Part shown: positions 1 through 64,000 of the stretch, piece after piece
Layout: every line of letters starts with the position of its first letter
How positions within the stretch are numbered: position 1 is the first letter of the stretch
Assembly (NCBI GenBank): GCA_021732785.1
Contig: JAKFUG010000007.1
Location: forward strand, 62,001-126,000
From: Planctomycetaceae bacterium
GTDB lineage: Bacteria > Planctomycetota > Planctomycetia > Planctomycetales > Planctomycetaceae
DNA length: 64,000 nt
Direction: 5' to 3'
The notes under the pieces: generated by a model
The model's input: the letters and a program-made list of their open reading frames with translations, nothing else
Told to the model about the DNA's origin: nothing
Database searches by the model: none
Translations under genes and position numbers: made by a program

Positions 1-249
1 CGTGATGACGAGTCCCGAAAGGTTCGCGTTGAACTGCAGCAATCGCCGCAGCAACTGCACGCCGTCTCCATCCGGAAGCTGCACGTCACAGATGGCGACC
101 TGGAAATCGCGCTGGCGGATGGCGTGCAACGCTGCGGTGGCGGTCCCGACGGCGATCACATCGTAGCCTTCCTCGGCAAGAAACTCGCGCAGCGAAGTCC
201 GGATGATCTCTTCATCTTCGCAAATCAGAATTGAGCGGGAGAGTTTCAC
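1..249 (-). CDS. Response regulator, receiver domain (partial, cut by window edge)
   Basis: The first 83 residues of a two-component response regulator are visible; the rest lies beyond the left edge. The translation shows the receiver signature: an early acidic patch in 'ILICEDEEIIR', and the phospho-acceptor aspartate in 'VAICDVQLPDGDGV'. The start is GTG and overlaps the stop of the histidine kinase gene by four bases (GTGA), so the two are translationally coupled and almost certainly form a cognate pair. The output domain cannot be seen. NtrC-type regulators commonly start this way, but that is only a guess. Receiver identity is secure; target genes are unknown. Confidence 0.9.
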   Translation of the reverse strand, partial: MKLSRSILICEDEEIIRTSLREFLAEEGYDVIAVGTATAALHAIRQRDFQVAICDVQLPDGDGVQLLRRLLQFNANLSGLVIT

Positions 250-1679
250 GGTACGGTCAATTCCTGCGACACGGGCTCGGGATTGGTTCGATGTGAAGGT
301 AACGCATCGGCACGATTCCGCAAGGCCTCATCGGTCAACCGGACAGAAAACGTCGTCCCGGCAGGAGACGTTTCCGTGAGTTCAATGCGGCCTCCCATTT
401 CCTGTTCCACGATATTCCGGCACACGAAAAGTCCCAGTCCGGTGCCGGTTTCTTTTGTCGTGAAGTACGGCTGGAAAATTCGTTCACGATGGTGGGGACT
501 GACGCCCACGCCGGTGTCCCTCACATCCACTCGCAGCCAACCATCGATGATAGACGTGCGAATCTCGATGGTCCCCCCTTCCGGTGTCGCGTCCATCGCA
601 TTGAGAATCAGGTTGAGAAAGACCTGCACGAGTTGGTCGCGAATCACGCACAGCGGCGGGACATCGTCCACAAACGACGTCACAATCGTCTTTCCTTTTT
701 TTCGCTTGTAATACTTGGCGATGCTTAACGCGGAGTCAATCATGCTGTGGACATCGCCCGGCGCTTTCACATTGGTCGCCGGGCGGCTGAAGTCGACGAG
801 TTCGCGCAAGGTGCGTTGAATCCGCCGCAGTTGGTCGTCCACCATCATCAACCGTTCGCGCGTGTGCTCGTCGATATTGCGACGATTCAGCAATTGCACC
901 AGCGAACTGATGGCCGCCAACGGGTTACCGACTTCATGCGCGATTCCGGCGGCCAGCAAACCAAACGCCGCCTGCTTTTCCTGCTGCACGATCATCGCCT
1001 GCGATTCCTGCAACTCACGTGTCCGCGCGGCAATGCGTTCTTCGAGATGCGTCTGGTTCTGCTGCAAGGCGACATTCAATTCCCGCAGCCGATGACTGGC
1101 ACGCTTCAACAGCCCCGCGAACGATGTCCCGGCCCAGGTCACCCAGCCGATGACCACGGGCGTCAACACCAGCGACGTCGTTTCCTCCCAGTTCTGCACG
1201 CCGTGAGTCATCGCCACGGTGGCATAGCTCAACGTGTGGAACGCGAATGTCGAATACGTGATCATCGGCGTGAAGCGGATCGCACACACCAGGAGTGACA
1301 GAATGTAATAGAAACGGAACGGACTGAGCGCCCCCGTATCGAAATGGCAGAGCAGTCCGATGAAAACCGCTTCCATCGCCGACGTGAATAACGGGTAATC
1401 GCTGAGGAACAAACGGCCGCGAACACTGAAGTAGGTGTCGCAGAGCGCATAGCCCGCGCCGAGTGCCAGAATGGCGTTCAGCGGAAATGTCGCCGAGCCA
1501 CTGCCAAGAAAGTTCACCAGCACATAGCCCACCGCGATGCCAAACCATCGGATGCGTACCGTGATCGCCTGGGCTTCAAGATCCCAGTCAAATTCGGTCT
1601 GGGGAATGGTCCTTGCGGTCACCACCGGCATCCTGTGAGACGCGCTGGTCTCGTCGTCGGCAATCCGAGCGACCGCCAA
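246..1679 (-). CDS. Membrane-bound sensor histidine kinase
   Basis: A 477-residue sensor kinase. Residues about 45-190 are hydrophobic and make five or six membrane segments with short loops, so the sensor is probably intramembrane or senses through the membrane. A coiled linker (about 195-235) leads to the dimerisation/phospho-acceptor domain with His248 in 'GIAHEVGNPLA'. The ATPase domain follows, with an N box near 'NLILNAMDA', a G1 box 'DTGVGV' and a G2 box 'GTGLGL' (about 412-417). No PAS or HAMP domain is evident. The HEVGNPL phospho-acceptor is the NtrB/ZraS-like type, which usually pairs with sigma-54 regulators. It overlaps the downstream response regulator by four bases. The signal is not predictable from sequence. 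Confidence 0.93.
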   Translation of the reverse strand: MAVARIADDETSASHRMPVVTARTIPQTEFDWDLEAQAITVRIRWFGIAVGYVLVNFLGSGSATFPLNAILALGAGYALCDTYFSVRGRLFLSDYPLFTSAMEAVFIGLLCHFDTGALSPFRFYYILSLLVCAIRFTPMITYSTFAFHTLSYATVAMTHGVQNWEETTSLVLTPVVIGWVTWAGTSFAGLLKRASHRLRELNVALQQNQTHLEERIAARTRELQESQAMIVQQEKQAAFGLLAAGIAHEVGNPLAAISSLVQLLNRRNIDEHTRERLMMVDDQLRRIQRTLRELVDFSRPATNVKAPGDVHSMIDSALSIAKYYKRKKGKTIVTSFVDDVPPLCVIRDQLVQVFLNLILNAMDATPEGGTIEIRTSIIDGWLRVDVRDTGVGVSPHHRERIFQPYFTTKETGTGLGLFVCRNIVEQEMGGRIELTETSPAGTTFSVRLTDEALRNRADALPSHRTNPEPVSQELTVP

Positions 1680-1799
1680 ACGGCACTGGTATTATAGGAC
1701 CGTACGACCCACAAGGCACGCGTGCGCGTTTCCTGCTCGATTCACGGTCCGGCAGACGCTTTCATGCGAATCATTCGGGCTCAACGATGCCTTGGATGA

Positions 1800-2939
1800 T
1801 TACCGTGGAGATTGCCTGGCGATATTCTCCGCCGCCCGGAGCACGCGCAGGATGTTGCCGCCGAGAACCTTGTGAAGCTGTTCACGATTGTAACCCCGAT
1901 TGACGAGTTCCTGCGTGAGCGCGGGATATGTCGAAACGTCTTCGAGTCCCACCGGAGTGCGGTTGATGCCATCGAAATCGCCACCGAGCCCGACGTGATC
2001 GATTCCCGCCGTTTTAATCGCATGCTCCACATGATCGGCGACATTGTTCAAGGTGCCGCGGGCTTCTTTGTCACGCTTTAACTCTTCGGTAGGAACGATG
2101 AACCCCGAGTAAAAATTGATCATCACCACGCCGCCATTTCTGGGAAGCTCTCGCAGAATGTCATCGGGCACGTTCCGTGGATGGTCCGTCAGCGCCCGTG
2201 TTGATGAGTGCGAAAAGATCACCGGGGCCGTCGTCACCCGCAGGGCATCGCGCATCGTGTCGGGCGACACGTGAGAAATATCAACCAATAACCCGATCCG
2301 GTTCATCTCGCGGACGACTTCCTCGCCGAATTCGGTCAGCCCGCCATGTTCGGGTTTGTCATTCGCGGCATCAGCCCACGATAGATTCTTATTGTGCATC
2401 AGCGTCATGTACCGCACGCCGAGGTCATGAAACTTCTTCAGAATCGGCAGCGATCCCTGCATCGAGTAGCCCCCTTCGACGCCCAGCATCGAGGCAATTT
2501 TGCCACTTTTTGCAATCCGCTCGACATCGTCCGCGGTCTTCGCCTGCTCGAAGGTCTCCGGATACCGCTTAAACATGGCGTGCGCGATCTCGATCTGTTC
2601 GAGCGTTTTGACCAGCGCATCGCCAGTGGCATCGGTTTCCGCGGGGACATACACCGACCAGAACTGGGCTTTGATTCCACCTCGTTTCAGCTTGGGAATA
2701 TCCGTATGCAACTGCGGTTGCAATTGCGCGATGTCGAGCTTGTCGAACGAACCGCCCGCCAACTCCCGCATCTGCCAGGGCAAATCATTGTGGCCATCGA
2801 AGAGCATGGCACTGTGATGAATTTCCAACGCCGCGGGAGTGATGGGCGGCGATTGTGCGTGCGATGGAACTGAGAAAAACAAGGTCACGGCGGCGATCCA
2901 AGCCCTTGACCACAAATACTGCTGCCATCGCATTGCCAT
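1800..2939 (-). CDS. Secreted membrane-dipeptidase-like peptidase (family M19)
   Basis: A 379-residue protein with an N-terminal signal peptide ending near 'SVPSHAQ' (residue 29), so it acts outside the cytoplasm. It matches the M19 renal-dipeptidase family: the zinc-binding HxD is His50-Asp52 in 'DGHNDLPWQM', a bridging Glu lies in 'GVEGGYSMQG', and the later metal-site histidines lie in 'DISHVSPDTM' and 'IFSHSSTRALTDHPRN'. Members hydrolyse dipeptides, often with broad stereochemistry, including L-D or D-type substrates. The 'GLGGDFDGI' segment near the C terminus is also typical. It stands alone between the two-component pair and a small gene. Substrate preference is not readable from sequence. 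Confidence 0.93.
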   Translation of the reverse strand: MAMRWQQYLWSRAWIAAVTLFFSVPSHAQSPPITPAALEIHHSAMLFDGHNDLPWQMRELAGGSFDKLDIAQLQPQLHTDIPKLKRGGIKAQFWSVYVPAETDATGDALVKTLEQIEIAHAMFKRYPETFEQAKTADDVERIAKSGKIASMLGVEGGYSMQGSLPILKKFHDLGVRYMTLMHNKNLSWADAANDKPEHGGLTEFGEEVVREMNRIGLLVDISHVSPDTMRDALRVTTAPVIFSHSSTRALTDHPRNVPDDILRELPRNGGVVMINFYSGFIVPTEELKRDKEARGTLNNVADHVEHAIKTAGIDHVGLGGDFDGINRTPVGLEDVSTYPALTQELVNRGYNREQLHKVLGGNILRVLRAAENIARQSPR

Positions 2940-3025
2940 CTCTTATTAAATGTTTCGCCACAACTCGGCTGAGACAAAACGGGAAAGATGTCCTACGTTC
3001 GTCGTGGCGATTACGTAAACCGCGG

Positions 3026-3301
3026 CTACCATGTCACGCCCTTGAGCTCGGGCGGATAGAGCCGACGATCCGAAAGGCGATCCGCGTCCAGTTGATGGAG
3101 CATCTCGTCACTGGGTGGTTCTGTCGAACCTGCTTCAACCCACCCTTGCAGTTCGGCGGCCAAGCCCTCGCGGCGAACCGAGACGGGATGACTCTGCGCC
3201 AACACGCCAAGAACATACGCCTCGATCGGCATCCCCAGCACCGCCGCTTCCTGCGCGAGCCGCGTCTCCAAATCGGGCGAGAGTTCCAGTGCGAGGGTCA
3301 T
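3026..3301 (-). CDS. Small antitoxin-like protein, no partner toxin nearby
   Basis: A 91-residue protein. The open frame extends upstream to 3418, but I choose the internal ATG at 3301 because the sequence from 'MTLALELSPDLETRLAQEA' onward is the typical start of short ribbon-helix-helix-like antitoxins, while the upstream part is basic and uncharacteristic and runs to the end of the ggt gene. The C terminus 'DRLSDRRLYPPELKGVTW' resembles endings I recall from small antitoxin-like proteins of cyanobacteria and planctomycetes. No PIN-domain or other toxin lies next to it. Treat it as an orphan antitoxin-like protein; the DNA-binding role is inference. Confidence 0.65.
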   Translation of the reverse strand: MTLALELSPDLETRLAQEAAVLGMPIEAYVLGVLAQSHPVSVRREGLAAELQGWVEAGSTEPPSDEMLHQLDADRLSDRRLYPPELKGVTW

Positions 3302-3414
3302 TCTGCCTTCCGTCGCGAAAGAGATGGATGGAGCGATACGTCGCATTATGGCGTGAGGATGAGTTCTACTTATCCACCTGTGTCGCTTGAACATATCGTG
3401 ATTCGCATAAGCAC

Positions 3415-5118
3415 TCAATACCCCACCGCGGCCCCATCCTTACGGCTATCCGTGGCACCGTGGAGGACGTTGTTGGTCCAGTCAATCCAGATGCCCTGGT
3501 AGCCACCAAAGCTGCCGGGGGATTTTTCGAGTTTGTGGCCGAGGGCTTGCAGCTTTGTCCGGGTTTCCGGCGGGAAGCCGGATTCGAGAAAGACCGTGCC
3601 GCCATTGGGTTCGGCCGGCGTGCCGGTGGGAGTGGGGCTGCCGCCGTGGCGGATGCGGGCGGCGTCGCCGGCGGCTTGGACGTTCATGCCGAAGTCGAGC
3701 ATATTAATGAGGACGGAGACGTGTCCCTGAGCCTGCATATCGCCGCCCATGACGCCGTAAGAGAAAACCGGTTTCCCGTCTTTGGTCACCATTGCCGGGA
3801 TGATGGTGTGGAACGGTCGTTTGCCCGGTTCGAGTCGATTGAGATGTTTGTCGTCCAGTGCGAAGAGTTGCCCGCGGTTCTGCAATGCGAAGCCGACATT
3901 CCCAGGCACGACTTGCGATCCGAAGCCATGAAACAAACTTTGGATCAGCGAGCAACAATTGCGGTCTTTGTCGACGACCGTGAGATAAACCGTGTCGACA
4001 TGCTCCAGCTTCGGATCACCGGCGGGGACATCGACGAGCGCCTTTCCCGGGTTGATGAGCGCGCGGCGTTTGTCTGCATACGGTTTCGAGATCAACTCGG
4101 CAATCGGCAGCGGATGAAACGCCGGGTCGGCATAGAATTTGGCGCGATCGGCAAACGCCAGCTTCTTCGCTTCGACGAACAGATGCACATACTCCGGCGA
4201 CTTCGGTCCGAGCGACTTCAAATCGTACGGTTCCAGAATGTTGAGCATCTGCAACGCCGCAATCCCCTGCCCGTTCGGCGGCAACTCCCAGACATCGTAG
4301 CCACGGTAGTTCGTCGAGACCGGATCGATCCATTCGCTGGTGTGTTTCGCCAGATCGCTCGCGGTGAGGTAACCGCCATTCGCGAGACTGAAGCGATCGA
4401 TCTCGGCGGCAATCGGTCCGCGATAGAACGCATCGCGGCCGTACTCGGCAATGAGGCGATACGACTGCGCGAGTTCCGGCAACTTGATGATTTCCCCAAA
4501 CGCCGGGGCTTTACCGCCAGGGAGATAGACTCGCGCGGCATCGGGCCATTTCGCGAGTTCTTTTTGCGATGCTTTCCAACTGGAAGCGATGATTTCGGAG
4601 ACGGGATAGCCGTCTTCCGCGGCGGCAATGGACGGTGCCAGTAACTCGCGCAGCGGTTTCATACCGAATCGGGACGAGAGTTCGTGCCAGCCATCGACAC
4701 AGCCCGGCACCGACCACGACAGCGGGCCGATGGTCGGAATTTCCGTCAGCTTTTTGTCGGCGAAAACCTGCCGATTGAGCGTTTGTGGGCTGCGTCCGGA
4801 GGCGTTGAGGCCGTAGAGCTTTTGCGTCCTGGCGTCCCAGACGATGGCAAAGAGATCGCCGCCGATGCCGCAACTCATCGGTTCGACAACACCCAGCATG
4901 GCATTGGCGGCGATGGCGGCGTCAACGGCATTGCCGCCATCGCGGAGGACATCGAGCCCGGCTTGCGCCGCAGTCGGATGACTGGTTGCGACGATGCCGT
5001 TACGAGCGAGGACCACCGACCGGCCCTGCGCGGACATACCCGATGGACGGTCATACTCCGCAGCGGAAAGGGGCGTGAGCACGAATCCTCCTAACACCAT
5101 CACAACAAGTGGACGCAT
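3415..5118 (-). CDS. ggt: Gamma-glutamyltransferase (gamma-glutamyltranspeptidase)
   Basis: A 567-residue precursor with a signal peptide (cleavage near residue 20). It belongs to the Ntn-hydrolase gamma-glutamyltransferase family, which cleaves glutathione and other gamma-glutamyl compounds in the periplasm. The large-subunit signature is seen in 'ATSHPTAAQAGLDVLRDGGN' and 'MSCGIGGDLFAIVWD'. The self-processing and catalytic threonine is probably Thr376, in 'HVDTVYLTVVDKDRN', which matches the TTHYSVVDKDG start of the small subunit in the family. The small subunit continues with 'GYQGIWID' near the end. Length is normal. It stands alone, with 56 bases to the next gene downstream in transcription order on the same strand. 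The usual second small-subunit Thr is replaced by Val, a common variation. Confidence 0.93.
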   Translation of the reverse strand: MRPLVVMVLGGFVLTPLSAAEYDRPSGMSAQGRSVVLARNGIVATSHPTAAQAGLDVLRDGGNAVDAAIAANAMLGVVEPMSCGIGGDLFAIVWDARTQKLYGLNASGRSPQTLNRQVFADKKLTEIPTIGPLSWSVPGCVDGWHELSSRFGMKPLRELLAPSIAAAEDGYPVSEIIASSWKASQKELAKWPDAARVYLPGGKAPAFGEIIKLPELAQSYRLIAEYGRDAFYRGPIAAEIDRFSLANGGYLTASDLAKHTSEWIDPVSTNYRGYDVWELPPNGQGIAALQMLNILEPYDLKSLGPKSPEYVHLFVEAKKLAFADRAKFYADPAFHPLPIAELISKPYADKRRALINPGKALVDVPAGDPKLEHVDTVYLTVVDKDRNCCSLIQSLFHGFGSQVVPGNVGFALQNRGQLFALDDKHLNRLEPGKRPFHTIIPAMVTKDGKPVFSYGVMGGDMQAQGHVSVLINMLDFGMNVQAAGDAARIRHGGSPTPTGTPAEPNGGTVFLESGFPPETRTKLQALGHKLEKSPGSFGGYQGIWIDWTNNVLHGATDSRKDGAAVGY

Positions 5119-5174
5119 TCCTCACACCTTCCCATCAACCAAGAGGGGCACTCAGATGCAGCTCCATTCAGGAA

Positions 5175-5735
5175 CTACGGAGCGATTTTTGCGACTGCGG
5201 CGTCGACCATCGGGACGACCGTGTCGTTGATCGAATCGTAGGCAAAGGTTGCGCTGACGATCTTTTTATCGACAACCACGGCCGTCACCGATGCACGATC
5301 GTTGACCGCCCAGCCATCGGGACTCGTTGCGCCGTCTTTCCACACGGTCCATTGACTCGCGGCGAGTTTCAGCGAGCCTTGAACTGCCGTGGCACGAACG
5401 GCACCCTTCACGGCGTCATCCGACATGAACACAATCACCACCTGAAGAGTGGGATGGAGCATTTGTCGCTTTTGGATGGCGGCGTCCAGCATCTTGATAA
5501 AGCGCGCCGCGGGACGATCGAAACGAGTATTGGAGAGGAACACATAGACCGTGGGTTGTTCGCCGCGCTGGACTGCGAGATCAATCGCTTCGCCCGCTTG
5601 ACCGTTTTCGACAGGCTGAACTTTGAGCGAAGCCACGGCCTGACCAGCCGGCGGCCCCGATTCCACATCGGCAAAGCAAACGCTTGCCGAAAACGCCGTC
5701 CAGGCAACGACGGTCATCGAGAAAATCCAGCGCAT
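5175..5735 (-). CDS. Small secreted protein, possibly thioredoxin-fold, function unknown
   Basis: A 186-residue protein with a clear signal peptide ending near 'SASVCFA' (residue 22). The body alternates predicted strands and helices: 'PTVYVFLSNTRFDRPAARF' resembles the first strand-helix unit of a thioredoxin fold, followed by 'LQVVIVFMSDDA' and 'ASVTAVVVDKKIVSATFAY'. No CxxC redox motif is present, so disulphide chemistry is unlikely. I do not recognise a named family. It lies upstream of ggt on the same strand with 56 bases between them, so co-transcription is possible. The assignment to a thioredoxin-like fold is inference from the strand pattern only. Confidence 0.7.
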   Translation of the reverse strand: MRWIFSMTVVAWTAFSASVCFADVESGPPAGQAVASLKVQPVENGQAGEAIDLAVQRGEQPTVYVFLSNTRFDRPAARFIKMLDAAIQKRQMLHPTLQVVIVFMSDDAVKGAVRATAVQGSLKLAASQWTVWKDGATSPDGWAVNDRASVTAVVVDKKIVSATFAYDSINDTVVPMVDAAVAKIAP

Positions 5736-5816
5736 GATACGACTCCGTACGGTGGGGGAGGGGCAGCCACCCGGACAGTATATCCAGTCCCTCCGTTCAA
5801 ACGAGTCGTGGAAACG

Positions 5817-5854
5817 ACAAAACCGCTGGGAGGCTGTTGTGCCTCCCAGCGGTT
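5817..5854 (-). terminator. Rho-independent terminator for the ctp transcript
   Basis: A perfect 14-bp stem (5821-5834 with 5841-5854) closes a six-base loop. Read on the minus strand, the stem is followed by TTTTGTCGTTT. It lies about 105 bases beyond the stop of the S41 protease gene, so it probably ends the csrA-ctp transcript. Confidence 0.75.
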
Positions 5855-5873
5855 CATGATTGTCGTGTCCGGT

Positions 5874-5944
5874 GAAACGAGTCCGCGAGCCTTCACCTCG
5901 TTTTCCGCCCCCCTACAACTTAGTGAAACCCGCGGACTCGTTTC
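5874..5944. repeat. Inverted pair of a roughly 26-nt unit (REP-like)
   Basis: Two copies of the unit GAAACGAGTCCGCG lie in opposite orientation (5874-5887 and, inverted, 5931-5944), separated by 43 bases. Similarity extends past the 14-bp core into a TTCAC at the inner side of each copy, so the unit is about 26 bases. It lies between the ctp stop and the terminator-like hairpin. The arrangement resembles intergenic REP-type repeats. Only one pair was seen in this window. Confidence 0.6.
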
Positions 5945-5960
5945 GCTCGATGAGGCGATC

Positions 5961-7811
5961 TTAAATCGCCACTTTGAGCACTCGCATGGCCGACCCGTCG
6001 TTCCGTGCGCGGCGGGTTGCCATATTGATCACCTTCGGGTCTTGAGCGGCCTTGAGCGCCGCCTGCAAGGCCGGGTCGCGGTCGGCAGTGCGGTTCGTGC
6101 TGATGATCGCGATGTCGGGATCCACACCGACACCCGCCATTTCACGGCCTTCGGGTGAGTAGAACTTCGCGGTGGTCAATCGCAATGCGGACGGCACAGT
6201 TTGCAGCGGGAACAACGTCTGCACCGTTCCTTTGCCGTACGATTTTTCACCAACGATGACACCGCGATGATTTTCCTGAATCGCCGCCGCAAAAATCTCG
6301 CTTGCCGAAGCGCTATCGTGATCGACCAGCACGACCAGAGGCGTTTTCCATGTGTTCGGTTGCTGAGCGACTTCCTGGCTGTTGTCCGCATCGGTTCGAC
6401 CTTTGGTGCTGACAATCGTGCCACTGGGAAGGAACCGGTCGGAGAGAGCAATCGCCGTGGTCAGCAATCCACCGGGGTTGCCGCGGAGATCGAAGACCAG
6501 CGACTTCATGCCTTCGTTGTGTAACTTCCAGAGGGCCTCATCCATTTCCTTGGCGGACGATTCGGCGAACTGATCGAGCTTGATGTAGCCGACGCCGTTG
6601 GCTTCCATCCGAACTTCGGAAACACTGTTCACCTTGAAGGACCGCCGGACGAGCGTAACGTCGCCGATCAAGGCATCCCGCTTGAGATCAATCTTCACTG
6701 CGGTTCCAGCAGGACCGGCGATCAAATCCGCAGCACGATTCAATTCGAGACCCGCAATCGCCTGGCCGTCGACCGACGTGATGACGTCTCCACGACGCAG
6801 CGTCACTTCCGCGGCCGGACCACCCGGCAGGACCTTGAGAATCTTCATCCCGTCTGGATGCGATTCGAGTTCGACACCGATGCCGACCATGCTCCCTTTC
6901 AATCCGAGAGCCGAATTTCCCGATTTTTCCGGGGCGATAAACATGGAATATTGATCGAGCGTATCCAAGGCACCGTAAACAAATTCCATAGGGACCACGG
7001 ATGGGTTCACACCTTCGTCGGCGACCATCTGCTCGACGGTCCGCATGGCTTCGATCGATTGCGAACGGTTCCCCACGCGAAGTTGATTCGCATAATCACG
7101 AAGCTCCTGTTGCAGAACTCGTGTCGCGGTCGAGGTCAGCCGAGTCCGCATCGTCTGTTGAAAAGAGGGAGTTTTCAGCGCGATCGTCAGGTGTTCCAGC
7201 GCCGATTGCACACGTTGATCGTACGTCGTCGGTTTCACGTGCCGGCTGTCAATCATCTGTGAGACTTCAAGGTACAACGCTTCTCCGGCTTGGGGAGTGA
7301 GTTGCTGCACGATCCGGATCACACGCGGGTCGGCATAACGCTTGGCGACTTTGTCGGCGACCGACGGTTGCGGCTTGGCGGCGGGTGCCGTCGGCAGATT
7401 GCGACGCGGCTGGGCCTCTTCGGTACGACTCGCCGGGACAACGTTGCTGTTGAACGGGATCCGCTCCAGCGTCGGGCGAAAATCCGCCGGCAACATCGGA
7501 GCGAAGTCGTCGTTTTCATCGGCACCCAGAAACGGCCTTAATCGTTCTTTCAACGATGAGGGATCTCGCGAACGAACACTGGCTTTACCACGGTCGATAG
7601 AACGGGGTGACTCTTCCGTGAAGAAAGGTGAGCGAGCCGGAGCGTTCAATGCGGCTGCGGGGGCCGGTCCGAAGTCCACAGCGGGCTGATAGAACGGTGA
7701 CGGGGCTTGAGCATCAGCCACGGGCGCGGCGAGCAACAATCCCAACAATCCAAAGGCACTGACCAACACGAAACGGCGAGCAACGGCAGAATTTTTGGGC
7801 TTCGCGAACAT
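5961..7811 (-). CDS. C-terminal processing protease (peptidase S41) with PDZ domain
   Basis: A 616-residue exported serine protease of the CtpA/Prc family, which trims or degrades envelope proteins from their C termini. I choose ATG 7811 (an open frame continues to 7868) because AAGGAG lies nine bases upstream and the start gives a clean signal peptide ending near 'VADAQA'. A Pro/Ala-rich stretch (about 35-150) is followed by a helical region, a PDZ domain (about 300-375: 'GVELESHPDGMKILKVLPGG'), and the protease core. The catalytic dyad is probably Ser502 in 'SASASEIF' and Lys527 in 'EKSYGKGTVQT', 25 residues apart as in Prc. 'FDLRGNPGGLL' is the usual core motif. It lies 63 bases downstream of csrA, with a hairpin between them. 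Confidence 0.95.
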   Translation of the reverse strand: MFAKPKNSAVARRFVLVSAFGLLGLLLAAPVADAQAPSPFYQPAVDFGPAPAAALNAPARSPFFTEESPRSIDRGKASVRSRDPSSLKERLRPFLGADENDDFAPMLPADFRPTLERIPFNSNVVPASRTEEAQPRRNLPTAPAAKPQPSVADKVAKRYADPRVIRIVQQLTPQAGEALYLEVSQMIDSRHVKPTTYDQRVQSALEHLTIALKTPSFQQTMRTRLTSTATRVLQQELRDYANQLRVGNRSQSIEAMRTVEQMVADEGVNPSVVPMEFVYGALDTLDQYSMFIAPEKSGNSALGLKGSMVGIGVELESHPDGMKILKVLPGGPAAEVTLRRGDVITSVDGQAIAGLELNRAADLIAGPAGTAVKIDLKRDALIGDVTLVRRSFKVNSVSEVRMEANGVGYIKLDQFAESSAKEMDEALWKLHNEGMKSLVFDLRGNPGGLLTTAIALSDRFLPSGTIVSTKGRTDADNSQEVAQQPNTWKTPLVVLVDHDSASASEIFAAAIQENHRGVIVGEKSYGKGTVQTLFPLQTVPSALRLTTAKFYSPEGREMAGVGVDPDIAIISTNRTADRDPALQAALKAAQDPKVINMATRRARNDGSAMRVLKVAI

Positions 7812-7839
7812 GGGGGCGGACTCCTTCCAGAGTGACAGG

Positions 7840-7857
7840 GGCTGTGTTCTCACAGCC
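7840..7857 (-). promoter_or_regulatory. Stem-loop between csrA and ctp
   Basis: A perfect 7-bp stem (7840-7846 with 7851-7857) encloses a four-base loop. On the minus strand it is followed not by a T tract but by CCTGTCACTCTGGAAGGAG, which carries the ribosome-binding site of the protease gene. It is therefore more likely a leader or processing hairpin than a terminator. The two adjacent GGA cores in CTGGAAGGAG are possible CsrA contacts. Confidence 0.45.
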
Positions 7858-7874
7858 GCAATGAACAAGGGGTA

Positions 7875-8078
7875 CTAGTTGTGGACGAGCAGCTCGGCAA
7901 TGTTTTCGATGTCGATTTCGCATTCCGGAAGCGGGGCGAGTTCGCCGCGAACGACGCGGACATCGTTCGGGGCCGCGACACCAATCTTGACGCTCGTCGG
8001 GCCGGTGCGGATCACTCGGATAACAATGTCGTTACCGATGCGGATGATCTCATCGCGCTTGCGTGTCAGAACCAACAT
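7875..8078 (-). CDS. csrA: Carbon storage regulator CsrA
   Basis: A 67-residue CsrA, a dimeric RNA-binding protein that binds GGA-containing hairpins near ribosome-binding sites to control translation and mRNA stability. The N terminus 'MLVLTRKRDEIIRIGNDI' is diagnostic, followed by 'VKIGVAAPNDVRVVRGEL', which contains the RNA-contacting region. The C-terminal tail 'EIDIENIAELLVHN' is typical of longer CsrA variants. The start is preceded by GCAAGGAATCTGGATC, which has two GGA cores, so autoregulation is plausible. It is followed by the S41 protease gene on the same strand. No flagellar genes or fliW lie in the window. Confidence 0.96.
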   Translation of the reverse strand: MLVLTRKRDEIIRIGNDIVIRVIRTGPTSVKIGVAAPNDVRVVRGELAPLPECEIDIENIAELLVHN

Positions 8079-8583
8079 GATCCAGATTCCTTGCCAGGGT
8101 TGTGCAGTTGCTGATTTGGTCTTGACGGGTTTTGAATTTTTGCCCCGTCATGCCAAGTCCATATTGCAGGACCTGTGCCAAACCCTTCGGCCATCTTTGC
8201 CGACATTCCTAATGGCAAACGCCATCGTGTTTTGCGCGCAAGATAGAGTTTCAATCGAAATTGGGATGGACTGAAATGCCGGAATCGTTTGTAAGTCTTA
8301 CCGAGAGCGAGCACCGGCATTGCTCCACAGCAATACAGACTGACAATAGGCCGATCATTCTGAGCAGACATGTCATCGAACTGACTCAGCTTTCGTAAGG
8401 CTTCCTGGAAAAATCACGATCCGTCATTAAGAAGTCTCAATGCCATCGCTGCAGACTGTTCTCGATTTGTGAAATCAGCGGCATGCCTTCTGCGATTCTC
8501 GTGACTTCCATCCGGCCGGCAATCTCGCTCGGTTGTGGAAGTGACCCGCACCCTCGCGGGATTTAAAAGAGAAGGAACGGATC
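8079..8583. other. Gene-free spacer between csrA and the Gly/Asn-rich protein gene
   Basis: This 505-base divergent spacer separates csrA (minus) from the plus-strand gene at 8584 and must hold both promoters, though I cannot place them with confidence. One imperfect inverted repeat is visible: GTGACTTCCA (8501-8510) and TGGAAGTGAC (8536-8545), with one mismatch, 39-83 bases before the start codon at 8584. An open frame from 8371 to 8066 on the minus strand runs into csrA and has no protein-like composition. Confidence 0.6.
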
Positions 8584-9129
8584 ATGAGTCTGAAACCCCT
8601 TACCGGCCTGTTGACAGCCGCGGTCGTGGCCCTCGCGGCAACATCGGCTTCGGCCCAGAATGTATTTGACCCCACAAGCTGGTTCGCGCCGCCGCAACGC
8701 CCCTATTATGGACCGAACTGTCGGCCGACCCCGGCTTATCGGACGGGCTATCCGAGCTATGCCGGTCCCGTCGGCTATGGAAACGACTACCGTGGCAATT
8801 ACGGCAATGCTGGAAACTGTCCGGACGGAATCTGTGGCCCCTCGAACTATGGATCGAGCGGCTATCGTGGCAACGGCGGAAATTGTGGCAATGGACCATG
8901 CCGCCCGCGGTATTACGCTCCCGTGGCCCCACAGCCGTACAACGGTTATCCGACTCCGGCGCCGGCCCCGATCGGATGGAACAACAACCCCGGAGTGAGC
9001 CCAGCACCACGGATGCCGTATTATGATCGCAGTATCACGCCGACGAATGACTACGATGACTGGAACGTCAGCCAATTTCCAGGTTCTGGCCGGAACTACG
9101 CTCCGAACAATAGCCCGTTCTATCCGTAG
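8584..9129 (+). CDS. Secreted Gly/Asn/Pro/Tyr-rich protein
   Basis: A 181-residue protein with a signal peptide ending at 'ATSASA' (about residue 23). The mature part is low-complexity and rich in Gly, Asn, Pro and Tyr, with repeats of the form GYGNDYRGNYGNAGNC and GYRGNGGNCGNG and several cysteines in paired spacing (NCPDGICG, NCGNGPCR). It has no recognisable fold and may be a surface or matrix-associated structural protein. The ribosome-binding site AGAAGGAACGG carries two GGA cores, so CsrA control is conceivable. A strong terminator follows 56 bases after the stop. Function unknown. Confidence 0.75.
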   Translation: MSLKPLTGLLTAAVVALAATSASAQNVFDPTSWFAPPQRPYYGPNCRPTPAYRTGYPSYAGPVGYGNDYRGNYGNAGNCPDGICGPSNYGSSGYRGNGGNCGNGPCRPRYYAPVAPQPYNGYPTPAPAPIGWNNNPGVSPAPRMPYYDRSITPTNDYDDWNVSQFPGSGRNYAPNNSPFYP

Positions 9130-9185
9130 TTCCGGAACGTGTGCCCGAGTCCGAGCGGCACACCCTTCGTCAGCGACCATCAATA

Positions 9186-9220
9186 CGGGAGGGCGAACCA
9201 TCGCCCTCCCGGTGGTTTTT
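9186..9220 (+). terminator. Rho-independent terminator between convergent genes
   Basis: A perfect 11-bp stem (9186-9196 with 9201-9211) and a four-base ACCA loop are followed by GTGG and TTTTT (9216-9220). It ends the transcript of the Gly/Asn-rich protein gene. The T tract touches the stop codon of the convergent gene ending at 9219, so the hairpin may also serve the opposite strand, although there it lacks a T run. Confidence 0.85.
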
Positions 9221-12200
9221 ACTGCGACGGCTTGTCGGGCAACGATTGCAGATACAGCCAGACCGCATCGAATTGCTGGCGGGCCTCGCCGTCGTAGATG
9301 TGGTTCACCTTGGTGATGCGACCGTCCGTGACGAACTTCGGCATGCGCGTGCCGATGTCGTACCGCGGCGGATCGAGCACGAAGCGGCGGTAGAAATCGT
9401 ACCGCACCCGCTGTTTCACCGCGAGGAAATCAATCCCGCGCGCTAACTGCGACTGCGCATCGCCCGCGGCGAGTTGCCCGCCGATGCCGTGACACTGCCG
9501 GCAATCGAGCCCGCCTTGCGTGAGCGTCAACTTGCGGCCGGTCTCCAGTACGTCCTCGGTGACCTTGATTGTAGGCGCATCGTGCTGCGTCGCCGCCACC
9601 CCATGTTGTGCGGCCAGCCCGTGCGCAATCGTTTCGGCATAAAACGGAAACGCCGGCATCCGCGCTTTCAGCCACGTCCGTTGCGATTCCTTCACCTTGC
9701 CGCCGATGATGTCCGCAATCGCTCGTTCATGCAATTTTTCTCCGGCAAACGTGAGATTCGGCAACGTCTCCGGCGGCAACCCGCGGTCCGATTCTTCCGC
9801 GATGATTTCACCGCGGGGACTGATGATATTGTCGCGATGATGGCATGCGGTGCAGCGCAGACGTTGTATGGACCGTTCCGCGTCTTCAGCCGCTGACGGA
9901 TAAAACTGGTGGCGGAGGTCTTCGCGGAGAGACACGAACTTCTGTAACGCGGCGCGATCACTGTCAGAGAGTGCGAACCACGGCGACGATCCATCCCCAC
10001 GCGTCTCGGCAAGACAACCTGCGGTAGTGGATTTGATGGCGACGGCCTCAATCGCGTTCTTTTTGTCGTCGGGATTCAGTCCGGTATGACAGGCCGCACA
10101 GCGCAGATTCGCGATGTGCTTTTCTCCCGCCGTGCGATCTGCGCGGCCGAGTTCGGGAACTTCGTGCAACTTACCAACCGACTTGGCACGAATGACGTCC
10201 GCGAGCGATTGGGCTTCGTCGTCGGTCAACCGAAACTGCGGCATGCGGATCGCCGGGAAGTGTCGCGAAGGTTCTTTCAGAAACGCCGTCAGCGCGGCGG
10301 GCTGGTACTTTTCCCGCGTGAAATACAATGAAATTCGGGTGTGGGCATCGGTTTCGCCGGGGGCTGTCCAGCGGTGACAGGCGATGCAACCGAGGTCTTC
10401 AAACTTTGCAATGGCCGCCTCGCTGGCTTCACCTGTTGTAGGCGTGTTGGTCGCCATGGCTCCACAGAGAAACGCGGTCACATCCGCTGCGGCTTGGCGT
10501 CCTTCCGGAGTATCGGCGAAGAGCGCGGGCATCGTGCTGTCTTCGCGCTGCTGATGGGGATTCATCAGCCGATGAAGCACCGCTTCCGGTCGCAGCCGCT
10601 GGCCGAGGTCGCGCAGGTCGGCCGCGGCTTGTCCCTGCATGATCGCCGGAGCCGTATGGCAACGACCGCAGCGATGATCTTCAAACAGGTGCCGCATTTT
10701 CCGCCATTTGTCCGGGATATCCTGTCCGCCAAAGAAGGGGTCGTGCCACAACACCGTCGGCGGCACGGGTTCTTCCGCAAACGTGTTGCTGCGCCAGAAG
10801 AGCCGCCCCGAAGCGGAACCGTCGTTCGTACTTGTGAGATCGAGTCGAATCTGAAAATGGCCGCGGCCCAACGAAACCGGTGTAGTCCATCCCCTCTCGT
10901 TGAAGGCCAGCACTTTGTCATTCAGCCAGAAGCGGAACACCCGCCCACCTTCGACACGGAATTGATACGTACCTTTGTCCGGTATCTGAATGAGTCCATC
11001 CAGTTCTGCTTGCCAGTGACCGGGGACGATGCGTTGTGCCGGCGATTCATCAGTAGCGACCTGCCAGGCCGCCAGCCGCGACACCGCGACATCGTGCGGA
11101 TTGGAATCCGGTAGGAACCGCGTGACATGGAACTGCAGTCCGAGGCGAATGCGTTCGCGCACGTCAGGGGTTAATCGCCCCTCGGTGAGTTGATGGACCC
11201 GCGTCGGCCCGTGGTAATCGTCTTCACGAACTTTGTTGATGGTGGGATACAGCGCGAGTGTCGCCGTGCGGTCTTGCGCGTCGACCACTTCCCCTGTGAG
11301 CGCATATTGCATCGACGGCTGAAGTTGATCGACCATCAGGAACAGTGTTTTGCGGTCGTGATGCAACGTCGCCGAAAGGACTTCCACGTCTTCGCGGCCG
11401 ACCACGCCTTTCTTCACATCGCGGTATTCTTCCGAACCATATTCCGCGCCGTAACGGTAAGCCCAGCGCTGCACGCGATACCGCGCCGCGTCTTCAACGG
11501 CCTTCGCGTTGAGCGGCTGCGAGAACGTCAGCGCGATCCCGTTGCGGTACGACTTCATTGCCACCGGAGTGAGGACCGGTTGGCCGGTGTAGCGGACGCG
11601 TTGCAGGCAGCCATCGTTCACCGCGGATGAGACCCAACCTTTCAGACCGCTGACGTAGAGTTGCCCGTCGCGCGGGCTGAAGCGGCCGCGCATCACGCCG
11701 GAGTCGAACGCCAGCGGCCATTCCATCGCCGCGCCTTGCGCGACACCGTCGACCACTTCCCGCAGCACCGGCAGCATCGTGCATTGGCCGAACGAGAAGT
11801 GCAGCATCAACCCCGAGAGCGGCCCCCAGTTTTTCGTATCGGCCCAACATTGCCCGCCGCAGGAATTGTCCAACCGCCGCGGCAACCAGCACAACGGCGG
11901 ATCGTAACCGAGCGGCCGTTTGTCGGTGATTTTCGGGCCTTTGTAGCCGTAGTGATCGCCGGGGTGGACTTCAAAAATCGCGGACGCCGGGGTCCATTCT
12001 CCTTCCTGCGGAGCAACGGTGATCATGTCGCTGCCACCGACACCAAGGCCATTGGGATTGCGCAGGCCGGTCGCAATCGATTCCATTTGGCGACCATCCG
12101 GACTGATGCGGATCACCCCCTGATTGGCATGCGCGAGATACCAGTTCCCTTTCGAATCGCGTTCGAGACACGTCACATAATCGTGCCCGCCCGGCGAGGT

Positions 12201-14921
12201 CTCGTACCGATTGCAGAAGCACTCATACACATCGGCAGCATGGTCGCCATTGGTGTCGACGAGCCGCGTGATCTGATCGCGTCCCAGCACGTAGACGTGA
12301 TCCTCAACGACCTTCAAACCGAGCGGTTGGAATAGCCCCGTGGCGTAACGCTTCCAGACCAGTTTCGACAGCGTATCATCAACTCCGGACACGCGCCACA
12401 CATCGCCATGCGCGGTGCAGAGCGCGATGTCGCCGTTCACAAAAAAGTCGTGGCCGCCGACGAACAGCAACGCTTTGTACGGGTTATCGACGGGGAGCGT
12501 GAGGGTGTCGATGACATAACCGGCGTTGTCGGCACCGCGCACGCCTTGGGTGATGATCTCTTCCGGCCAGAGGGTCGCCGCGGGTTGAATCCAAATTGCA
12601 GGATCTTCGATTGATCGCTGGGCCCGCAGCGCGGCAAACAACGCGGGCTTTTGCGGCGCGTGAGCAATGCCGAGCCGGACTTCAACGGTCTGCGTGGTCC
12701 TGGACGCGCTGAATCGGATGTTGATGGCACCTTCGGGAGTAATATCCCAGCGGGCGTTGTTTCCACCGAACAGCACGGCGGCGAGGGTCTGCTCGCCCCG
12801 TTCGCAAACGAGCAGGCTCTGGCCGTCGTGCTGTTCGATCCGCGGATTCGTGCCGAGGTGTCCCCAATGCAGCAAGAGGTCGGTGGGAGTCGCCCCGATC
12901 TCGATGTGCCGCCGAAAGAGGCCGACATGGTCAACCCGCAGGAAGTCCGGGCGTTCGCGGATCGGAATGTCATCAATGGTGTATGCCACGGCTAACTTCG
13001 GGCCGCGTTGATACAACGCCTTGTATTGCAGCCGCGCGGCTTCGGCGCTGCCGGGGATTGACCAGCCCGGCTGATTCTTCACGGCGAAGGTGAGGTCGCC
13101 ATCCAGTTTTGGAGCGGCAATCAATCCATAGCGGGCGGGATCGAACTTGAGGAACCCGCCGGTCCACGCGGCCCGCCATTGCAAGAGTTCCGTGTCGAAA
13201 CAGACGGTGGCTTCCTGCTGTGGGCCGACGCGCATCGATAACGCTTTTCGCACCGGCGGGAGTTGATGCAGAAACAGATTGCTCGCCAGAAATGGGCCGA
13301 CGTTGGTTTCATTCCAGCGGCCGTCAACCGAATCATTTTCGGTCCAATCAAACCCCACGGCGTCTTTTCCCCAATGGCTGCCGGGTTCCTTCGCGGGTTT
13401 CGCGGACACCTTCGGCAACGCTTTTTCGTCATCCAACGACCAGAGTTGAATCGTCTGTTCATCTTTATTAAGCGGGCCCGTGGGAATCATGGTGATTTCC
13501 CGCACACCTTTGGACAGCCGCACGTCATCAATCAAGCCGCCGCAACCGATTTCGCGGCCGACGAGTTCGCCGATCGCCAAGCCGCCGGGTTGCGATGGGC
13601 GGTCGGTCCGGCGCTCGATTTTCTGGTCGGCGACGGGCTTGCCATCGACGAACAATCGCACCCGCGTCGGTTCGTAGATCATGGCGAGGGCGTGCCATTG
13701 GTCGTCGCAAATGTTCGCAGCGCTGTTGACGTGGTCCGGCTGATGCCCCGGCAGATAGACCGTGAGATTCCCGGTCCCCGCCATCGAGAACAACTCCCAA
13801 TGCGTTCCCGACGATTTGAGCTCGTTCGCAACGAGAATGTTGTACGGCCCGCGATCGGCGAGTTTCGCCCAGAGTTCGAGTGTCAGCGGCGCTTCCCGAA
13901 ACGCGGGTTGGCCATCGAGATGGACGCCGCCATTGCGGGCTTCAAGCGCTTTTCCAAACTTGCCGGGCACGAGTCGCGCCTCACCGGGCGGCTTGGGCGG
14001 GGTGAAGGTGCGATACTTCGGCAATGGTCCCGCAGGCTTTCCGCTCAGTTGTGGCAGCAGCCATGCGAGACCGTCGAGGTTATCGCTCAGCCGCGCTTCC
14101 GCGTCATCCTGCGTGTGGCCGAGGATGCCAATCGGTCCACGATAACCGCTGTCTTTCACCACCTTCAACAAGGGGAGATCGAGCGATCCCGTTCCCAGCG
14201 GCATGATTTTCTGCCCGATCTGATCGCCCTTGGGAATCATGCCATTGAGATTGAGTGCGAGCAGATGCGGCAGCATTTGTTTGAGCAACGTCGGGAACCG
14301 GTCGACGTGGTCGTGGCCATGATGCTGGTTGTAGACGATGCCAACATTGGGCATTTTCAGCGCGGCGATGATCGCGAGTTGATTCTCCGGTTCGCCGAAC
14401 CAGCCGCCGTGGTTGTAGAGCGCGACCTTGCAACCGATTTCCGCTGCGGCTTCGGCAATGGGCCGCAGACGTTGCACTTCAACGTCGATCCGTTGTTGCT
14501 GTTCGTCGGCATTGGCCGTTGGTCCACCACCGCCGGTCACCCATAATTGAGTGCGTACCTTGTGATCCTGCAAAGCGGCAAGCAGGGTGCGCGCTTCGTC
14601 GTTCATCGCCGTGGGGAACCACAATCCGGTGAGTTCGATCTGATGCTGCTTCAACAGATCGAGTTCTTCGCCAAACGTGGGCAAATGCTCGGCGCGCCAG
14701 TCGTAGGCGTACTTTTTGAAGCCGAGCCTGGCGAGCATCTCGACGCGCTCTTTTGGCCCGCGCTTCTTCGCATCGAACGGCACGATGCACCACGCGACGA
14801 GATTGTCCGCTTGAAACGGTTCTATGACCGGCGCGGAAGGTTCCGCAGCGGGCAATGCCGCCAGGCACGCCATTCCACCGATCCAGACCGCGAATCCGGT
14901 CCGCAACAAACGCCGCCGCAT
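9219..14921 (-). CDS. Giant secreted multidomain multi-haem protein (TIM barrel, LamG, propeller, PA14, cytochrome c)
   Basis: A 1900-residue exported protein. ATG 14921 is preferred to the upstream frame opening at 14996 because it gives a signal peptide ('MRRRLLRTGFAVWIGGMACL') and a GGAG upstream. Reading along it: a sugar-isomerase-like TIM barrel (about 35-290, with 'ALYNHGGWFGEPENQ' and 'NLNGMIPKGDQIG'); a LamG/concanavalin-like domain (about 320-490, 'LWAKLADRGPYNILVANE'); a PVC-type region I cannot name (about 500-790); a propeller resembling PQQ/sorbosone-dehydrogenase proteins ('TGLRNPNGLGVGG'); Ig-like and PA14-like regions (about 1230-1430); and a C-terminal part with five CxxCH haem sites (CGRCH, CIACH, CAACH, CTACH, CRQCH). 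It probably binds and oxidises a sugar or polysaccharide and passes electrons to the haems; the substrate is unknown. Confidence 0.88.
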   Translation of the reverse strand: MRRRLLRTGFAVWIGGMACLAALPAAEPSAPVIEPFQADNLVAWCIVPFDAKKRGPKERVEMLARLGFKKYAYDWRAEHLPTFGEELDLLKQHQIELTGLWFPTAMNDEARTLLAALQDHKVRTQLWVTGGGGPTANADEQQQRIDVEVQRLRPIAEAAAEIGCKVALYNHGGWFGEPENQLAIIAALKMPNVGIVYNQHHGHDHVDRFPTLLKQMLPHLLALNLNGMIPKGDQIGQKIMPLGTGSLDLPLLKVVKDSGYRGPIGILGHTQDDAEARLSDNLDGLAWLLPQLSGKPAGPLPKYRTFTPPKPPGEARLVPGKFGKALEARNGGVHLDGQPAFREAPLTLELWAKLADRGPYNILVANELKSSGTHWELFSMAGTGNLTVYLPGHQPDHVNSAANICDDQWHALAMIYEPTRVRLFVDGKPVADQKIERRTDRPSQPGGLAIGELVGREIGCGGLIDDVRLSKGVREITMIPTGPLNKDEQTIQLWSLDDEKALPKVSAKPAKEPGSHWGKDAVGFDWTENDSVDGRWNETNVGPFLASNLFLHQLPPVRKALSMRVGPQQEATVCFDTELLQWRAAWTGGFLKFDPARYGLIAAPKLDGDLTFAVKNQPGWSIPGSAEAARLQYKALYQRGPKLAVAYTIDDIPIRERPDFLRVDHVGLFRRHIEIGATPTDLLLHWGHLGTNPRIEQHDGQSLLVCERGEQTLAAVLFGGNNARWDITPEGAINIRFSASRTTQTVEVRLGIAHAPQKPALFAALRAQRSIEDPAIWIQPAATLWPEEIITQGVRGADNAGYVIDTLTLPVDNPYKALLFVGGHDFFVNGDIALCTAHGDVWRVSGVDDTLSKLVWKRYATGLFQPLGLKVVEDHVYVLGRDQITRLVDTNGDHAADVYECFCNRYETSPGGHDYVTCLERDSKGNWYLAHANQGVIRISPDGRQMESIATGLRNPNGLGVGGSDMITVAPQEGEWTPASAIFEVHPGDHYGYKGPKITDKRPLGYDPPLCWLPRRLDNSCGGQCWADTKNWGPLSGLMLHFSFGQCTMLPVLREVVDGVAQGAAMEWPLAFDSGVMRGRFSPRDGQLYVSGLKGWVSSAVNDGCLQRVRYTGQPVLTPVAMKSYRNGIALTFSQPLNAKAVEDAARYRVQRWAYRYGAEYGSEEYRDVKKGVVGREDVEVLSATLHHDRKTLFLMVDQLQPSMQYALTGEVVDAQDRTATLALYPTINKVREDDYHGPTRVHQLTEGRLTPDVRERIRLGLQFHVTRFLPDSNPHDVAVSRLAAWQVATDESPAQRIVPGHWQAELDGLIQIPDKGTYQFRVEGGRVFRFWLNDKVLAFNERGWTTPVSLGRGHFQIRLDLTSTNDGSASGRLFWRSNTFAEEPVPPTVLWHDPFFGGQDIPDKWRKMRHLFEDHRCGRCHTAPAIMQGQAAADLRDLGQRLRPEAVLHRLMNPHQQREDSTMPALFADTPEGRQAAADVTAFLCGAMATNTPTTGEASEAAIAKFEDLGCIACHRWTAPGETDAHTRISLYFTREKYQPAALTAFLKEPSRHFPAIRMPQFRLTDDEAQSLADVIRAKSVGKLHEVPELGRADRTAGEKHIANLRCAACHTGLNPDDKKNAIEAVAIKSTTAGCLAETRGDGSSPWFALSDSDRAALQKFVSLREDLRHQFYPSAAEDAERSIQRLRCTACHHRDNIISPRGEIIAEESDRGLPPETLPNLTFAGEKLHERAIADIIGGKVKESQRTWLKARMPAFPFYAETIAHGLAAQHGVAATQHDAPTIKVTEDVLETGRKLTLTQGGLDCRQCHGIGGQLAAGDAQSQLARGIDFLAVKQRVRYDFYRRFVLDPPRYDIGTRMPKFVTDGRITKVNHIYDGEARQQFDAVWLYLQSLPDKPSQ

Positions 14922-14999
14922 GATGTCCGCTCCGCAAGATGTGACCACTGTGGATTCTGCGCCACAGTTGTAACATCCGCAGGCGGAAACTTGCACCCG

Positions 15000-15986
15000 T
15001 TAGCGCGGCGTGCGTGACGGCGTGGTTGCCGTTCGGTCGGGATCGGAAGAGAAGAAATCATCGTCCGCGGGCAGAGCCGGTGTGCGGGCCGGCGTCCGTG
15101 TGCGGGGCGGTTCCGTCCGACTCGGCAATGGTTCGAACCCGGGAAAGTCGTTGTCCTGCGGCAGCGGGACGGGCTTTGTGCGCGACCGCGGTGCCGTGGT
15201 CGATGGCGTGGTTGGTTCCAGTGAAGGGAACAAATCTTCGCTGAGATTTTTGGGCGCTGGTTCTGGCTGTGTTCGCAGCCGACCGCTGTTTCCCGCTGCC
15301 GTCCGTTTGGTCGGCACATCGCGCACATCATTCCGCACGGGGGGGACGTAACCGTCTTCGTCATCGAACCGCGTCGGCTTGGCGAGACCGGCTTTGCGGG
15401 CGATCGTCCGCGTGACCGACGTTTGAGGAATCAGGCGTTGGTTGACGAACGGCCAACCCTGATTGCGTTGATCCGGCGGCAACTGATCGTTGAGGTTCTG
15501 CACATACGGCCTGATCAACGCGTTGAGGGCATCGGGCAGAATCGGCGAAATGGTGTTCACCGTCCGGGCAGCAATCGTGCTGCTTTCCGATTTCAGAATG
15601 ATGTCCCGCGCTTGCGGCGAAACGGAGATCAGTCCAATCGTGATGACGATGGCAATCAAGCCCCCCTTCACCAGACCCAACAGGCCGCCGAGGTGCTTGT
15701 CGAATTCTGAAAGCTTCAATCGATCAAACGAATCCCGCAGCGACCGCATGAAAAGATAGACCGCCAGCGAAACCGCAGCGTAGATGGCGATCATCGCCCA
15801 CAGTTGATTGAGCGGCGGCTGCCCGAAATACGGGGCCGCGGTGATCGACATCGGATAAGCCACGACGTAGCCCAGCACCAGCGACACGATGGGGGCGATT
15901 TGCCAGATCATGCCGCGCCAGGCCCCTTGAATCATGGCCCCCACGACCACGATCAGCATGACAACGTCATAAATAGTGATGGACAT
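15000..15986 (-). CDS. CvpA-like membrane protein with long Pro/Arg/Thr-rich tail
   Basis: A 328-residue protein. The first about 170 residues form four membrane segments and match the CvpA/colicin-V-production family: 'YDVVMLIVVVGAMIQGAWRG' at the start, then 'FDKHLGGLLGLVKGGLIAIV'. The remaining about 150 residues are hydrophilic, rich in Pro, Arg, Thr and Asp, and probably disordered and cytoplasmic. CvpA proteins are linked to envelope integrity, but their molecular role is poorly defined. The tail is unusually long for the family (about 160-190 residues). The gene ends 78 bases before the start of the giant haem protein gene on the same strand and begins 26 bases after the YdjM-like gene, so the three may be co-transcribed. 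Confidence 0.85.
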   Translation of the reverse strand: MSITIYDVVMLIVVVGAMIQGAWRGMIWQIAPIVSLVLGYVVAYPMSITAAPYFGQPPLNQLWAMIAIYAAVSLAVYLFMRSLRDSFDRLKLSEFDKHLGGLLGLVKGGLIAIVITIGLISVSPQARDIILKSESSTIAARTVNTISPILPDALNALIRPYVQNLNDQLPPDQRNQGWPFVNQRLIPQTSVTRTIARKAGLAKPTRFDDEDGYVPPVRNDVRDVPTKRTAAGNSGRLRTQPEPAPKNLSEDLFPSLEPTTPSTTAPRSRTKPVPLPQDNDFPGFEPLPSRTEPPRTRTPARTPALPADDDFFSSDPDRTATTPSRTPR

Positions 15987-16012
15987 AAATGCCTTTCCCG
16001 GAAACTCGGGAG

Positions 16013-16837
16013 TTATCGCTGATCGGCGTCAAAGCGGCGTAATCGGGCCTGATAAGTCGGGCGACGAACGGTCGGCGTTAGCGCGGGGCCTTCGCCAAGA
16101 TGGATCAGTTCGGAATCGGTCGACGGAATGGACAACGGCGGGGGAACCGAATTTCGATGGCCCAAGTGTAATGATCGCTGGATGCGGGCGGTGATCGGCG
16201 CGTTCTCGATCGCTGATTCCTGAAACGTTGTCAGCCCAAGAAGGATCAAAGCGGCATAACAGAACGAATTCCCACCGGGCTTGGGGCCAAAAAATTTGAT
16301 CGCGGTGCCGAAGGAGGATTTGAGTCGCGGCCCTCCCGGCCCTAATTTGACGCTCCAGATTTCGTCCAGCAGCAAATGCGAGAAGAACCCGAGGGCCATA
16401 CCGGACGCCTTGAAGACGCGCGCCGTGGTGACCCCTTCATCGCACAACAGATACGTGATGAGATAGGCAATAGCCATCGCCGGAATGCTGTGAAACATGC
16501 CGCGATGGATCGTGAATTTGCGAAAGATCGCTCCGAGCCCGAAGCGAATGAGCAGATACAGCGGCGCCCCGAACAGAATCATGTGCTCGACATCGATGCC
16601 GATGTAGTGCAGCCGTTTGAACAACAGCATGGGCGCGACGGCGGCGGCGAAGTTCAGCGTCTCTCGCGCGGGAATACCGGAATCGCTGTCGAGGTCGGGC
16701 ATCATGCCACCCATCGAGCAGAGTGTCCCGCCGACGGCGCAAGTGCCCCAATCGAGTTGGTAGTGTTCGTGCCCCACCCAGGCCAAGCCGAAGCCCAGCA
16801 CAGAGCTGACCGTAATATGCGTCTGAAAGCCGGCCAT
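16013..16837 (-). CDS. YdjM-like membrane-bound metal-dependent hydrolase family protein
   Basis: A 274-residue protein matching the YdjM/DUF457 family of inner-membrane proteins annotated as metal-dependent hydrolases. The N-terminal 'FQTHITVSSVLGFGLAWVG' contains the early histidine, followed by 'GGMMPDLDSDSGIP' with acidic metal-ligand candidates, and 'IHRGMFHSIPAMAIAYL' with the His-x4-His pair typical of the family. Several hydrophobic segments follow. The C-terminal about 60 residues are polar and variable. It lies 26 bases upstream of the CvpA-like gene on the same strand. Enzymatic activity is not demonstrated for most members, so the substrate is left open. Confidence 0.85.
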   Translation of the reverse strand: MAGFQTHITVSSVLGFGLAWVGHEHYQLDWGTCAVGGTLCSMGGMMPDLDSDSGIPARETLNFAAAVAPMLLFKRLHYIGIDVEHMILFGAPLYLLIRFGLGAIFRKFTIHRGMFHSIPAMAIAYLITYLLCDEGVTTARVFKASGMALGFFSHLLLDEIWSVKLGPGGPRLKSSFGTAIKFFGPKPGGNSFCYAALILLGLTTFQESAIENAPITARIQRSLHLGHRNSVPPPLSIPSTDSELIHLGEGPALTPTVRRPTYQARLRRFDADQR

Positions 16838-17047
16838 TTTTGACTGCTTGGAGGTGCGAAGGGCCCCGTGCCCGAAAACTTGCAGTTGGCCCGCGGCGCG
16901 CGGCTGAAACCTTATGCCGAGAATGGGAATCGGTCAAGACGGAGTCGGCCTCCGGACAGAAACCGGGCTGGTCGAAATACCAGATGCGCATAGAATCGGC
17001 TCTTTCCGCCAGTCAGAGACCGCGGTGCGGTCGAGGAGCGAATCCGG

Positions 17048-20000
17048 ATGACGCCATTCCGTGCTTGGATCACGACTTTTGTCACGGCCTGTCTATTCGG
17101 ACCGGGAGTATTCGTTCCCGCGGCTGAGGTGGCTTCCCCACAACAGGACGACGCCGCGCTAAACGACGTGCAATGGCTCGGTTCACGACTGGCGTTCGCC
17201 GTCGGTGAACGCGGGACATTGTGGCGGTCGATTGACGCGGGGCAAACATGGACGTTCATTCCGACACCTACGACGGCATCGTTGCGCAGCGTTTCCTTTC
17301 TGACGGATCAAATCGGCTTTATCGCCGGTACGGAGTTTCAACCGTTCGTCGGCCTCGAAAAGGGCGTCATCTATGCGACGGAAGACGGTGGCCAAACATG
17401 GGATCGCTGCGGCGATAACCGTCTGTCGGGCGTGAAATCGCTGCGGTTCTTCACGCCGGATGACGGCCTCGCGGTCTGTACGCCGTCGCCATCGGCACCG
17501 ACGGGGATCTATCGCACGCATGACGGTGGTGGAACATGGTCGCCGATTTCGGGACCGAACGGTTCGAGCTGGAGTGCGGCATTCCTCGCCTCGCCGGAGT
17601 TGGGCATTCTCGTCGCAGAATCGGGACAAGTCGCCCTCATCGCCGATGCCCAAGTGCTGCCCTCGCGATTGCCACCGTTGGGTTCGCGGGCGGTGCATGG
17701 AATCTGTTTGAGTACTCCCGATAGCGGCTGGCTGGTCGGCGATGGCGGTCTCGTGTTGAACACCGCAACGGGGGGTGTCGTGTGGCAAAGCCCATCGGGA
17801 CCGCTGCCCGAAGAACTACGCAACATCTGTGACTTCCAGAGCGTCGATGCCCGCGGCACTGGCGTATGGATTGTCGGTGCTCCGGGGAGTGTCGTCTGGC
17901 ACAGCCCGGATGCCGGCAAGTCCTGGTCCGCACAGCCGACGCCCGATCCGTCGCCGCTCCGTAAAGTTCGATTCGCTTCGCCCCAGCTTGGACTCGCGGT
18001 GGGGGATTTCGGCCGCATTCTTCGGACAGAAGACGGCGGACAAACATGGAAAACCGTGCGCGGCGGCGGTCGACGACTGGCATTGTTGTCGGTGACATCC
18101 CGCATCGATCACGTCCCCACCGAACTGTTCGGCAAGATCGCCGGTGATCAAGGATTCCGTGCCGCCGCGTGGGTGCCAACGCGATCCACTGGCGACCAGC
18201 AAGTCGCAGTGACATCGGACGGACTCTCTGTCGCAATGACATCGGTCGGTGCGAACAGCGGGGCCATCGACTGGCGGTTGCCGGTCGATTTGCCCGGGCT
18301 CGATCATGATGGTGAACGGTTGCTGACACGCTGGCAGGAACGGACGGAAGGCCGCGCACCGAGCGTGTTCCTGTCGTCGATTGTCAAACAACTGCGCATG
18401 TGGCGACCGGATGTCGTCGTCATTGATGATGCCCCCGACGGGAATGCGCTCGCGCAGTATGTCCAGCAGGCATTGCTGGCGGGTGTCCGCGAAGCCGGCG
18501 ATGCCACGCGGCATCTCGATCAAGTCGAATTCGCCGCGTTGCCAACGTGGAAAACGCCGCGCGTGTACCTGCAATTGCCCGCCGGTAGCCGTGGTTCCGT
18601 GAGTGTCGACCCGCAAGAGTTTTTGCCGCGCTCGCGAACCACCGTCCAAATGGCCGCCGCTCCGGCCCGATCATTACTGGGGCAACCAGCCAATCGGGCA
18701 TTGTCGTTCCGTGCGCTTTTACCCGAAGAAGCCGCCGGCTCCGGCAATCGCGACTTCTTTCAGGGATTGAACGTCTCCCCGGGATCACCCACCCGGCGAA
18801 CACTTCCCGCGATCAACGAAGCGGAACTGGCCGCCGATCAGCAGCGGATACAGAAACAAAAGCACTTCTCCTCGCTGGCCGCATCGGCGATGAAAGACAA
18901 ACTCCAAACCCTGCAATTAGCGGCACAACTTCCCGATGTCCTGCGGCAAGCGCGCAAAGAAGAAGCCATTGCGCTGCTCAGCGATCTGGCCCAAAGCCAC
19001 GCCGAACGCTCGCAATGGGATTCCGCGGAAGCCACGTATCTCGATCTCGTGCGGCGCTATCCTGAAGACCCGGCGGCACTCGCGGCGATGCGGTGGTTGT
19101 TGCAGTATTGGACCAGTGCGGAGGTTGCCTGGCAGCGGCAGAAAAGTCGCGGCACCACAGTCACCCTTCAGCAGAACGATGTCGGGGCCGTGGGAAATCG
19201 TGTGCAACAAGCCGGTGGCGAAAACGCCTTCTTGTCGGCACCGCGAACAATCCAGGATGTGATTCCCACCAGCGCTGCGGGATCGGTGAATCGTGGGTTA
19301 GCCAACCGCAAGGGAACGAATCCGCAAGCCCCCCCGGATGCACTCGCCGAGTGGAGAAAACGGGCTTCGGGACTCGCACAGCAGGTGGAAGAGCAGTCTC
19401 CCACATTGTTTGAACGCCCGGAAATCCAGTTCCCGCTGGCAGCATTGCGGCGGGCGCGTGGTTCAGACGGGCAAGCGGATGGCGTCTATCGCCGGTTCTC
19501 CACCGTCTCGCCCGATGAAGCCACCAGGCTGCTCGCCGAGCGCGAATTGTGGCTCGGACAAGGGACGGCGGAGGTCCCGCGGCATCTCGTGGTCTGCAAA
19601 CGAACGAACGTTCGCCCCCATCTGGACGGTGTTTTTTCAGATCCCTGCTGGCATCAGGCGATGGAGTTGAAAATCCGCGATCAGTCTCGTGAAGAGGACG
19701 AAGGCGAGCCGTCGGCGTTGGTCATGCTGGCCTACGATCAAGAGTTTCTCTACATCGCCGCAAGTTGCACCCGCTATCCCGGTACGTCGGTGATCCTGCC
19801 CGAGCCGAGTGATCGGCAACATGATTCCGATCTCGATGCCCACGATCGGCTCGCCATCGCGGTGGATACCGATCGTGATTATGCAACGTGGTACTCTTTC
19901 CAGGTTGATCAACGGGGCGAAACGCACGATCGCTGCTGGCACGACGACGGCTGGAACCCGCAGTGGTACGTCGCTGCGCAGGGAGATGAAGAACGCTGGC

Positions 20001-20173
20001 GGGTCGAACTCGCGATCCCGTGGGATGAGCTTGCTCCCTCGGCTCCTCAGCCGCGCGAGGCGTGGGGCATCAGCCTGATGCGCGTCATCCCCGCGCAAGC
20101 GGTACAGAGTTGGACGCCGCAATCGCATTGGCCCCCGCAATGGGATAGTTTTGGGCTAGTTCGGTTCGAGTGA
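17048..20173 (+). CDS. Secreted Ycf48/BNR-type propeller protein fused to a CBM9-like domain
   Basis: A 1041-residue exported protein with a signal peptide ('FVTACLFGPGVFVPAAE'). The start is supported by GAGGAG nine bases upstream. Residues about 40-345 form a propeller of the Ycf48/BNR type with at least five Asp-box motifs of the form S-x-D-x-G-x-T-W: 'SIDAGQTWTF', 'TEDGGQTWDR', 'THDGGGTWSP', 'SPDAGKSWSA' and 'TEDGGQTWKT'. A middle region (about 345-830) includes a helical, TPR-like stretch near 'AERSQWDSAEATYLDLVRRY'. The last about 200 residues resemble a CBM9/DOMON-like domain ('NVRPHLDGVFSDPCWHQAME', then 'LMLAYDQEFLYIAASC'-like strands). It may bind carbohydrates or other ligands at the cell surface. 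Confidence 0.85.
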   Translation: MTPFRAWITTFVTACLFGPGVFVPAAEVASPQQDDAALNDVQWLGSRLAFAVGERGTLWRSIDAGQTWTFIPTPTTASLRSVSFLTDQIGFIAGTEFQPFVGLEKGVIYATEDGGQTWDRCGDNRLSGVKSLRFFTPDDGLAVCTPSPSAPTGIYRTHDGGGTWSPISGPNGSSWSAAFLASPELGILVAESGQVALIADAQVLPSRLPPLGSRAVHGICLSTPDSGWLVGDGGLVLNTATGGVVWQSPSGPLPEELRNICDFQSVDARGTGVWIVGAPGSVVWHSPDAGKSWSAQPTPDPSPLRKVRFASPQLGLAVGDFGRILRTEDGGQTWKTVRGGGRRLALLSVTSRIDHVPTELFGKIAGDQGFRAAAWVPTRSTGDQQVAVTSDGLSVAMTSVGANSGAIDWRLPVDLPGLDHDGERLLTRWQERTEGRAPSVFLSSIVKQLRMWRPDVVVIDDAPDGNALAQYVQQALLAGVREAGDATRHLDQVEFAALPTWKTPRVYLQLPAGSRGSVSVDPQEFLPRSRTTVQMAAAPARSLLGQPANRALSFRALLPEEAAGSGNRDFFQGLNVSPGSPTRRTLPAINEAELAADQQRIQKQKHFSSLAASAMKDKLQTLQLAAQLPDVLRQARKEEAIALLSDLAQSHAERSQWDSAEATYLDLVRRYPEDPAALAAMRWLLQYWTSAEVAWQRQKSRGTTVTLQQNDVGAVGNRVQQAGGENAFLSAPRTIQDVIPTSAAGSVNRGLANRKGTNPQAPPDALAEWRKRASGLAQQVEEQSPTLFERPEIQFPLAALRRARGSDGQADGVYRRFSTVSPDEATRLLAERELWLGQGTAEVPRHLVVCKRTNVRPHLDGVFSDPCWHQAMELKIRDQSREEDEGEPSALVMLAYDQEFLYIAASCTRYPGTSVILPEPSDRQHDSDLDAHDRLAIAVDTDRDYATWYSFQVDQRGETHDRCWHDDGWNPQWYVAAQGDEERWRVELAIPWDELAPSAPQPREAWGISLMRVIPAQAVQSWTPQSHWPPQWDSFGLVRFE

Positions 20174-20269
20174 ACGGTCGCAAGTCGTCAACGCAATCCA
20201 GTACACTCGCGATTGATCCGGATTCACTTCCCCGAGTGAATGACGATGTCGTATTGAGGAACTGTATTG

Positions 20270-21250
20270 ATGAAAGCGTTCACGGTGGAAGCCCCCGGCG
20301 GTTGGGCGGGAGCCGCGCTGCGTGATGTCCCCGTTCCTGAACGCCGACCGGGCTGTGCATTGGTGGAAATGCACGCCGTGGGATTGAACCCGGCGGATAA
20401 CGATCAGATCTTTGGGCGTTATCCCGGCGGACCCCAGCCCCCGTTTATTCCGGGGCGTGACGGTGCCGGGGTGGTGCTCGAAGCCGATGAGGGTGGCCGT
20501 TGGAAAATCGGCGATGAAGTCGTCGTCCTGCAATCGTCGACAACGGACCTCGCCCATGGCACATTGTGTGAACAACAATGGCTTCCCGCAGAAAATCTCG
20601 CCCCGCTGCCCGCGGGGTGGACAATGGCCGACGGTGCCGCCGCGCCGCTGGTTTACCTGACGGCCTACCAGGCGCTGACCATCGGCGGAACGCTGCGCCC
20701 CGGCAATGTGGTTCTGGTGACGGGGGCCTCCGGCGGTGTCGGGGTCGCGGCGGTGCAATTGGGATTGGCCTTGGGGACGACCGTCATTGCCCTGTCGCGC
20801 TCGGCGGAAAAGCGCGAGCGATTGCTTGGTCTCGGCCTGCAACACGTCTTCGCGCCGGATGACCCCGATCTCAAAGGAGCGATCCGCAAGGCCACCGGTC
20901 GCCGGGGGGTAGACGTCGTGGTCGAAACCGTCGGCGGGCCCTCGCTGGGACAAGCGGTCCATTTGCTCGATGTCGGCGGACGCGTCGGAGTCGTGGGTGT
21001 CCGCGCAGGAATTGAGGGATCCGTCCCCATCGTCCCGCTTATGTTCAAACGCTGCAGTCTTCACGGAGTCCTGCTGACCACCGAATCCCCGGAATCGGCC
21101 CAGCAAGCGTGGCGGACAATCGTCGAACTCCTGCAGGCACACCACGCGGAACCCATTATTGCCAAACGATTTCCGTTGACGGAAACTGCCGCCGCGTTCC
21201 AGCAACTGGCGTCCGACGTGTTCGGCAAGATCGTCGTCGATGTCCGCTAG
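20270..21250 (+). CDS. Zinc-independent NADPH:quinone oxidoreductase-like (MDR superfamily)
   Basis: A 326-residue member of the medium-chain dehydrogenase/reductase superfamily. ATG 20270 follows GAGGA at nine bases; a TTG just before it is in frame but less likely. The catalytic-domain start 'MHAVGLNPADNDQIFGRYPG' and 'FIPGRDGAGVVLEAD' are those of quinone-oxidoreductase-like proteins. The cofactor-binding Rossmann fold is shown by 'VLVTGASGGVGVAAVQLG' (about 146-163). No zinc-ligand cysteines typical of alcohol dehydrogenases are seen. The substrate is probably a quinone or an alpha,beta-unsaturated carbonyl. It lies upstream of the phosphate locus but is separated from pstS by 272 bases with its own regulatory repeats. 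Confidence 0.9.
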   Translation: MKAFTVEAPGGWAGAALRDVPVPERRPGCALVEMHAVGLNPADNDQIFGRYPGGPQPPFIPGRDGAGVVLEADEGGRWKIGDEVVVLQSSTTDLAHGTLCEQQWLPAENLAPLPAGWTMADGAAAPLVYLTAYQALTIGGTLRPGNVVLVTGASGGVGVAAVQLGLALGTTVIALSRSAEKRERLLGLGLQHVFAPDDPDLKGAIRKATGRRGVDVVVETVGGPSLGQAVHLLDVGGRVGVVGVRAGIEGSVPIVPLMFKRCSLHGVLLTTESPESAQQAWRTIVELLQAHHAEPIIAKRFPLTETAAAFQQLASDVFGKIVVDVR

Positions 21251-21417
21251 CGGCGAGTTGGCTGCTCCCGGATTTCCGGCTGAACGGCAAGTCTTCATGT
21301 GAAAACGAGCGATTGGGCTCGTGGGGCGGATTTCTGGTGATCCGCGGCTGACAACCGGACGTTTCTCGCTATCGGGAAAGGCTTTACGCCACTGTCGAGG
21401 CAGAAATATTCCCCAAA

Positions 21418-21474
21418 TCTTAACAATTGTGAAGTCGCAATCTTAACAATTCTGCGATACCGTTCTGACAACTT
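21418..21474 (+). promoter_or_regulatory. Three direct repeats at 23-bp period upstream of pstS (candidate PhoB operator)
   Basis: TCTTAACAATT occurs at 21418-21428 and again, identically, at 21441-21451. A degenerate copy TCTGACAACTT (9 of 11 identical) lies at 21464-21474. The starts are exactly 23 bases apart, about two helical turns, so proteins bound to each copy would face the same side of the DNA. The block ends 48 bases before pstS. TTAACA-type direct repeats are the known binding sites of PhoP in Bacillus, and CTGTCA-type repeats those of PhoB in E. coli. A PhoB gene lies at the end of this same locus, so it is the likely binder (inference). Confidence 0.6.
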
Positions 21475-21522
21475 AGCCAAACCGTGACGTCCCCACTTCG
21501 ACCTCGCAGAACGTAGAACATC

Positions 21523-22545
21523 ATGAAGCTCTCGAAACGGAATTCTTCCACAACGCTTTTAAGCTCGGTGCTAACCCTTTCGACATTGGCTTTGCTGGTG
21601 TTGACCGTCCCGATGGGTTGCAAAGTTGAATCGGAAAGCAAACCGGGAACGACCGCAACCGATGGCGCAGGCAGCCCCGCCGCAGCCGGCGGGCCAGTCG
21701 AAGCCATCACGGTGAACGGTTCGAGCACCGTCTACCCGATTTCGCAGGCGGTGGCCGAAGCGTACAAGGAAAGGAACCCGGGCATCGAAATCTCGGTCGG
21801 TCTGGCGGGAACAGGGGGCGGATTCGAAAAGTTTGCCCTCGGCGATCTCGACATTTGCGACGCCTCGCGGCCGATTCGCGATTCGGAAAAGGAAGCCTGT
21901 GCCAAGGCGGGCGTCGAGTATCTCGAACTGGAAGTCGCGATTGATGCCCTGACCGTGGTCGTCAATCCCGCGAACGACTGGGCTCCCTGCCTGTCGGTCA
22001 GCCAGTTGAAAAAGATCTGGGGTCCGGGGAGCCAGGTGACCAAGTGGAACGAAATTGATCCCAACTGGCCCGATCACAAAATCGAGCTCTTCGGGGCGGA
22101 TACGGCGTCAGGAACGTTCGACTATTTCACCGAGGTGATCGTCGGCAAAGCCAAACAAAGCCGCACTGACTATACCCAAAACTCGAACGACAACGTCCTG
22201 GTACAAGGTGTTGCCGATGAGAAATACTCGCTGGGCTACTTCGGTTACGGCTACTACGCCGAGAATCCGGATCGCCTGAAAGCGGTCGCGATCAAAGCGA
22301 CGGACGATGCCGAATGCGTGCTGCCGTCTGCGGAAACGGTTGACAACAACACCTACATTCCCCTGTCGCGACCCCTGTACATTTATGTGAACAAGAAGTC
22401 GCTGCAGCGCAAAGCCGTTGCCGGGTATGTGCAATTTTATCTGAGCGACGCCGGGCAGAAGCTGGTCACCGAGCGAAAATTTCTGCTGATGAAAGCCCTC
22501 GTGCTGGCAGACATGCAGGCGAAACTGGCGGAAGCACTGAAGTAG
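21523..22545 (+). CDS. pstS: Phosphate ABC transporter, substrate-binding lipoprotein
   Basis: A 340-residue phosphate-binding protein. The N terminus is a lipoprotein signal with lipobox 'TVPMGC' (Cys at about residue 34), so it is tethered to the outer face of a membrane. The phosphate site is recognisable in 'VNGSSTVYPISQAVAE' (about 66-81), 'AGTGGGFEKFALGDLDI' and 'GADTASGTFDYFTEVIVG'. 'SRPIRDSEKEACAKAGVEY' is also typical of PstS. It is the first gene of the pst-phoU-phoB series, 42 bases upstream of pstC. A small stem (GCGAT/ATCGC) sits at the stop codon, which in other pst operons helps keep pstS mRNA more abundant; here it is weak. No strong Shine-Dalgarno sequence is visible. Confidence 0.95.
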   Translation: MKLSKRNSSTTLLSSVLTLSTLALLVLTVPMGCKVESESKPGTTATDGAGSPAAAGGPVEAITVNGSSTVYPISQAVAEAYKERNPGIEISVGLAGTGGGFEKFALGDLDICDASRPIRDSEKEACAKAGVEYLELEVAIDALTVVVNPANDWAPCLSVSQLKKIWGPGSQVTKWNEIDPNWPDHKIELFGADTASGTFDYFTEVIVGKAKQSRTDYTQNSNDNVLVQGVADEKYSLGYFGYGYYAENPDRLKAVAIKATDDAECVLPSAETVDNNTYIPLSRPLYIYVNKKSLQRKAVAGYVQFYLSDAGQKLVTERKFLLMKALVLADMQAKLAEALK

Positions 22546-22587
22546 CGATGATTCATCGCCAAGCCTGGTGATAGCCTCTTCCCGGAT

Positions 22588-23601
22588 ATGGGCATGAACG
22601 CCGGATCTCCGACGCCAGCAGTACCGACCTTAACCGCAGTGGATGCACCACGGTCATCGTCGCTGAAGCGCCGCTTTTCGTGGAACGGCGCTTATGAAAA
22701 GTGCATTCGGATCGTGCTGTTGTGCTGTGCGCTGGTGTCGGTCATCACCACCGCGGCGATTGTTTTCGTGCTGCTTTACGAATCGGTCTTGTGGTTTCCC
22801 GGACACACGCCGTTCTTTGGCAAAGTGTCGCTCATCGAATTCCTGACGGCGAGCCAATGGACGCCGCAGTTTGCAGGAAATCAGCACTTCGGCATCATGC
22901 CATTGATTTGTGGAACGCTGCTGACGACTGTCACGGCGGGAGCCATTGGCCTGCCGATGGGATTGGCGAGTGCGATTTACCTCAGTGAATATGCCTCCCC
23001 GCAAGCGCGATCGGTGCTCAAGCCATCGCTGGAGTTACTCGCAGGGATTCCGACCGTTGTGTATGGATACATCGGTCTGTTCTTCCTGACGCCCATGTTG
23101 ATCAAGCCTGTCCTGTCGGGTGTGTTTGGACTTTCCGTCGACGGTTTCAACGCTCTCAGCGGCGGGATTGTCGTGGGCATGATGATCATGCCGATGGTCG
23201 CCTCGCTCAGTGAAGACGTTTTGCGGGCGGTTCCTTCGAGTCTGCGGGAAGCGGGCTATGCGTTGGGAGCGACGAAATACGATGTCTCCGCGAAGATCAT
23301 CGTCCCGTCGGCTCTCTCGGGAATTATCGCCTCCTTTCTGCTCGCCTTATCGCGGGCGATTGGTGAGACGATGGCCGTTGCCATTGCCTGCGGTGCCCGC
23401 CCCCAACTGACGTTGAACCCCCTCCGTCAGATTCAGACGATGACCAGTTTCATCGTGAACATCATGCAGGGCGATACACCAGTGGGCTCGATCGAGTACC
23501 AAAGTTTGTATGCGGTCGCACTGGTTCTGTTCTTGATTACCCTCACGATGAATTACGTCTCGCAGTGGATTCTGCGACGGTATCGGGAGGCGTATCAATG
23601 A
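22588..23601 (+). CDS. pstC: Phosphate ABC transporter permease PstC
   Basis: A 337-residue inner-membrane permease with six predicted membrane segments. The cytoplasmic N terminus is about 45 residues long. The permease coupling (EAA) loop is seen in '[19 protein letters not shown]' followed by '[20 protein letters not shown]', and '[14 protein letters not shown]' is a PstC hallmark. It pairs with PstA to form the channel. Its stop codon overlaps the pstA start by four bases (ATGA), so the two are translationally coupled. Confidence 0.95.
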
Positions 23602-24593
23602 GCCAGACTCCCGAAAATTTCTCGGCGAATCTCGCATGGCGGCACCGGCAGGGGTGGCTGTTCGCCGCCGCTTGCCGCCTGGCGACCTGGGCAAGCGTTG
23701 TCTTTCTGGCGATCATTCTGCTGGTGATTATCGCACAGGCATGGCCCCGTTTAACTCTCGGCTTCCTCACGCGGTTTGATTCTTACAAGCCGGAGTCCGC
23801 GGGGATGCTGGCCGGGATACTCGGCAGCTTCTGGTTGATCGGTTTCACCGCGGCGATTTGCGTCCCGATTGGTATCGGGGCAGCGATCTATCTCGAAGAA
23901 TATGCCCGGTCGAATTGGGTGACGCGCTTCATTCAGTTGAACATTTCCAACCTCGCGGGTGTACCGTCGATTGTCTTCGGCATTCTCGGCTTCACGGCGT
24001 TCGTGCGCATGTTCGGTCTTCCACGAAATACCATTGTTTTGACACTCGGTTTCGCCGACGTTCGCATCCCATTGCCGTTCGGGCGATCGGTCATTGCCGG
24101 GGCCTTGACGCTGGCGCTGCTGTGCCTCCCGGTGGTGATTATCGCCTCGCAGGAAGCGCTCCGTTCCGTGCCCGCATCACTGCGACATGCGGCCCTCGCG
24201 CTCGGAGCCACGAAATGGCAGACGATTTCCCGGCAGGTGTTGCCCGCGGCCATGCCCGGCATTCTGACCGGGGTGATTCTGGCGTTATCGCGTGCGCTGG
24301 GAGAAACCGCTCCCCTGGCCGTCCTCGGTGCCGCATTCTTCATTACGTTCGCTCCGGGTCGCATCAATTCCGCGACCGATCTGGGCCAACATCCCGATCG
24401 CCTGCTGCAAGTTCCGTTCGATCAATTCACAGCGATGCCCTTACAGATTTACAATTGGGTAAACGAACAATCCCGCGATTTCCAGCAGCAAGTGTCTGCC
24501 GCGGGGATTGTGGTGCTCCTCGTCATTCTCGTGTTAATGAATGGTTCGGCGATTCTGATTCGACAACATTTCCAACGGAAGATTCGTTGGTAG
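23598..24593 (+). CDS. pstA: Phosphate ABC transporter permease PstA
   Basis: A 331-residue inner-membrane permease, six predicted segments. ATG 23598 is chosen because it forms the ATGA overlap with the pstC stop; an upstream in-frame ATG at 23565 lies inside pstC and is unlikely. Family features are '[17 protein letters not shown]', the EAA loop '[19 protein letters not shown]' and '[19 protein letters not shown]'. The last is the PstA version of the motif seen in PstC. The next gene, pstB, begins 18 bases after the stop. Confidence 0.95.
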
Positions 24594-24611
24594 GTTCCGC
24601 AACGAGACACC

Positions 24612-25589
24612 ATGTCGACCGAGCAACATCATTCCCCGACGCCCGACTCCGATCGCCCCCCTTCGGTCGGTCAGGCATCGCAGAATGAGCAGCGTTTCCC
24701 TCAGCCAGAAGTGACACCCATGCCTAATGCTGTGTCCGGTAGCACCGGTTCGCTGGAGACCAGGCGGTCCGCAGGGCCGTCGTTGCCTCCTCCGACGTTG
24801 GGCGCCGCCGCGAACGCGACGCCGGATGCCAAGCGGACAACCAAGATCCAGACGCAGGACATGGGATTCTTCTACGGAACCCATCAAGCCCTGCAAAAGA
24901 TCACGCTGAACATTCCCGAGCGATCGGTCACCGCGTTGATTGGTCCCTCCGGCTGTGGAAAGAGCACCTATCTGCGGTCGCTCAACCGGATGAACGACAT
25001 CATTGAAGGCACGCGGATCACCGGCACAGTCCTGCTCGACGGCGAAGACATTTATGCGCGCGATGTCGATGTGGTGGAACTTCGCAAGCGCGTCGGCATG
25101 GTCTTTCAGAAATCGACACCGTTCCCCAAATCGATCTTCGACAACATCGCCTTCGGACCACGGATCGCGGGGGTCAGCAGCATGGCGACACTAACGCCGC
25201 TGGTGGAACGCTGCCTCAAACAAGCCGCCCTGTGGAACGAAGTCAAAGACCGCTTGAAAGATTCCGCGCTGGCGTTGTCCGGCGGGCAACAACAGCGGTT
25301 GTGCATTGCCCGGGCGCTCGCCACCAATCCCGACGTGCTGCTGATGGACGAACCGGCGTCCGCCCTGGATCCGGGATCGACCGCCCGAATTGAAGACCTG
25401 ATTGATGATCTGCGGAAGAACTACACCATCGTCATCGTGACGCATAACATGCAACAGGCCGCGCGCGTCAGCGAACTGACCGCCTTCTTCTGCATGGGGC
25501 GGTTGGTCGAAGTCGGGCGCACCAAGCAGCTCTTTACGAATCCCAAGGAAAAAGAGACCGAAGACTATATCACCGGGCGTTTCGGCTGA
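24612..25589 (+). CDS. pstB: Phosphate ABC transporter ATP-binding protein PstB, with N-terminal extension
   Basis: A 325-residue ATPase that powers phosphate import. The ABC domain begins near residue 77 ('[19 protein letters not shown]'). Walker A is 'GPSGCGKST' (111-119), the Q loop is '[20 protein letters not shown]', the signature is '[16 protein letters not shown]', and Walker B is '[13 protein letters not shown]'. The His switch lies in '[12 protein letters not shown]'. The family is usually about 250-260 residues, so the first about 65-75 residues are an extension, rich in Pro, Ser, Ala and Thr and probably disordered. A later in-frame ATG at 24720 would shorten but not remove it. Confidence 0.95.
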
Positions 25590-25654
25590 GCCGGCGCTGC
25601 TGCGAATTTCCACACCGCTCCCGGCCAGTTTGAGTGCCAGGGAAGGAATGCGTT

Positions 25655-26356
25655 ATGTCGATTCACCTGATCCGCGATCTCGATTCATTGCACCGGTTGC
25701 TGCTCACGATGTGCAGCCGCGTGGAAGACATGATTCACTCCGCGGTCGAGGCGTTGCACAATCCGGATTACAGCCGCGCTCGGGACATCATCGCTCAGGA
25801 CGACGTGATTGATGCGCTCGACGTGGAAATCGAAGAAGAATGTTTGAAGCTGCTGGCGCTGCATCAACCGGTGGCCATCGATCTCCGTCGCATTACCACA
25901 GTGATGAAAATCAGTGCCGAGCTGGAACGCGTGGCCGACCTGGGGGCAAGCATCGCGGAACGAGCCCTCGGCATCATCAGCACGCCGGAAATCGCCGTCC
26001 CCGAGAACCTGAAGGAAATGTCGCGGCAGGCGCTCGACATGCTGCATCACAGCATTGATGCCTACGTCCAACTCGACGTCCGTCTGGCGCGCCGTGTCTG
26101 CCTGCTTGATGAATCGGTCGACCAACTCAATCGTGAAATCATTGACGAGCTGACCTCATTGATGCGCAACCGTCCCGACTTAATTGATCCTGCGCTTCAT
26201 TTATTCTCGGCATCACGACAGATTGAGCGCATCGCCGATCATGCTACGAACATTGCCGAGGACGTGGTGTACCTCGTTCAAGGTGAGATCATTCGCCATC
26301 GCAACCGTATCGATGCCCGCGGTCCGCAGGCCGATTCAGCAACTGATGTTGCCTGA
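25655..26356 (+). CDS. phoU: Phosphate-signalling complex protein PhoU
   Basis: A 233-residue helical protein, normal for PhoU, which links the Pst transporter to the sensor kinase of the phosphate response. ATG 25655 is preferred to an upstream in-frame ATG at 25634 because it follows GGAAGGA and starts at 'MSIHLIRDLDSLHRLLL'. Both three-helix bundles are present, with the metal-site motif (E/D)xxxD seen in 'SAELERVADLGASIAE' and again in 'SRQIERIADHATNIAEDVV'. The gene follows pstB by 65 bases and precedes phoB. Confidence 0.94.
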   Translation: MSIHLIRDLDSLHRLLLTMCSRVEDMIHSAVEALHNPDYSRARDIIAQDDVIDALDVEIEEECLKLLALHQPVAIDLRRITTVMKISAELERVADLGASIAERALGIISTPEIAVPENLKEMSRQALDMLHHSIDAYVQLDVRLARRVCLLDESVDQLNREIIDELTSLMRNRPDLIDPALHLFSASRQIERIADHATNIAEDVVYLVQGEIIRHRNRIDARGPQADSATDVA

Positions 26357-26460
26357 TTCTGCACTGCCGGCTCACAGCGCGGACCATCGTCCATCACGTC
26401 GATCCATTTCGGGAATGGTTCCCGGAAGGGTAGCTCCGTTGTTCTGGCTATTGAGCGAAG

Positions 26461-27186
26461 ATGTCGAAATCTCGATTGCTGATTGTCGAAGATGAACGTT
26501 CCCTTGCGGAAGTTCTTCAGTACAACCTGGAGAAAGAAGGGTTCGAAGTCATGACGGCGGCGGATGGCCAGGACGGCGTCCGCAAGGCACAGGCCCACAC
26601 GCCCGACCTGGTCGTGCTCGATCTAATGCTGCCGATCATCGAAGGCTTTGAAGTTTGCCGCATTTTGCGCAGCGATGCCAAAACGCAGAACATTCGCATT
26701 CTGATGCTCACCGCGCGAAGTGAAGAAGTCGATGAGATTGTGGGCTTCAATATGGGAGCCGACGATTACGTCACCAAGCCCTTCAAGATCAAACCGCTGG
26801 TGCATCGGATCAAGGCGTTGCTGCGGCGCGATGCTTCGGCCGAGCAAGCGCGCGACGTCATCAACGCCGGGGGCATTGAAATCGACCGCATCAATCATTC
26901 GGCCCGTGCCGATGGTCAGGATCTGCATCTGACCCCCACCGAATTCCGGCTGCTCTGGACACTCGCGCGGCAACCGGGACGTCCGTTTGGCAGGAACGAA
27001 TTGATGGATCGATGCCGCGGTGAAGATGCCAATGCGCTCGAGCGAACGATCGATGTGCATGTGCGATCGTTGCGTCAAAAGCTCGAACAACGTGCCGATC
27101 TGATCGAAACCGTCCGGGGTGTGGGTTATCGATTTCGAAGTGAACCGATGGCTGGTCCTCTCGAAGGTGAAGCGACTTCCGCATAG
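26461..27186 (+). CDS. phoB: Phosphate regulon response regulator PhoB (OmpR family)
   Basis: A 241-residue response regulator. The receiver domain has acidic residues at 'IVEDERSLAEVLQYNLE', the phospho-acceptor Asp54 in 'VVLDLMLPI', and Lys in 'DDYVTKPF'. The OmpR/PhoB winged-helix output domain spans about 140-230, with 'LTPTEFRLLWTLARQPGRPF' and 'IDVHVRSLRQKLE'. Its location after pstSCAB-phoU supports the PhoB assignment. The partner kinase PhoR is not in the window. It is the likely ligand of the 23-bp repeats upstream of pstS. The next gene begins 65 bases downstream on the same strand. Confidence 0.92.
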   Translation: MSKSRLLIVEDERSLAEVLQYNLEKEGFEVMTAADGQDGVRKAQAHTPDLVVLDLMLPIIEGFEVCRILRSDAKTQNIRILMLTARSEEVDEIVGFNMGADDYVTKPFKIKPLVHRIKALLRRDASAEQARDVINAGGIEIDRINHSARADGQDLHLTPTEFRLLWTLARQPGRPFGRNELMDRCRGEDANALERTIDVHVRSLRQKLEQRADLIETVRGVGYRFRSEPMAGPLEGEATSA

Positions 27187-27251
27187 CCCGTCCTGAATCG
27201 GCGCGGTAAACTCACGAAGAGACGAACTCTTTCGTGGGATGCGAACACACC

Positions 27252-29924
27252 ATGCGGCGGGTATGGTTCTGGTGGATGGCGGTGGCATGCCTGAGCGGTT
27301 CATTCGCGCAGGCTGCGGAGCCAATGCCTGTCGACTGGACGCAGCGTCGCATTGATCCGGCTCTTCGCGAAGGTTGGGCGTATCGCCCTTTGCAAACCGT
27401 TGCCATTCCCGCAGTCGATAGCGCGGGTGTTGTGAATCCCGTGGACCGGTTTCTCGCGGCGGCTCAATCGCGTGCCGGCGTGACACCCAATCCGACCGTC
27501 GATCGTCGAGCCTTGTTGCGGCGGCTGTCGTTCACATTGACCGGACTTCCCCCCGCGGCGGAAGAAGTCGCCGCATTTGTCGCCGATGATGCACCGGACG
27601 CCGTTGATCGCTGCGTGGACCGCCTGCTCGCCAGTCCGCACTATGGCATCCGTTGGGCGAGGCACTGGCTCGATATCGCCCGCTTTGCGGAAAGCCACGG
27701 CTATGAACACGACTATGATCGCCCGACGGCGCATCACTACCGCGACTTCGTCGTCCAGGCGTGGAATGCCGATCAACCCTTCGATGAATTCGTGCGTTGG
27801 CAAATCGCCGGCGATCAAATGTCGCCCCAGGATCGTCTGGCCTGGATGGCAACCGGCTTCCTTGCCGCGGGGCCGCACAGCACGCAGATCACCAAGCGCG
27901 AAGTTGAACGTCAGCGCTACGATGAACTCGATGACATGGTGATGACGATCAGCACGGCCTTGCTCGGCTTGAATGTGAGCTGTGCGCGATGCCACGACCA
28001 TCCGTACGATCCCATTCCGCAAGCCGATTTCTATCGTTTGGCTGCGTTCTTCACCCGCACCGTTCGCAGCGATGTCGAAGTCGATTTTGATCCCGCAGGC
28101 TTTCGCACAGCGCAAGCCGAATTTGTGAGGAAACACGCCGCGTTTGAAGATGCGGTCGCCCGCTATGAAGCAACAGAACTGCGGACTGCCTATCAACAGT
28201 GGCGACGGACGGCTCTTCCCGAAAGGCTGCGATCGACATGGTTGTTGCCATCAACGATGGCCGTATCGTCGAAGGAGAATCTTGTATGGACAGAACAGGC
28301 CGATGGTTCGTGGTCAGCAACGGGGCCGACACCGAAGCACGATGAATATCGGCTTCGAATGCAAACCTCTGCCCGGCGTGTCACTGCGATCCGACTGGAA
28401 GCGCTCACCGATCCTTCCATGACGCACGGCGGTCCTGGCCGTGACGCCGACGGCAACTTCGCGCTCAGTCATGTGGAAGCCTTCGCGCGCGTGAAGGGCG
28501 ATCACACCCCCTCGGCGATTCCGCTGGCCCGTGCGGTCGCCACTTTCGAGCAATTCGAAGGAAGCATCGCAGGGGTCCTCGACAAGCGCGATGAGACGGC
28601 GTGGGGCGTTGATCCGCAACTGGGGCGTCCACACGCGGCCGCGTTTTATTTTGACAAACCGGTGGACTTGATGCCGGACGACGAGTTGGAAATCAGACTC
28701 GCCTTCAGGACGCGACCAGCAGCGTCAATCGGGCGGTTGCGTGTCTCGTTCAGCACAATGCTGAATCCTGCCATTGAGGAAGCAACGACACCGATACCGG
28801 AACGTGTGATTTCCGCTTTACAACAGAACCCATTCGCACTGACTGAGAATGAATGGCCCGCCGTGACGCGCTGGTTTGCACCGCAGGATGCGGAATGGCA
28901 ACGCCTCGATGATCTTCGGCGTGATCATGCTGCAACGGTGCCGCGTCCACAGATGAAAACGGTGTTCGTCGCGACGGAAGGCCGACCGGCCATTCGACTG
29001 CATACTCAAGCGGCGGAAGAGTATCTGCCCGAAACGTGCTTTCTCGTACGCGGCGACCCTGCAAATCCGCTTAGAGTGGCGAACCCAGGCGTTTTGCAAA
29101 TTCTCGATCGCGGTGAATCAGCTGCCGTTTTGAATGATCGAGCGGCACTCGCCAAATGGCTCACCGATCATGAGCACGGGGCGGGAGCTCTTCTGGCCCG
29201 GGTGATTGTGAATCGACTGTGGCAGCATCATTTCGGCACGGGATTGGTCGCAACCCCGGACGATTTCGGGACTCGCGGTTCGTTGCCAAGTCACCCTGCA
29301 TTGCTGGAATGGCTCGCGGGGGAGCTGATTCGTCATCATTGGCAAATCAAGCCGATTCAGCGGTTACTCGTCACCAGCACTGCATTTCAACGGTCGTCAT
29401 GGCTCACGACGAATTCTGCCGCTAACGACCCTGAGAACCAACTGTTCGCACGCTGGACTTCCCGCCGTCTGGAGGCCGAAGCGATTCGCGACGCGATGCT
29501 GGTTTTCGCGGATGCGCTGGACGATCGCCTCGACGGTCCGTCCGAACGGGAACCAGAACACCGTCGTCGCAGTCTTTACAGGTTCATCAAGCGAAGTGCG
29601 TCTGACCCATGGTTCGCCTCTTTTGATGCTCCCGATGGTTGCCGCGTGCAGGGACGCCGACCGCAAACGACATCCCCCGCTCAGATGCTCGCGCTGATGA
29701 ACGGCGAACAAACACACGCGCTTGCCAGGATCATGGCAGAACGGAGGACGACGAATGCGGACGATCCCATTCGGCATTTTGTTCAACGTGTCCTGCAACG
29801 CGATCCTTCGCCGATAGAACGTGAGTCGATGGTGCGTCTACTCGATAAGTCACCAACCGTCGAACAGTGGACCGACCTGTGCCACGTCCTGTTGTCGCTC
29901 GATGAGTTCGTTTATCTCGATTGA
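27252..29924 (+). CDS. Secreted planctomycete DUF1549/DUF1553 protein
   Basis: An 890-residue exported protein with a signal peptide ending near 'LSGSFAQA'. ATG 27252 gives the clean signal peptide; a GTG at 27234 is in frame but less likely. The N-terminal DUF1549 domain (about 50-260) shows 'FTLTGLPPAAEEV', 'YGIRWARHWLDIARFAES' and a CxxCH-like 'CARCHDHPYDPIPQADFY'. The C-terminal DUF1553 domain (about 610-880) shows 'VNRLWQHHFGTGLVATPDDF' and 'ARWTSRRLEAEAIRD'. Between them is a jelly-roll-like region (about 320-530). Unlike many relatives it has no N-terminal cytochrome domain. It is followed directly by a DUF1501 gene, as is usual in planctomycetes; function is unknown, though such pairs are often linked to sulphated polysaccharide use. 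Confidence 0.93.
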   Translation: MRRVWFWWMAVACLSGSFAQAAEPMPVDWTQRRIDPALREGWAYRPLQTVAIPAVDSAGVVNPVDRFLAAAQSRAGVTPNPTVDRRALLRRLSFTLTGLPPAAEEVAAFVADDAPDAVDRCVDRLLASPHYGIRWARHWLDIARFAESHGYEHDYDRPTAHHYRDFVVQAWNADQPFDEFVRWQIAGDQMSPQDRLAWMATGFLAAGPHSTQITKREVERQRYDELDDMVMTISTALLGLNVSCARCHDHPYDPIPQADFYRLAAFFTRTVRSDVEVDFDPAGFRTAQAEFVRKHAAFEDAVARYEATELRTAYQQWRRTALPERLRSTWLLPSTMAVSSKENLVWTEQADGSWSATGPTPKHDEYRLRMQTSARRVTAIRLEALTDPSMTHGGPGRDADGNFALSHVEAFARVKGDHTPSAIPLARAVATFEQFEGSIAGVLDKRDETAWGVDPQLGRPHAAAFYFDKPVDLMPDDELEIRLAFRTRPAASIGRLRVSFSTMLNPAIEEATTPIPERVISALQQNPFALTENEWPAVTRWFAPQDAEWQRLDDLRRDHAATVPRPQMKTVFVATEGRPAIRLHTQAAEEYLPETCFLVRGDPANPLRVANPGVLQILDRGESAAVLNDRAALAKWLTDHEHGAGALLARVIVNRLWQHHFGTGLVATPDDFGTRGSLPSHPALLEWLAGELIRHHWQIKPIQRLLVTSTAFQRSSWLTTNSAANDPENQLFARWTSRRLEAEAIRDAMLVFADALDDRLDGPSEREPEHRRRSLYRFIKRSASDPWFASFDAPDGCRVQGRRPQTTSPAQMLALMNGEQTHALARIMAERRTTNADDPIRHFVQRVLQRDPSPIERESMVRLLDKSPTVEQWTDLCHVLLSLDEFVYLD

Positions 29925-29956
29925 ATGTCGTGAACGCAAATCGACCCCGATCAACG

Positions 29957-31363
29957 ATGACTGCCCTGCTTTCTCGTCGCGAATGGTTGCGCCGTGCGGG
30001 AAATGGCTTTGGTGCGATGGCGCTGTCCGGAATGCTCGCCGAAGAGGCGGGATTTGCCGCGGAATCGGTGAGAGCCAGCCATCATCCTGCCGCGGCGCAG
30101 TCGATCATCTGGCTCTTTCTGAACGGGGGACCAAGTCAGATCGACACCTGGGATTACAAGCCGGAACTCGCAAAGCGACATGGCCAGGAACTGCGCGGAC
30201 TCGATCCGACCACCGGATTCTTTCCTACGGCAATCGGTCCGGTGATGACGTCGCCGTTTGCCTTTCGGCAGTACGGCGAATGCGGTCACTGGGCGTCGGA
30301 GTTATTCCCGCATCTCGCGCACCACGTCGATGACATGGCGTTTCTGCATGCGTGTTGGGCGGATTCGAACAATCATTCACCCGCGTTGTTCCAGATGAAC
30401 AGCGGCTTCACGCGCCAGGGAATGCCGTGCTTCGGAGCTTGGGCGGCATACGGCCTTGGCAATGTCAGCCATAACCTGCCGAGTTTCGTTGTGATGACCG
30501 ATCCGTGGCAGCGCGGGCTACCGAAGGGACACGGTCAGAACTGGACATCGGGCTTCCTGCCACACCCCTGTCAGGGGACGGTGCTTGGTGCGGGACCGCA
30601 CGCGCTGCCGTATGCGACCATGCCGGAGGGCATGACGCCCGAACGACGACAACAACAACGGGATGCGCTATCGACGCTCAATCGGGAGTATGCCAGGCAG
30701 AGCGGTTTCGAAGACCGCATGGTGGATCGTCTTGCCACATTCGAATTGGCGATGCGGATGCAATCGGCGGCCCCGGAGGTGATCGATCTCGGCTCCGAAA
30801 CCGCTGACACGCAATCGCTGTATGGACTGAATGATCCGCGCTGTGCCCCCTTCGGTCGGCAGTGCCTCATCGCCCGACGGTTGGTCGAACGGGGCGTTCG
30901 GTGCGTGCAAATCTTCAGCGGCGGGACCGAAAACGAACAGAGTTGGGACGGCCATCAGAACATCGAGACGAATCACCGCCGGTTCGCATCGGAAACCGAT
31001 CAACCGATTGCCGGGTTGCTTGCCGACCTGAAACAACGCGGGCTGTTGGACTCCACGCTGGTCATCTGCAACGGAGAATTCGGCCGTTTGCCCATCGTCC
31101 AGCGCGGCGGCAGCGGCCGCGATCACAATCCGCACGCGTTCACCACCTGGCTGGCGGGCGGCGGCATCCGTGGTGGCGTGTCGTTCGGCGAAACCGACGA
31201 ACTCGGCTTTCAAGGCATTCAAGATCGAGTGAGCATTCCCGACTTGCATGCGACGTTGTTATGGCAACTTGGCCTGAATCACGAACGGCTGACCTACCGG
31301 CATCAGGGCCGCGATTTTCGACTGACCGATGTGAGCGGCCGCGTGATTCGTGAGATTGTGTGA
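29957..31363 (+). CDS. Tat-exported DUF1501 protein (alkaline-phosphatase/sulfatase-like fold)
   Basis: A 468-residue protein that starts with a twin-arginine signal, 'LSRREWLRRAG', so it is exported folded. ATG 29957 is chosen for this reason; an upstream TTG overlapping the stop of the preceding gene is also in frame. The DUF1501 family features are 'IIWLFLNGGPSQIDTWDYKP' near the start, the 'SDNNHSPALFQMNSGF'-like segment, 'GVRCVQIFSGG', and 'DSTLVICNGEFGRLP' with 'GRDHNPHAFTTWLAGGGI' close to the end. The Asp/His residues in these match metal ligands of the alkaline phosphatase superfamily. It is a partner of the DUF1549/DUF1553 protein. Confidence 0.92.
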   Translation: MTALLSRREWLRRAGNGFGAMALSGMLAEEAGFAAESVRASHHPAAAQSIIWLFLNGGPSQIDTWDYKPELAKRHGQELRGLDPTTGFFPTAIGPVMTSPFAFRQYGECGHWASELFPHLAHHVDDMAFLHACWADSNNHSPALFQMNSGFTRQGMPCFGAWAAYGLGNVSHNLPSFVVMTDPWQRGLPKGHGQNWTSGFLPHPCQGTVLGAGPHALPYATMPEGMTPERRQQQRDALSTLNREYARQSGFEDRMVDRLATFELAMRMQSAAPEVIDLGSETADTQSLYGLNDPRCAPFGRQCLIARRLVERGVRCVQIFSGGTENEQSWDGHQNIETNHRRFASETDQPIAGLLADLKQRGLLDSTLVICNGEFGRLPIVQRGGSGRDHNPHAFTTWLAGGGIRGGVSFGETDELGFQGIQDRVSIPDLHATLLWQLGLNHERLTYRHQGRDFRLTDVSGRVIREIV

Positions 31364-31392
31364 AAGTCACAAATGATGAATCAAACTTCGTT

Positions 31393-31704
31393 TTATGAAG
31401 CTGTAATCCAGCAAACCAAAATTGCGCCAACGATAAGGTTCAAGGCAGGAAGGGCAAGTGACCAGTACGCGTTCGAGAATTGACCTACACGGCTGAACCT
31501 GACTGCTCGCATAGCGGATATGAAGCAGACAACGGGGAAACTGGCCACGCAAAGAAACAACACGAAAACGTCAGTCCGTCTATCTGATCCGGGGGAGTCA
31601 AACGTCATGACGGAGAATCCCGCGGGTAATAGTCCAACGACTCCAAAGAAGTACCAGCCAATGACCATGATGTTCAGCTGACGGCGATGGGTCTTGGCAT
31701 CCAT
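31393..31704 (-). CDS. Small membrane protein, function unknown
   Basis: A 103-residue protein with three predicted membrane segments: about 13-34 ('MVIGWYFFGVVGLLPAGFSV'), about 46-68 ('VFVLFLCVASFPVVCFISAM') and about 81-101 ('LALPALNLIVGAILVCWITA'). The ends are polar. It is not a recognised family. It sits convergent to the DUF1501 gene (29 bases apart) and 50 bases downstream of nothing obvious on its own strand except the start of the UxaA-like gene's 3' end. Composition and strong hydrophobic pattern support a real gene, but the ribosome-binding site is weak. Confidence 0.6.
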   Translation of the reverse strand: MDAKTHRRQLNIMVIGWYFFGVVGLLPAGFSVMTFDSPGSDRRTDVFVLFLCVASFPVVCFISAMRAVRFSRVGQFSNAYWSLALPALNLIVGAILVCWITAS

Positions 31705-31753
31705 CAGAGTTCATCTTTGAAAGTGATGTCTTGCAGGAAAAGCGGAGCACCCG

Positions 31754-33301
31754 TTACGTCACCGGGCCCCATGTCCACGGGTAGAACTCTTCGTCGCCGA
31801 TGCCCTGCGCTTCGCTCTTTGTCGGTTTCCCACTGGCAACCGCGATCACATCTTCGAAGATTTCGCGGCCGACTTCTTCAATGGTGGCCCCGTCGAGAAT
31901 CGTGCCCGCGTTGATGTCCATGTCATCGACCATGCGGTTGTACATCGGCGTGTTAGTGGCGATTTTCATTGTGGGCACTGGTTTGCATCCGAAGACGCTG
32001 CCACGCCCCGTGGTGAAGCAAACCACATTACACCCTCCAGCAACGAGCCCCGTCACCGACGCCGGGTCATAACCAGGCGTGTCCATGATCACGAACCCCT
32101 TTTCGGTGATGAGTTCCGAGTATTCATAGACGGCTCGCAAAGCCGTTGTTCCGCCCTTGGCGATCGCCCCGAGCGATTTTTCGTAGATCGTGGTGAGGCC
32201 GCCCTTCTTGTTACCGACCGACGGGTTGATGTCGATCCGTTCGCCGAACTTAGCGGTGTAATCAATCCACCATTGAATCCGTTCGAGGAGCTTGTCCGCG
32301 ACTTGTCGGTTGATGGCGCGCCGCGTGAGGAGATGCTCGCCGCCGTAGATTTCGGGAGTTTCCGACAATACCGACGTGCCACCGTGGGCGACGAGCAAGT
32401 CGCTGCAGTAACCGAGTGCGGGGTTGGCTGTGGTACCACTGTTGCCGTCGCTGCCGCCGCATTCCACACCAAGGATGATCTCGGAAACGGGAATCGCCAC
32501 GCGCTGAGCTTTATTCGCTTCCGGAAGCATTTCACGAATCATGTCCGTGGCGCGAGCCACCGTTTTGGCGACGCCCCCCTGCTCCTGAATGTTCATCACG
32601 AGCGGACCGTTGCCGAAAATATCTTTCTTCTCATTGAGTTGCACGAGCCCGCCATTATCCATCAGGAACGAGGCTTGTGCGGTTTCACAGCCGAGGCCGA
32701 TAACGATGTAAGCCCCGATGTTGGGATGCCTGGCGAACCCCGCCAGCGTTCGCGTGAGTTGCTGATGATCCTTGCCGCCATACTGCATCGCGCACCCCCC
32801 TTTGTGAGTGAGTGGGACGACGCCATCGACATTCGGAAACGCTTCCAGTAATTCCTTCTTGAACTTTTGCGCGACGAGTTTCGAGGTGTGTGCCGAGCAG
32901 TTCACCGTGCTGACAATCCCGACATAGTTTCGCGTGGCGGCGCGGCCATCATGCCGACGGTATCCTTGAAACGTGCGCCCGGTGATCGGTGTCGGCGGGG
33001 CGGGGATATCGCTGCAGAAAGCGTAATCCAGGCTCAGCATACCGGCATCCACATTGTGCGTATGGATCCAACCCCCGGCGAGAATGTCCGATTTGGCAAA
33101 GCCGATCGTCTGTCCGAATTTGCGGATCGGTTGGCCCTGTGCGATCGGTCGCAGCGCGACTTTGTGTCCCATTTCAATCGTTTCGGCCGTCTGCAGATTC
33201 GAGGCGGCATCCACACCGATCACCACACCGGCGGGCACACTGCGAGCGGCAACCGCGAGATTATCATCGGCATGCAAACGGATGAATGGTCGAACGGACA
33301 T
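31754..33301 (-). CDS. UxaA/GarD-family altronate or galactarate dehydratase
   Basis: A 515-residue enzyme of the UxaA (altronate dehydratase)/GarD (galactarate dehydratase) family, which removes water from sugar acids with an iron or other divalent metal ion. The N-terminal SAF-like domain (about 1-95) contains 'PFIRLHADDNLAVAARSV'. The catalytic C-terminal domain has 'GRTFQGYRRHDGRAATRNYV', 'VVPLTHKGGCAMQYGG', 'LGVECGGSDGNSGTTANPAL' and 'GCNVVCFTTGRGSVFG', with conserved Cys residues. The single-gene form carries both domains, as UxaA does. Which sugar acid it uses cannot be told. A prominent hairpin (33342-33398) lies between it and the upstream GT39 gene. Confidence 0.92.
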   Translation of the reverse strand: MSVRPFIRLHADDNLAVAARSVPAGVVIGVDAASNLQTAETIEMGHKVALRPIAQGQPIRKFGQTIGFAKSDILAGGWIHTHNVDAGMLSLDYAFCSDIPAPPTPITGRTFQGYRRHDGRAATRNYVGIVSTVNCSAHTSKLVAQKFKKELLEAFPNVDGVVPLTHKGGCAMQYGGKDHQQLTRTLAGFARHPNIGAYIVIGLGCETAQASFLMDNGGLVQLNEKKDIFGNGPLVMNIQEQGGVAKTVARATDMIREMLPEANKAQRVAIPVSEIILGVECGGSDGNSGTTANPALGYCSDLLVAHGGTSVLSETPEIYGGEHLLTRRAINRQVADKLLERIQWWIDYTAKFGERIDINPSVGNKKGGLTTIYEKSLGAIAKGGTTALRAVYEYSELITEKGFVIMDTPGYDPASVTGLVAGGCNVVCFTTGRGSVFGCKPVPTMKIATNTPMYNRMVDDMDINAGTILDGATIEEVGREIFEDVIAVASGKPTKSEAQGIGDEEFYPWTWGPVT

Positions 33302-33341
33302 GGGCGGCTTTCAATACGGATGAAGTCGTTTGAAACTACCA

Positions 33342-33398
33342 CAGCCCGGAGCGCGAGCAACGGAGGTCTCGTGGGTCCGTCGCTCGCGCTTCGGGCTG
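33342..33398. repeat. Long intergenic inverted repeat (planctomycete-type)
   Basis: Two 23-bp arms (33342-33364 and 33376-33398) are complementary except at two positions and are separated by 11 bases. The core reads AGCCCGGAGCGCGAGC on one side and GCTCGCGCTTCGGGCT on the other. I recall closely similar intergenic hairpins scattered through planctomycete genomes. It lies between two minus-strand genes and has no T tract, so a REP-like repeat is more likely than a simple terminator. Confidence 0.7.
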
Positions 33399-33415
33399 GG
33401 GAATGGTCTCGATAA

Positions 33416-35113
33416 TTATCGCCGTTCGGTACCGGCGGGGTCGAGTGTGCCGAGGAACGACAGCGACGGATTTCGCACGCGGCGGCCGATGACGACGGTT
33501 TCCTTCGGCACGGAGCGCTTGTTGCGATCGATCGAAATGATGGCGACTTCGTCCCATTCAAACGGCAATTCGGGGCGTTCCCAGCCCTCGCCGTTAATCA
33601 GGAAATAGTCGACGTCGTCGGCGACTTCGGCTTCGGTTTGTGGCATGGGCAACAGATCGACCGGGCGACCGAAGTAGTAAAGGAAGACGTGGTGAATGTG
33701 GCCAAAGCTCTGCAAGTGTGCGGTGGCTGGCAGGCGTTGTCGCAGAATCGCGGTTGTCTCGGGAAGATCGCCGCTGCGTTGTGCCTGACTGGTGATCACC
33801 GGGCCGAGGTAACACGCGCCGAGAAACGCCGCGACCGTCAGGCTGACACGACGAACGCTGGTCGTCGAAATGACATCGCCCCACGTTCGCAGCAATACGG
33901 TAGCGATGGCGGCCGACAACGCAAACGCGATGGCTTCACCGATCGGCGGGAAGAACCCCGTATTCGGCAAGGCCATTGACAATGCCGGCACGATCGCCGC
34001 CGCGCCAATCATCAGGACCGTGCAACCATTGATGAATCGTGTCCACAAAGGTGTCCGCTGTTGATCATATCGCTCCAGCAATGATTCCAGCACGATCCCG
34101 ATCAACACCGCAAAACAAGGAAACAGCGGCATGAAATACCGCGGCCGCGCTGCCGGAGGCAACCAGACGGAAGGGAAGCAGACCAGAATGCCGATCGTCA
34201 GAAAGACCGCGACATCGCGTTTGTTGCCGAGCGATTGTCGCAATGCACGGTCCGCATAACCGAGCAACAACCACGACCACGGCGCAAGGCACGCGACAAC
34301 GATAATGATGGGGAACGTCGCAATGTGTTCGATGATGGTGCCGATTCGCGGATCATGAAAGCGGTTCTGCACGTTCCAGAAGTAGATCATCCAGCCATTG
34401 GCGAGGCCCATTTTGGTGACGAATGCGGCTTGCCAGAGTCCCACCACGCCGGCAAACGCCGCGATCCCCAACGCATGCGCGGTTTGAATCAGTGCCCGCC
34501 ATTGCCGCGTCCAGACGAGGTATGCCCAGACGGGACCGAAGAAATAGAGCGGCGCTTGCAGCCCTTTCGCGAGCATGGCCAGACCGCCGAAGAGGCCGCC
34601 GAGCAGCCATGCCGAACGGTGACGCGAGTCGAGCCAGCAACCGTGCCACAACAGCAGCGACGCCGCCACAAGGAACGTAAAGATCGGTTCGGTTTCGCCC
34701 GTACGGCCCTGCTCCAGCACCTGCAACACGCTGGCATAGGCCACCGCGGCGACGAGGGACGCCGTGCGGTCCAGTCGACGGCGGCTGTACCAGTAGATCA
34801 AGCCCACTGTCAGAACCGTGCAAATGAATCCCGGCAGGCGGACGGCGGCGGCGTTCATTTCCCCGAAGACGACTGCCAACCCGGCAATCAGCCAGTTCTG
34901 CAACGGTGGACGACTCAGCCGCACCTCCCCTTGGGTGCGTGGCACAATCCAGTCGCCGCGATCGATCATCTCGCGCGCGATGATCGCCCGGCGGGATTCT
35001 TCCCCACGGACGGTCAACGTTGTCAACCGGGGGGCATAGAGCGCGACCGCCAGCAGCAGCACGATCCAAAGTTCGCGCTCGCGCCAGAATGAAGTTCTGG
35101 ATTCTTCCGTCAT
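33416..35113 (-). CDS. GT39/ArnT-type membrane glycosyltransferase (first of two)
   Basis: A 565-residue membrane protein with about ten to twelve segments and a soluble C-terminal part. It matches dolichyl-phosphate-mannose/ArnT-type (GT39/PMT) transferases, which move a sugar from a lipid carrier to an extracytoplasmic acceptor. The first loop carries 'LTVRGEESRRAIIAREMI' and then 'DWIVPRTQGEVRLSRPPLQN', the family pattern in which an acidic residue follows the first membrane segment. The next segments include 'FICTVLTVGLIYWYSRRRLD'. It lies 11 bases after a second GT39 gene. The acceptor and sugar cannot be named from sequence. Confidence 0.88.
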   Translation of the reverse strand: MTEESRTSFWRERELWIVLLLAVALYAPRLTTLTVRGEESRRAIIAREMIDRGDWIVPRTQGEVRLSRPPLQNWLIAGLAVVFGEMNAAAVRLPGFICTVLTVGLIYWYSRRRLDRTASLVAAVAYASVLQVLEQGRTGETEPIFTFLVAASLLLWHGCWLDSRHRSAWLLGGLFGGLAMLAKGLQAPLYFFGPVWAYLVWTRQWRALIQTAHALGIAAFAGVVGLWQAAFVTKMGLANGWMIYFWNVQNRFHDPRIGTIIEHIATFPIIIVVACLAPWSWLLLGYADRALRQSLGNKRDVAVFLTIGILVCFPSVWLPPAARPRYFMPLFPCFAVLIGIVLESLLERYDQQRTPLWTRFINGCTVLMIGAAAIVPALSMALPNTGFFPPIGEAIAFALSAAIATVLLRTWGDVISTTSVRRVSLTVAAFLGACYLGPVITSQAQRSGDLPETTAILRQRLPATAHLQSFGHIHHVFLYYFGRPVDLLPMPQTEAEVADDVDYFLINGEGWERPELPFEWDEVAIISIDRNKRSVPKETVVIGRRVRNPSLSFLGTLDPAGTERR

Positions 35114-35124
35114 GCCCGCTAGCC

Positions 35125-36663
35125 CTATTGTTCTCGGCGTTCGATCGATTCCGCGGCGAGTGTCTCACGGCGGGTCATTCGGAACAGCGTGTAACGATCT
35201 TGTGGAGATTTTTCGCGGCGTGTCGCCCGGCTTTGCATCACGGTGACGACATTCCCGGCTTCGCGGAGTTCGTCTTCCGCGCGACCACGAGCGATTACGA
35301 ACAATTCCTGCGTGTTGTGCATCATTGCCGCAATCCGCTCGACATGACTCACACCAGTGAGCGGGCGGGCAACATAAAACACATGCCGGGCGACTTCCTG
35401 CCCACCGAATGCGGCGAGCGGAGCCTCCGCGGGAATTTGTTGTTCGACTTGTGAAAGAAATTGCGTATCCGCGGCGGAGGGGTCCCGCTGCGGCAAGATC
35501 ACGGATTGCACTGTGAGATGGCCAACGATGACCACGGCCAGCAGACAAGGTCCGGCGTAACTCATGATCATCGGTGTTCGCAGCGCGACAAACCGGTGAG
35601 CGAGATCCTTCCCGGCTCGGAACAATCCCTGCACGATGATGGGGGTGAGCGCCGGCAGCGCGTAGATCAAATAGTGATGATGCTTGCCAGACGACAACGT
35701 CAACAAGGCAGGATGACTGAGCGCCCACCACCATAAGAGCCGGTCAGCGCTCGCGGGTTCTGTCCGGGCGCGTTTCCATGATGCCGCGGCACCCACAAAC
35801 AGGAACGGGGTCCACGGCAGCAGTTGCACCGGCCAGTGCAACAGGTAGTACCACACGGGCTGATGATATCCGAGCGATCCCGTCGCGCGGCCGAGGATTT
35901 GGTCTTTCCAGATAGCAATGCCCGCCGGTTCATACACGGCAACAGCGACCGGCCATGCGAGTCCGATCACCATCGCCAGCGCGGCACCCGGCCAGGACCA
36001 CCATTTTCGCAGTCCACGCGCATCGCCACGCAACACCAGCCAACCCGCACACGTCAGCACGGTGAGAATCGCGCCGAAACCAACACCCTTCAGCAGATTC
36101 ATCAATCCGAGCAGAGTCCAAAAGCCAAGCTGAATCACAAAATGTTGCCGCATTGTCCAAACGGAGTTGCCCCATTCCCGCCACACGAACAACGTGATGG
36201 CCCCCAGCACCAGGGCCTGCAGAATGATGTCCGATTCCGCCAGGCGCGCATGCGCGATCTGATAGACGCAGGTGGCTTGAATGAGACCGCACCAGAGGCC
36301 GGTCCGCGGGTCGAACAAGCGGGACATCAATACGGTTTCAAGCAGGATCACCACGACGCCAAAAGCGGCAAATGGCATTCGCACGGTGAGTTCATTGAAG
36401 CCGCCCGCGAGCATCGCCCAACAACCGACAATCCATTGAGGCAGCGGGGGTTTTTCGAGCCGCGGGATATCGCCGATATACGGGACAAGCCAGCTTCGTT
36501 CGGCGACCATTTGTTTCGCTGAGCCCGCGAGGAGGGCTTCGTGATCGGTCAGCGTACGGCACGAACCGAGGGCGAAGAAGAACAGCAATGCCCCGACACC
36601 GCCGACGATCAGCCATGATCGATACAGCGACGATCCGCTGGCGTGCGCCTCAGGCGAGGTCAT
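35125..36663 (-). CDS. GT39/ArnT-type membrane glycosyltransferase (second of two)
   Basis: A 512-residue paralogue of the downstream gene. The family's first-loop signature is 'LGSCRTLTDHEALLAGSAKQ', followed by 'WLVPYIGDIPRLEKPPLPQW'. Roughly eleven membrane segments follow, with 'WPVQLLPWTPFLFVGAA' near the middle, and a soluble C-terminal domain of about 110 residues that has strand-like segments such as 'EAPLAAFGGQEVARHVFYV'. The two tandem genes are spaced 11 bases apart and are surely co-transcribed, suggesting sequential glycosylation of one envelope polymer or glycoprotein (inference). Confidence 0.88.
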   Translation of the reverse strand: MTSPEAHASGSSLYRSWLIVGGVGALLFFFALGSCRTLTDHEALLAGSAKQMVAERSWLVPYIGDIPRLEKPPLPQWIVGCWAMLAGGFNELTVRMPFAAFGVVVILLETVLMSRLFDPRTGLWCGLIQATCVYQIAHARLAESDIILQALVLGAITLFVWREWGNSVWTMRQHFVIQLGFWTLLGLMNLLKGVGFGAILTVLTCAGWLVLRGDARGLRKWWSWPGAALAMVIGLAWPVAVAVYEPAGIAIWKDQILGRATGSLGYHQPVWYYLLHWPVQLLPWTPFLFVGAAASWKRARTEPASADRLLWWWALSHPALLTLSSGKHHHYLIYALPALTPIIVQGLFRAGKDLAHRFVALRTPMIMSYAGPCLLAVVIVGHLTVQSVILPQRDPSAADTQFLSQVEQQIPAEAPLAAFGGQEVARHVFYVARPLTGVSHVERIAAMMHNTQELFVIARGRAEDELREAGNVVTVMQSRATRREKSPQDRYTLFRMTRRETLAAESIERREQ

Positions 36664-36931
36664 TACCTTGTTTCCCCCAACACGATCCGTGATGCCAGTG
36701 TTCCCTCAGCACGCACCGGCTCCATTCCTGTAAATACGGCTTGTAGGCGGGATAGGTGGTTTCGTCAATGCGAATTGAATGAAGAATCTCGATCGTCGAA
36801 ATACGAGCATGATCTAGCTTGGCTCGCAGAGTCACGACCCCGTTTCAGGCACTGCGTTCGACCGCGAGTCGGCTTCGTGGTATCGTCGCGATTGCTGACT
36901 TGAGTTTTCCTGATCCAGAGTTCTGTGCGCG

Positions 36932-38362
36932 ATGGCCCGTTACTTCAAATACAAATCGCCCGGCGATCTCGCAGCAGATGCCCGCTCGTTCGGTCAGGAA
37001 CTGCGGCTGCGCAACGATCTTGCCCCACTGTTCCAATCGATCAAGGTTGGTCCGCGCACCGTTGGCAATCGCTTGTGCATTCAACCGATGGAAGGGTGCG
37101 ATGGCACTCTCGACGGGCTGCCGGACGAATTGACGTATCGCCGGTATGAACGTTTCGGTGCCGGTGGAGCGAAGCTCCTCTGGGGCGAAGCGACGGCGAT
37201 TTCCGATGCCGCCCGCATGAATCCGCGGCAATTGTGGTTGCACGATGGTTCGGCCAGCGCGATCGAATTGATGCTGAAGAAGTGCCGCGAGGCCCATCGT
37301 ACCGCCGGCTTTGATGGCGGCGACTTGTTGCTCGGTCTTCAACTGACGCATTCCGGGCGCTATGGCTATCGACGACCATTGCTGGCAACGCATTGCCCGT
37401 TGCTCGACCCACTGACGCGCGATAAATCCACCGGCCTGATTGTCGATGCCAGTTATCCGATCGTCACCGACGACGAGCTGAAACGGATCGAAGATCAATA
37501 CGTAACAGCAGCGCACTTCGCGGCGAGGATCGGGTGCGACTTCATCGATCTGAAGCAATGTCATCGGTACTTGTTGTCCGAATTGCTCGGTGCGACGAAT
37601 CGCGCCGGGGAGTATGGCGGTTCGCTGGAGAATCGGACGCGGCTCATTCGTAATGTGATCGGTCGGATTCGATTGGAGTTGCCGAACCTGATTCTTGCGA
37701 CGCGGATGAATGCGTTCGACGGCGTGCCACACCGCGGTGAAGGTACGGATTTCGTGGGCGTGCCGGTGCCGCATTCGTTGCCGGTCACCACGGCGTTTGG
37801 CACCGATCCCGACAATCCTGCCGACCCGAAATTGGACGAACCGCTGCAGGTCGTGAAATGGCTGCGGGATGCCGGGATCGCGCTCTTGAATATTTCCCTC
37901 GGAAATCCGTATGCGAATCCGCATTATGTCCGCCCGGCAGAATTCCCGCCGGTCGACGGTTATCACGCGCCCGAGCACCCGTTGAAGGGCGTGCTCCGCC
38001 ATTTTTCGATCACCAGTCTGATCCAGCAGGCGGTTCCGGACGTTCCTGTCGTCGGCAGCGGCTATTCGTGGTTGCAGGAGTATTTTCCGGCAGCCGGGGC
38101 AGAGAATGTCGCCGCGGGCCGCTGCGCGTTTGTCGGACTGGGTCGCGGAACGTTATCGCAACCGGACTTCGCCATTCATTTGCGAAAGTCGGGAGCACTG
38201 GAACGCAAAACGATCTGCCGAACGTTTTCGTACTGCACCAACTTGATGCGCACAAAAGATCATCCGCTGGGACAATATGCGACCGGTTGCCCGCCGTTCG
38301 ATAAAGAAGTGTATGGCCCCCTGTGGGACGAAGTGAAAGCGAAACGCCCCGCGGGTTCATAA
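36932..38362 (+). CDS. NADH:flavin oxidoreductase (Old Yellow Enzyme family)
   Basis: A 476-residue flavoprotein with an FMN-binding TIM barrel. Signature pieces are 'LFQSIKVGPRTVGNRLCIQP', 'GAGGAKLLWGEATAISDAAR', 'LLLGLQLTHSGRYGYRR', and 'GCDFIDLKQCHRYLLSELLG' with the following 'NRAGEYGGSLENRTRLIRNV', all typical of the family. A C-terminal group of three Cys residues in 'CRTFSYCTNL' and 'YATGCPPFD' is a departure from simple OYE enzymes and may bind metal or a cluster. The start at 36932 gives an N terminus of about 45 residues before the barrel. The substrate is unknown. A TerC gene follows 27 bases downstream. Confidence 0.88.
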   Translation: MARYFKYKSPGDLAADARSFGQELRLRNDLAPLFQSIKVGPRTVGNRLCIQPMEGCDGTLDGLPDELTYRRYERFGAGGAKLLWGEATAISDAARMNPRQLWLHDGSASAIELMLKKCREAHRTAGFDGGDLLLGLQLTHSGRYGYRRPLLATHCPLLDPLTRDKSTGLIVDASYPIVTDDELKRIEDQYVTAAHFAARIGCDFIDLKQCHRYLLSELLGATNRAGEYGGSLENRTRLIRNVIGRIRLELPNLILATRMNAFDGVPHRGEGTDFVGVPVPHSLPVTTAFGTDPDNPADPKLDEPLQVVKWLRDAGIALLNISLGNPYANPHYVRPAEFPPVDGYHAPEHPLKGVLRHFSITSLIQQAVPDVPVVGSGYSWLQEYFPAAGAENVAAGRCAFVGLGRGTLSQPDFAIHLRKSGALERKTICRTFSYCTNLMRTKDHPLGQYATGCPPFDKEVYGPLWDEVKAKRPAGS

Positions 38363-38389
38363 CCGGCGCTGATTGGAAAGTCCTGCTGG

Positions 38390-39145
38390 ATGGCCGATTT
38401 TTTCACGACTGAAAACCTCGTCGCGTTTTTGACGCTGACCAGCCTCGAAATTGTGCTGGGCATCGACAATATCATTTTCATTGCGATTCTCGCGGGGAAA
38501 TTGCCCGAACATCAACGCGATCGGGCCCGTACCACCGGATTGATGTTCGCGGTGATTTCGCGCGTCATGCTGTTGCTCGGCATCGGTTATGTGATGCGTT
38601 TGAATGAGCCACTCTTCACGCTGCTCGAGCATGGTGTTTCCGTGAAGGACCTGGTGCTGATGGTGGGCGGGGTGTTTCTGATCGGCAAATCGACTTATGA
38701 AATTCACCAGAAGGTGGAAGGGGAACATACTGATTCGGATGCGCCGCGTGCGCCAGCATCCTTCGCGGCGATGATCGTGCAGGTGGTCGCCATTGATGTC
38801 ATTTTCTCACTCGATTCGGTCATGACCGCGGTCGCGATGTCCAACAACATTCCGATTATGATTGCCGCTGTTATTGCCGCTGTGGGGGTGATGCTGGTGT
38901 TTTCCGGACCGGTCGTCCGCTTTGTGGACCGCCACCCGGCAATCAAACTGCTGGCATTGTCGTTCCTGTTGCTGATCGGCGTGCTGCTGGTCGCCGAAGG
39001 GCTGCATCAATCGTTCGACAAGCGGTTCATCTACTTCGCGATGGCATTCTCACTCGGGGTCGAACTGCTCCAGATGCGTTCGGAACACACGGCGGCCAAA
39101 GCGATGCGTGACTCGCCGGAATCGTCCTTGCCGGGACCGTCGTGA
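38390..39145 (+). CDS. TerC/YkoY-family membrane protein
   Basis: A 251-residue membrane protein with about seven segments. The TerC family signature is strong: 'LTSLEIVLGIDNIIFIAILA' with an intramembrane Glu and Asp, repeated in the second half as 'VQVVAIDVIFSLDSVMTAVA'. These acidic residues are thought to bind metal. Members export manganese or assist metallation of secreted proteins. It follows the Old Yellow Enzyme gene by 27 bases and is followed by a terminator-like hairpin. Confidence 0.93.
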   Translation: MADFFTTENLVAFLTLTSLEIVLGIDNIIFIAILAGKLPEHQRDRARTTGLMFAVISRVMLLLGIGYVMRLNEPLFTLLEHGVSVKDLVLMVGGVFLIGKSTYEIHQKVEGEHTDSDAPRAPASFAAMIVQVVAIDVIFSLDSVMTAVAMSNNIPIMIAAVIAAVGVMLVFSGPVVRFVDRHPAIKLLALSFLLLIGVLLVAEGLHQSFDKRFIYFAMAFSLGVELLQMRSEHTAAKAMRDSPESSLPGPS

Positions 39146-39206
39146 GTTTTCGCCACATTCATGGCATGTCGGCATCTTCGTTGCAACCGGAATCCTCATC
39201 GGGAAT

Positions 39207-39232
39207 GTTGCCGCGCGGCAACCGTTGTTTTT
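39207..39232 (+). terminator. Rho-independent terminator after terC
   Basis: GTTGCC (39207-39212) pairs with GGCAAC (39217-39222) around a GCGC loop and is followed by CGTTGTTTTT ending at 39232. It is 61 bases beyond the terC stop and before the sugar transferase gene. Confidence 0.7.
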
Positions 39233-39338
39233 GGGATCGGCCACGTCTCGTTTGGAAAACGTGAGCTAGGTTTCGATGGCGTGGAGAAGTGTTCCTCCCG
39301 CCATGGATTGCCCACCCTCCGACAATGAAGCCCCACCG

Positions 39339-40187
39339 ATGAGCACTTCCGTTCTGGATGCACCGACCGTGGTCCCGGCCGACGTGTCGGACATCTACGA
39401 TCACTATTATTTTCAGGCCGACGAAAGCCTGCCAACACCAGAATGGCTGACGCGGCTGCGCCTGGAACGCCCTCGTCGCAACACCCGTTATCTGGGCGAA
39501 ACCATTCGCTTCTGGAAGCGGATGATGGATATCGCCGGAGCGTTGGCGCTGTTGTTCTTTCTCTGGCCGGTGATGTTGTTGACGGCCTTGGTCGTCAAGC
39601 TCACGTCACCGGGACCGGCGTTTTACTCGCAAGTGCGTATCGGTTTGAATCTGCGCGAGAAGAAACGGGACCGTCGTCATTTCACCGCATTGCCTCCGGA
39701 TGGGATCGATCGCCGTGATCCCGAATCCGACCGCCGCGCGGGACCGTCCTACGGCAAGCCGTTCGTGCTCTACAAATTCCGCACGATGCGCATCGACGCC
39801 GAGAAAAATGGAGCCCAACTGGCAACCAAAGGCGACCCGCGGATTACGCCCGTGGGCCGCTTCCTGCGTAAAACTCGCCTCGATGAATTACCGCAGTTGT
39901 GGAACGTGCTGCGGGGCGAAATGTCGCTCGTCGGTCCGCGTCCCGAACGCCCGGAGTTCATTGAAACATTGTCGGAAGAGATCCCGAATTACATCAACCG
40001 CCTCGGCCTCAAACCGGGGCTGACCGGGCTCGCGCAAATCATCAACGGCTACGACACCGATCTCAACAGCTTCCGCCGCAAGGTGAATTTCGATCTGCTC
40101 TATCTGCAAAATTGCTGTCTGTGGAACGATTTCAAGATCCTGCTGCGGACCGTCCGAGTGGTGCTCACCGGCAGCGGGGCGCTTTAA
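39339..40187 (+). CDS. Undecaprenyl-phosphate sugar-phosphate transferase (bacterial sugar transferase family)
   Basis: A 282-residue single-segment transferase of the WcaJ/WbaP C-terminal type, which begins assembly of an exopolysaccharide or capsule repeat by transferring a sugar-1-phosphate to the lipid carrier. The hydrophobic re-entrant helix is in '[20 protein letters not shown]' and the catalytic region includes '[18 protein letters not shown]', '[20 protein letters not shown]' and '[13 protein letters not shown]'. ATG 39339 is my choice; in-frame ATGs at 39276 and 39303 would add up to 21 residues. Its stop shares the bases TTAA (40184-40187) with the stop of the convergent gene. Confidence 0.9.
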
Positions 40188-41182
40188 GCCTTCGCTGCTT
40201 TTGCGACGCGACGGCTGAGCGCATCGGCTTCGCGAATCGGGATCGGCGTGCGCCCGTGTTTCCAGACGGCGCGCACGCATGCAACTGCGGACGCGACGGA
40301 CAACCCGTGTCCGGGAGAAATCTGCAACGGCTTCCGACTCGTGGTGCCAATGAGAGATTGTCCCAACACGGCACCGTTGAGTTCCAGCAACGGTTCTGGA
40401 TCGCCGGAAACCGCCCGGCCACAGAGACGATGTTTCGCCACGCCGATCGTCACGCAATCGGCAACAACTCCCACACCGACGGCGATCCCTGACCGGCGGG
40501 GATGCAATTGCCCTGCGCCGTCCACCAGAATGACTTTCGCTAGCGGCTTTTCCTGCCGCACCTGTTCGATCAGTGCGAGGTGGATTGGTAGCTCGCGGAA
40601 GGTGAGATAACCCGTGAGATACGGGAACCCAATCTCTGCGTGGTGTGTCGCCGAGAAGACCGTCGCCCCCGACGCGACATCGATTTCGACATACGCCGCC
40701 ACCGCTTGATTGTCCGAAACATAGGACACATCCAGTCCGCCAATTAGCGGGGGAATCGCGACTTCCGTGGTTCCATCGGCACGGACTGCCAATTCCGATT
40801 GCCAGGCGGCGAGTTGTCGCAATGGCGCAGGACAAGTGAAGTCGCACCAGCGACAATCAGCGAGATCAATCCGTCCGTCGTCGTTGAAATTGAGCCCTTC
40901 TGCTGCGAGCATGTCACGCTGAAGAGCCATTCGATCAGAATCGGTACCGGCGAGCTCACCTGTTCGTTTCACGACACGATACCACGGTCCGATGGGGTGG
41001 CTTCCCAATTCCTGTGCGATCCATCGGGCCGCCGTCAGGTCACCCAGCGCTTCCGCCAGGTCGCCGAAGGTGGTGACACATCCCGCGGGGATTTGTTTCA
41101 GGAGTTCACCAAGCTCCCAAGGCAAATTGGGGATCCTCGGGCACAGCAGCGATTCTACTCGATTCACAATGCGGATTCCCAT
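40184..41182 (-). CDS. Alkyltransferase-like (ATL) domain fused to endonuclease V
   Basis: A 332-residue DNA-repair fusion. Residues about 20-110 resemble the DNA-binding domain of O6-alkylguanine-DNA alkyltransferase ('QIPAGCVTTFGDLAEALG'), but the acceptor motif PCHRV is replaced by 'PWYRV' (66-70), so the methyl-accepting cysteine is lost; this is the ATL type, which flags alkylated bases for other repair pathways. Residues about 140-305 are endonuclease V: 'GGLDVSY' (Asp151), the strand-separating wedge 'PYLTGYLTFRE' (187-197, Glu197), 'VDGAGQLHPRRSGIAVGVG' (Asp221), and His292 in 'SPGHGLSVA'. All four expected metal or catalytic residues are present. The fusion joins lesion recognition to incision next to deaminated or damaged bases. 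The middle stretch (about 100-140) has three cysteines in 'DCRWCDFTC'. Confidence 0.9.
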   Translation of the reverse strand: MGIRIVNRVESLLCPRIPNLPWELGELLKQIPAGCVTTFGDLAEALGDLTAARWIAQELGSHPIGPWYRVVKRTGELAGTDSDRMALQRDMLAAEGLNFNDDGRIDLADCRWCDFTCPAPLRQLAAWQSELAVRADGTTEVAIPPLIGGLDVSYVSDNQAVAAYVEIDVASGATVFSATHHAEIGFPYLTGYLTFRELPIHLALIEQVRQEKPLAKVILVDGAGQLHPRRSGIAVGVGVVADCVTIGVAKHRLCGRAVSGDPEPLLELNGAVLGQSLIGTTSRKPLQISPGHGLSVASAVACVRAVWKHGRTPIPIREADALSRRVAKAAKA

Positions 41183-41339
41183 TCGTGGTCGGCCAGACTA
41201 TCCTGCCATTTCAATCTCGGCGATGCGATCCCGCGAGCGGGCAGGCTTGACGCCGACGCCAACATCCGGAACATGACGCATGTTGGAATGATCGGCGGAG
41301 GACGCCGGGCGGAAACACGGAAAGCGGTGAGGAGGCCGC

Positions 41340-42857
41340 ATGTCGAATACGGTGAATGATTACGAAGAGTTGGCTCAGCGATTACGGGATGCCGAGTTGC
41401 TGGCATCGTGCGCGAGTGTTCTCAGTTGGGACGAGCAGACGCACCTTCCGACCGGGGGAGCCGAACATCGTTCGAATCAACTCGGTTTGATCGCCGGGCT
41501 GGCACACGACCGAAAGACCGACGCGCGGATTGGCGATTTGCTGGCGTCGCTCGAATCTTCCCGAGACTTGGGTGACCCCGATGGCGATGTCGCGGTCAAT
41601 GTTCGCGAAGCTCGTCGAACCTTTGACCGGGCGACAAAACTCCCAAAGAAACTGGTGGAGGAGTTGTCCAAAACCACGTCTCTCGCCCAGCAGGCGTGGG
41701 TGGATGCCAAGAAAAATGCCGATTTTCCGAGTTTTCAGCCGTGGCTTGAAAAGATCATTGGCCTGAAACGGGAAGAAGCCGCCGCCATCGGGACAACCAC
41801 CGGTGTTCCTTATGATGCGCTGCTCGACGACTACGAGCCCGGCATGACTGCGGCACAAGTGAATGCGGTGTTCGAACCGTTGCGGAAGGAACTGGTCGCG
41901 CTGGTTTCGGCAATTCAGCAATCGGGGAAAGTCGCACCGCTGGAGATTGTGGAGCGGCATTATCCACAAGTGCCGCAGCGCGTGTTCGCCGAAGCGGCGG
42001 CCCGACAAATCGGTTTCGACTTCGATCGCGGCCGATTGGATGAATCGCCCCACCCGTTTTGCAGTGGTTTCGGCCCGGGCGATTGCCGGCTCACCACGCG
42101 GTTTAACGACCACCATTTCAACTCGGCATTCTTCGGGGTGCTCCACGAAGCCGGTCACGGAATTTACGAGCAAGGCCTGCCGACAGCGGCCTACGGCTTG
42201 GGGATCGGTCAGGCGTGTTCGCTCGGCATTCACGAATCGCAATCCCGCATGTGGGAGAACTTTGTCGGCCGCAGCCGGTCCTTCTGGACGTATTTTTACC
42301 CGACCGCGCAACAAGCGTTTCCCACTGCGTTGGGAGGTGTCGCGAGCGATGATTTTTACGCGGCCGTTAACGATGTTCGACCATCGTTCATTCGCGTGGA
42401 AGCGGACGAAGTGACGTACAACCTGCACATCATGCTGCGGTTCGAGTTGGAACAGAAACTTCTCGATGGAACGTTATTGCCCGCGGATGTGCCTGCGGCA
42501 TGGGACGCGGCGTTTGAACGCGACTTCGGCATGCGGCCGGCGAAAGCGTCGCAGGGATGTTTGCAGGATATCCACTGGAGCGGCGGTCTCGTCGGCTACT
42601 TCCCGACCTATGCCCTCGGCAATATGTATGCGGCTCAATTCTTTGAGACGGCCCGCGCTGAACTCGGCGATCTCGATGCGATGTTTGCGAAAGGGCAGTT
42701 CAAACCACTCAAATCGTGGCTCAACGAAAAAATTCACGTCCATGGAAAGCGCTACACTGCGGCCCGGCTGGTGGAAGTGGTGACCGGCAAACCATTGACA
42801 TCGGCCCCGCTGGTGCAACACTTGCAGACGAAATTCAGCGCACTCTATGGCATTTAA
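41340..42857 (+). CDS. Metallocarboxypeptidase, family M32 (Taq carboxypeptidase type)
   Basis: A 505-residue zinc carboxypeptidase. The HExxH zinc motif is 'HEAGH' at 269-273, in 'FGVLHEAGHGIYEQGL'. Other family features are 'LSWDEQTHLPTGGAEHRSNQ' near the start, 'SPHPFCSGFGPGDCRLTTRF', and 'HESQSRMWENFVGRS' (third zinc ligand Glu). 'IRVEADEVTYNLHIMLRFEL' is the usual late signature. It is cytoplasmic (no signal peptide) and trims C-terminal residues from peptides. It is divergent from the ATL-endonuclease V gene, 157 bases apart, and followed at 15 bases by the TlpA-like gene. Confidence 0.95.
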   Translation: MSNTVNDYEELAQRLRDAELLASCASVLSWDEQTHLPTGGAEHRSNQLGLIAGLAHDRKTDARIGDLLASLESSRDLGDPDGDVAVNVREARRTFDRATKLPKKLVEELSKTTSLAQQAWVDAKKNADFPSFQPWLEKIIGLKREEAAAIGTTTGVPYDALLDDYEPGMTAAQVNAVFEPLRKELVALVSAIQQSGKVAPLEIVERHYPQVPQRVFAEAAARQIGFDFDRGRLDESPHPFCSGFGPGDCRLTTRFNDHHFNSAFFGVLHEAGHGIYEQGLPTAAYGLGIGQACSLGIHESQSRMWENFVGRSRSFWTYFYPTAQQAFPTALGGVASDDFYAAVNDVRPSFIRVEADEVTYNLHIMLRFELEQKLLDGTLLPADVPAAWDAAFERDFGMRPAKASQGCLQDIHWSGGLVGYFPTYALGNMYAAQFFETARAELGDLDAMFAKGQFKPLKSWLNEKIHVHGKRYTAARLVEVVTGKPLTSAPLVQHLQTKFSALYGI

Positions 42858-42872
42858 GGGAACGCACGCATC

Positions 42873-43472
42873 GTGAGCGACGATCGCACTGGCAACCGGT
42901 CCATTGGCAACAATCCCGGCTCGGAACTCCCGCCGCAATCGAGCGGAGGGGGCTTTTTCGTCGTTCTGATTCTCGTTGCCAGTGCGGGCTATTTCCTGGC
43001 GAGCCTGCTGCAAATGCCGCCCGAGAACGATGCGCATGTCCCCGCGCCCGGCCCGGGACTCATCGGCATGAAGGCCCCGGCCATTCAAGCTCAAGGGTGG
43101 TTCAACGGAGCGGCTCCCACCGATGAACAACTTCGTGGCAAGGTCATCGTTCTCGACGCCTGGGCGTACTGGTGTGGGCCCTGCCGTCAAAAAGCACCGG
43201 CATTGATTAAGCTCTACGAGAAGTACAACCCCAAGGGCGTTGTGTTTCTCGGTTTAACGAGCGAAGACCGCCGCATGCTGAAGCAAAGCGAAGAGTTTAT
43301 CGCCGCGACAAAGATTCCCTGGCCGCAAGGTTATGGCGTCGACACGACGCTCGCGCGACTGAACGCGGACTACATACCGCAAGTCTGGGTCATCGACCAA
43401 ACCGGCATGATCGTCTGGGATCGGACCGCACCGGAAGACGTCGACAAGACGCTCGATCGATTATTGAAATAA
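42873..43472 (+). CDS. Membrane-anchored TlpA-like thioredoxin
   Basis: A 199-residue thioredoxin-family protein anchored by one N-terminal membrane segment (about 27-46, 'FFVVLILVASAGYFLASLLQ'). GTG 42873 is the start, preceded by AAGGGA. The redox site is 'WCGPC' in 'DAWAYWCGPCRQKAPALIK'; the cis-Pro loop is at 'DYIPQVWVIDQTG'. TlpA and ResA relatives reduce disulphides outside the membrane, for example in cytochrome c maturation. That would suit the multi-haem proteins encoded in this window, but the link is inference. It follows the M32 gene by 15 bases, so they are probably co-transcribed. Confidence 0.9.
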   Translation: MSDDRTGNRSIGNNPGSELPPQSSGGGFFVVLILVASAGYFLASLLQMPPENDAHVPAPGPGLIGMKAPAIQAQGWFNGAAPTDEQLRGKVIVLDAWAYWCGPCRQKAPALIKLYEKYNPKGVVFLGLTSEDRRMLKQSEEFIAATKIPWPQGYGVDTTLARLNADYIPQVWVIDQTGMIVWDRTAPEDVDKTLDRLLK

Positions 43473-43489
43473 TCGATCTCGTGTTCCGA

Positions 43490-44218
43490 TCATGCCGCAT
43501 CGCGCATGGGTCGCGATTTCCGGATAGACGCCGTTTCCAGCCGTTCGAGTTTGTCGCCCATTTGCCGCATTTGCAGCGTGACGGCATCGGTCGTCTGCTC
43601 CAGACCACTGGCCACAAGCGTGACCACGCCGAGATACAGCAGCATCTGCCCGACGGTCGTGAGCAACCATCCCGTCGGTGCGTAGGCCGAGGGGCCGCCG
43701 AAGTAGCTCCAGATCACCAGCGTCATACCGACACTGAGCAATCCCACGCCGCCATACGCGGCGAGATGTCCGGCCAATTGCGACCACGAGAACTTCACTG
43801 CGGGGGCAACGTCCGATTCCGATCGGAGTCGGACAACATCGGCCGCGGTCGCGTCGCGACGCCGACGTTTGTGGCGGCGCGGACGTTCCGTTGCCAGCGT
43901 ATCCATCGGCTGCGTTAGTAAATTCGATGGGATGTGTTCGGTGCGGCCATCTTCTTGTGGCAACAAGTGTGCCGGTTCGATACGGACGGTTGATGCGGAC
44001 GAGGGGCCGTGCTGCAAAGGCTCCAGGACCGAGAGTGCCGACCAGCGTGCCAGCAGTTCGCGGGCATCGCGTTCCGACTCGGCGATGCGCGGCATCCCCG
44101 GACGGCTCGACATCCCGGCGGCATGCCCCAGTTCCGTGCCGCAGCGCGTGCAGGAGAATCGCCGATGATCCAGCGATAACTCCGCAGCCACATCCGCTCG
44201 ACAGCACTCGCACCACAT
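43490..44218 (-). CDS. Membrane protein with N-terminal zinc-ribbon-like cysteines, function unknown
   Basis: A 242-residue protein. The frame opens at 44350, but ATG 44218 is preferred because it begins directly with a cysteine cluster, 'MWCECCRADVAAELS', followed by 'FSCTRCGTELGH', together making a short zinc-ribbon-like module. The middle (about 45-130) is polar, with basic runs such as 'RPRRHKRRRRDATAADVVRL'. Two membrane segments follow (about 150-200, 'AYGGVGLLSVGMTLVIWSYF' and 'GWLLTTVGQMLLYLGVVTLV'), then a helical tail. Zinc-ribbon plus two-helix proteins are frequent in planctomycetes without known role. It is convergent with the TlpA gene. Confidence 0.75.
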   Translation of the reverse strand: MWCECCRADVAAELSLDHRRFSCTRCGTELGHAAGMSSRPGMPRIAESERDARELLARWSALSVLEPLQHGPSSASTVRIEPAHLLPQEDGRTEHIPSNLLTQPMDTLATERPRRHKRRRRDATAADVVRLRSESDVAPAVKFSWSQLAGHLAAYGGVGLLSVGMTLVIWSYFGGPSAYAPTGWLLTTVGQMLLYLGVVTLVASGLEQTTDAVTLQMRQMGDKLERLETASIRKSRPMRDAA

Positions 44219-44398
44219 GGAGTCACACCCCGTGATTGCCGCGAACCACCCGCATGGTGCCCGCGATCGCGCGGAAGGTAGCTCGATTCCGACGACCGTG
44301 TCGAGAGAATTCACGCGTGATGGTCCGGGGGCCAGCGCGCAATTTCTCAAGGCCGAGCCGCAACCGGCAGGAGATGCCGGATGCGTTGCTGCGGAAAC

Positions 44399-44430
44399 GA
44401 AGAGACCCAGGGATCAGAATCCCTGGGCGT
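44399..44430 (-). terminator. Candidate terminator after ilvC
   Basis: CCCAGGGAT (44406-44414) and ATCCCTGGG (44419-44427) form a perfect 9-bp stem with a four-base loop. On the minus strand it is followed by TCTCTTCGTTT, a weak T-rich stretch. It lies 33 bases beyond the ilvC stop. Confidence 0.6.
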
Positions 44431-44459
44431 CCTTCGTAATCATTGATGAGTAGTAAAGA

Positions 44460-45464
<1,005 letters not shown>

Positions 45465-45558
45465 GGTGTGGACTCGTGAGAACAGAGGGAGAAATCGATA
45501 GCGGTGGTCTTCAACGGAAGACGCACCCCGCCGGCGACCACCGCCGGAGTCGCCCGAA

Positions 45559-46098
45559 TTACGCCAGGGCTTCGGCGGGTTCGTAAGGTTGTGGCGGCTG
45601 CAGCGCCTGATCGACCGAAAGCGATGTCGTGCGCGACAACGCAATCCGCCCGGTGCGGACCAATTCGATGATGCCGAACGGTCGCATCATGTCGATGAAT
45701 GCCGACAGTTTGCTTTCCTGCCCGGCGATTTCGACGATGACGTGCTCGTGGCTGACGTCGACAATGCGTCCGCGGAAGATGTCCGACAGCTCGCTGATTT
45801 CGGCGCGTTTACCACCCGCCGCATTGACCTTGATGAGCATCAAATCGCGTTCGACGAGCGGTTGGTTGATATAATCCACCACCTTGACGATGGTGATGAT
45901 TTTTTCGAGCTGCTTGCGAACTTTAACGAGCGTCAGGTCATCGCTGGCGACGACGAACGTCATCCGCGAGAACTTCGGGTCTTCGGTTTCGCCAACCGCC
46001 AGACTTTCGATGTTATAGGCGCGGGATGCGAGCATGCCGGAGATGTGCGCGAGCACCCCCGGTTGGTTCATGACAATGGCCGACAGCACGTGCTTCAT
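45559..46098 (-). CDS. ilvH: Acetolactate synthase small (regulatory) subunit
   Basis: A 179-residue regulatory subunit of acetohydroxyacid synthase, which confers feedback control by valine. The ACT domain begins '[20 protein letters not shown]' and continues with '[20 protein letters not shown]', the standard IlvH pattern. ATG 46098 is chosen because it starts exactly at the ACT domain; a GTG at 46125 is in frame. The catalytic large subunit gene (ilvB) is not in the window; normally it precedes ilvH. The gene is followed by ilvC. Confidence 0.95.
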
Positions 46099-46426
46099 GG
46101 AAAATCCGTCCGGGCGGTGACCCACGGCCGTGAATCGCGCACCGCGACCCCGCCGCAGGCTTCCGCGCTGCGTGAATCCAACACTGTAGTGAGCGCCGGG
46201 ACCAGAAACAAGCCTATCCCGAAGACTTTACGCCGCTACCGCCCCTTCTGCGGCCGAACGTTCCATCGCCGCAAATCCAGGCACGGATTCGGAGACTCCG
46301 TTTAAAGGAAAAGTTCGCGGCAACGAGTAACTTTCAATGCTGTCGAGATTTCGGAAACGGGGGTGCTACCAGAACTGTCGTCCACAGTCGGGCATAACAC
46401 TCCGATGTTCGAGGCGGCGTCTTCGC
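46099..46426. other. Gene-free spacer upstream of ilvH
   Basis: This 328-base stretch lies between the deoC stop and the ilvH start on the same strand. It must carry the ilvH promoter, but I cannot place one with confidence. I see no attenuator with a leucine- or valine-rich leader peptide and no strong hairpin with a T tract. Confidence 0.55.
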
Positions 46427-47152
46427 TCAATAACCGCTAACGGAAGCCGTCACAGCAGTGGAAATCGAAGACATCCCCAGCCGTTGACGGGCGTCGTCCA
46501 GGATTTCTCTGGTGCGGCTGGCACCACACCGTGTCACGCCGATTTCGCGAACGGCCAGAAGCGTATCGAGGTCGCGAACCCCGCCAGCGGCTTTCACCTG
46601 AACATGCGGGGCCGCATGTTCGCGCATCAATTTCAAATCGGCCGGAGTCGCGCCGCCCGTCCCGTAACCGGTGGAAGTCTTCACCCAGTCTGCATTGAGG
46701 TCCGAACAGATGCGGCACAATTCGATCTTCTGGGCATCGTTGAGATAGCAGTTCTCAAAGATCACCTTCACTTTCTGTCCGGCGGCATGTGCGACCTCAA
46801 TGACGGCCCCGATGTCGCTGCGAACGTAATCCCATTCGCCGCTGAGAACCTGGCTGATGTTGACCACCATGTCGAGTTCTTCACAACCGTCCGCAATCGC
46901 CCGTTCGGCTTCCGCCCGCTTGATGGCCGTCGTGTGGCCGCCGTGTGGAAAGCCGATCGTGGTACTGGCTTTCACCGTGCTGCCACGGAGGCGGTCCGCA
47001 CAGTGCTTTAGCGCGTAAGGCATGATGCAGACACTGGCCACATCATAATCCAGCGCGAGTTGTATCCCGGCATCGAGATCCGCCGCCGTCATCGTGGGGT
47101 TCAGCAACGAATGGTCGATCATTTTCGCAAGATCGGGATAAGTCCAGGACAT
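46427..47152 (-). CDS. deoC: Deoxyribose-phosphate aldolase
   Basis: A 241-residue class I aldolase that cleaves 2-deoxyribose-5-phosphate to glyceraldehyde-3-phosphate and acetaldehyde. The Schiff-base lysine is in 'ADWVKTSTGYG', the paired lysine in 'APHVQVKAAGGVRDLDT', and 'VSVCIMPYALKHC'-type and 'TTIGFPHGGHTTAIKRAEAE' segments are usual for DeoC. 'EELDMVVNISQVLSGEWDYV' is also diagnostic. The upstream leader carries a 10-bp inverted repeat ending just before the start codon. No other nucleoside-catabolism gene is adjacent. Confidence 0.96.
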   Translation of the reverse strand: MSWTYPDLAKMIDHSLLNPTMTAADLDAGIQLALDYDVASVCIMPYALKHCADRLRGSTVKASTTIGFPHGGHTTAIKRAEAERAIADGCEELDMVVNISQVLSGEWDYVRSDIGAVIEVAHAAGQKVKVIFENCYLNDAQKIELCRICSDLNADWVKTSTGYGTGGATPADLKLMREHAAPHVQVKAAGGVRDLDTLLAVREIGVTRCGASRTREILDDARQRLGMSSISTAVTASVSGY

Positions 47153-47158
47153 GGCAGT

Positions 47159-47204
47159 TCATTCTTCGAGGAGGGATCGAGCGGACGATTTCCACGAAGA
47201 ATGA
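47159..47204 (-). promoter_or_regulatory. Inverted repeat in the deoC leader
   Basis: TCATTCTTCG (47159-47168) and CGAAGAATGA (47195-47204) are perfect 10-bp inverted arms with a 26-base loop. On the minus strand the proximal arm ends six bases before the deoC start codon and includes the GAAG that would serve as ribosome-binding site. It has no T tract, so it could sequester the ribosome site or bind a repressor. Confidence 0.45.
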
Positions 47205-47264
47205 TCCCATTTCGCCCGGACGAGATCAAGCCGCGCACGAAGGTGGCGGTTTTGCGCGCTGTCG

Positions 47265-48254
47265 TCATTCCGCACGGGGCGGATAGACATCCAACGCATC
47301 CACCGGGGGAGCATCCGGGACCGTCGCGACGGAATTCAACAGGATCGACTTGGCCAGAACTCCGTCGCCTTTGGTGATGACGGGAGGCTTGAACGGACGA
47401 TTGGGCTGCAGTCGTCCCCCAAGATCAACGGTGAGAAAATCGATCTGCAATTCGGTCCCGCGCCCATCGCCGTCATCATCGAGCAAGCCGTGTTCTGTCG
47501 ACAAGAGCTCGCCCTCGAAATAGGACTTCGCTATGTTGCGAACTGTCGTGATGTGGAGGTCGAACAGAGAAAACTGGCCATCGAGGTCGGCATCCAAGTC
47601 CCCCGTTGTCAGATCGGTGGCCGCCATTACCCGGGCCAGTTCGTGCGGGTATTCGGTTTCGTTGGTCTCCCATTCTGCCTCGGTCGCCGCGAGGATCGTC
47701 CGGTTTTTGGCGGAAAGGCTTTTGATCCAGGAACCGCTGGTGGAGGTCGTCAGCACGAACACCTGTTCGCGGGCTTTCAAACCTTCAAACAGCTTGGCGA
47801 ACTCGGCATTTTGCAGATCGGGACCGGGGAGATTGAGCCACGAAAGCCGCCCGTCATAGTGTGTATGCCCGAGCACAATCACCCACACGCGGTCATCCGC
47901 TTGAGTCCGTTCGTTCAGCGATTTGATGGCTTCGATCACAGCCTCTTTGGTCGCGCGCGGTGCTTTTTGAATCAGTTCCGAATCACCATCACGCGGTTCA
48001 TCTCCGACAAGAAGCTGGACGGAACCAGGGCTGATCCCGTAGCGGTTCTCCAGCCCCGTCACCAGCGTGTTGACCGTCTGAGCAAAGAGATTGTGATGAT
48101 CGCCATCGCCACTCAGCCCCCATAAAATGAGTGCTCGACGCTGACCGTCTGTCGCGAGGGGCTCATCGCCACGGGCGATCGATCCGAAATCAAACATCAG
48201 CCCCAGCAACAAGGCCGCAGTGTGAAGCGGGCGGGGGGTGATCGTTGTTTCCAT
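47265..48254 (-). CDS. Secreted caspase-fold-like protein lacking the catalytic cysteine
   Basis: A 329-residue protein with a signal peptide (cleavage near residue 29). It has the layout of clan CD peptidases: a first strand 'RALILWGLSGDGDHHNLFAQ', an extended helix, then 'DDRVWVIVLGHTHYDG' with a histidine (His130) at the catalytic position, and 'QVFVLTTSTSGSWIKSL' where the family has the pattern C-x-S-G-S. Here the cysteine position is Ser171, so it is either an inactive relative or uses serine. A Ca-binding-like segment 'DLDADLDGQFSLFDL' (about 218-232) resembles a dockerin/EF-hand loop. It lies downstream of the BlaR1-WD40 gene on the same strand (101 bases). Assignment to clan CD is by pattern only. 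Confidence 0.6.
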   Translation of the reverse strand: METTITPRPLHTAALLLGLMFDFGSIARGDEPLATDGQRRALILWGLSGDGDHHNLFAQTVNTLVTGLENRYGISPGSVQLLVGDEPRDGDSELIQKAPRATKEAVIEAIKSLNERTQADDRVWVIVLGHTHYDGRLSWLNLPGPDLQNAEFAKLFEGLKAREQVFVLTTSTSGSWIKSLSAKNRTILAATEAEWETNETEYPHELARVMAATDLTTGDLDADLDGQFSLFDLHITTVRNIAKSYFEGELLSTEHGLLDDDGDGRGTELQIDFLTVDLGGRLQPNRPFKPPVITKGDGVLAKSILLNSVATVPDAPPVDALDVYPPRAE

Positions 48255-48355
48255 TTCAAACTTTCACGAACAACAGCAGGTAGCCGAACGGCTGACAGGA
48301 AGCCGCCGCGCATGCTCGAAAGGATGAGACAGGCATCAATGCCGCACCGCGGGAC

Positions 48356-50395
48356 TTATGGCACCTGCTCGAGCAATTCCTGCAGAAACGAAAACGTGGA
48401 ATCGGAGGGCGCTTTTGCCATCGTCGGGAGCAACGCCGCCTCACGCAGACCGGGATTGTCGGGCGAAAAAGCCGCTGCAGCAACAACGTTCTTATCGACC
48501 GCGCCTTCCGCAACGATTTCGTTCGAGGCGAGATTCCACAACTGCACCTGACCGGTCCAGCCCCCGAGGATGAGTTCTTCATCGCTGGCAAAAGCAATGG
48601 CCCCAGTGGTGATGGAACGTTTCTGGTGGGTCACGCGACCAGTGTCGGCGTCATAGAGCACAACCTGTCCCGACGATGTGGCCGCCCATTCGCCGCAACT
48701 CACGGCCAGATTCCGGCCGTTCGGTGAAAAACGAACACAGTTCACTGCCGCGGGTGCCGTCCATGTTCGCAGTGCGGCTTGGCCGTCGACACTCAACACC
48801 GCCACCTGACCGGCGCGTCCACCGACGGCAATCCGATCCCCTTCCGGTGAAATGGCAATCGTGTTCAGCGTCGCGGGATGTTCCAGCAAGACCCGTTCGA
48901 TTTCCCCCGAGGTAGCGTTCCAACGAAGCACGCGGCCGTCGTGGCCGGCACTCACAAACCAGCGTCCGTCCGGCGAGAAAGCCACCGCGGCAATGGAAGT
49001 GGAAGGCAGTTCTGTGACCGTGCTGTTTTGCATGTCGGTCAGCGTGACACGACGGATGGTGTAGACACGAATCACAAATCGGCCGTCGGAGGAAACCGCG
49101 GTCGACCAGACTTCGCCATTTTTTCGCGTCCGTGGAGGACGAGGCGGCTTCCGCATTTGCGGTTGAACAGTTTGCGGCTGTTCGGCCGCAACGTCCGTCG
49201 GCGGCGGGTTCGATAATTTTCGGAGTGGATCGGTCGAAAGCGGATCCCATGTTCCACCGACAGTGGTGACCAGAGTTTCCGGCAGGCGGTTCGTCACACG
49301 ATTTCCGTGGGCGGCCCTCAGCACAAAGGGCTGGATCGGCAACAGAATGCTGCCCATAAGCAATAAACCGCAGCGGGTGGAATGCGATAACGGGGGAATC
49401 GTGGCGCCGGCCATGATTTGAATCAAACGCCGTCGCAGGAACGGGGCTTGGCCGAGACCACTGGCCAGCGGCGGAAGCGCGCGGCGCGATTCACACAGGA
49501 AATCAATCGTGTCGAGCAGCGCTTCGGCATAGCGGCGCGGAGCTTTCGGGAACTGTTCAACGACCCAGGCATCACAACATTCTTCTTCGGCCTGTTCGAT
49601 TTGCCGACGGGCAATCCACAGGATCGGATGCCACCAGAAAAGGCCCGTGGCGAACAGTTCCAGCAGACGCACCAGATGGTCGCCGCGGCGGTAGTGGGCC
49701 AGTTCGTGCATCAGCAGCGTCGCGCGGGATTCCGCATTCATCCGGGCGGCAAGTTTCGCCGGAAAAAGAAGCTTTGCCCGGCTGCCCATCCCCCATAACA
49801 TCGGGGAGATCGCGGCTTCAATCATGCAGACGCGCGGAGCCCGCATGATTCCAAATTGATGCGCCAGTTCGGAACACTGGGACTGCAATTCTTCGGGGCA
49901 ACGGCTGCGATACGAAATCAGTGTTTCAAACCGAATGGCCCGGAAAAGTTGCAGCGCGATCCAGAGAAGCGAACCGGTCAACCACAGCGTCAACGCCAGC
50001 GACGACCAACTCGAGAACCAATTCCCATCCGCCGGTATCGGTGGGGCAGATGTGGTCGATGTCGAGGGGGTCTTTGCGGGGTGGTGGGAATCATCGCGGG
50101 CCGGTCCCATTCGCTTCGGGGCCGAAGACTGTGGAACCGCGTTCGCTTCCGTCCGAGAAATTTGAGACGGCGGCGCGACACTCTCGGCGGTTTGGATCGC
50201 CAGCGGTTCCGGAAGGATGGCCAGATTCACGGGCAGGCTGAAGACGGGCGGCGTGACAAATTTCAACAGCACGAGCACCCAGACGGCATGCTGCAACGAA
50301 GCCCGACGAACGCGCCAGGAAACGAAAGCGGCGATCAATGCCAGCGGAATGACCGAAATGGCATTCGCGATTGTAAAATTGAGCAGGCTGTTCAC
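48356..50395 (-). CDS. BlaR1/MecR1-like M56 sensor protease fused to WD40 repeats
   Basis: A 679-residue membrane protein starting with GTG 50395 (GGGAG seven bases upstream). Residues about 1-60 and 125-290 contain membrane segments around an M56 zinc protease with HExxH 'HELAH' at 230-234 and the third ligand region 'EQAEEECCDAWVVEQFP'. M56 proteins such as BlaR1 cleave a BlaI repressor after an extracellular signal. Instead of the usual penicillin-binding domain, the C-terminal half (about 430-660) carries WD40 repeats: 'FSPDGRWFVSAGHDGRVLRW', 'ISPEGDRIAVGGRAGQVAVL', 'FSPNGRNLAVSCGEWA' and 'ELILGGWTGQVQLWNLAS'. It follows blaI by 115 bases, so the two are a likely sensor-repressor pair. 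What the propeller senses is not known. Confidence 0.9.
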   Translation of the reverse strand: MNSLLNFTIANAISVIPLALIAAFVSWRVRRASLQHAVWVLVLLKFVTPPVFSLPVNLAILPEPLAIQTAESVAPPSQISRTEANAVPQSSAPKRMGPARDDSHHPAKTPSTSTTSAPPIPADGNWFSSWSSLALTLWLTGSLLWIALQLFRAIRFETLISYRSRCPEELQSQCSELAHQFGIMRAPRVCMIEAAISPMLWGMGSRAKLLFPAKLAARMNAESRATLLMHELAHYRRGDHLVRLLELFATGLFWWHPILWIARRQIEQAEEECCDAWVVEQFPKAPRRYAEALLDTIDFLCESRRALPPLASGLGQAPFLRRRLIQIMAGATIPPLSHSTRCGLLLMGSILLPIQPFVLRAAHGNRVTNRLPETLVTTVGGTWDPLSTDPLRKLSNPPPTDVAAEQPQTVQPQMRKPPRPPRTRKNGEVWSTAVSSDGRFVIRVYTIRRVTLTDMQNSTVTELPSTSIAAVAFSPDGRWFVSAGHDGRVLRWNATSGEIERVLLEHPATLNTIAISPEGDRIAVGGRAGQVAVLSVDGQAALRTWTAPAAVNCVRFSPNGRNLAVSCGEWAATSSGQVVLYDADTGRVTHQKRSITTGAIAFASDEELILGGWTGQVQLWNLASNEIVAEGAVDKNVVAAAAFSPDNPGLREAALLPTMAKAPSDSTFSFLQELLEQVP

Positions 50396-50510
50396 GCTGC
50401 CACTCCCGAGAAATGCGTTCGTCCCCGGCTCTCATTCTGGTTTGAACAGGGCTGACGTGATCTCCCCATCGCCCCGAACGGGACGCCGGTTACCATCGGC
50501 GGACAACGTT

Positions 50511-50900
50511 CTATTTCGTGTCCATGTCGAGTTGATCCAGCAAACCACGCAAAGATTGACGGTCTTCCGCGGATAATCCCTTCGCCTTGACCAGACAGGT
50601 TAACAGGGGATTCAGCTCCCCTTCGCACAGTTTATTGGCCGTGGTTTGCAACTGGCGGGCAATCAATTCTTCGCGTTTCAGAATGGCGGAGAATTGATGC
50701 GGCCACGTTTTGCGATCGCGTTTGACGCACTTTTTGCCTTCCAACCGCTCCAGCAGCTTTTGCACGGTCGCCGTTAACGACAAGGTGCATTCACGATACA
50801 GCTTTTCCGTCAATTCGCGGACCGTCGCCGTGCCCTGATCCCAGAGGACCTGCAACACGTTCAATTCCGCATCGGTGATGTCTTGGGGCGTTCGTGCCAT
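50511..50900 (-). CDS. BlaI/MecI-family transcriptional repressor
   Basis: A 129-residue winged-helix repressor of the BlaI/MecI family, normally a dimer that is inactivated by cleavage by its M56 partner. Residues about 8-75 form the DNA-binding domain: 'DITDAELNVLQVLWDQGTAT', 'VRELTEKLYRECTLSLTATV', 'QKLLERLEGKKCVKRDRKT'. The dimerisation part is about 85-125. It precedes the BlaR1-WD40 gene on the same strand. Its promoter at 50957-50985 has a palindrome in the spacer, a likely self-binding site. Confidence 0.93.
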   Translation of the reverse strand: MARTPQDITDAELNVLQVLWDQGTATVRELTEKLYRECTLSLTATVQKLLERLEGKKCVKRDRKTWPHQFSAILKREELIARQLQTTANKLCEGELNPLLTCLVKAKGLSAEDRQSLRGLLDQLDMDTK

Positions 50901-50956
50901 GGATAATTCGCAGTTCGGGTGGGATGAATTCCGGACATTATCGAGTGCTGGCGTCT

Positions 50957-50985
50957 ATCGTACAGACAGATCGTCTGTCTCACAA
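50957..50985 (-). promoter_or_regulatory. blaI promoter with palindromic operator in the spacer
   Basis: On the minus strand a -35-like TTGTGA (50980-50985) and a -10-like TACGAT (50957-50962) are separated by exactly 17 bases. The spacer (50963-50979) consists almost entirely of a palindrome, read on the plus strand as AGACAGATCGTCTGTCT (50964-50980): 7-bp arms around TCG, or equivalently ACAGAC-AGATC-GTCTGT (50962-50978). It lies 57 bases upstream of blaI and 14 bases beyond the stop codon of the preceding gene. BlaI-type repressors bind dyads of this size in their own promoters. Confidence 0.6.
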
Positions 50986-50998
50986 GGGAAATTTGATT

Positions 50999-51904
50999 CT
51001 AATTCTTCGTTCCGGAAGGATTCGGAATCGGCTTCAACGGTTTCTCCGCAGAAAACGTCGTATAGGACGCTTCAGTTTGCTCGTTCGGATCGGCAAGATA
51101 GTCAGCTTCCCAGACAACGGTATCACCCCGAAGAACTTGAATCTGGTCGCGGTTCATGCGGGCAATGCCAAACTGCCATACGGATTTCGATTGAGCGGGG
51201 ACCGCTTCAATCAGCAGCAGCAACTCCGGGTCCGTCCCTTCCACGAAGGCAAACACCGCTCCATCAATGTACTCGGCATCGGCCGTTGGCGACGCGTAGC
51301 GGTACACCGGCTGAGTCAATCGCCGCAAGGTGCGCTGCACCCCCGTATCACCGGCACGCGTATCCACCAACTGTGCCCGAAACGCATTGGCCATCCGTCG
51401 CAACTGCACCAGCCGCGTCCCCGGATTGGCGGCGGGAGTTTCTGCATCCGAAAGTGATGTGAACTTGAGTGCCGAGCTTTGGGGCTTCCAGAAGCGAACG
51501 CCGTCGACCTGACCGACGAACGGTTCGGGATGCAGCGCACAAACTTCGATGGTGCTGCCCCAGTTGGGGGTCAACCAGCGGTAATAGCTGACCGCCGCAG
51601 CCGGTCGACCACGATGGGTGTAGAGAAAAATATCGCCATACACGGCTCCCGCTGTCGGATTCGACCAGCGCAGAATCGGCTCGGGCTGGAGCTGAAATGA
51701 CGCCGGAGTTGGTCCTGTCACGGTAAATTGACAACGCCCGGCGAATTCCTTTGCCTGACGAGACACCGTGGCAATCTGCTCTTCCGTAGTCGGCTTCGGA
51801 TCGGCGGCGAAAACGAACCGCGGGCTCACAATCAACGAACTAAGCGCCATCATGGCAACAGTACCGATGGCCAGGAATTGATTCGGCCGCGGGGGGAGTT
51901 TCAT
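50999..51904 (-). CDS. Secreted repeat-family protein, paralogue 1 of 5 (function unknown)
   Basis: A 301-residue exported protein (signal peptide ending near 'SPRFVFA') from a family I do not recognise. It has the family's two-part architecture: a first repeat 'QLQPEPILRWSNPTAGAVYG' (about 71-90), a linking helix 'RLVQLRRMANAFRAQL', and a second repeat 'QPVYRYASPTADAEYIDGAV' (about 199-218) that continues into 'FVEGTDPELLLLIEAV'. A tryptophan motif 'TVVWEADY' follows. Its start overlaps the stop of paralogue 2 by four bases (ATGA), so the two are translationally coupled. It is the last gene of the cluster before the blaI promoter. Four related copies lie upstream. Confidence 0.75.
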   Translation of the reverse strand: MKLPPRPNQFLAIGTVAMMALSSLIVSPRFVFAADPKPTTEEQIATVSRQAKEFAGRCQFTVTGPTPASFQLQPEPILRWSNPTAGAVYGDIFLYTHRGRPAAAVSYYRWLTPNWGSTIEVCALHPEPFVGQVDGVRFWKPQSSALKFTSLSDAETPAANPGTRLVQLRRMANAFRAQLVDTRAGDTGVQRTLRRLTQPVYRYASPTADAEYIDGAVFAFVEGTDPELLLLIEAVPAQSKSVWQFGIARMNRDQIQVLRGDTVVWEADYLADPNEQTEASYTTFSAEKPLKPIPNPSGTKN

Positions 51905-52818
51905 GGTGCGGTCCCTGTTTTTTTGACAGCGTTGTCATTCATCGGGGCATTCGCGCCGCGGAAGGGATGAAAGCTGTTGTAGATTTTGCTGAGACCTTCA
52001 GCATCGCCGAGGTTGTTGTTCTCGTGACTTTTATCGAGCGGCATCTGCCAGATTTTGTCGTCGCCGTGGAACGCGGCAACATCCCAATAATGAAAGCGGG
52101 CGAAGGCGTATCGAAAGCCGGCGGCCCGCGTGGGATTGCGAGTTTCGTCGAACGACTCCATCAGCAACAGCACCTCGGGATCGGTCGCCAGCACGAATGA
52201 GAGAATGACTCCGTCCGAGACGCCGGTTTCCGGTGAGGAGTATTCCAACAGGGGCCGCGGTGCGAGCCGAAGGTCATTGTGATCGTTCTTGGGGCTGGTC
52301 AACTCCGCGCGAAAACTGCGGGCCAGTTGCCGCATTTGCAGCAACCGCCCGACGCGCGTGCCAGCGGGCTCCGGTGCTTCGGGGACATCTTTCCAGACGA
52401 GTCCCAGTTGCCTGGGAGCCCATGCCAGCTTGCCGTCGAATGTGGCCCGCAATGGTCCTGGGGCAAGCGAATGAAATTCGTGCTTCACGCTCACTTTTTC
52501 GTTGTAGACATAACTGAACATCGTCGCGATGGCATACGGGCGTTGTTTGTGCATCCACACGTACGTCGCCCCGCGCTCCTGTTGTCGCGCGGGGTTCGTC
52601 CAATTGAGAAGAGACTTCTCGTTGAGCTCCAGTCGAGTCCCTTCGGGAACCGTCTGGATCACGTACTTTCGCGCGTCCTCGAGAAAATTGGGCGGCGCAT
52701 TTTCCGTTGTCGTCTGCGCACCAACGGAACGCGTGAGAAGCATCAAAACGAACGGCAAACATCGAAAGGCATGGGCTGCGGAAAGGATGAAGGAACGCGT
52801 CCATGGGAAGGCTGTCAT
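51901..52818 (-). CDS. Secreted repeat-family protein, paralogue 2 of 5 (function unknown)
   Basis: A 305-residue member of the same family as its neighbour, with a signal peptide ending near 'TRSVGAQ'. First repeat: 'LELNEKSLLNWTNPARQQER' followed by 'ATYVWMHKQRPYAIATMFSY'. Linking helix: 'RVGRLLQMRQLARSFRAEL'. Second repeat: 'LRLAPRPLLEYSSPETGVSD' then 'FVLATDPEVLLLMESFDE'. The terminal part 'DDKIWQMPLDKSHENNN' carries the conserved W. It is 40 bases downstream of the VWA protein gene and overlaps paralogue 1 by four bases. Function is not inferable; the repeats may form paired beta-sandwich-like domains (guess). Confidence 0.75.
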   Translation of the reverse strand: MTAFPWTRSFILSAAHAFRCLPFVLMLLTRSVGAQTTTENAPPNFLEDARKYVIQTVPEGTRLELNEKSLLNWTNPARQQERGATYVWMHKQRPYAIATMFSYVYNEKVSVKHEFHSLAPGPLRATFDGKLAWAPRQLGLVWKDVPEAPEPAGTRVGRLLQMRQLARSFRAELTSPKNDHNDLRLAPRPLLEYSSPETGVSDGVILSFVLATDPEVLLLMESFDETRNPTRAAGFRYAFARFHYWDVAAFHGDDKIWQMPLDKSHENNNLGDAEGLSKIYNSFHPFRGANAPMNDNAVKKTGTAP

Positions 52819-52858
52819 CGGAGATTCTTTGCAACAAAGGTGCGGTCATGCTGCGGCA

Positions 52859-55567
52859 TCACGCCAATCCTACCATCCGGCGATAAATCCATTCAGCAGT
52901 CAGCAAGCCCAGCAGCCACGTCCACAACCACCAGGTGCTCCACAAGGGGGTCTTCTTGATGATGGGAGCCCCGGCTTCAATCGGCACCTTCCGCAAGACA
53001 TCAGCGAGTTGCCGCGCGTCGTGAAGCACCTGGCCCCCCGAATTCTGCGCGATCGATTCCAGCAAGGCGTGATTCGGAAACGGATTCTGTTGCTCGAACG
53101 GATCGTGCAAAATCTGAATGTCGACCGATGTGCTGTCGACCTGCGTGTACTCTTCCATGGCCGTCAGTTCGACTCGCAGCGACTGGCTCGCGGAGCCCAC
53201 GGAGAGTGCGTCGGCAATCGGCAACTCCATGGCATACGCCGGTTTCCCGCTCGATGCGTCGGCGCGGGGCAATTCGAACTCTTCCCCCCAGGCGATGAAC
53301 GGTCCCGTTTCGCCACTGGTTCGCGGCTGTGATTGCGGCCAACGGATTGGTGAATCATTGGACTCCAGATCGCTCAACGACGATTGCGGCTCGATCATAC
53401 TGGCGATTTTGTAGGTCCCCGTTTGCTGCGCCCCTTCGTCAAAAGCGGTGGCGGAGAGCACGAGTGTTTCACCGGGCCGATAGAACTTCTTGTCGGCGGT
53501 CACCACGAGCCGGCGTCGGCCCACCGAAGAGCTTTCGGTCAACCAATACACGGCGTTGCGCCAGAATTTCCCGTAGGCTTTATTGTCGTTGCCGCCCCAA
53601 CTGGTCAGAAATTCGTTGGCCCATGGGGACGTGATGGGGACCGCCATCGCCATCGTGCGGCCGCGGCCGTATCGCCCGGCCACAATCGCCGGCTGATTCG
53701 CCGCATTGGCCTCCAGTGTCGAAGGTGACGCTGGCTGCGGCGTCCCATTCGTATTAGAAACGGAGGGCGGTGTCCCCCCCGACTTTTGCCCCAGCAGATT
53801 TTTTCGGAGGGAATCGAACAACGTTGATTTTGGTGCTGCTGCGACTGGTGCTGCCGTCGCTCCCGCGGGGGGTTCCACGGCAGCGAGATTCGACAGCGCC
53901 AGCACCGAGGCAAAGTTCGGTTTCACATCCTGCCAGCGATTGGCACCGAAGAACGACGGAAACTGCCCGACAATTTCCTGATTCCGACGGGCATCGCCGA
54001 CAATGGACCACAGCGGATGGCCGAGCGCCGTCTGTTCCGCACGAACGCTGACCTGGGTGCCGGGCAACCAGTCTCCGTCATCCCGCATGACAATCGGCAA
54101 CATTTCGGCCAGCGGCGAATCGTGCCAGCCGCCGGCGGCGAAACTCCGCGGCCCCCCCACCATCAATAACCCGCCGCCGCGTTGTCCGATCCACTGGTCG
54201 ATCCAGCCCAACTGCTGTTCGGTAAACGCATTCAAGCCAATATCACTGAGAACGATCGCATCGAAAGCGGTCAACTCGGCAATCGTGTCGGGAAATCCGC
54301 GGGCGGTGTTCACAGCTCCCGCTTCGGCAATCCGTTGCAAACGTGAGCGACCGTACGGTGCATGCAGCACCACGCATTCAATGTCGTCATCTTCCGTGAG
54401 TGCCTGCTGCAAGTCGGAATAGGGGCCCCGCACCTCCGAACGATCGCCGGTTTGCACGGCGCGTAACGGCTGGGCACTCCCTTCGATATACAGCACGCGA
54501 ATCTTCGTCCTGTCGATTGCCACTTCCGTTTTGAAAACGTTGTTATTCGTCGAGACTTCGTTCGGCATTCCGGAGACGGCCACTTCCAGCTTGCGTGTTT
54601 TCGGATCGCTGCGGAACGACAGGCTGGCCGTTTGGAAGCCATCGTGCAGTGTGACGGGAGTCGGCACGGAGAGTTGCCGGGGCCCCTCGTCCGGCGTTGC
54701 TCCGGGGGCGGATAATGTCAATTCGCAGCGGCGGCCTTCGTAACCGTAGCTACGCAGGAACACCTGGACTTCCACCTCCGCAAATCGCCGAACACGCGGC
54801 GGGACCACGCAGGCGACGATCGAAACATCTCCGCCCCGGTTCGTGTCACCAACGGGGACGACATGCACCGGGATCTTCAACCGGGCAAATTGCCTGGCGA
54901 GTGATTCCACGCCGGTCTCATCGCGCGCACGTCCATCCGAGAACAGCACCACTCCCGCCGGGGGGCGGCGTCCGAAGCGGCTCGACACCTGCCGCAATGC
55001 GGTGAGCAATTGCGTGTCGGAATCGCTCGGTGTCACAGGATGCGGCTTGGCTGGAAGTGGGGTCGATGCGGTTTCGCGAGCCAGAGCTTCCCCCGACCGT
55101 GCCGAACTTGCGGCAAGAGTCTTTGGCTCGGGTTTCAGTCCCAGCGATCCGGCATCGGGAACGGCGGCGAGACGATGACCGAAGCGGAACAAACGGACCT
55201 CGGCACTCGGAGCATCCGCCGTCAACGCGGCCGCTTCGCGCATCAACCGGGTGGCGTGATCAAAGCGTGTCTCACTGTCACCAACGGACATGCTTTGCGA
55301 AGAATCGAGCAGGTAGAACAGATCGGGACGATCGAGCGGGCCGGGCGTCTGCGTGACATTCGAGGGATTCAACAGAATCAGAACGACGGTTCCCACGGAG
55401 AGCGCGCGGAGCAGATACAGCCCGTTCCGTTTGGAAACCGCCGCCGGCGCACCACTCAGCCAGCGCAGCCCAACGAATCCCAAACCGATCGCCAGAACCA
55501 GTGCGGCGAACACCGTCAGCGAGAGCGGGGTTAATAAAGTCAGCGATGCCAGCATGGGATCCGTCAT
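52859..55567 (-). CDS. BatA-like membrane protein with VWA and amidotransferase-like domains
   Basis: A 902-residue membrane protein. Two N-terminal membrane segments (about 14-36 and 49-66) are followed by a von Willebrand A domain with metal-site motif DxSxS at Asp88 ('LLDSSQSMSVGD'). Further along, 'AFDAIVLSDIGLNAFTEQQL' and 'GGGLLMVGGPRSFAAGGW' are the class I glutamine-amidotransferase-like fold (no clear catalytic triad) seen in planctomycete and bacteroidete VWA proteins. 'GRYGRGRTMAMAVPITSPWA' also fits. A final segment (about 878-895) re-enters the membrane. It lies between paralogues 2 and 3, with 40 and 64 bases to them. Bat-type proteins are part of MoxR/VWA envelope systems. Confidence 0.85.
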   Translation of the reverse strand: MTDPMLASLTLLTPLSLTVFAALVLAIGLGFVGLRWLSGAPAAVSKRNGLYLLRALSVGTVVLILLNPSNVTQTPGPLDRPDLFYLLDSSQSMSVGDSETRFDHATRLMREAAALTADAPSAEVRLFRFGHRLAAVPDAGSLGLKPEPKTLAASSARSGEALARETASTPLPAKPHPVTPSDSDTQLLTALRQVSSRFGRRPPAGVVLFSDGRARDETGVESLARQFARLKIPVHVVPVGDTNRGGDVSIVACVVPPRVRRFAEVEVQVFLRSYGYEGRRCELTLSAPGATPDEGPRQLSVPTPVTLHDGFQTASLSFRSDPKTRKLEVAVSGMPNEVSTNNNVFKTEVAIDRTKIRVLYIEGSAQPLRAVQTGDRSEVRGPYSDLQQALTEDDDIECVVLHAPYGRSRLQRIAEAGAVNTARGFPDTIAELTAFDAIVLSDIGLNAFTEQQLGWIDQWIGQRGGGLLMVGGPRSFAAGGWHDSPLAEMLPIVMRDDGDWLPGTQVSVRAEQTALGHPLWSIVGDARRNQEIVGQFPSFFGANRWQDVKPNFASVLALSNLAAVEPPAGATAAPVAAAPKSTLFDSLRKNLLGQKSGGTPPSVSNTNGTPQPASPSTLEANAANQPAIVAGRYGRGRTMAMAVPITSPWANEFLTSWGGNDNKAYGKFWRNAVYWLTESSSVGRRRLVVTADKKFYRPGETLVLSATAFDEGAQQTGTYKIASMIEPQSSLSDLESNDSPIRWPQSQPRTSGETGPFIAWGEEFELPRADASSGKPAYAMELPIADALSVGSASQSLRVELTAMEEYTQVDSTSVDIQILHDPFEQQNPFPNHALLESIAQNSGGQVLHDARQLADVLRKVPIEAGAPIIKKTPLWSTWWLWTWLLGLLTAEWIYRRMVGLA

Positions 55568-55631
55568 CAGGAAAATGTCTGTAATGGGAGTCGTTGAGTC
55601 AAGTTGCCGTTCGTGAACATCGGGGAATCTC

Positions 55632-56531
55632 TCAGGGCTTCTTCGTCAATGGTCCATTAGTGGGGTTCACTGGCGTCGCATCCGTTAACCAACCGTTGGC
55701 GTAGGCATCGCGCACCGCCGGGGGATCGGCTTCGGTTCGTGTCCAGACTTCGCGATCATCAAGAGTGGCATAGACTTCCCCGCCCGTCATCTGGACGAAG
55801 GCGTATGTCCATTCCGCGGGCTTGTCGGCCTCCCGTCGGGCCACTTCCAGCACCAGCAACACTTCGGGATTCGTTCCATTCGTGTAGGCAAACACGGCTG
55901 CATCGAAGAGCCCGTTGGTGGCATCCTGATAGCGGTACAGCGGGTTCGGCAACGGACGAAGCTGGATGCGTCCTTCGACCGGAGTTTTCTCGTGCGCGGT
56001 GAATCGCTGCCGCAATTGCTTCAATTGAATCTGCCGCGCGGCTGAAGCGGCCGCAGGTTCGGGAACATCACTCAGTTTTTGACGAGCTTGTCCGGGTTCG
56101 CGGGCTGTCCAGCGGATTTCCTCACCGCGCTGCACCGTGATTTTCTCGGGTGATAATGATGCGACTTCGTATAACCACCGCGGGCCGACAGGCGACTTCG
56201 CATAGTATTCAACGGCGAGCAACGCAACCGGCCGATCCCGTTCCGACCAGAGCCAGAGCGTCGCTTCATCATTCCGCCGCGTGGGATCGGCATATCGCAG
56301 CACCGGCGTGGCTTGTAACGTTCCGCTACGAACCTTGCCGGTCGACGGCAAGGTGATCTCGAATGACTCTGCGATCTTCTGCATGCGGGCCAGTTGTGCG
56401 GCTCGATAATCGCTCTCCGAGGCCTCTTGGGCGCGGACCGATATCAACAACGGCGACGACACCACGAGGCATGTCACACCAACGCGGACCAGAGAAATTG
56501 CTCGTCGATACAAATCACTAATTCCGGGCAT
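55632..56531 (-). CDS. Secreted repeat-family protein, paralogue 3 of 5 (function unknown)
   Basis: A 299-residue member of the family, with a signal peptide ending near 'LLISVRAQ'. ATG 56531 is chosen over a frame opening at 56645 because the upstream extension would overlap paralogue 4 by over 100 bases and has no signal peptide; with it the overlap is 14 bases. First repeat: 'LQATPVLRYADPTRRNDEAT' then 'LWLWSERDRPVALLAVEYY'. Linking helix: 'ARQIQLKQLRQRFTAHE'. Second repeat: 'LRPLPNPLYRYQDATNGLFD' then 'FAYTNGTNPEVLLVLEVARR'. The tryptophan motif is 'DDREVWTRTEADPP'. Its C-terminal tail is Pro/Asn/Thr-rich. Function unknown. Confidence 0.75.
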   Translation of the reverse strand: MPGISDLYRRAISLVRVGVTCLVVSSPLLISVRAQEASESDYRAAQLARMQKIAESFEITLPSTGKVRSGTLQATPVLRYADPTRRNDEATLWLWSERDRPVALLAVEYYAKSPVGPRWLYEVASLSPEKITVQRGEEIRWTAREPGQARQKLSDVPEPAAASAARQIQLKQLRQRFTAHEKTPVEGRIQLRPLPNPLYRYQDATNGLFDAAVFAYTNGTNPEVLLVLEVARREADKPAEWTYAFVQMTGGEVYATLDDREVWTRTEADPPAVRDAYANGWLTDATPVNPTNGPLTKKP

Positions 56532-57363
56532 CGATGGCCTCTTTAGTTTCAATCCGGCCCACGGGACAGGAGATGTAGGCATCGCGCAAGAGTTTTGAGG
56601 TGCGGGATTCCACTCTTTCCGGAACGTGCCAGATTTCGTGTTCACCGTGTTTCATCGAGAGTTCGCGCCAACTGAAACGGAGAGGAACGAAATACCACGC
56701 GATACCATCTTTGCTTCGATGGGATTCCAGCAGCAGCAACGCCTCGGGATCCGTTCCCACATCCCACAGGTAGCTGAAGAGCGCCCCATCCATTACATCA
56801 CCTTCGGCAACTTCGTAGTCGTAAATGGGAGCCGGCGATAACCGAAGCTGCGACACTTGTTTGCCGGCGCGCATTTCAAAGCTGAACTCCCGCGCCAATT
56901 GCCGCATTTGAAGCAACCGCAGTCGGTGCGTTGCCGCGGGCGTCGGCGCTCCCTCAACGCGTTGCGGCGATGGTCCGGCTTCGGTTGCTTCCCAGACATA
57001 ATCATTTCCAATCCGCGTCCGTGGCAACGGTTGAGCGGCGATCGCGTGAAACTCGTGAAAGCCTTCCACCTCATCATCGCCATTGCGAAACGAACCCAGA
57101 CATCCCACGAGTTGCGGACGGTTCTTATCCGTCCAGACCCAAACCGCCCCGAAATTCCCGTCGGCCGTCCAGCGCATCACCGGCGTTTTTTGCAGAGTCA
57201 AAAGGTGCTTTCGATCGGTGTCTAACGTAAACGAATAGGCTTCGGCCTGCTGCTGGAATTGCCGCTCCAGATTCTGCGTGCTCCGTTTCTCTTCCGGTTC
57301 CGACGACGTGACATCCGCTGGCAAACCGGCACTGAGCACCGCCGCGACCACAAACACATTCAT
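56518..57363 (-). CDS. Secreted repeat-family protein, paralogue 4 of 5 (function unknown)
   Basis: A 281-residue member of the family. ATG 57363 is chosen because GGAG lies eight bases upstream and it yields a signal peptide ('MNVFVVAAVLSAGLPADV'); the frame opens at 57540 but runs into the preceding gene. First repeat: 'LQKTPVMRWTADGNFGAVWV' then 'WTDKNRPQLVGCLGSF'. Linking helix: 'RLRLLQMRQLAREFSFEMRA'. Second repeat: 'LRLSPAPIYDYEVAEGDVMD' then 'YLWDVGTDPEALLLLESHRS'. The tryptophan motif is 'EHEIWHVPERVESRTSK'. The GTDPE signature is nearly identical to paralogues 1 and 2. Confidence 0.75.
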   Translation of the reverse strand: MNVFVVAAVLSAGLPADVTSSEPEEKRSTQNLERQFQQQAEAYSFTLDTDRKHLLTLQKTPVMRWTADGNFGAVWVWTDKNRPQLVGCLGSFRNGDDEVEGFHEFHAIAAQPLPRTRIGNDYVWEATEAGPSPQRVEGAPTPAATHRLRLLQMRQLAREFSFEMRAGKQVSQLRLSPAPIYDYEVAEGDVMDGALFSYLWDVGTDPEALLLLESHRSKDGIAWYFVPLRFSWRELSMKHGEHEIWHVPERVESRTSKLLRDAYISCPVGRIETKEAIDARN

Positions 57364-57397
57364 GACCAACACTCCATCGTCTTTGTGAGTCGAGGCA

Positions 57398-59254
57398 TTA
57401 CTTCTTGTCTTTCGACATCGCAGGCTTGGCTTTGGGGTTTGTGGTTGCGGGCGGGTTCTCCGCACGAGTGCTGCCTTCCCGCGAGAGCACCTGATAGTAC
57501 CGCTCCACCAGTCCCTGATACTTTGGCGGGGCGAGATCATCCGTCATCGAAGCGAAGTCGCCGAGTACCAGACTTTGAATCCGGGATTGGATTTCTTCCT
57601 GAAGTTCAATCAATTGGGCCTTGTAAACCGGCGGAGCCATAAAGCGGCCATCGGCGAATTGCAGCTTGGCGGTCTCCATGACATTGCCCACGCTAAAACC
57701 ATTCTGCTTCATTTCCGCGAGCAGGTCCTCGCGGCGTTTCTCGCTGATGCCAAGTTCGTCGGCTTTGTCGAGCATTTCAGCGACAGCGCGATGCCACGCA
57801 ACGACCTGCGCGGGTGTCTGCAACTCATCCAGCTTTGAATGGAGTTGTCCAAGCTGCTGTTCGAGTTTGCGAAGCTCTTCGGCTTGCGGTCCGACCAGCG
57901 CCCGGTAGACCGAATCCAGCCGTTGCGTGGTGATCTGGAAACGATCCGCCACATCCAGGGCCGTGGCCTGGGCGTCTTCGGGCTTCTGACTCCGGATCTG
58001 ATCCGCTGCGGATTGCATGGCCTCGACCGCTTTTTTGAGGTCCGTCTCCTTAAGAAGGGCTGTGACTTTTTCCGCAGCCGTCTGATCTTCCGGCATTGGC
58101 GATTGGGCAATCGAATCGAGAATGTCAAGGAGCGTTGCCGCCCGTGCGGCCAAGGCGGCGGCACGTCCGGCGAGTTGTTCGCGACGTTCCTCCTCCGTCA
58201 GGGGACGTTTTTCAGCGCGACCGCCTCCGCTGCCGGGCGTCATTTTTTCAGCGGGGGTTTTGGCTTGATCCCCCGTCCCTCCCCCAGCGGGCGGCTGTTT
58301 GTCGGCGGGCATGTCGTCTTTGTCGGCTGCCTCTCCGCCGCCGTTGGAATTGGGGTCCGCAGGGGCCTTGTCTTTGGGTTTGCTTCCGCCACCAACCCCC
58401 TGCTCTTCCGGTTGATCCTTATCCGGCATCCCCGAGCCAGAACCGGTCTTGTCTTTGTCAGACGGCTTCTCACGAGCGCCATCTTGACCCGTTTGATCTT
58501 TGTCCGCGTTCTCTTCTGGCTTGCCACCGGTCCCTTCCGGTTTTTCGTTGGTCCTCGGCTCCCGGGGATTCTTTCCGTTTCCTTGTGGGTCTTTCGGCGG
58601 CGTGGTCGGGTCGGGTTTATCGCCGGACTTTCCGTCAGCGCTTTCGGGACGTGGGGCATTCCCATTCGGCTTATCGGTCGGTTCTGGTTGCGGTGTTGTC
58701 CCCCCTTGTCCCTTGGATGGGTTCGGGTTGGGCGGCAACTTGGGATCGGGTTTTCCTTGTCCCGAGGCGGATGCCGGAGTTTGCATCATGGCCTTGGACA
58801 TCGCCTGGGTTTGTTGTGCGAACTGCTGCTCGGCTTTGGCAAGCTGAGCAGCCATGTTCCGCGCCGCGGCGATCTTCTGCGGTGTCTCTTCGGTGAGGAG
58901 GGCTTCCAGAAGCGTGGCAATCTCCTGAAACATTTTCGCCGTTTCTTCGGCACGAGCACGGGCGGCAACCGGATCGCGTTCAATCGACCCGGCAACACTT
59001 TCCGCGGCTTCGGCGGCTTCCGTCATGCGCTGTTTCGATAATTCGGAAGCGCGCTTGAGTCGCGTGAGAATGCGCTCGATTTCCCGGGCATCCAGCGAGA
59101 CATCGTATTGCTTGTCTCGAAGTTCGACGCGCGACGGCCGCGATTTCGCCGGTGCGGTCTCCGGTGCGGCGTCATCAGCGCGAGCAGTCGCGGTATACAG
59201 GGCAAGGATTGCCACCGTCGACGTTGCTCGCCGGAAAAATGTTCGATTGGTCAT
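57398..59254 (-). CDS. Secreted coiled-coil protein with long disordered linker, function unknown
   Basis: A 618-residue exported protein with a signal peptide ending near 'TATARA'. Residues about 40-160 are helical and coiled-coil-like ('ILTRLKRASELSKQRMTEAA'). Residues about 160-345 form a long low-complexity linker rich in Lys, Asp, Gly, Pro and Asn ('DKDQTGQDGAREKPSDKDKT'). Residues about 350-600 are again helical, with heptad-like 'LRKLEQQLGQLHSKLDELQT' and 'ELQEEIQSRIQSLVLGDFAS'. The end is basic. It lies between the DUF4175-like gene and paralogue 4 on the same strand (71 and 34 bases). In similar planctomycete Bat clusters, such helical proteins sit next to the DUF4175-like gene, so a structural or scaffold role is plausible. 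Confidence 0.75.
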   Translation of the reverse strand: MTNRTFFRRATSTVAILALYTATARADDAAPETAPAKSRPSRVELRDKQYDVSLDAREIERILTRLKRASELSKQRMTEAAEAAESVAGSIERDPVAARARAEETAKMFQEIATLLEALLTEETPQKIAAARNMAAQLAKAEQQFAQQTQAMSKAMMQTPASASGQGKPDPKLPPNPNPSKGQGGTTPQPEPTDKPNGNAPRPESADGKSGDKPDPTTPPKDPQGNGKNPREPRTNEKPEGTGGKPEENADKDQTGQDGAREKPSDKDKTGSGSGMPDKDQPEEQGVGGGSKPKDKAPADPNSNGGGEAADKDDMPADKQPPAGGGTGDQAKTPAEKMTPGSGGGRAEKRPLTEEERREQLAGRAAALAARAATLLDILDSIAQSPMPEDQTAAEKVTALLKETDLKKAVEAMQSAADQIRSQKPEDAQATALDVADRFQITTQRLDSVYRALVGPQAEELRKLEQQLGQLHSKLDELQTPAQVVAWHRAVAEMLDKADELGISEKRREDLLAEMKQNGFSVGNVMETAKLQFADGRFMAPPVYKAQLIELQEEIQSRIQSLVLGDFASMTDDLAPPKYQGLVERYYQVLSREGSTRAENPPATTNPKAKPAMSKDKK

Positions 59255-59325
59255 CAGAGAACTCCTGCTTCTGTCTGTCGCGGCAACCGATGGATCACCG
59301 AATGGAATCCAAAAATCGCTTGGTA

Positions 59326-61599
59326 TTACTGAGGAACCGTAGCCGGTGTGGTCGGTTCACCCGCGGCGGGTTCGTCGGTCAATCCGTCCGCGACGACGCC
59401 TTCCTGGCGAATCAATTCTTCCAGCCGTCGAATCAACTCGCGGGCTTCTTCCTTGTCGGTCTTCGGGCGGCGCAGCTTTTGATTCTGTTCGCGATCGAAT
59501 TGCCGTAACCGCGCCAGCACCGCCGGGTCGGGATTTTTCATCACGAAACGGATGGCCCGTTCACGTTGCTCGATCAAGAGCTTAAGAGCATCTTTCATTT
59601 GCAGAGATGCGTTTTCCCAATTGCCGACGGAGAGCGAATCGACAGCCTGCAACATGGCATTCTGCGCTTGATAGAACAATTCCGTATCATCAAAGCCGCG
59701 CGCTTCGAGCCCTTGCGCGGTTTCCTCCACCGATTGGGCGAGGTCCGTCTCGAATTTCATGAGCTGATCGAGCTCGCTGGCGTCGGGCTTGCGGCCGACC
59801 TTGGCGCGCTTCTCAATCTGAATGGTGCGGTTGACGGCATAACGCTGACGGGTGATCAACTCTTCGAGCGATTTGAAATTGCCGCCCCCCATGCCGCCGT
59901 TGTTGGGCATGGGGTCGGGGTCAATCACGCGAAACTGCCGTTTGAGCGGACGGATATCAATAAATCGCAGATCGGTTTCCGTCCGCTGCGGTTTATCGGG
60001 ACGGTTGTCTTCGGCATAGGCGTAGTACATCACGCTGTCTTTTTGCGTCAGTTCAAAGAACTCCAGCGGCAGCACTTTTTCGAGAGCCGCCTGCGTCGTC
60101 GGCGAAAGAGACCCTTCCGCGGCTTCTTCGGCCGCCGCGGCAACCACCGAAAAGTCTTCTGCCACCAACGGCACTTCCTGTTCATTGTTGATTTGAAACA
60201 GAATGCCCGCGCGGGCGATGCCATAGTCGTCACGCACTCGGACGCGCATCGGCAACTCGGCCAGGGTGTGGACTTCCACTTTGTCCTCCGGCGACTCGAA
60301 GAAGACTTGCGGTGGCTGATCCTGCCGCACGCGAATGCGGTAACGATTCTTTGGCAGTTTTGTGCCGTCGGCCGCTTCGCCCTGAACGCTGAAGCTCCGA
60401 TCTTCACTGAGTACCAGTTCAATGGACGCCATCGTCGGATGCTCGTCTTCCAGCAGAACAGTGGATGTAGAACTGTTTCCCAAACTGTGATCGCTCAAAA
60501 CCAGGGGAAGGACTGCGTCTTCTTCGGGCGGTTCCTCTTCCGAAGTCGCTTTTCGCGCCGCGAGAATCATCGTTGCGGATTTTACCTGCTTGTCGAAGAG
60601 GATATGAAAATGCGCATGCGTTCCTTGCAGTGCCACGACATTGCCATCGCGCACTGTGCTGGTGGGTTGACCTGTATAACTTGGTGGCGTGAGATCGACT
60701 TCGAACGACTCAATTCGTAACGGACGGCGAATGCGGATGCGGTAAGTGGGGCTTTGGAGATCACCGGCACGAACGAAATACTCCATCGGTTTAGTGAGCC
60801 GATCAAATTTTACCTGGAACGATTCCTGCGGCCGGCCATCGGATGTGGATGCCATCTCCGCCGCCTTCGCCTGGACGGTGCCATCGGAAAGGATTCGTTC
60901 CGTCCATTCGGCGTCGGGTTGACCGGCCGTGCGCGTATACATGACGACCGCGCGGTTCGTTCGTCCGATCAAGGTGGCTTCCAGCGCGAGGTGGCCCCCC
61001 TCTTCCACAATTTCGTTACCGGGGGCAACATTCAGGTCGCGATACGAGCGATCGCCGATCAGCGTGCGGGTTGTCGCCGTCCGCCATTGCCAATCGGCGT
61101 CCGACGCCACGATCCAGATCACGGCTCCCGCGACGACGGCACCAGCCATCAGCCAAAGTTGACGCAAAGGGATCACGTCTTCAATCGTCAGCGGGAGGGC
61201 CCGGCGATGCGTTTCCTCCACGAGGGCTGCCACCAGCGTCGTCGCGACCCCTTCCGATTGCACCTGGGCCAGCGACATCCTTCCGAACTGCACCGAGGTG
61301 CGCACCGACTGTCCCAATTCGGGAAACGAGTCTTCGATTTCCGCAGCAGTCTTCGACGTTCCCCAGGCACGGCTCATTTGAAGGGCGGCCCGAAGTCCAT
61401 AAGCGATGGCGACGAGCCCGACACCCGCCAGGCAAGCCACCCGCGTGTTCCGGTCGAGTTCCCACACATAATCCGCAGCGACGGCAATCGCGGCCCCGAT
61501 CAGCAGGCACAACCCCGTTCGTGCGAGAGTTTCACCAATCAGAACACGGAGCTTCTGTGCCCGCACGGATTGAAACCGCTTCAGAAAGGCGTCATTCAT
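59326..61599 (-). CDS. DUF4175-like membrane protein of the Bat-type cluster
   Basis: A 757-residue protein with three N-terminal hydrophobic segments (about 32-47 'LCLLIGAAIAVAADYVW', about 53-69 'VACLAGVGLVAIAYGLRA', about 148-165 'LWLMAGAVVAGAVIWIVA'). The central part (about 200-470) is extracytoplasmic and beta-rich with Ig-like pieces ('GDLQSPTYRIRIRRPLRIES', 'EVHTLAELPMRVRVRDDYGI'). The C-terminal part (about 570-735) is helical ('LEELITRQRYAVNRTIQIEK'). The overall layout is that of DUF4175-family proteins found in Bat-type clusters. It is followed by the 618-residue coiled-coil gene and preceded at 45 bases by the BatA/VWA gene. Confidence 0.8.
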   Translation of the reverse strand: MNDAFLKRFQSVRAQKLRVLIGETLARTGLCLLIGAAIAVAADYVWELDRNTRVACLAGVGLVAIAYGLRAALQMSRAWGTSKTAAEIEDSFPELGQSVRTSVQFGRMSLAQVQSEGVATTLVAALVEETHRRALPLTIEDVIPLRQLWLMAGAVVAGAVIWIVASDADWQWRTATTRTLIGDRSYRDLNVAPGNEIVEEGGHLALEATLIGRTNRAVVMYTRTAGQPDAEWTERILSDGTVQAKAAEMASTSDGRPQESFQVKFDRLTKPMEYFVRAGDLQSPTYRIRIRRPLRIESFEVDLTPPSYTGQPTSTVRDGNVVALQGTHAHFHILFDKQVKSATMILAARKATSEEEPPEEDAVLPLVLSDHSLGNSSTSTVLLEDEHPTMASIELVLSEDRSFSVQGEAADGTKLPKNRYRIRVRQDQPPQVFFESPEDKVEVHTLAELPMRVRVRDDYGIARAGILFQINNEQEVPLVAEDFSVVAAAAEEAAEGSLSPTTQAALEKVLPLEFFELTQKDSVMYYAYAEDNRPDKPQRTETDLRFIDIRPLKRQFRVIDPDPMPNNGGMGGGNFKSLEELITRQRYAVNRTIQIEKRAKVGRKPDASELDQLMKFETDLAQSVEETAQGLEARGFDDTELFYQAQNAMLQAVDSLSVGNWENASLQMKDALKLLIEQRERAIRFVMKNPDPAVLARLRQFDREQNQKLRRPKTDKEEARELIRRLEELIRQEGVVADGLTDEPAAGEPTTPATVPQ

Positions 61600-61644
61600 G
61601 ATTCTGAGTCCCTCTCAACGCTCACCACGGATTCCGATCCGGCT

Positions 61645-63768
61645 CTATGCCGTGGTGCGGTTTCCTACAAAGCCTTCGAGCAGCAACGCCCCTAACAGGA
61701 GACAGGCCACCCAATGCCATAATTCGTCGCGATGCAGGTCGACCGCATGCGCGGACACCACCTCGTTTGTGGAAGACCCGTTCTCGGACACAAATTTCAA
61801 AGCAAAGCGGTTTTCAAATTCTTGTGGTGTGCAGCGTTCGGTTTCTGATTCGCGCGGGCTGACATTCACCACGTCGGCGTGATCCGGCCGGTTCCAAACT
61901 CCCGGCGTGTTCCATGCGGAGGCACTCGCGGCGAGAGAACCCTCAGAATCGGCCGAGGGTTCTGTCTCCGTGTCGTTCCCATTCGCGGCGGTATCGAGCA
62001 ATACATTGCGGACACGGCCACCGGCGGTGAGACCGACTTCATACCCGAGCCATTGGTGCATCAGCGGGAGATACAGCGACGTCTGGCACCAGTCGCTCCA
62101 TTCCCGTCCGCACGAGGTGGTCACCCAGAGAACCTTCCCATCACCGACAGGACGCTCGATCACCGCGGCATCGCCGGTTCCGAATTCCGCGATGACCGTG
62201 GCATCTTTGACAACTTTGATCGGCGTGTAGGCCGCAAACGCCAGCCGCCGCAAATCGCCGTGCTGGGGGTCGCTCAACGATTGATAGATCGGATGGTTTT
62301 CTTCCCAGCGGCTGAACCGGAATGGCAAATCAACCGCGATCTTCGTTTCGCTCACATCGCCTACGGTGAGCCCCGCTTGTTTTAGTGTCGCCATGCTCTC
62401 GGCCGTGGTCTTGTCACCGGTAAAGACGAGCAACCCGCCCCCCGCTTTCACGAAGCCTGCCAACGCTGCCGCATCACGCGCGGTCACAGCCGGCACATTG
62501 GCCAGCACGACCGCGTGGTAATCATTCAACTTGGGCAGAGGCTCTTCGTCCGTCAACGCGATGACCGTCGGACTAAACGGGCTGTCGGCAAACGTTTCAC
62601 CCGTGTTGGCCAAGCGTAACGCGGTCTCCAGAAAATACGTTTCGCTCACTGCGGTATGGGCACCGACACCGTTGTTGACAATCAGCACGCGATACGCCGG
62701 CGACGCGGAAATGGCGAAAAAACGCTGGTTGTCAAACGCCAAATCATCTGTGGCATCGACATAGACGCGGCCTTGCCAGAGCCCTTCGTTCAATGCCGGT
62801 AGTTCAAAATCGAGCGTGATCGTGGCGCCGGGTTCCAGTTTCACCTTCTCCCGCAGCGTGATGCGATCGGACAGCTTGGCGAAATCCATTGGAGTGGGCA
62901 CCGATGAAGTGCGACTCAATCCCGGATTGGCCACCGGGGGATCGGAAACGCGGCCGACTTCCAGAATGATGCCCACTTCTTCTTTAGCGAAAGCACCGCC
63001 ATGCAGAATCGAAGCGCGCACCGTGGCCGCCTCGCCGGGGCGAATCCACGTCCGCGGCGTCCGCAGATCCGTCACTGCCAGGTTGTTGACGACGCTTTGA
63101 CCCAGATCATGCAAGTGGACTGCCACATCGGTGGGAAACGCTTCGACTTCGGTCCAATCGAGGCCCGATTGCTGCAAATCGGTGAAGAGGTGAAACTGTT
63201 TGGGACCATCGGGAGCCTTCACGCAGACGTCCCGTGCCCACGCAATCGCCGCGCCGAAATTCGTCGCCCCATAAGTCGATTCCGGAACTTTCAGCGCCGC
63301 GAGTTGCCGGGAATCGCCGGTGCCGCTTTGTTCGGTGCCAAGGGGATGAACGGTGTGATCAAAGAACGCAATCTCGATCCGTGTCTGCGTGCCCGAGTTT
63401 TGAATCAACTTCTGAGCCTCGGCCACGGCGTGATCGAGCAATCGTCCCTGTTCCCCTTTTAACTGCATCGTTGCCGACTGGTCGATGAGGATCACCATCA
63501 AATCGCGATCCCCACTCGTCGCCGCTGCGGTGAGGAATGGCCGCGCAAACAGAGTCACGAGCAAGGCGACCAGCGCCATCCGCAAGGCCAGCAGAAACCA
63601 TCGCATCACTTTGCGGCGGCGTGCATTCTCTTCGAGCACGATGCGGAGAAAGCGAATCGTGCCGAGTTCCACGCGCTTCGTCTTGAGACGAAAGAACAAA
63701 TGGATCAGCACCGGGACCGCAATTGCGGCCGCGCCGAAGAGAAACGAGGATTGCAGAAAGTCAGGCAT
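61645..63768 (-). CDS. BatA-like membrane protein with VWA domain
   Basis: A 707-residue protein whose N terminus is a BatA domain: 'MPDFLQSSFLFGAAAIAVPV' then 'LIHLFFRLKTKRVELGTIRF' and 'RWFLLALRMALVALLVTLFA' (two membrane segments). A VWA domain follows, with the metal-site motif degenerate: Asp96 in 'LIDQSATMQLKGEQG' gives D-x-S-x-T rather than D-x-S-x-S. A later amidotransferase-like segment is seen in 'LNDYHAVVLANVPAVTARDA' and 'GGGLLVFTGDKTTAES'. A C-terminal membrane segment ends the protein ('HWVACLLLGALLLEGFVG'). It begins eight bases after paralogue 5 and leads the genes 61645 down to 50999. Confidence 0.85.
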   Translation of the reverse strand: MPDFLQSSFLFGAAAIAVPVLIHLFFRLKTKRVELGTIRFLRIVLEENARRRKVMRWFLLALRMALVALLVTLFARPFLTAAATSGDRDLMVILIDQSATMQLKGEQGRLLDHAVAEAQKLIQNSGTQTRIEIAFFDHTVHPLGTEQSGTGDSRQLAALKVPESTYGATNFGAAIAWARDVCVKAPDGPKQFHLFTDLQQSGLDWTEVEAFPTDVAVHLHDLGQSVVNNLAVTDLRTPRTWIRPGEAATVRASILHGGAFAKEEVGIILEVGRVSDPPVANPGLSRTSSVPTPMDFAKLSDRITLREKVKLEPGATITLDFELPALNEGLWQGRVYVDATDDLAFDNQRFFAISASPAYRVLIVNNGVGAHTAVSETYFLETALRLANTGETFADSPFSPTVIALTDEEPLPKLNDYHAVVLANVPAVTARDAAALAGFVKAGGGLLVFTGDKTTAESMATLKQAGLTVGDVSETKIAVDLPFRFSRWEENHPIYQSLSDPQHGDLRRLAFAAYTPIKVVKDATVIAEFGTGDAAVIERPVGDGKVLWVTTSCGREWSDWCQTSLYLPLMHQWLGYEVGLTAGGRVRNVLLDTAANGNDTETEPSADSEGSLAASASAWNTPGVWNRPDHADVVNVSPRESETERCTPQEFENRFALKFVSENGSSTNEVVSAHAVDLHRDELWHWVACLLLGALLLEGFVGNRTTA

Positions 63769-63776
63769 CGGCCGTT

Positions 63777-64000
63777 CTATTGTTTGTCACGGGGGCCATA
63801 AAACGCGGCCCAGGTTTCGAAGACGTTTCCCATTCCCGCCGTGTGCGGAGCCTCCCACACCGGTTGATCCTTGATGCTGACCGCCAGCCCTTCGGCCGTC
63901 ATGCCGGAAAAGCCAAAACGCCACCCGTCATTCTGAGAAAAGTCGAGGAGCAGCAGCAAATCGGGGTTGGTTCCCGTCCCCGAAAAGCCAAAAACCGCCC
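63777..64000 (-). CDS. Secreted repeat-family protein, paralogue 5 of 5 (partial, cut by window edge)
   Basis: The last 73 residues of a fifth member of the family; its start lies beyond the right edge. The visible sequence is the second repeat: 'AVFGFSGTGTNPDLLLLLDF' aligns with the GT(D/N)PE-LLLLE signature of paralogues 1-4, followed by 'GWRFGFSGMTAEGLAVSIKD' and the tryptophan motif 'DQPVWEAP'. It ends eight bases before the BatA/VWA gene. Its presence shows that the family brackets the whole cluster. Confidence 0.75.
   Translation of the reverse strand, partial: AVFGFSGTGTNPDLLLLLDFSQNDGWRFGFSGMTAEGLAVSIKDQPVWEAPHTAGMGNVFETWAAFYGPRDKQ

Follow-up and report, generated by a model that had tools for sequence, protein, structure and literature searches.

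A Candidate BlaI-Type Envelope Regulon Joining a MoxR/VWA Operon and a Family of Secreted Paralogues in Planctomycetes

Introduction

In the BlaI/BlaR1 and MecI/MecR1 systems (Staphylococcus aureus; Clostridium thermocellum), a BlaI-type repressor is encoded next to an M56 membrane receptor. The topology of BlaR1 comprises four membrane segments, with the HEXXH motif placed between the third and the fourth. For C. thermocellum BlaI, the available part of PMC8457756 reports a DAP-seq motif in which GTCTAT occurs as inverted repeats separated by five bases, as well as EMSA with single-repeat probes. A further point of comparison are the Bat or MoxR–VWA clusters of Bacteroides and Leptospira, in which MoxR, DUF58 and BatA-type VWA genes occur in order. 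To our knowledge, the substrates and triggers of MoxR/Bat-type machines are open in most bacteria. MoxR, vWA and a beta-propeller also share one locus in the beta-propeller subtype of the MoxR–vWA ternary conflict systems, whose hosts include planctomycetes.[PMC7159879]

The planctomycete locus described herein lies in a 64,000-nucleotide stretch of the genome of a Planctomycetaceae bacterium (the window). Like the Bla and Mec systems, it has a BlaI-type repressor adjoining an M56 receptor with HEXXH and four predicted membrane segments, and the repressor gene is preceded by an inverted repeat, as that of C. thermocellum BlaI is, in the form measured there (available part of PMC8457756). In contrast to BlaR1 and MecR1, WD40 repeats take the place of the penicillin-binding sensor, and the repressor seems to act on a MoxR/VWA operon plus many dispersed genes for secreted proteins, a larger set than the three and one operons that the available part of PMC8457756 gives for two C. 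thermocellum BlaI proteins. Compared with Bat clusters, the operon is enlarged by DUF1549, DUF1501, EF-hand, DUF4175 and VWA/GATase genes and by interleaved secreted paralogues, and it stands behind a BlaI-type box. The ternary systems have a fusion of propeller and vWA protein,[PMC7159879] whereas here the propeller belongs to the M56 receptor and the vWA proteins are membrane proteins of the Bat type; scans of BatA, DUF58 and the VWA/GATase protein reported no propeller family.

Gene Order and Neighbours of the Operon

The operon runs in the order DUF1549–DUF1501–EF-hand–MoxR–DUF58–BatA–DUF4175–coiled-coil–VWA/GATase, with the paralogues alternating between these genes, and is followed by BlaI and then by M56–WD40. 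On the minus strand of the window, it includes BatA (Aerotolerance regulator N-terminal domain plus VWA_2; 61645–63768), the DUF4175 membrane protein (59326–61599), a protein of 618 aa that had been called coiled-coil and that matches no Pfam family above cutoff (57398–59254), and a membrane VWA-like/GATase1-like protein (52859–55567), for which GATase1_like scored above and VWA_2 just below the cutoff. The MoxR AAA+ (PF07726, AAA_3), DUF58 (PF01882) and BatA (PF07584) domains all scored above cutoff, as in a Bat or MoxR–VWA cluster. MoxR also passes the bpMoxR cutoff (39.2 versus 27), the AAA_3 match being far stronger (206.6). The MoxR and DUF58 genes lie just beyond the window edge and were missed in the earlier note.

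Six paralogues are present at this operon, versus the five in the window on which that note was based. On the same strand are members F (50999–51904, 301 aa, with a signal-like N-terminus plus two repeats), E (51901–52818, 305 aa), D (55632–56531, 299 aa), C (56518–57363, 281 aa) and B (269 aa), whose 3' part occupies 63777–64000 and which continues beyond the window (L003:777–1586). The sixth is located between MoxR and DUF58, outside the window (L003:2482–3339). The gene overlaps of 4 and 14 bases were found as described earlier. Scans of positions 47000–64000 for sigma-70 promoters (3 promoter-like sites versus a shuffled mean of 4.3) and for terminators (30 terminator-like sites versus 21.4 in shuffled sequence, sd 5.3) were uninformative.

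The adjoining BlaI and M56–WD40 genes (48356–50900) and their regulation had likewise gone unseen. The BlaI/MecI/CopY-type repressor (50511–50900, minus strand) contains a Penicillinase_R domain (PF03965, E 1.2e-24, 87.3 bits versus a cutoff of 22.6). Between it and member F lies a palindromic operator-like box (50964–50976) with 9 of the 10 fixed bases of AGACA-N3-TGTCT; judged by sequence alone, the repressor gene is preceded by an inverted-repeat operator. The BlaR1-like M56 membrane protease (48356–50395, minus strand) carries the peptidase domain (PF05569, E 4.8e-33) and four hydropathy peaks (residues 7–25, 38–56, 133–151 and 344–362), with HEXXH at residue 230, between the third and the fourth. 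Beyond the fourth peak, its C-terminus matches WD40 families, and a C-terminal penicillin-binding sensor was not found in it; the NCBIfam blaR1/mecR1 models match, below cutoff, within residues 131–329 only. The propeller is only weakly similar to the PD40 ones that accompany the paralogue domain in fusion proteins (E 0.003 at best). Some genomes encode up to 5 relatives of this receptor at E ≤ 1e-25.

A Secreted Family with a Duplicated Domain

The four complete paralogue genes are present at the coordinates reported earlier, and their products are related along the whole length, the other three being 26–29% identical to the first. A profile of the six members matched the same six on contig C13 (E ≤ 5e-100) and five further members on other contigs of the same genome (E ≤ 7e-46); one extra match, at E 1.05, was discarded as chance. 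The GTDPE-type signature proposed for the family is present, yet not strict, since one member reads ATDPE. Similarly, the tryptophan noted near the end is invariant in 13 rows as the last W, but it is not among the columns conserved at ≥90% in the alignment of 110 rows. In the latter, the R of an LRLLP stretch and the P of TDPE are invariant, and the R and P of a GRP turn in the N-terminal half are nearly so. The signal-like N-termini were confirmed with a simple hydropathy rule, by which a hydrophobic stretch occurs in 100 of 103 members versus 4 of 103 in a mid-protein control.

Scans against Pfam, NCBIfam and PADLOC agree with the view that the paralogues stand outside catalogued families. 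The six members of the operon gave no match above cutoff in Pfam (best single match E 0.079) or PADLOC, nor did four of the six in NCBIfam. When the 110 rows were compared singly with Pfam, ten families appeared, each in one member, with a best E of 0.016; a PDB sequence search gave nothing better than E 0.41. No description of the family or of such a regulon was found in the open-licence PMC literature.

Each paralogue consists of a signal-like N-terminus and two copies of one domain of about 100 residues (profile comparison, E about 1e-16), a duplication that had been overlooked. The predicted structure of a paralogue is confident (pLDDT 95). Foldseek, run against the PDB and a viral library, returned no match at E ≤ 0.001 for the whole model or a single domain, and the matches of VIA-align were weak and mixed, with a best Z of 5.9 and 4.7, respectively. 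In fold comparison only, the beta-domains of GH36, GH63 and GH116 and Mog1/PsbP-like folds are weakly alike in sheet arrangement; with Z under 8 and identity under 15%, this does not place the paralogues in any of these groups. The model suggests that the paralogues are without a clear counterpart among solved structures, and a claim of a new fold goes no further than this. It is probable that the secreted modules have no enzymatic activity; two copies of one helix-plus-strands domain make up each of them.

Distribution across Planctomycetes

The association of the family with the MoxR/VWA operon, proposed from a single locus, is strengthened by a shared operator-like box and by its recurrence in other genera: the interleaving was seen again in genomes G294, G332, G351, G303, G329, G333 and G341 and on named planctomycete contigs. 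In a tree of 102 of the 107 rows (four fusion proteins and one fragment omitted), orthologous members occupy the MoxR–DUF58 junction in G000, G303 and G351 (support 100) and the DUF58–BatA junction in G000, G351 and G333, where the group also takes in a displaced relative from G294 (support 99). At the junctions preceding BlaI and following M56, the occupants belong to different subfamilies in different genera; because these occupants are not conserved by position, one paralogue per VWA partner is not indicated. In G330, G360 and G364, the stretches with the basic MoxR–DUF58–BatA operon contain no family member. A strict-cutoff search for BatA gave 0 of 20 genomes, owing to the cutoff, and was repeated with a looser one.

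The expectation that homologues would lie mostly near VWA clusters narrowly failed: of the 103 members collected, 57 are outside the cluster, an upper bound, as some contigs are short. The labels were assigned by hand, and two dispersed copies at a contig end in G333 may belong to the cluster, since they fall among the post-M56 members of the tree. Where the genome is a single contig, as in G294 and G332, 13 of 19 and 13 of 21 members, respectively, lie outside. The collection covers 11 of 16 matches from G299 and 5 of 6 from G350. Overall, the family is patchy, with presence in at least 16 of 101 genomes of the taxonomic family and up to 21 copies per genome (lower bounds, from at most 23 scored candidates per genome), and in at least 3 of 294 genomes in each of two phylum-wide searches (likewise lower bounds, from at most 8).

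A Box Shared by Repressor, Operon and Dispersed Copies

A box with at least 9 of the 10 fixed bases precedes BlaI at 12 of 13 loci and stands at the start of 11 of 11 DUF1549-first operons, eight of which were collected for other reasons and three (L211, L212, L218) because an exact box had already been located on their contig. The consensus at the operon start agrees with the C. thermocellum BlaI motif given in the available part of PMC8457756. Among dispersed copies, 25 of 56 have such a box within 250 bp upstream, versus none of the 56 in the control, the 250 bp downstream (one of the 57 copies had no upstream sequence). When all 1,024 five-base palindrome arms were compared at the same spacing, AGACA came first with 25, and the next, with 7, was a one-letter variant. 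Upstream of nine other operon gene types, the box was found at 0 of 112 genes with at least 9 of 10 bases and at 5 of 112 with 8 of 10. The TACA/TGTA form of the BlaI/CopY operator was rejected, as it had no match before the members examined.

The genome that contains the window (6.69 Mb) has only three exact boxes; one precedes a dispersed copy, one the operon and one a lipoprotein-like gene. No genome-wide excess was found, with 72 one-mismatch sites versus 69 for the reversed control in this genome and 0–8 exact boxes versus 0–8 for the control across 16 genomes; the signal of the box is its position, not its number. The missing genome-wide excess counts against one regulon, and so do gaps in coverage: 20 of the 56 dispersed copies are without even an 8/10-base box within 250 bp upstream, only 2 of the 13 dispersed copies in G294 have one with at least 9 of 10 bases, and no such box was found at three operon loci without a detected DUF1549, where members precede MoxR (L132, L138/L162, L158). 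In a separate named set, from which eleven loci judged to repeat genomes already used and genes without an N-terminus or with short flanks were omitted, a 9/10-base box precedes 7 of 41 first-in-run copies and 5 of 19 in loci without operon genes; AGACA is there tied at the top with its variant AGACG, and GGCCG is close behind at 6. Within this set, the culturable Stieleria tagensis shows exact boxes at three dispersed copies. Boxes with 9 of 10 bases also precede BlaI–M56 in G345, G375 and G330, which were family-negative in the 101-genome search, and this links the box with BlaI, not with the paralogue family. Two further BlaI–M56 pairs in family-positive genomes (L214, L224) have the same box, so it could serve several BlaI proteins.

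Proposed Regulon and Alternatives

Since the box occurs before BlaI, the operon and dispersed copies, the operon and the scattered copies probably form one regulon. Computation shows the family with its duplication, the order of the genes, and the boxes together with their statistics; from these, we consider it reasonably probable that the operon, blaI–M56 and many dispersed family genes are a single inducible envelope regulon held by BlaI. We infer that the repressor binds AGACA-N3-TGTCT and would thereby hold down three kinds of targets: its own gene together with that of the M56 receptor; the DUF1549-first operon, a long one that includes MoxR, DUF58, BatA, DUF4175, VWA/GATase and the interleaved members; and many unlinked single family genes. 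The WD40 propeller would be the sensor that meets an extracytoplasmic signal, upon which the M56 protease would inactivate or destroy BlaI. Joint production of the MoxR/VWA machine and the secreted repertoire would follow. The proposed role of the secreted members would most likely be that of diversified binding proteins outside the membrane, assembled or loaded by this machine. A broader reading is tentative and perhaps not the likelier one, namely that a propeller-sensing receptor of the BlaR1 type governs a diversified secreted repertoire across the genome, with a duplicated fold not seen before, along with the MoxR/VWA machine responsible for its maturation. This would be a planctomycete-specific, inducible and variable surface or periplasmic arsenal, whose old paralogues move between operon and single sites and keep the operator.

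In the model of the earlier note, the paralogues instead form the variable or substrate component of a single machine, and different members dock to different VWA proteins. Members do sit at VWA gene junctions, two of which keep orthologues in three genera each, and MoxR/VWA couples remodel client proteins according to the available part of PMC9976466. We nevertheless regard this model as unlikely: more than half of the collected members (57/103) lie outside the cluster, the junctions before BlaI and after M56 carry different subfamilies across genera, up to 21 members per genome face three VWA-type proteins in the operon, and in three genomes the MoxR–DUF58–BatA stretch has no member at all.

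It is less likely still that the box is read by another regulator or is a general promoter element, the co-location reflecting envelope genes under a common condition. Such a reading would accommodate the equality of genome-wide box counts with the control, the multiple M56 receptor relatives in some genomes (up to 5) and the inferred nature of BlaI binding; against it stand the box before BlaI at nearly all loci (12/13) and in three family-negative genomes, its absence, at 9 or more of the 10 bases, before the other operon genes (0/112) and the agreement of its form with the measured BlaI motif (available part of PMC8457756). Very improbable is a self-spreading or neutrally expanding family that settles in operon junctions without a common function. 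The copies are divergent, orthologues are common to several genera, many dispersed copies follow a box, a stop codon occurs in only 4 of the listed matches, and no mobility gene was noticed by eye beside the five dispersed copies of the genome that contains the window, which together weigh more than the high copy number, the patchy presence in at least 16 of 101 genomes and the exchange of occupants at the same junction.

Significance

The paralogue family was previously unnamed, and the proposed box-based regulon is a new result. If the boxes are real, they would name a trigger pathway (BlaI and the M56–WD40 receptor) and provide a concrete list of co-induced candidates. If the regulon is true, BlaI/BlaR1 signalling would reach beyond antibiotic resistance into a larger envelope regulon that uses a different sensor, and one more secreted protein family without a recognised fold would be added.

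The paralogue domain was also seen in proteins with DUF1583 plus PD40, with CsgG plus TPR and with ankyrin repeats.

Organization of the locus

The operon of this 6.69 Mb genome extends beyond the window (contig C13, 62001-126000) into the stretch L003, which continues past the window edge. The four complete paralogue genes described in the earlier note are confirmed at the locus and are mutually homologous. Beyond the edge, on the same strand as the rest of the operon, lie member B in full (L003:777-1586), DUF58 (L003:1592-2485), a sixth member, A (L003:2482-3339), MoxR (L003:3503-4537), the EF-hand protein and DUF1501 genes, and DUF1549/DUF1553 (L003:7917-9566). The other side of the paralogue block is occupied by BlaI (window 50511-50900) and an M56-WD40 protein (window 48356-50395). 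Directly downstream of the latter is a peptidase C13-like gene (window 47265-48254, minus strand; E 1.3e-4, slightly under the Pfam cutoff), which may belong to the same transcript. A six-member profile search recovered 11 members in this genome: six in the cluster, spanning about 15 kb, and five (5/11) outside it, on contigs C3, C15, C18, C34 and C37.

Four hydropathy peaks mark the M56 protein (residues 7-25, 38-56, 133-151 and 344-362), which also carries HEXXH at residue 230 and WD40 repeats beyond the last peak. With the membrane topology of BlaR1 as a template, the propeller would by analogy face outward.

The secreted family

None of the members tested matches a Pfam, NCBIfam or PADLOC family above its cutoff; when 110 rows were scanned singly against Pfam, ten families appeared, each in just one member, at E 0.016 to 0.093. 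Profile comparison identifies the N- and C-terminal halves as homologous, both with 13 rows (probability 98.6, E 8.5e-16, 96 columns) and with the 110-row alignment (probability 98.7, E 2.4e-16, 106 columns), and the GRP turn of the N half corresponds to the GTDPE turn of the C half once the halves are put in register. The AlphaFold2 model of member F (50999-51904) minus its signal-like start (mean pLDDT 95.0, pTM 0.92) consists of two units, each with one helix followed by strands; the second unit modelled alone reached pLDDT 90.9 and pTM 0.84. Foldseek returned no PDB match at E <= 0.001 for the whole model or the single unit, and the best VIA Z values (5.9 and 4.7, respectively) fall in a range that the tool rates as common without relationship. 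Since the positions showing >= 90% conservation (R, P, Q, F, L, W, G, T, E) include no usual catalytic residue set, the proteins are read as probable binding or structural modules rather than enzymes. Fusions of the domain also occur: with DUF1581-DUF1583 plus PD40 proteins in two genomes, with a CsgG/TPR protein, and with ankyrin repeats (loci L111, L112, L113 and L114).

Distribution and paralogy

Within the taxonomic family of the window genome, 16 of 101 genomes hold matches to the paralogues (E <= 1e-5), with up to 21 per genome. Across genomes taken one per species, a seed search yielded 50 loci under planctomycete titles (Schlesneria, Planctomyces, Singulisphaera/Isosphaeraceae, Gemmataceae, Stieleria, Rhodopirellula and unnamed Planctomycetota), among them one titled simply "bacterium" and one Candidatus Kuenenia. 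In 23 of these, counted by hand with two weaker M56 matches left uncounted, the fetched stretch holds a MoxR-operon gene (DUF1501 excepted), BlaI or a close M56-WD40 gene. The earlier note asked whether homologues always lie near BatA/VWA or MoxR genes; they do not: among 103 collected members, with four fusion proteins left aside, 46 are inside the MoxR/BlaI cluster and 57 outside, and in two single-contig genomes the outside share is 13/19 (G294) and 13/21 (G332).

The eight best non-self matches of the window BatA (E <= 2.1e-89) all come from family-positive genomes, and the next three genomes (G320, G360, G330) are family-negative. The basic operon of G330, G364 and G360 carries neither a family member nor a BlaI-M56 gene in the fetched stretches, the G360 contig stopping within DUF4175. 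The near-complete G216, from the window genome's genus, lacks both a family match and a close orthologue of BatA (best E 1.4e-23); the system may therefore be missing from part of one genus.

Members occupy different junctions in different genera: DUF1501|EF-hand, MoxR|DUF58, DUF58|BatA, BatA|DUF4175, coiled-coil|VWA, VWA|BlaI and post-M56. One locus (L119) carries a fragment in addition to twelve members, another (L123) nine consecutive members and one more. A 102-row tree reveals deep paralogy, with orthologous subfamilies across genera and operon and dispersed members intermixed. Position clusters on this tree overall (36 changes vs a shuffled mean of 43.1; 0/200 shuffles as low), most clearly at coiled-coil|VWA (1/500), MoxR|DUF58 (5/500) and DUF58|BatA (11/500); it is not evident at VWA|BlaI (160/500) and is absent at the post-M56 position (500/500). 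The tree was built by a quick method without bootstraps, and near-copies may themselves yield clustering.

A palindrome at operon starts, BlaI and dispersed copies

Upstream of the 103 members, AGAC-N5-GTCT occurs exactly in 21 and AGACA-N3-TGTCT, hereafter the box (ten fixed bases), in 9; the maxima for any palindrome of matching size in ten shuffles were 9-12 and 3-4, respectively. Every DUF1549-first operon whose upstream sequence was covered carries the box (11/11: L003, L058, L061, L129, L134, L149, L176, L211, L212, L215, L218), or 8/8 unselected, L211, L212 and L218 having been fetched once an exact box was known on the contig; on the L218 contig DUF1549-DUF1501 alone is visible and the operon assignment is by similarity. 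In the own genome it lies 21 bp ahead of the longest reading frame; we consider a signal-like methionine the likelier start, with the box about 90 bp ahead. Of 13 BlaI loci, 12 also have the box upstream with at least 9 of its bases, and the remaining one scores 8.

Within 250 bp upstream of dispersed copies, at least 9 bases match in 25/56 and at least 8 in 36/56, including all five own-genome copies at 8 or more; the 250 bp downstream gave 0/56 at either level. When all 1,024 arms were scored, AGACA reached 25, AGACG 7 and the others at most 5. None of 42 operon-junction members has the box at >= 9 (two at 8), and one of three further cluster members (G332) has it at 9. It is likewise missing at >= 9 upstream of MoxR (0/18), DUF58 (0/19), BatA (0/18), DUF4175 (0/14), coiled-coil (0/2), VWA/GATase (0/8), M56 (0/15), EF-hand (0/1) and DUF1501 (0/17), with 5/112 at 8 for these nine types together. 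Family-free operons (L170-L174) have no box at >= 9 within 800 bp of MoxR (0/5), nor is there one at >= 9 in the operon loci where no DUF1549 was recognised (L132, L138/L162, L158).

The box shows no genome-wide excess (72 one-mismatch sites in the own genome vs 69 for the reversed control; exact counts of 0-8 vs 0-8 across 16 genomes), and a second 9-of-10 match lies in the window at 24605-24617, far from the operon. It precedes only 2/13 dispersed copies of G294 at >= 9, and the sole dispersed members of G069, G238 and G325 have none at >= 8 within 250 bp. In a separate named set, 7/41 first-in-run and 3/66 internal copies have it at >= 9, with none downstream of either, and AGACA shares first place among arms. 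Of these first-in-run copies, 22 share their locus with an operon or M56-like gene; the remaining 19 include five at >= 9 and nine at >= 8.

Proposed induction and relation to known systems

BlaI/BlaR1 signalling and MoxR/Bat clusters are already known kinds of system. BlaR1 is reported to cleave BlaI, and a Clostridium thermocellum BlaI with reported self-regulation has a motif of GTCTAT repeats, inverted and spaced by five bases (PMC8457756); our operon-start consensus, aTatAGACAaAATGTCTATAg, shares this form. According to PMC7253601, CopY, BlaI and MecI have TACA/TGTA as their operator, a short form that predicts binding poorly, and the same caution holds for the box. MoxR/VWA couples are described as remodelling chaperones (PMC9976466), and Leptospira Bat proteins showed no protective role in oxidative stress (PMC3557215). 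The receptor/BlaI, motif and MoxR/VWA comparisons lead us to propose that a propeller-sensing BlaR1-like receptor would jointly induce the MoxR/VWA machine and its secreted partners. The regulon part of this proposal is probable, a judgement lowered somewhat because three of the 11 operon-start sites were picked with the box known. That the machine has the secreted family as its clients or binding partners is plausible but somewhat less likely than not; the combined statement, because its functional clause is hedged, is moderately favoured.

Searches of open-licence PMC papers turned up no account of the duplicated secreted family, of the regulon, or of this operon together with a receptor that bears a propeller. 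PMC7159879 describes MoxR-vWA systems in which the vWA protein itself carries a fused propeller, and its main text mentions neither BatA nor DUF4175; the present planctomycete system falls outside that definition.

BlaI-M56 pairs of the family-negative G345, G375 and G330 carry the box at 9 of 10. Further boxed pairs in family-positive genomes (L224:8965-11507 in G332; L214:7511-10233 in G299), selected because the box was present, suggest that several BlaI proteins may share operators. An exact box also lies about 133 bp ahead of MoxR in a second, distinct MoxR-DUF58 operon of G329 (L220:3063-5316, fetched on account of its box). The third exact box of the own genome (L178, C5:13193-13205) directly precedes a 308 aa gene, lipoprotein-like by eye and without a Pfam family, which is a candidate further regulon member.
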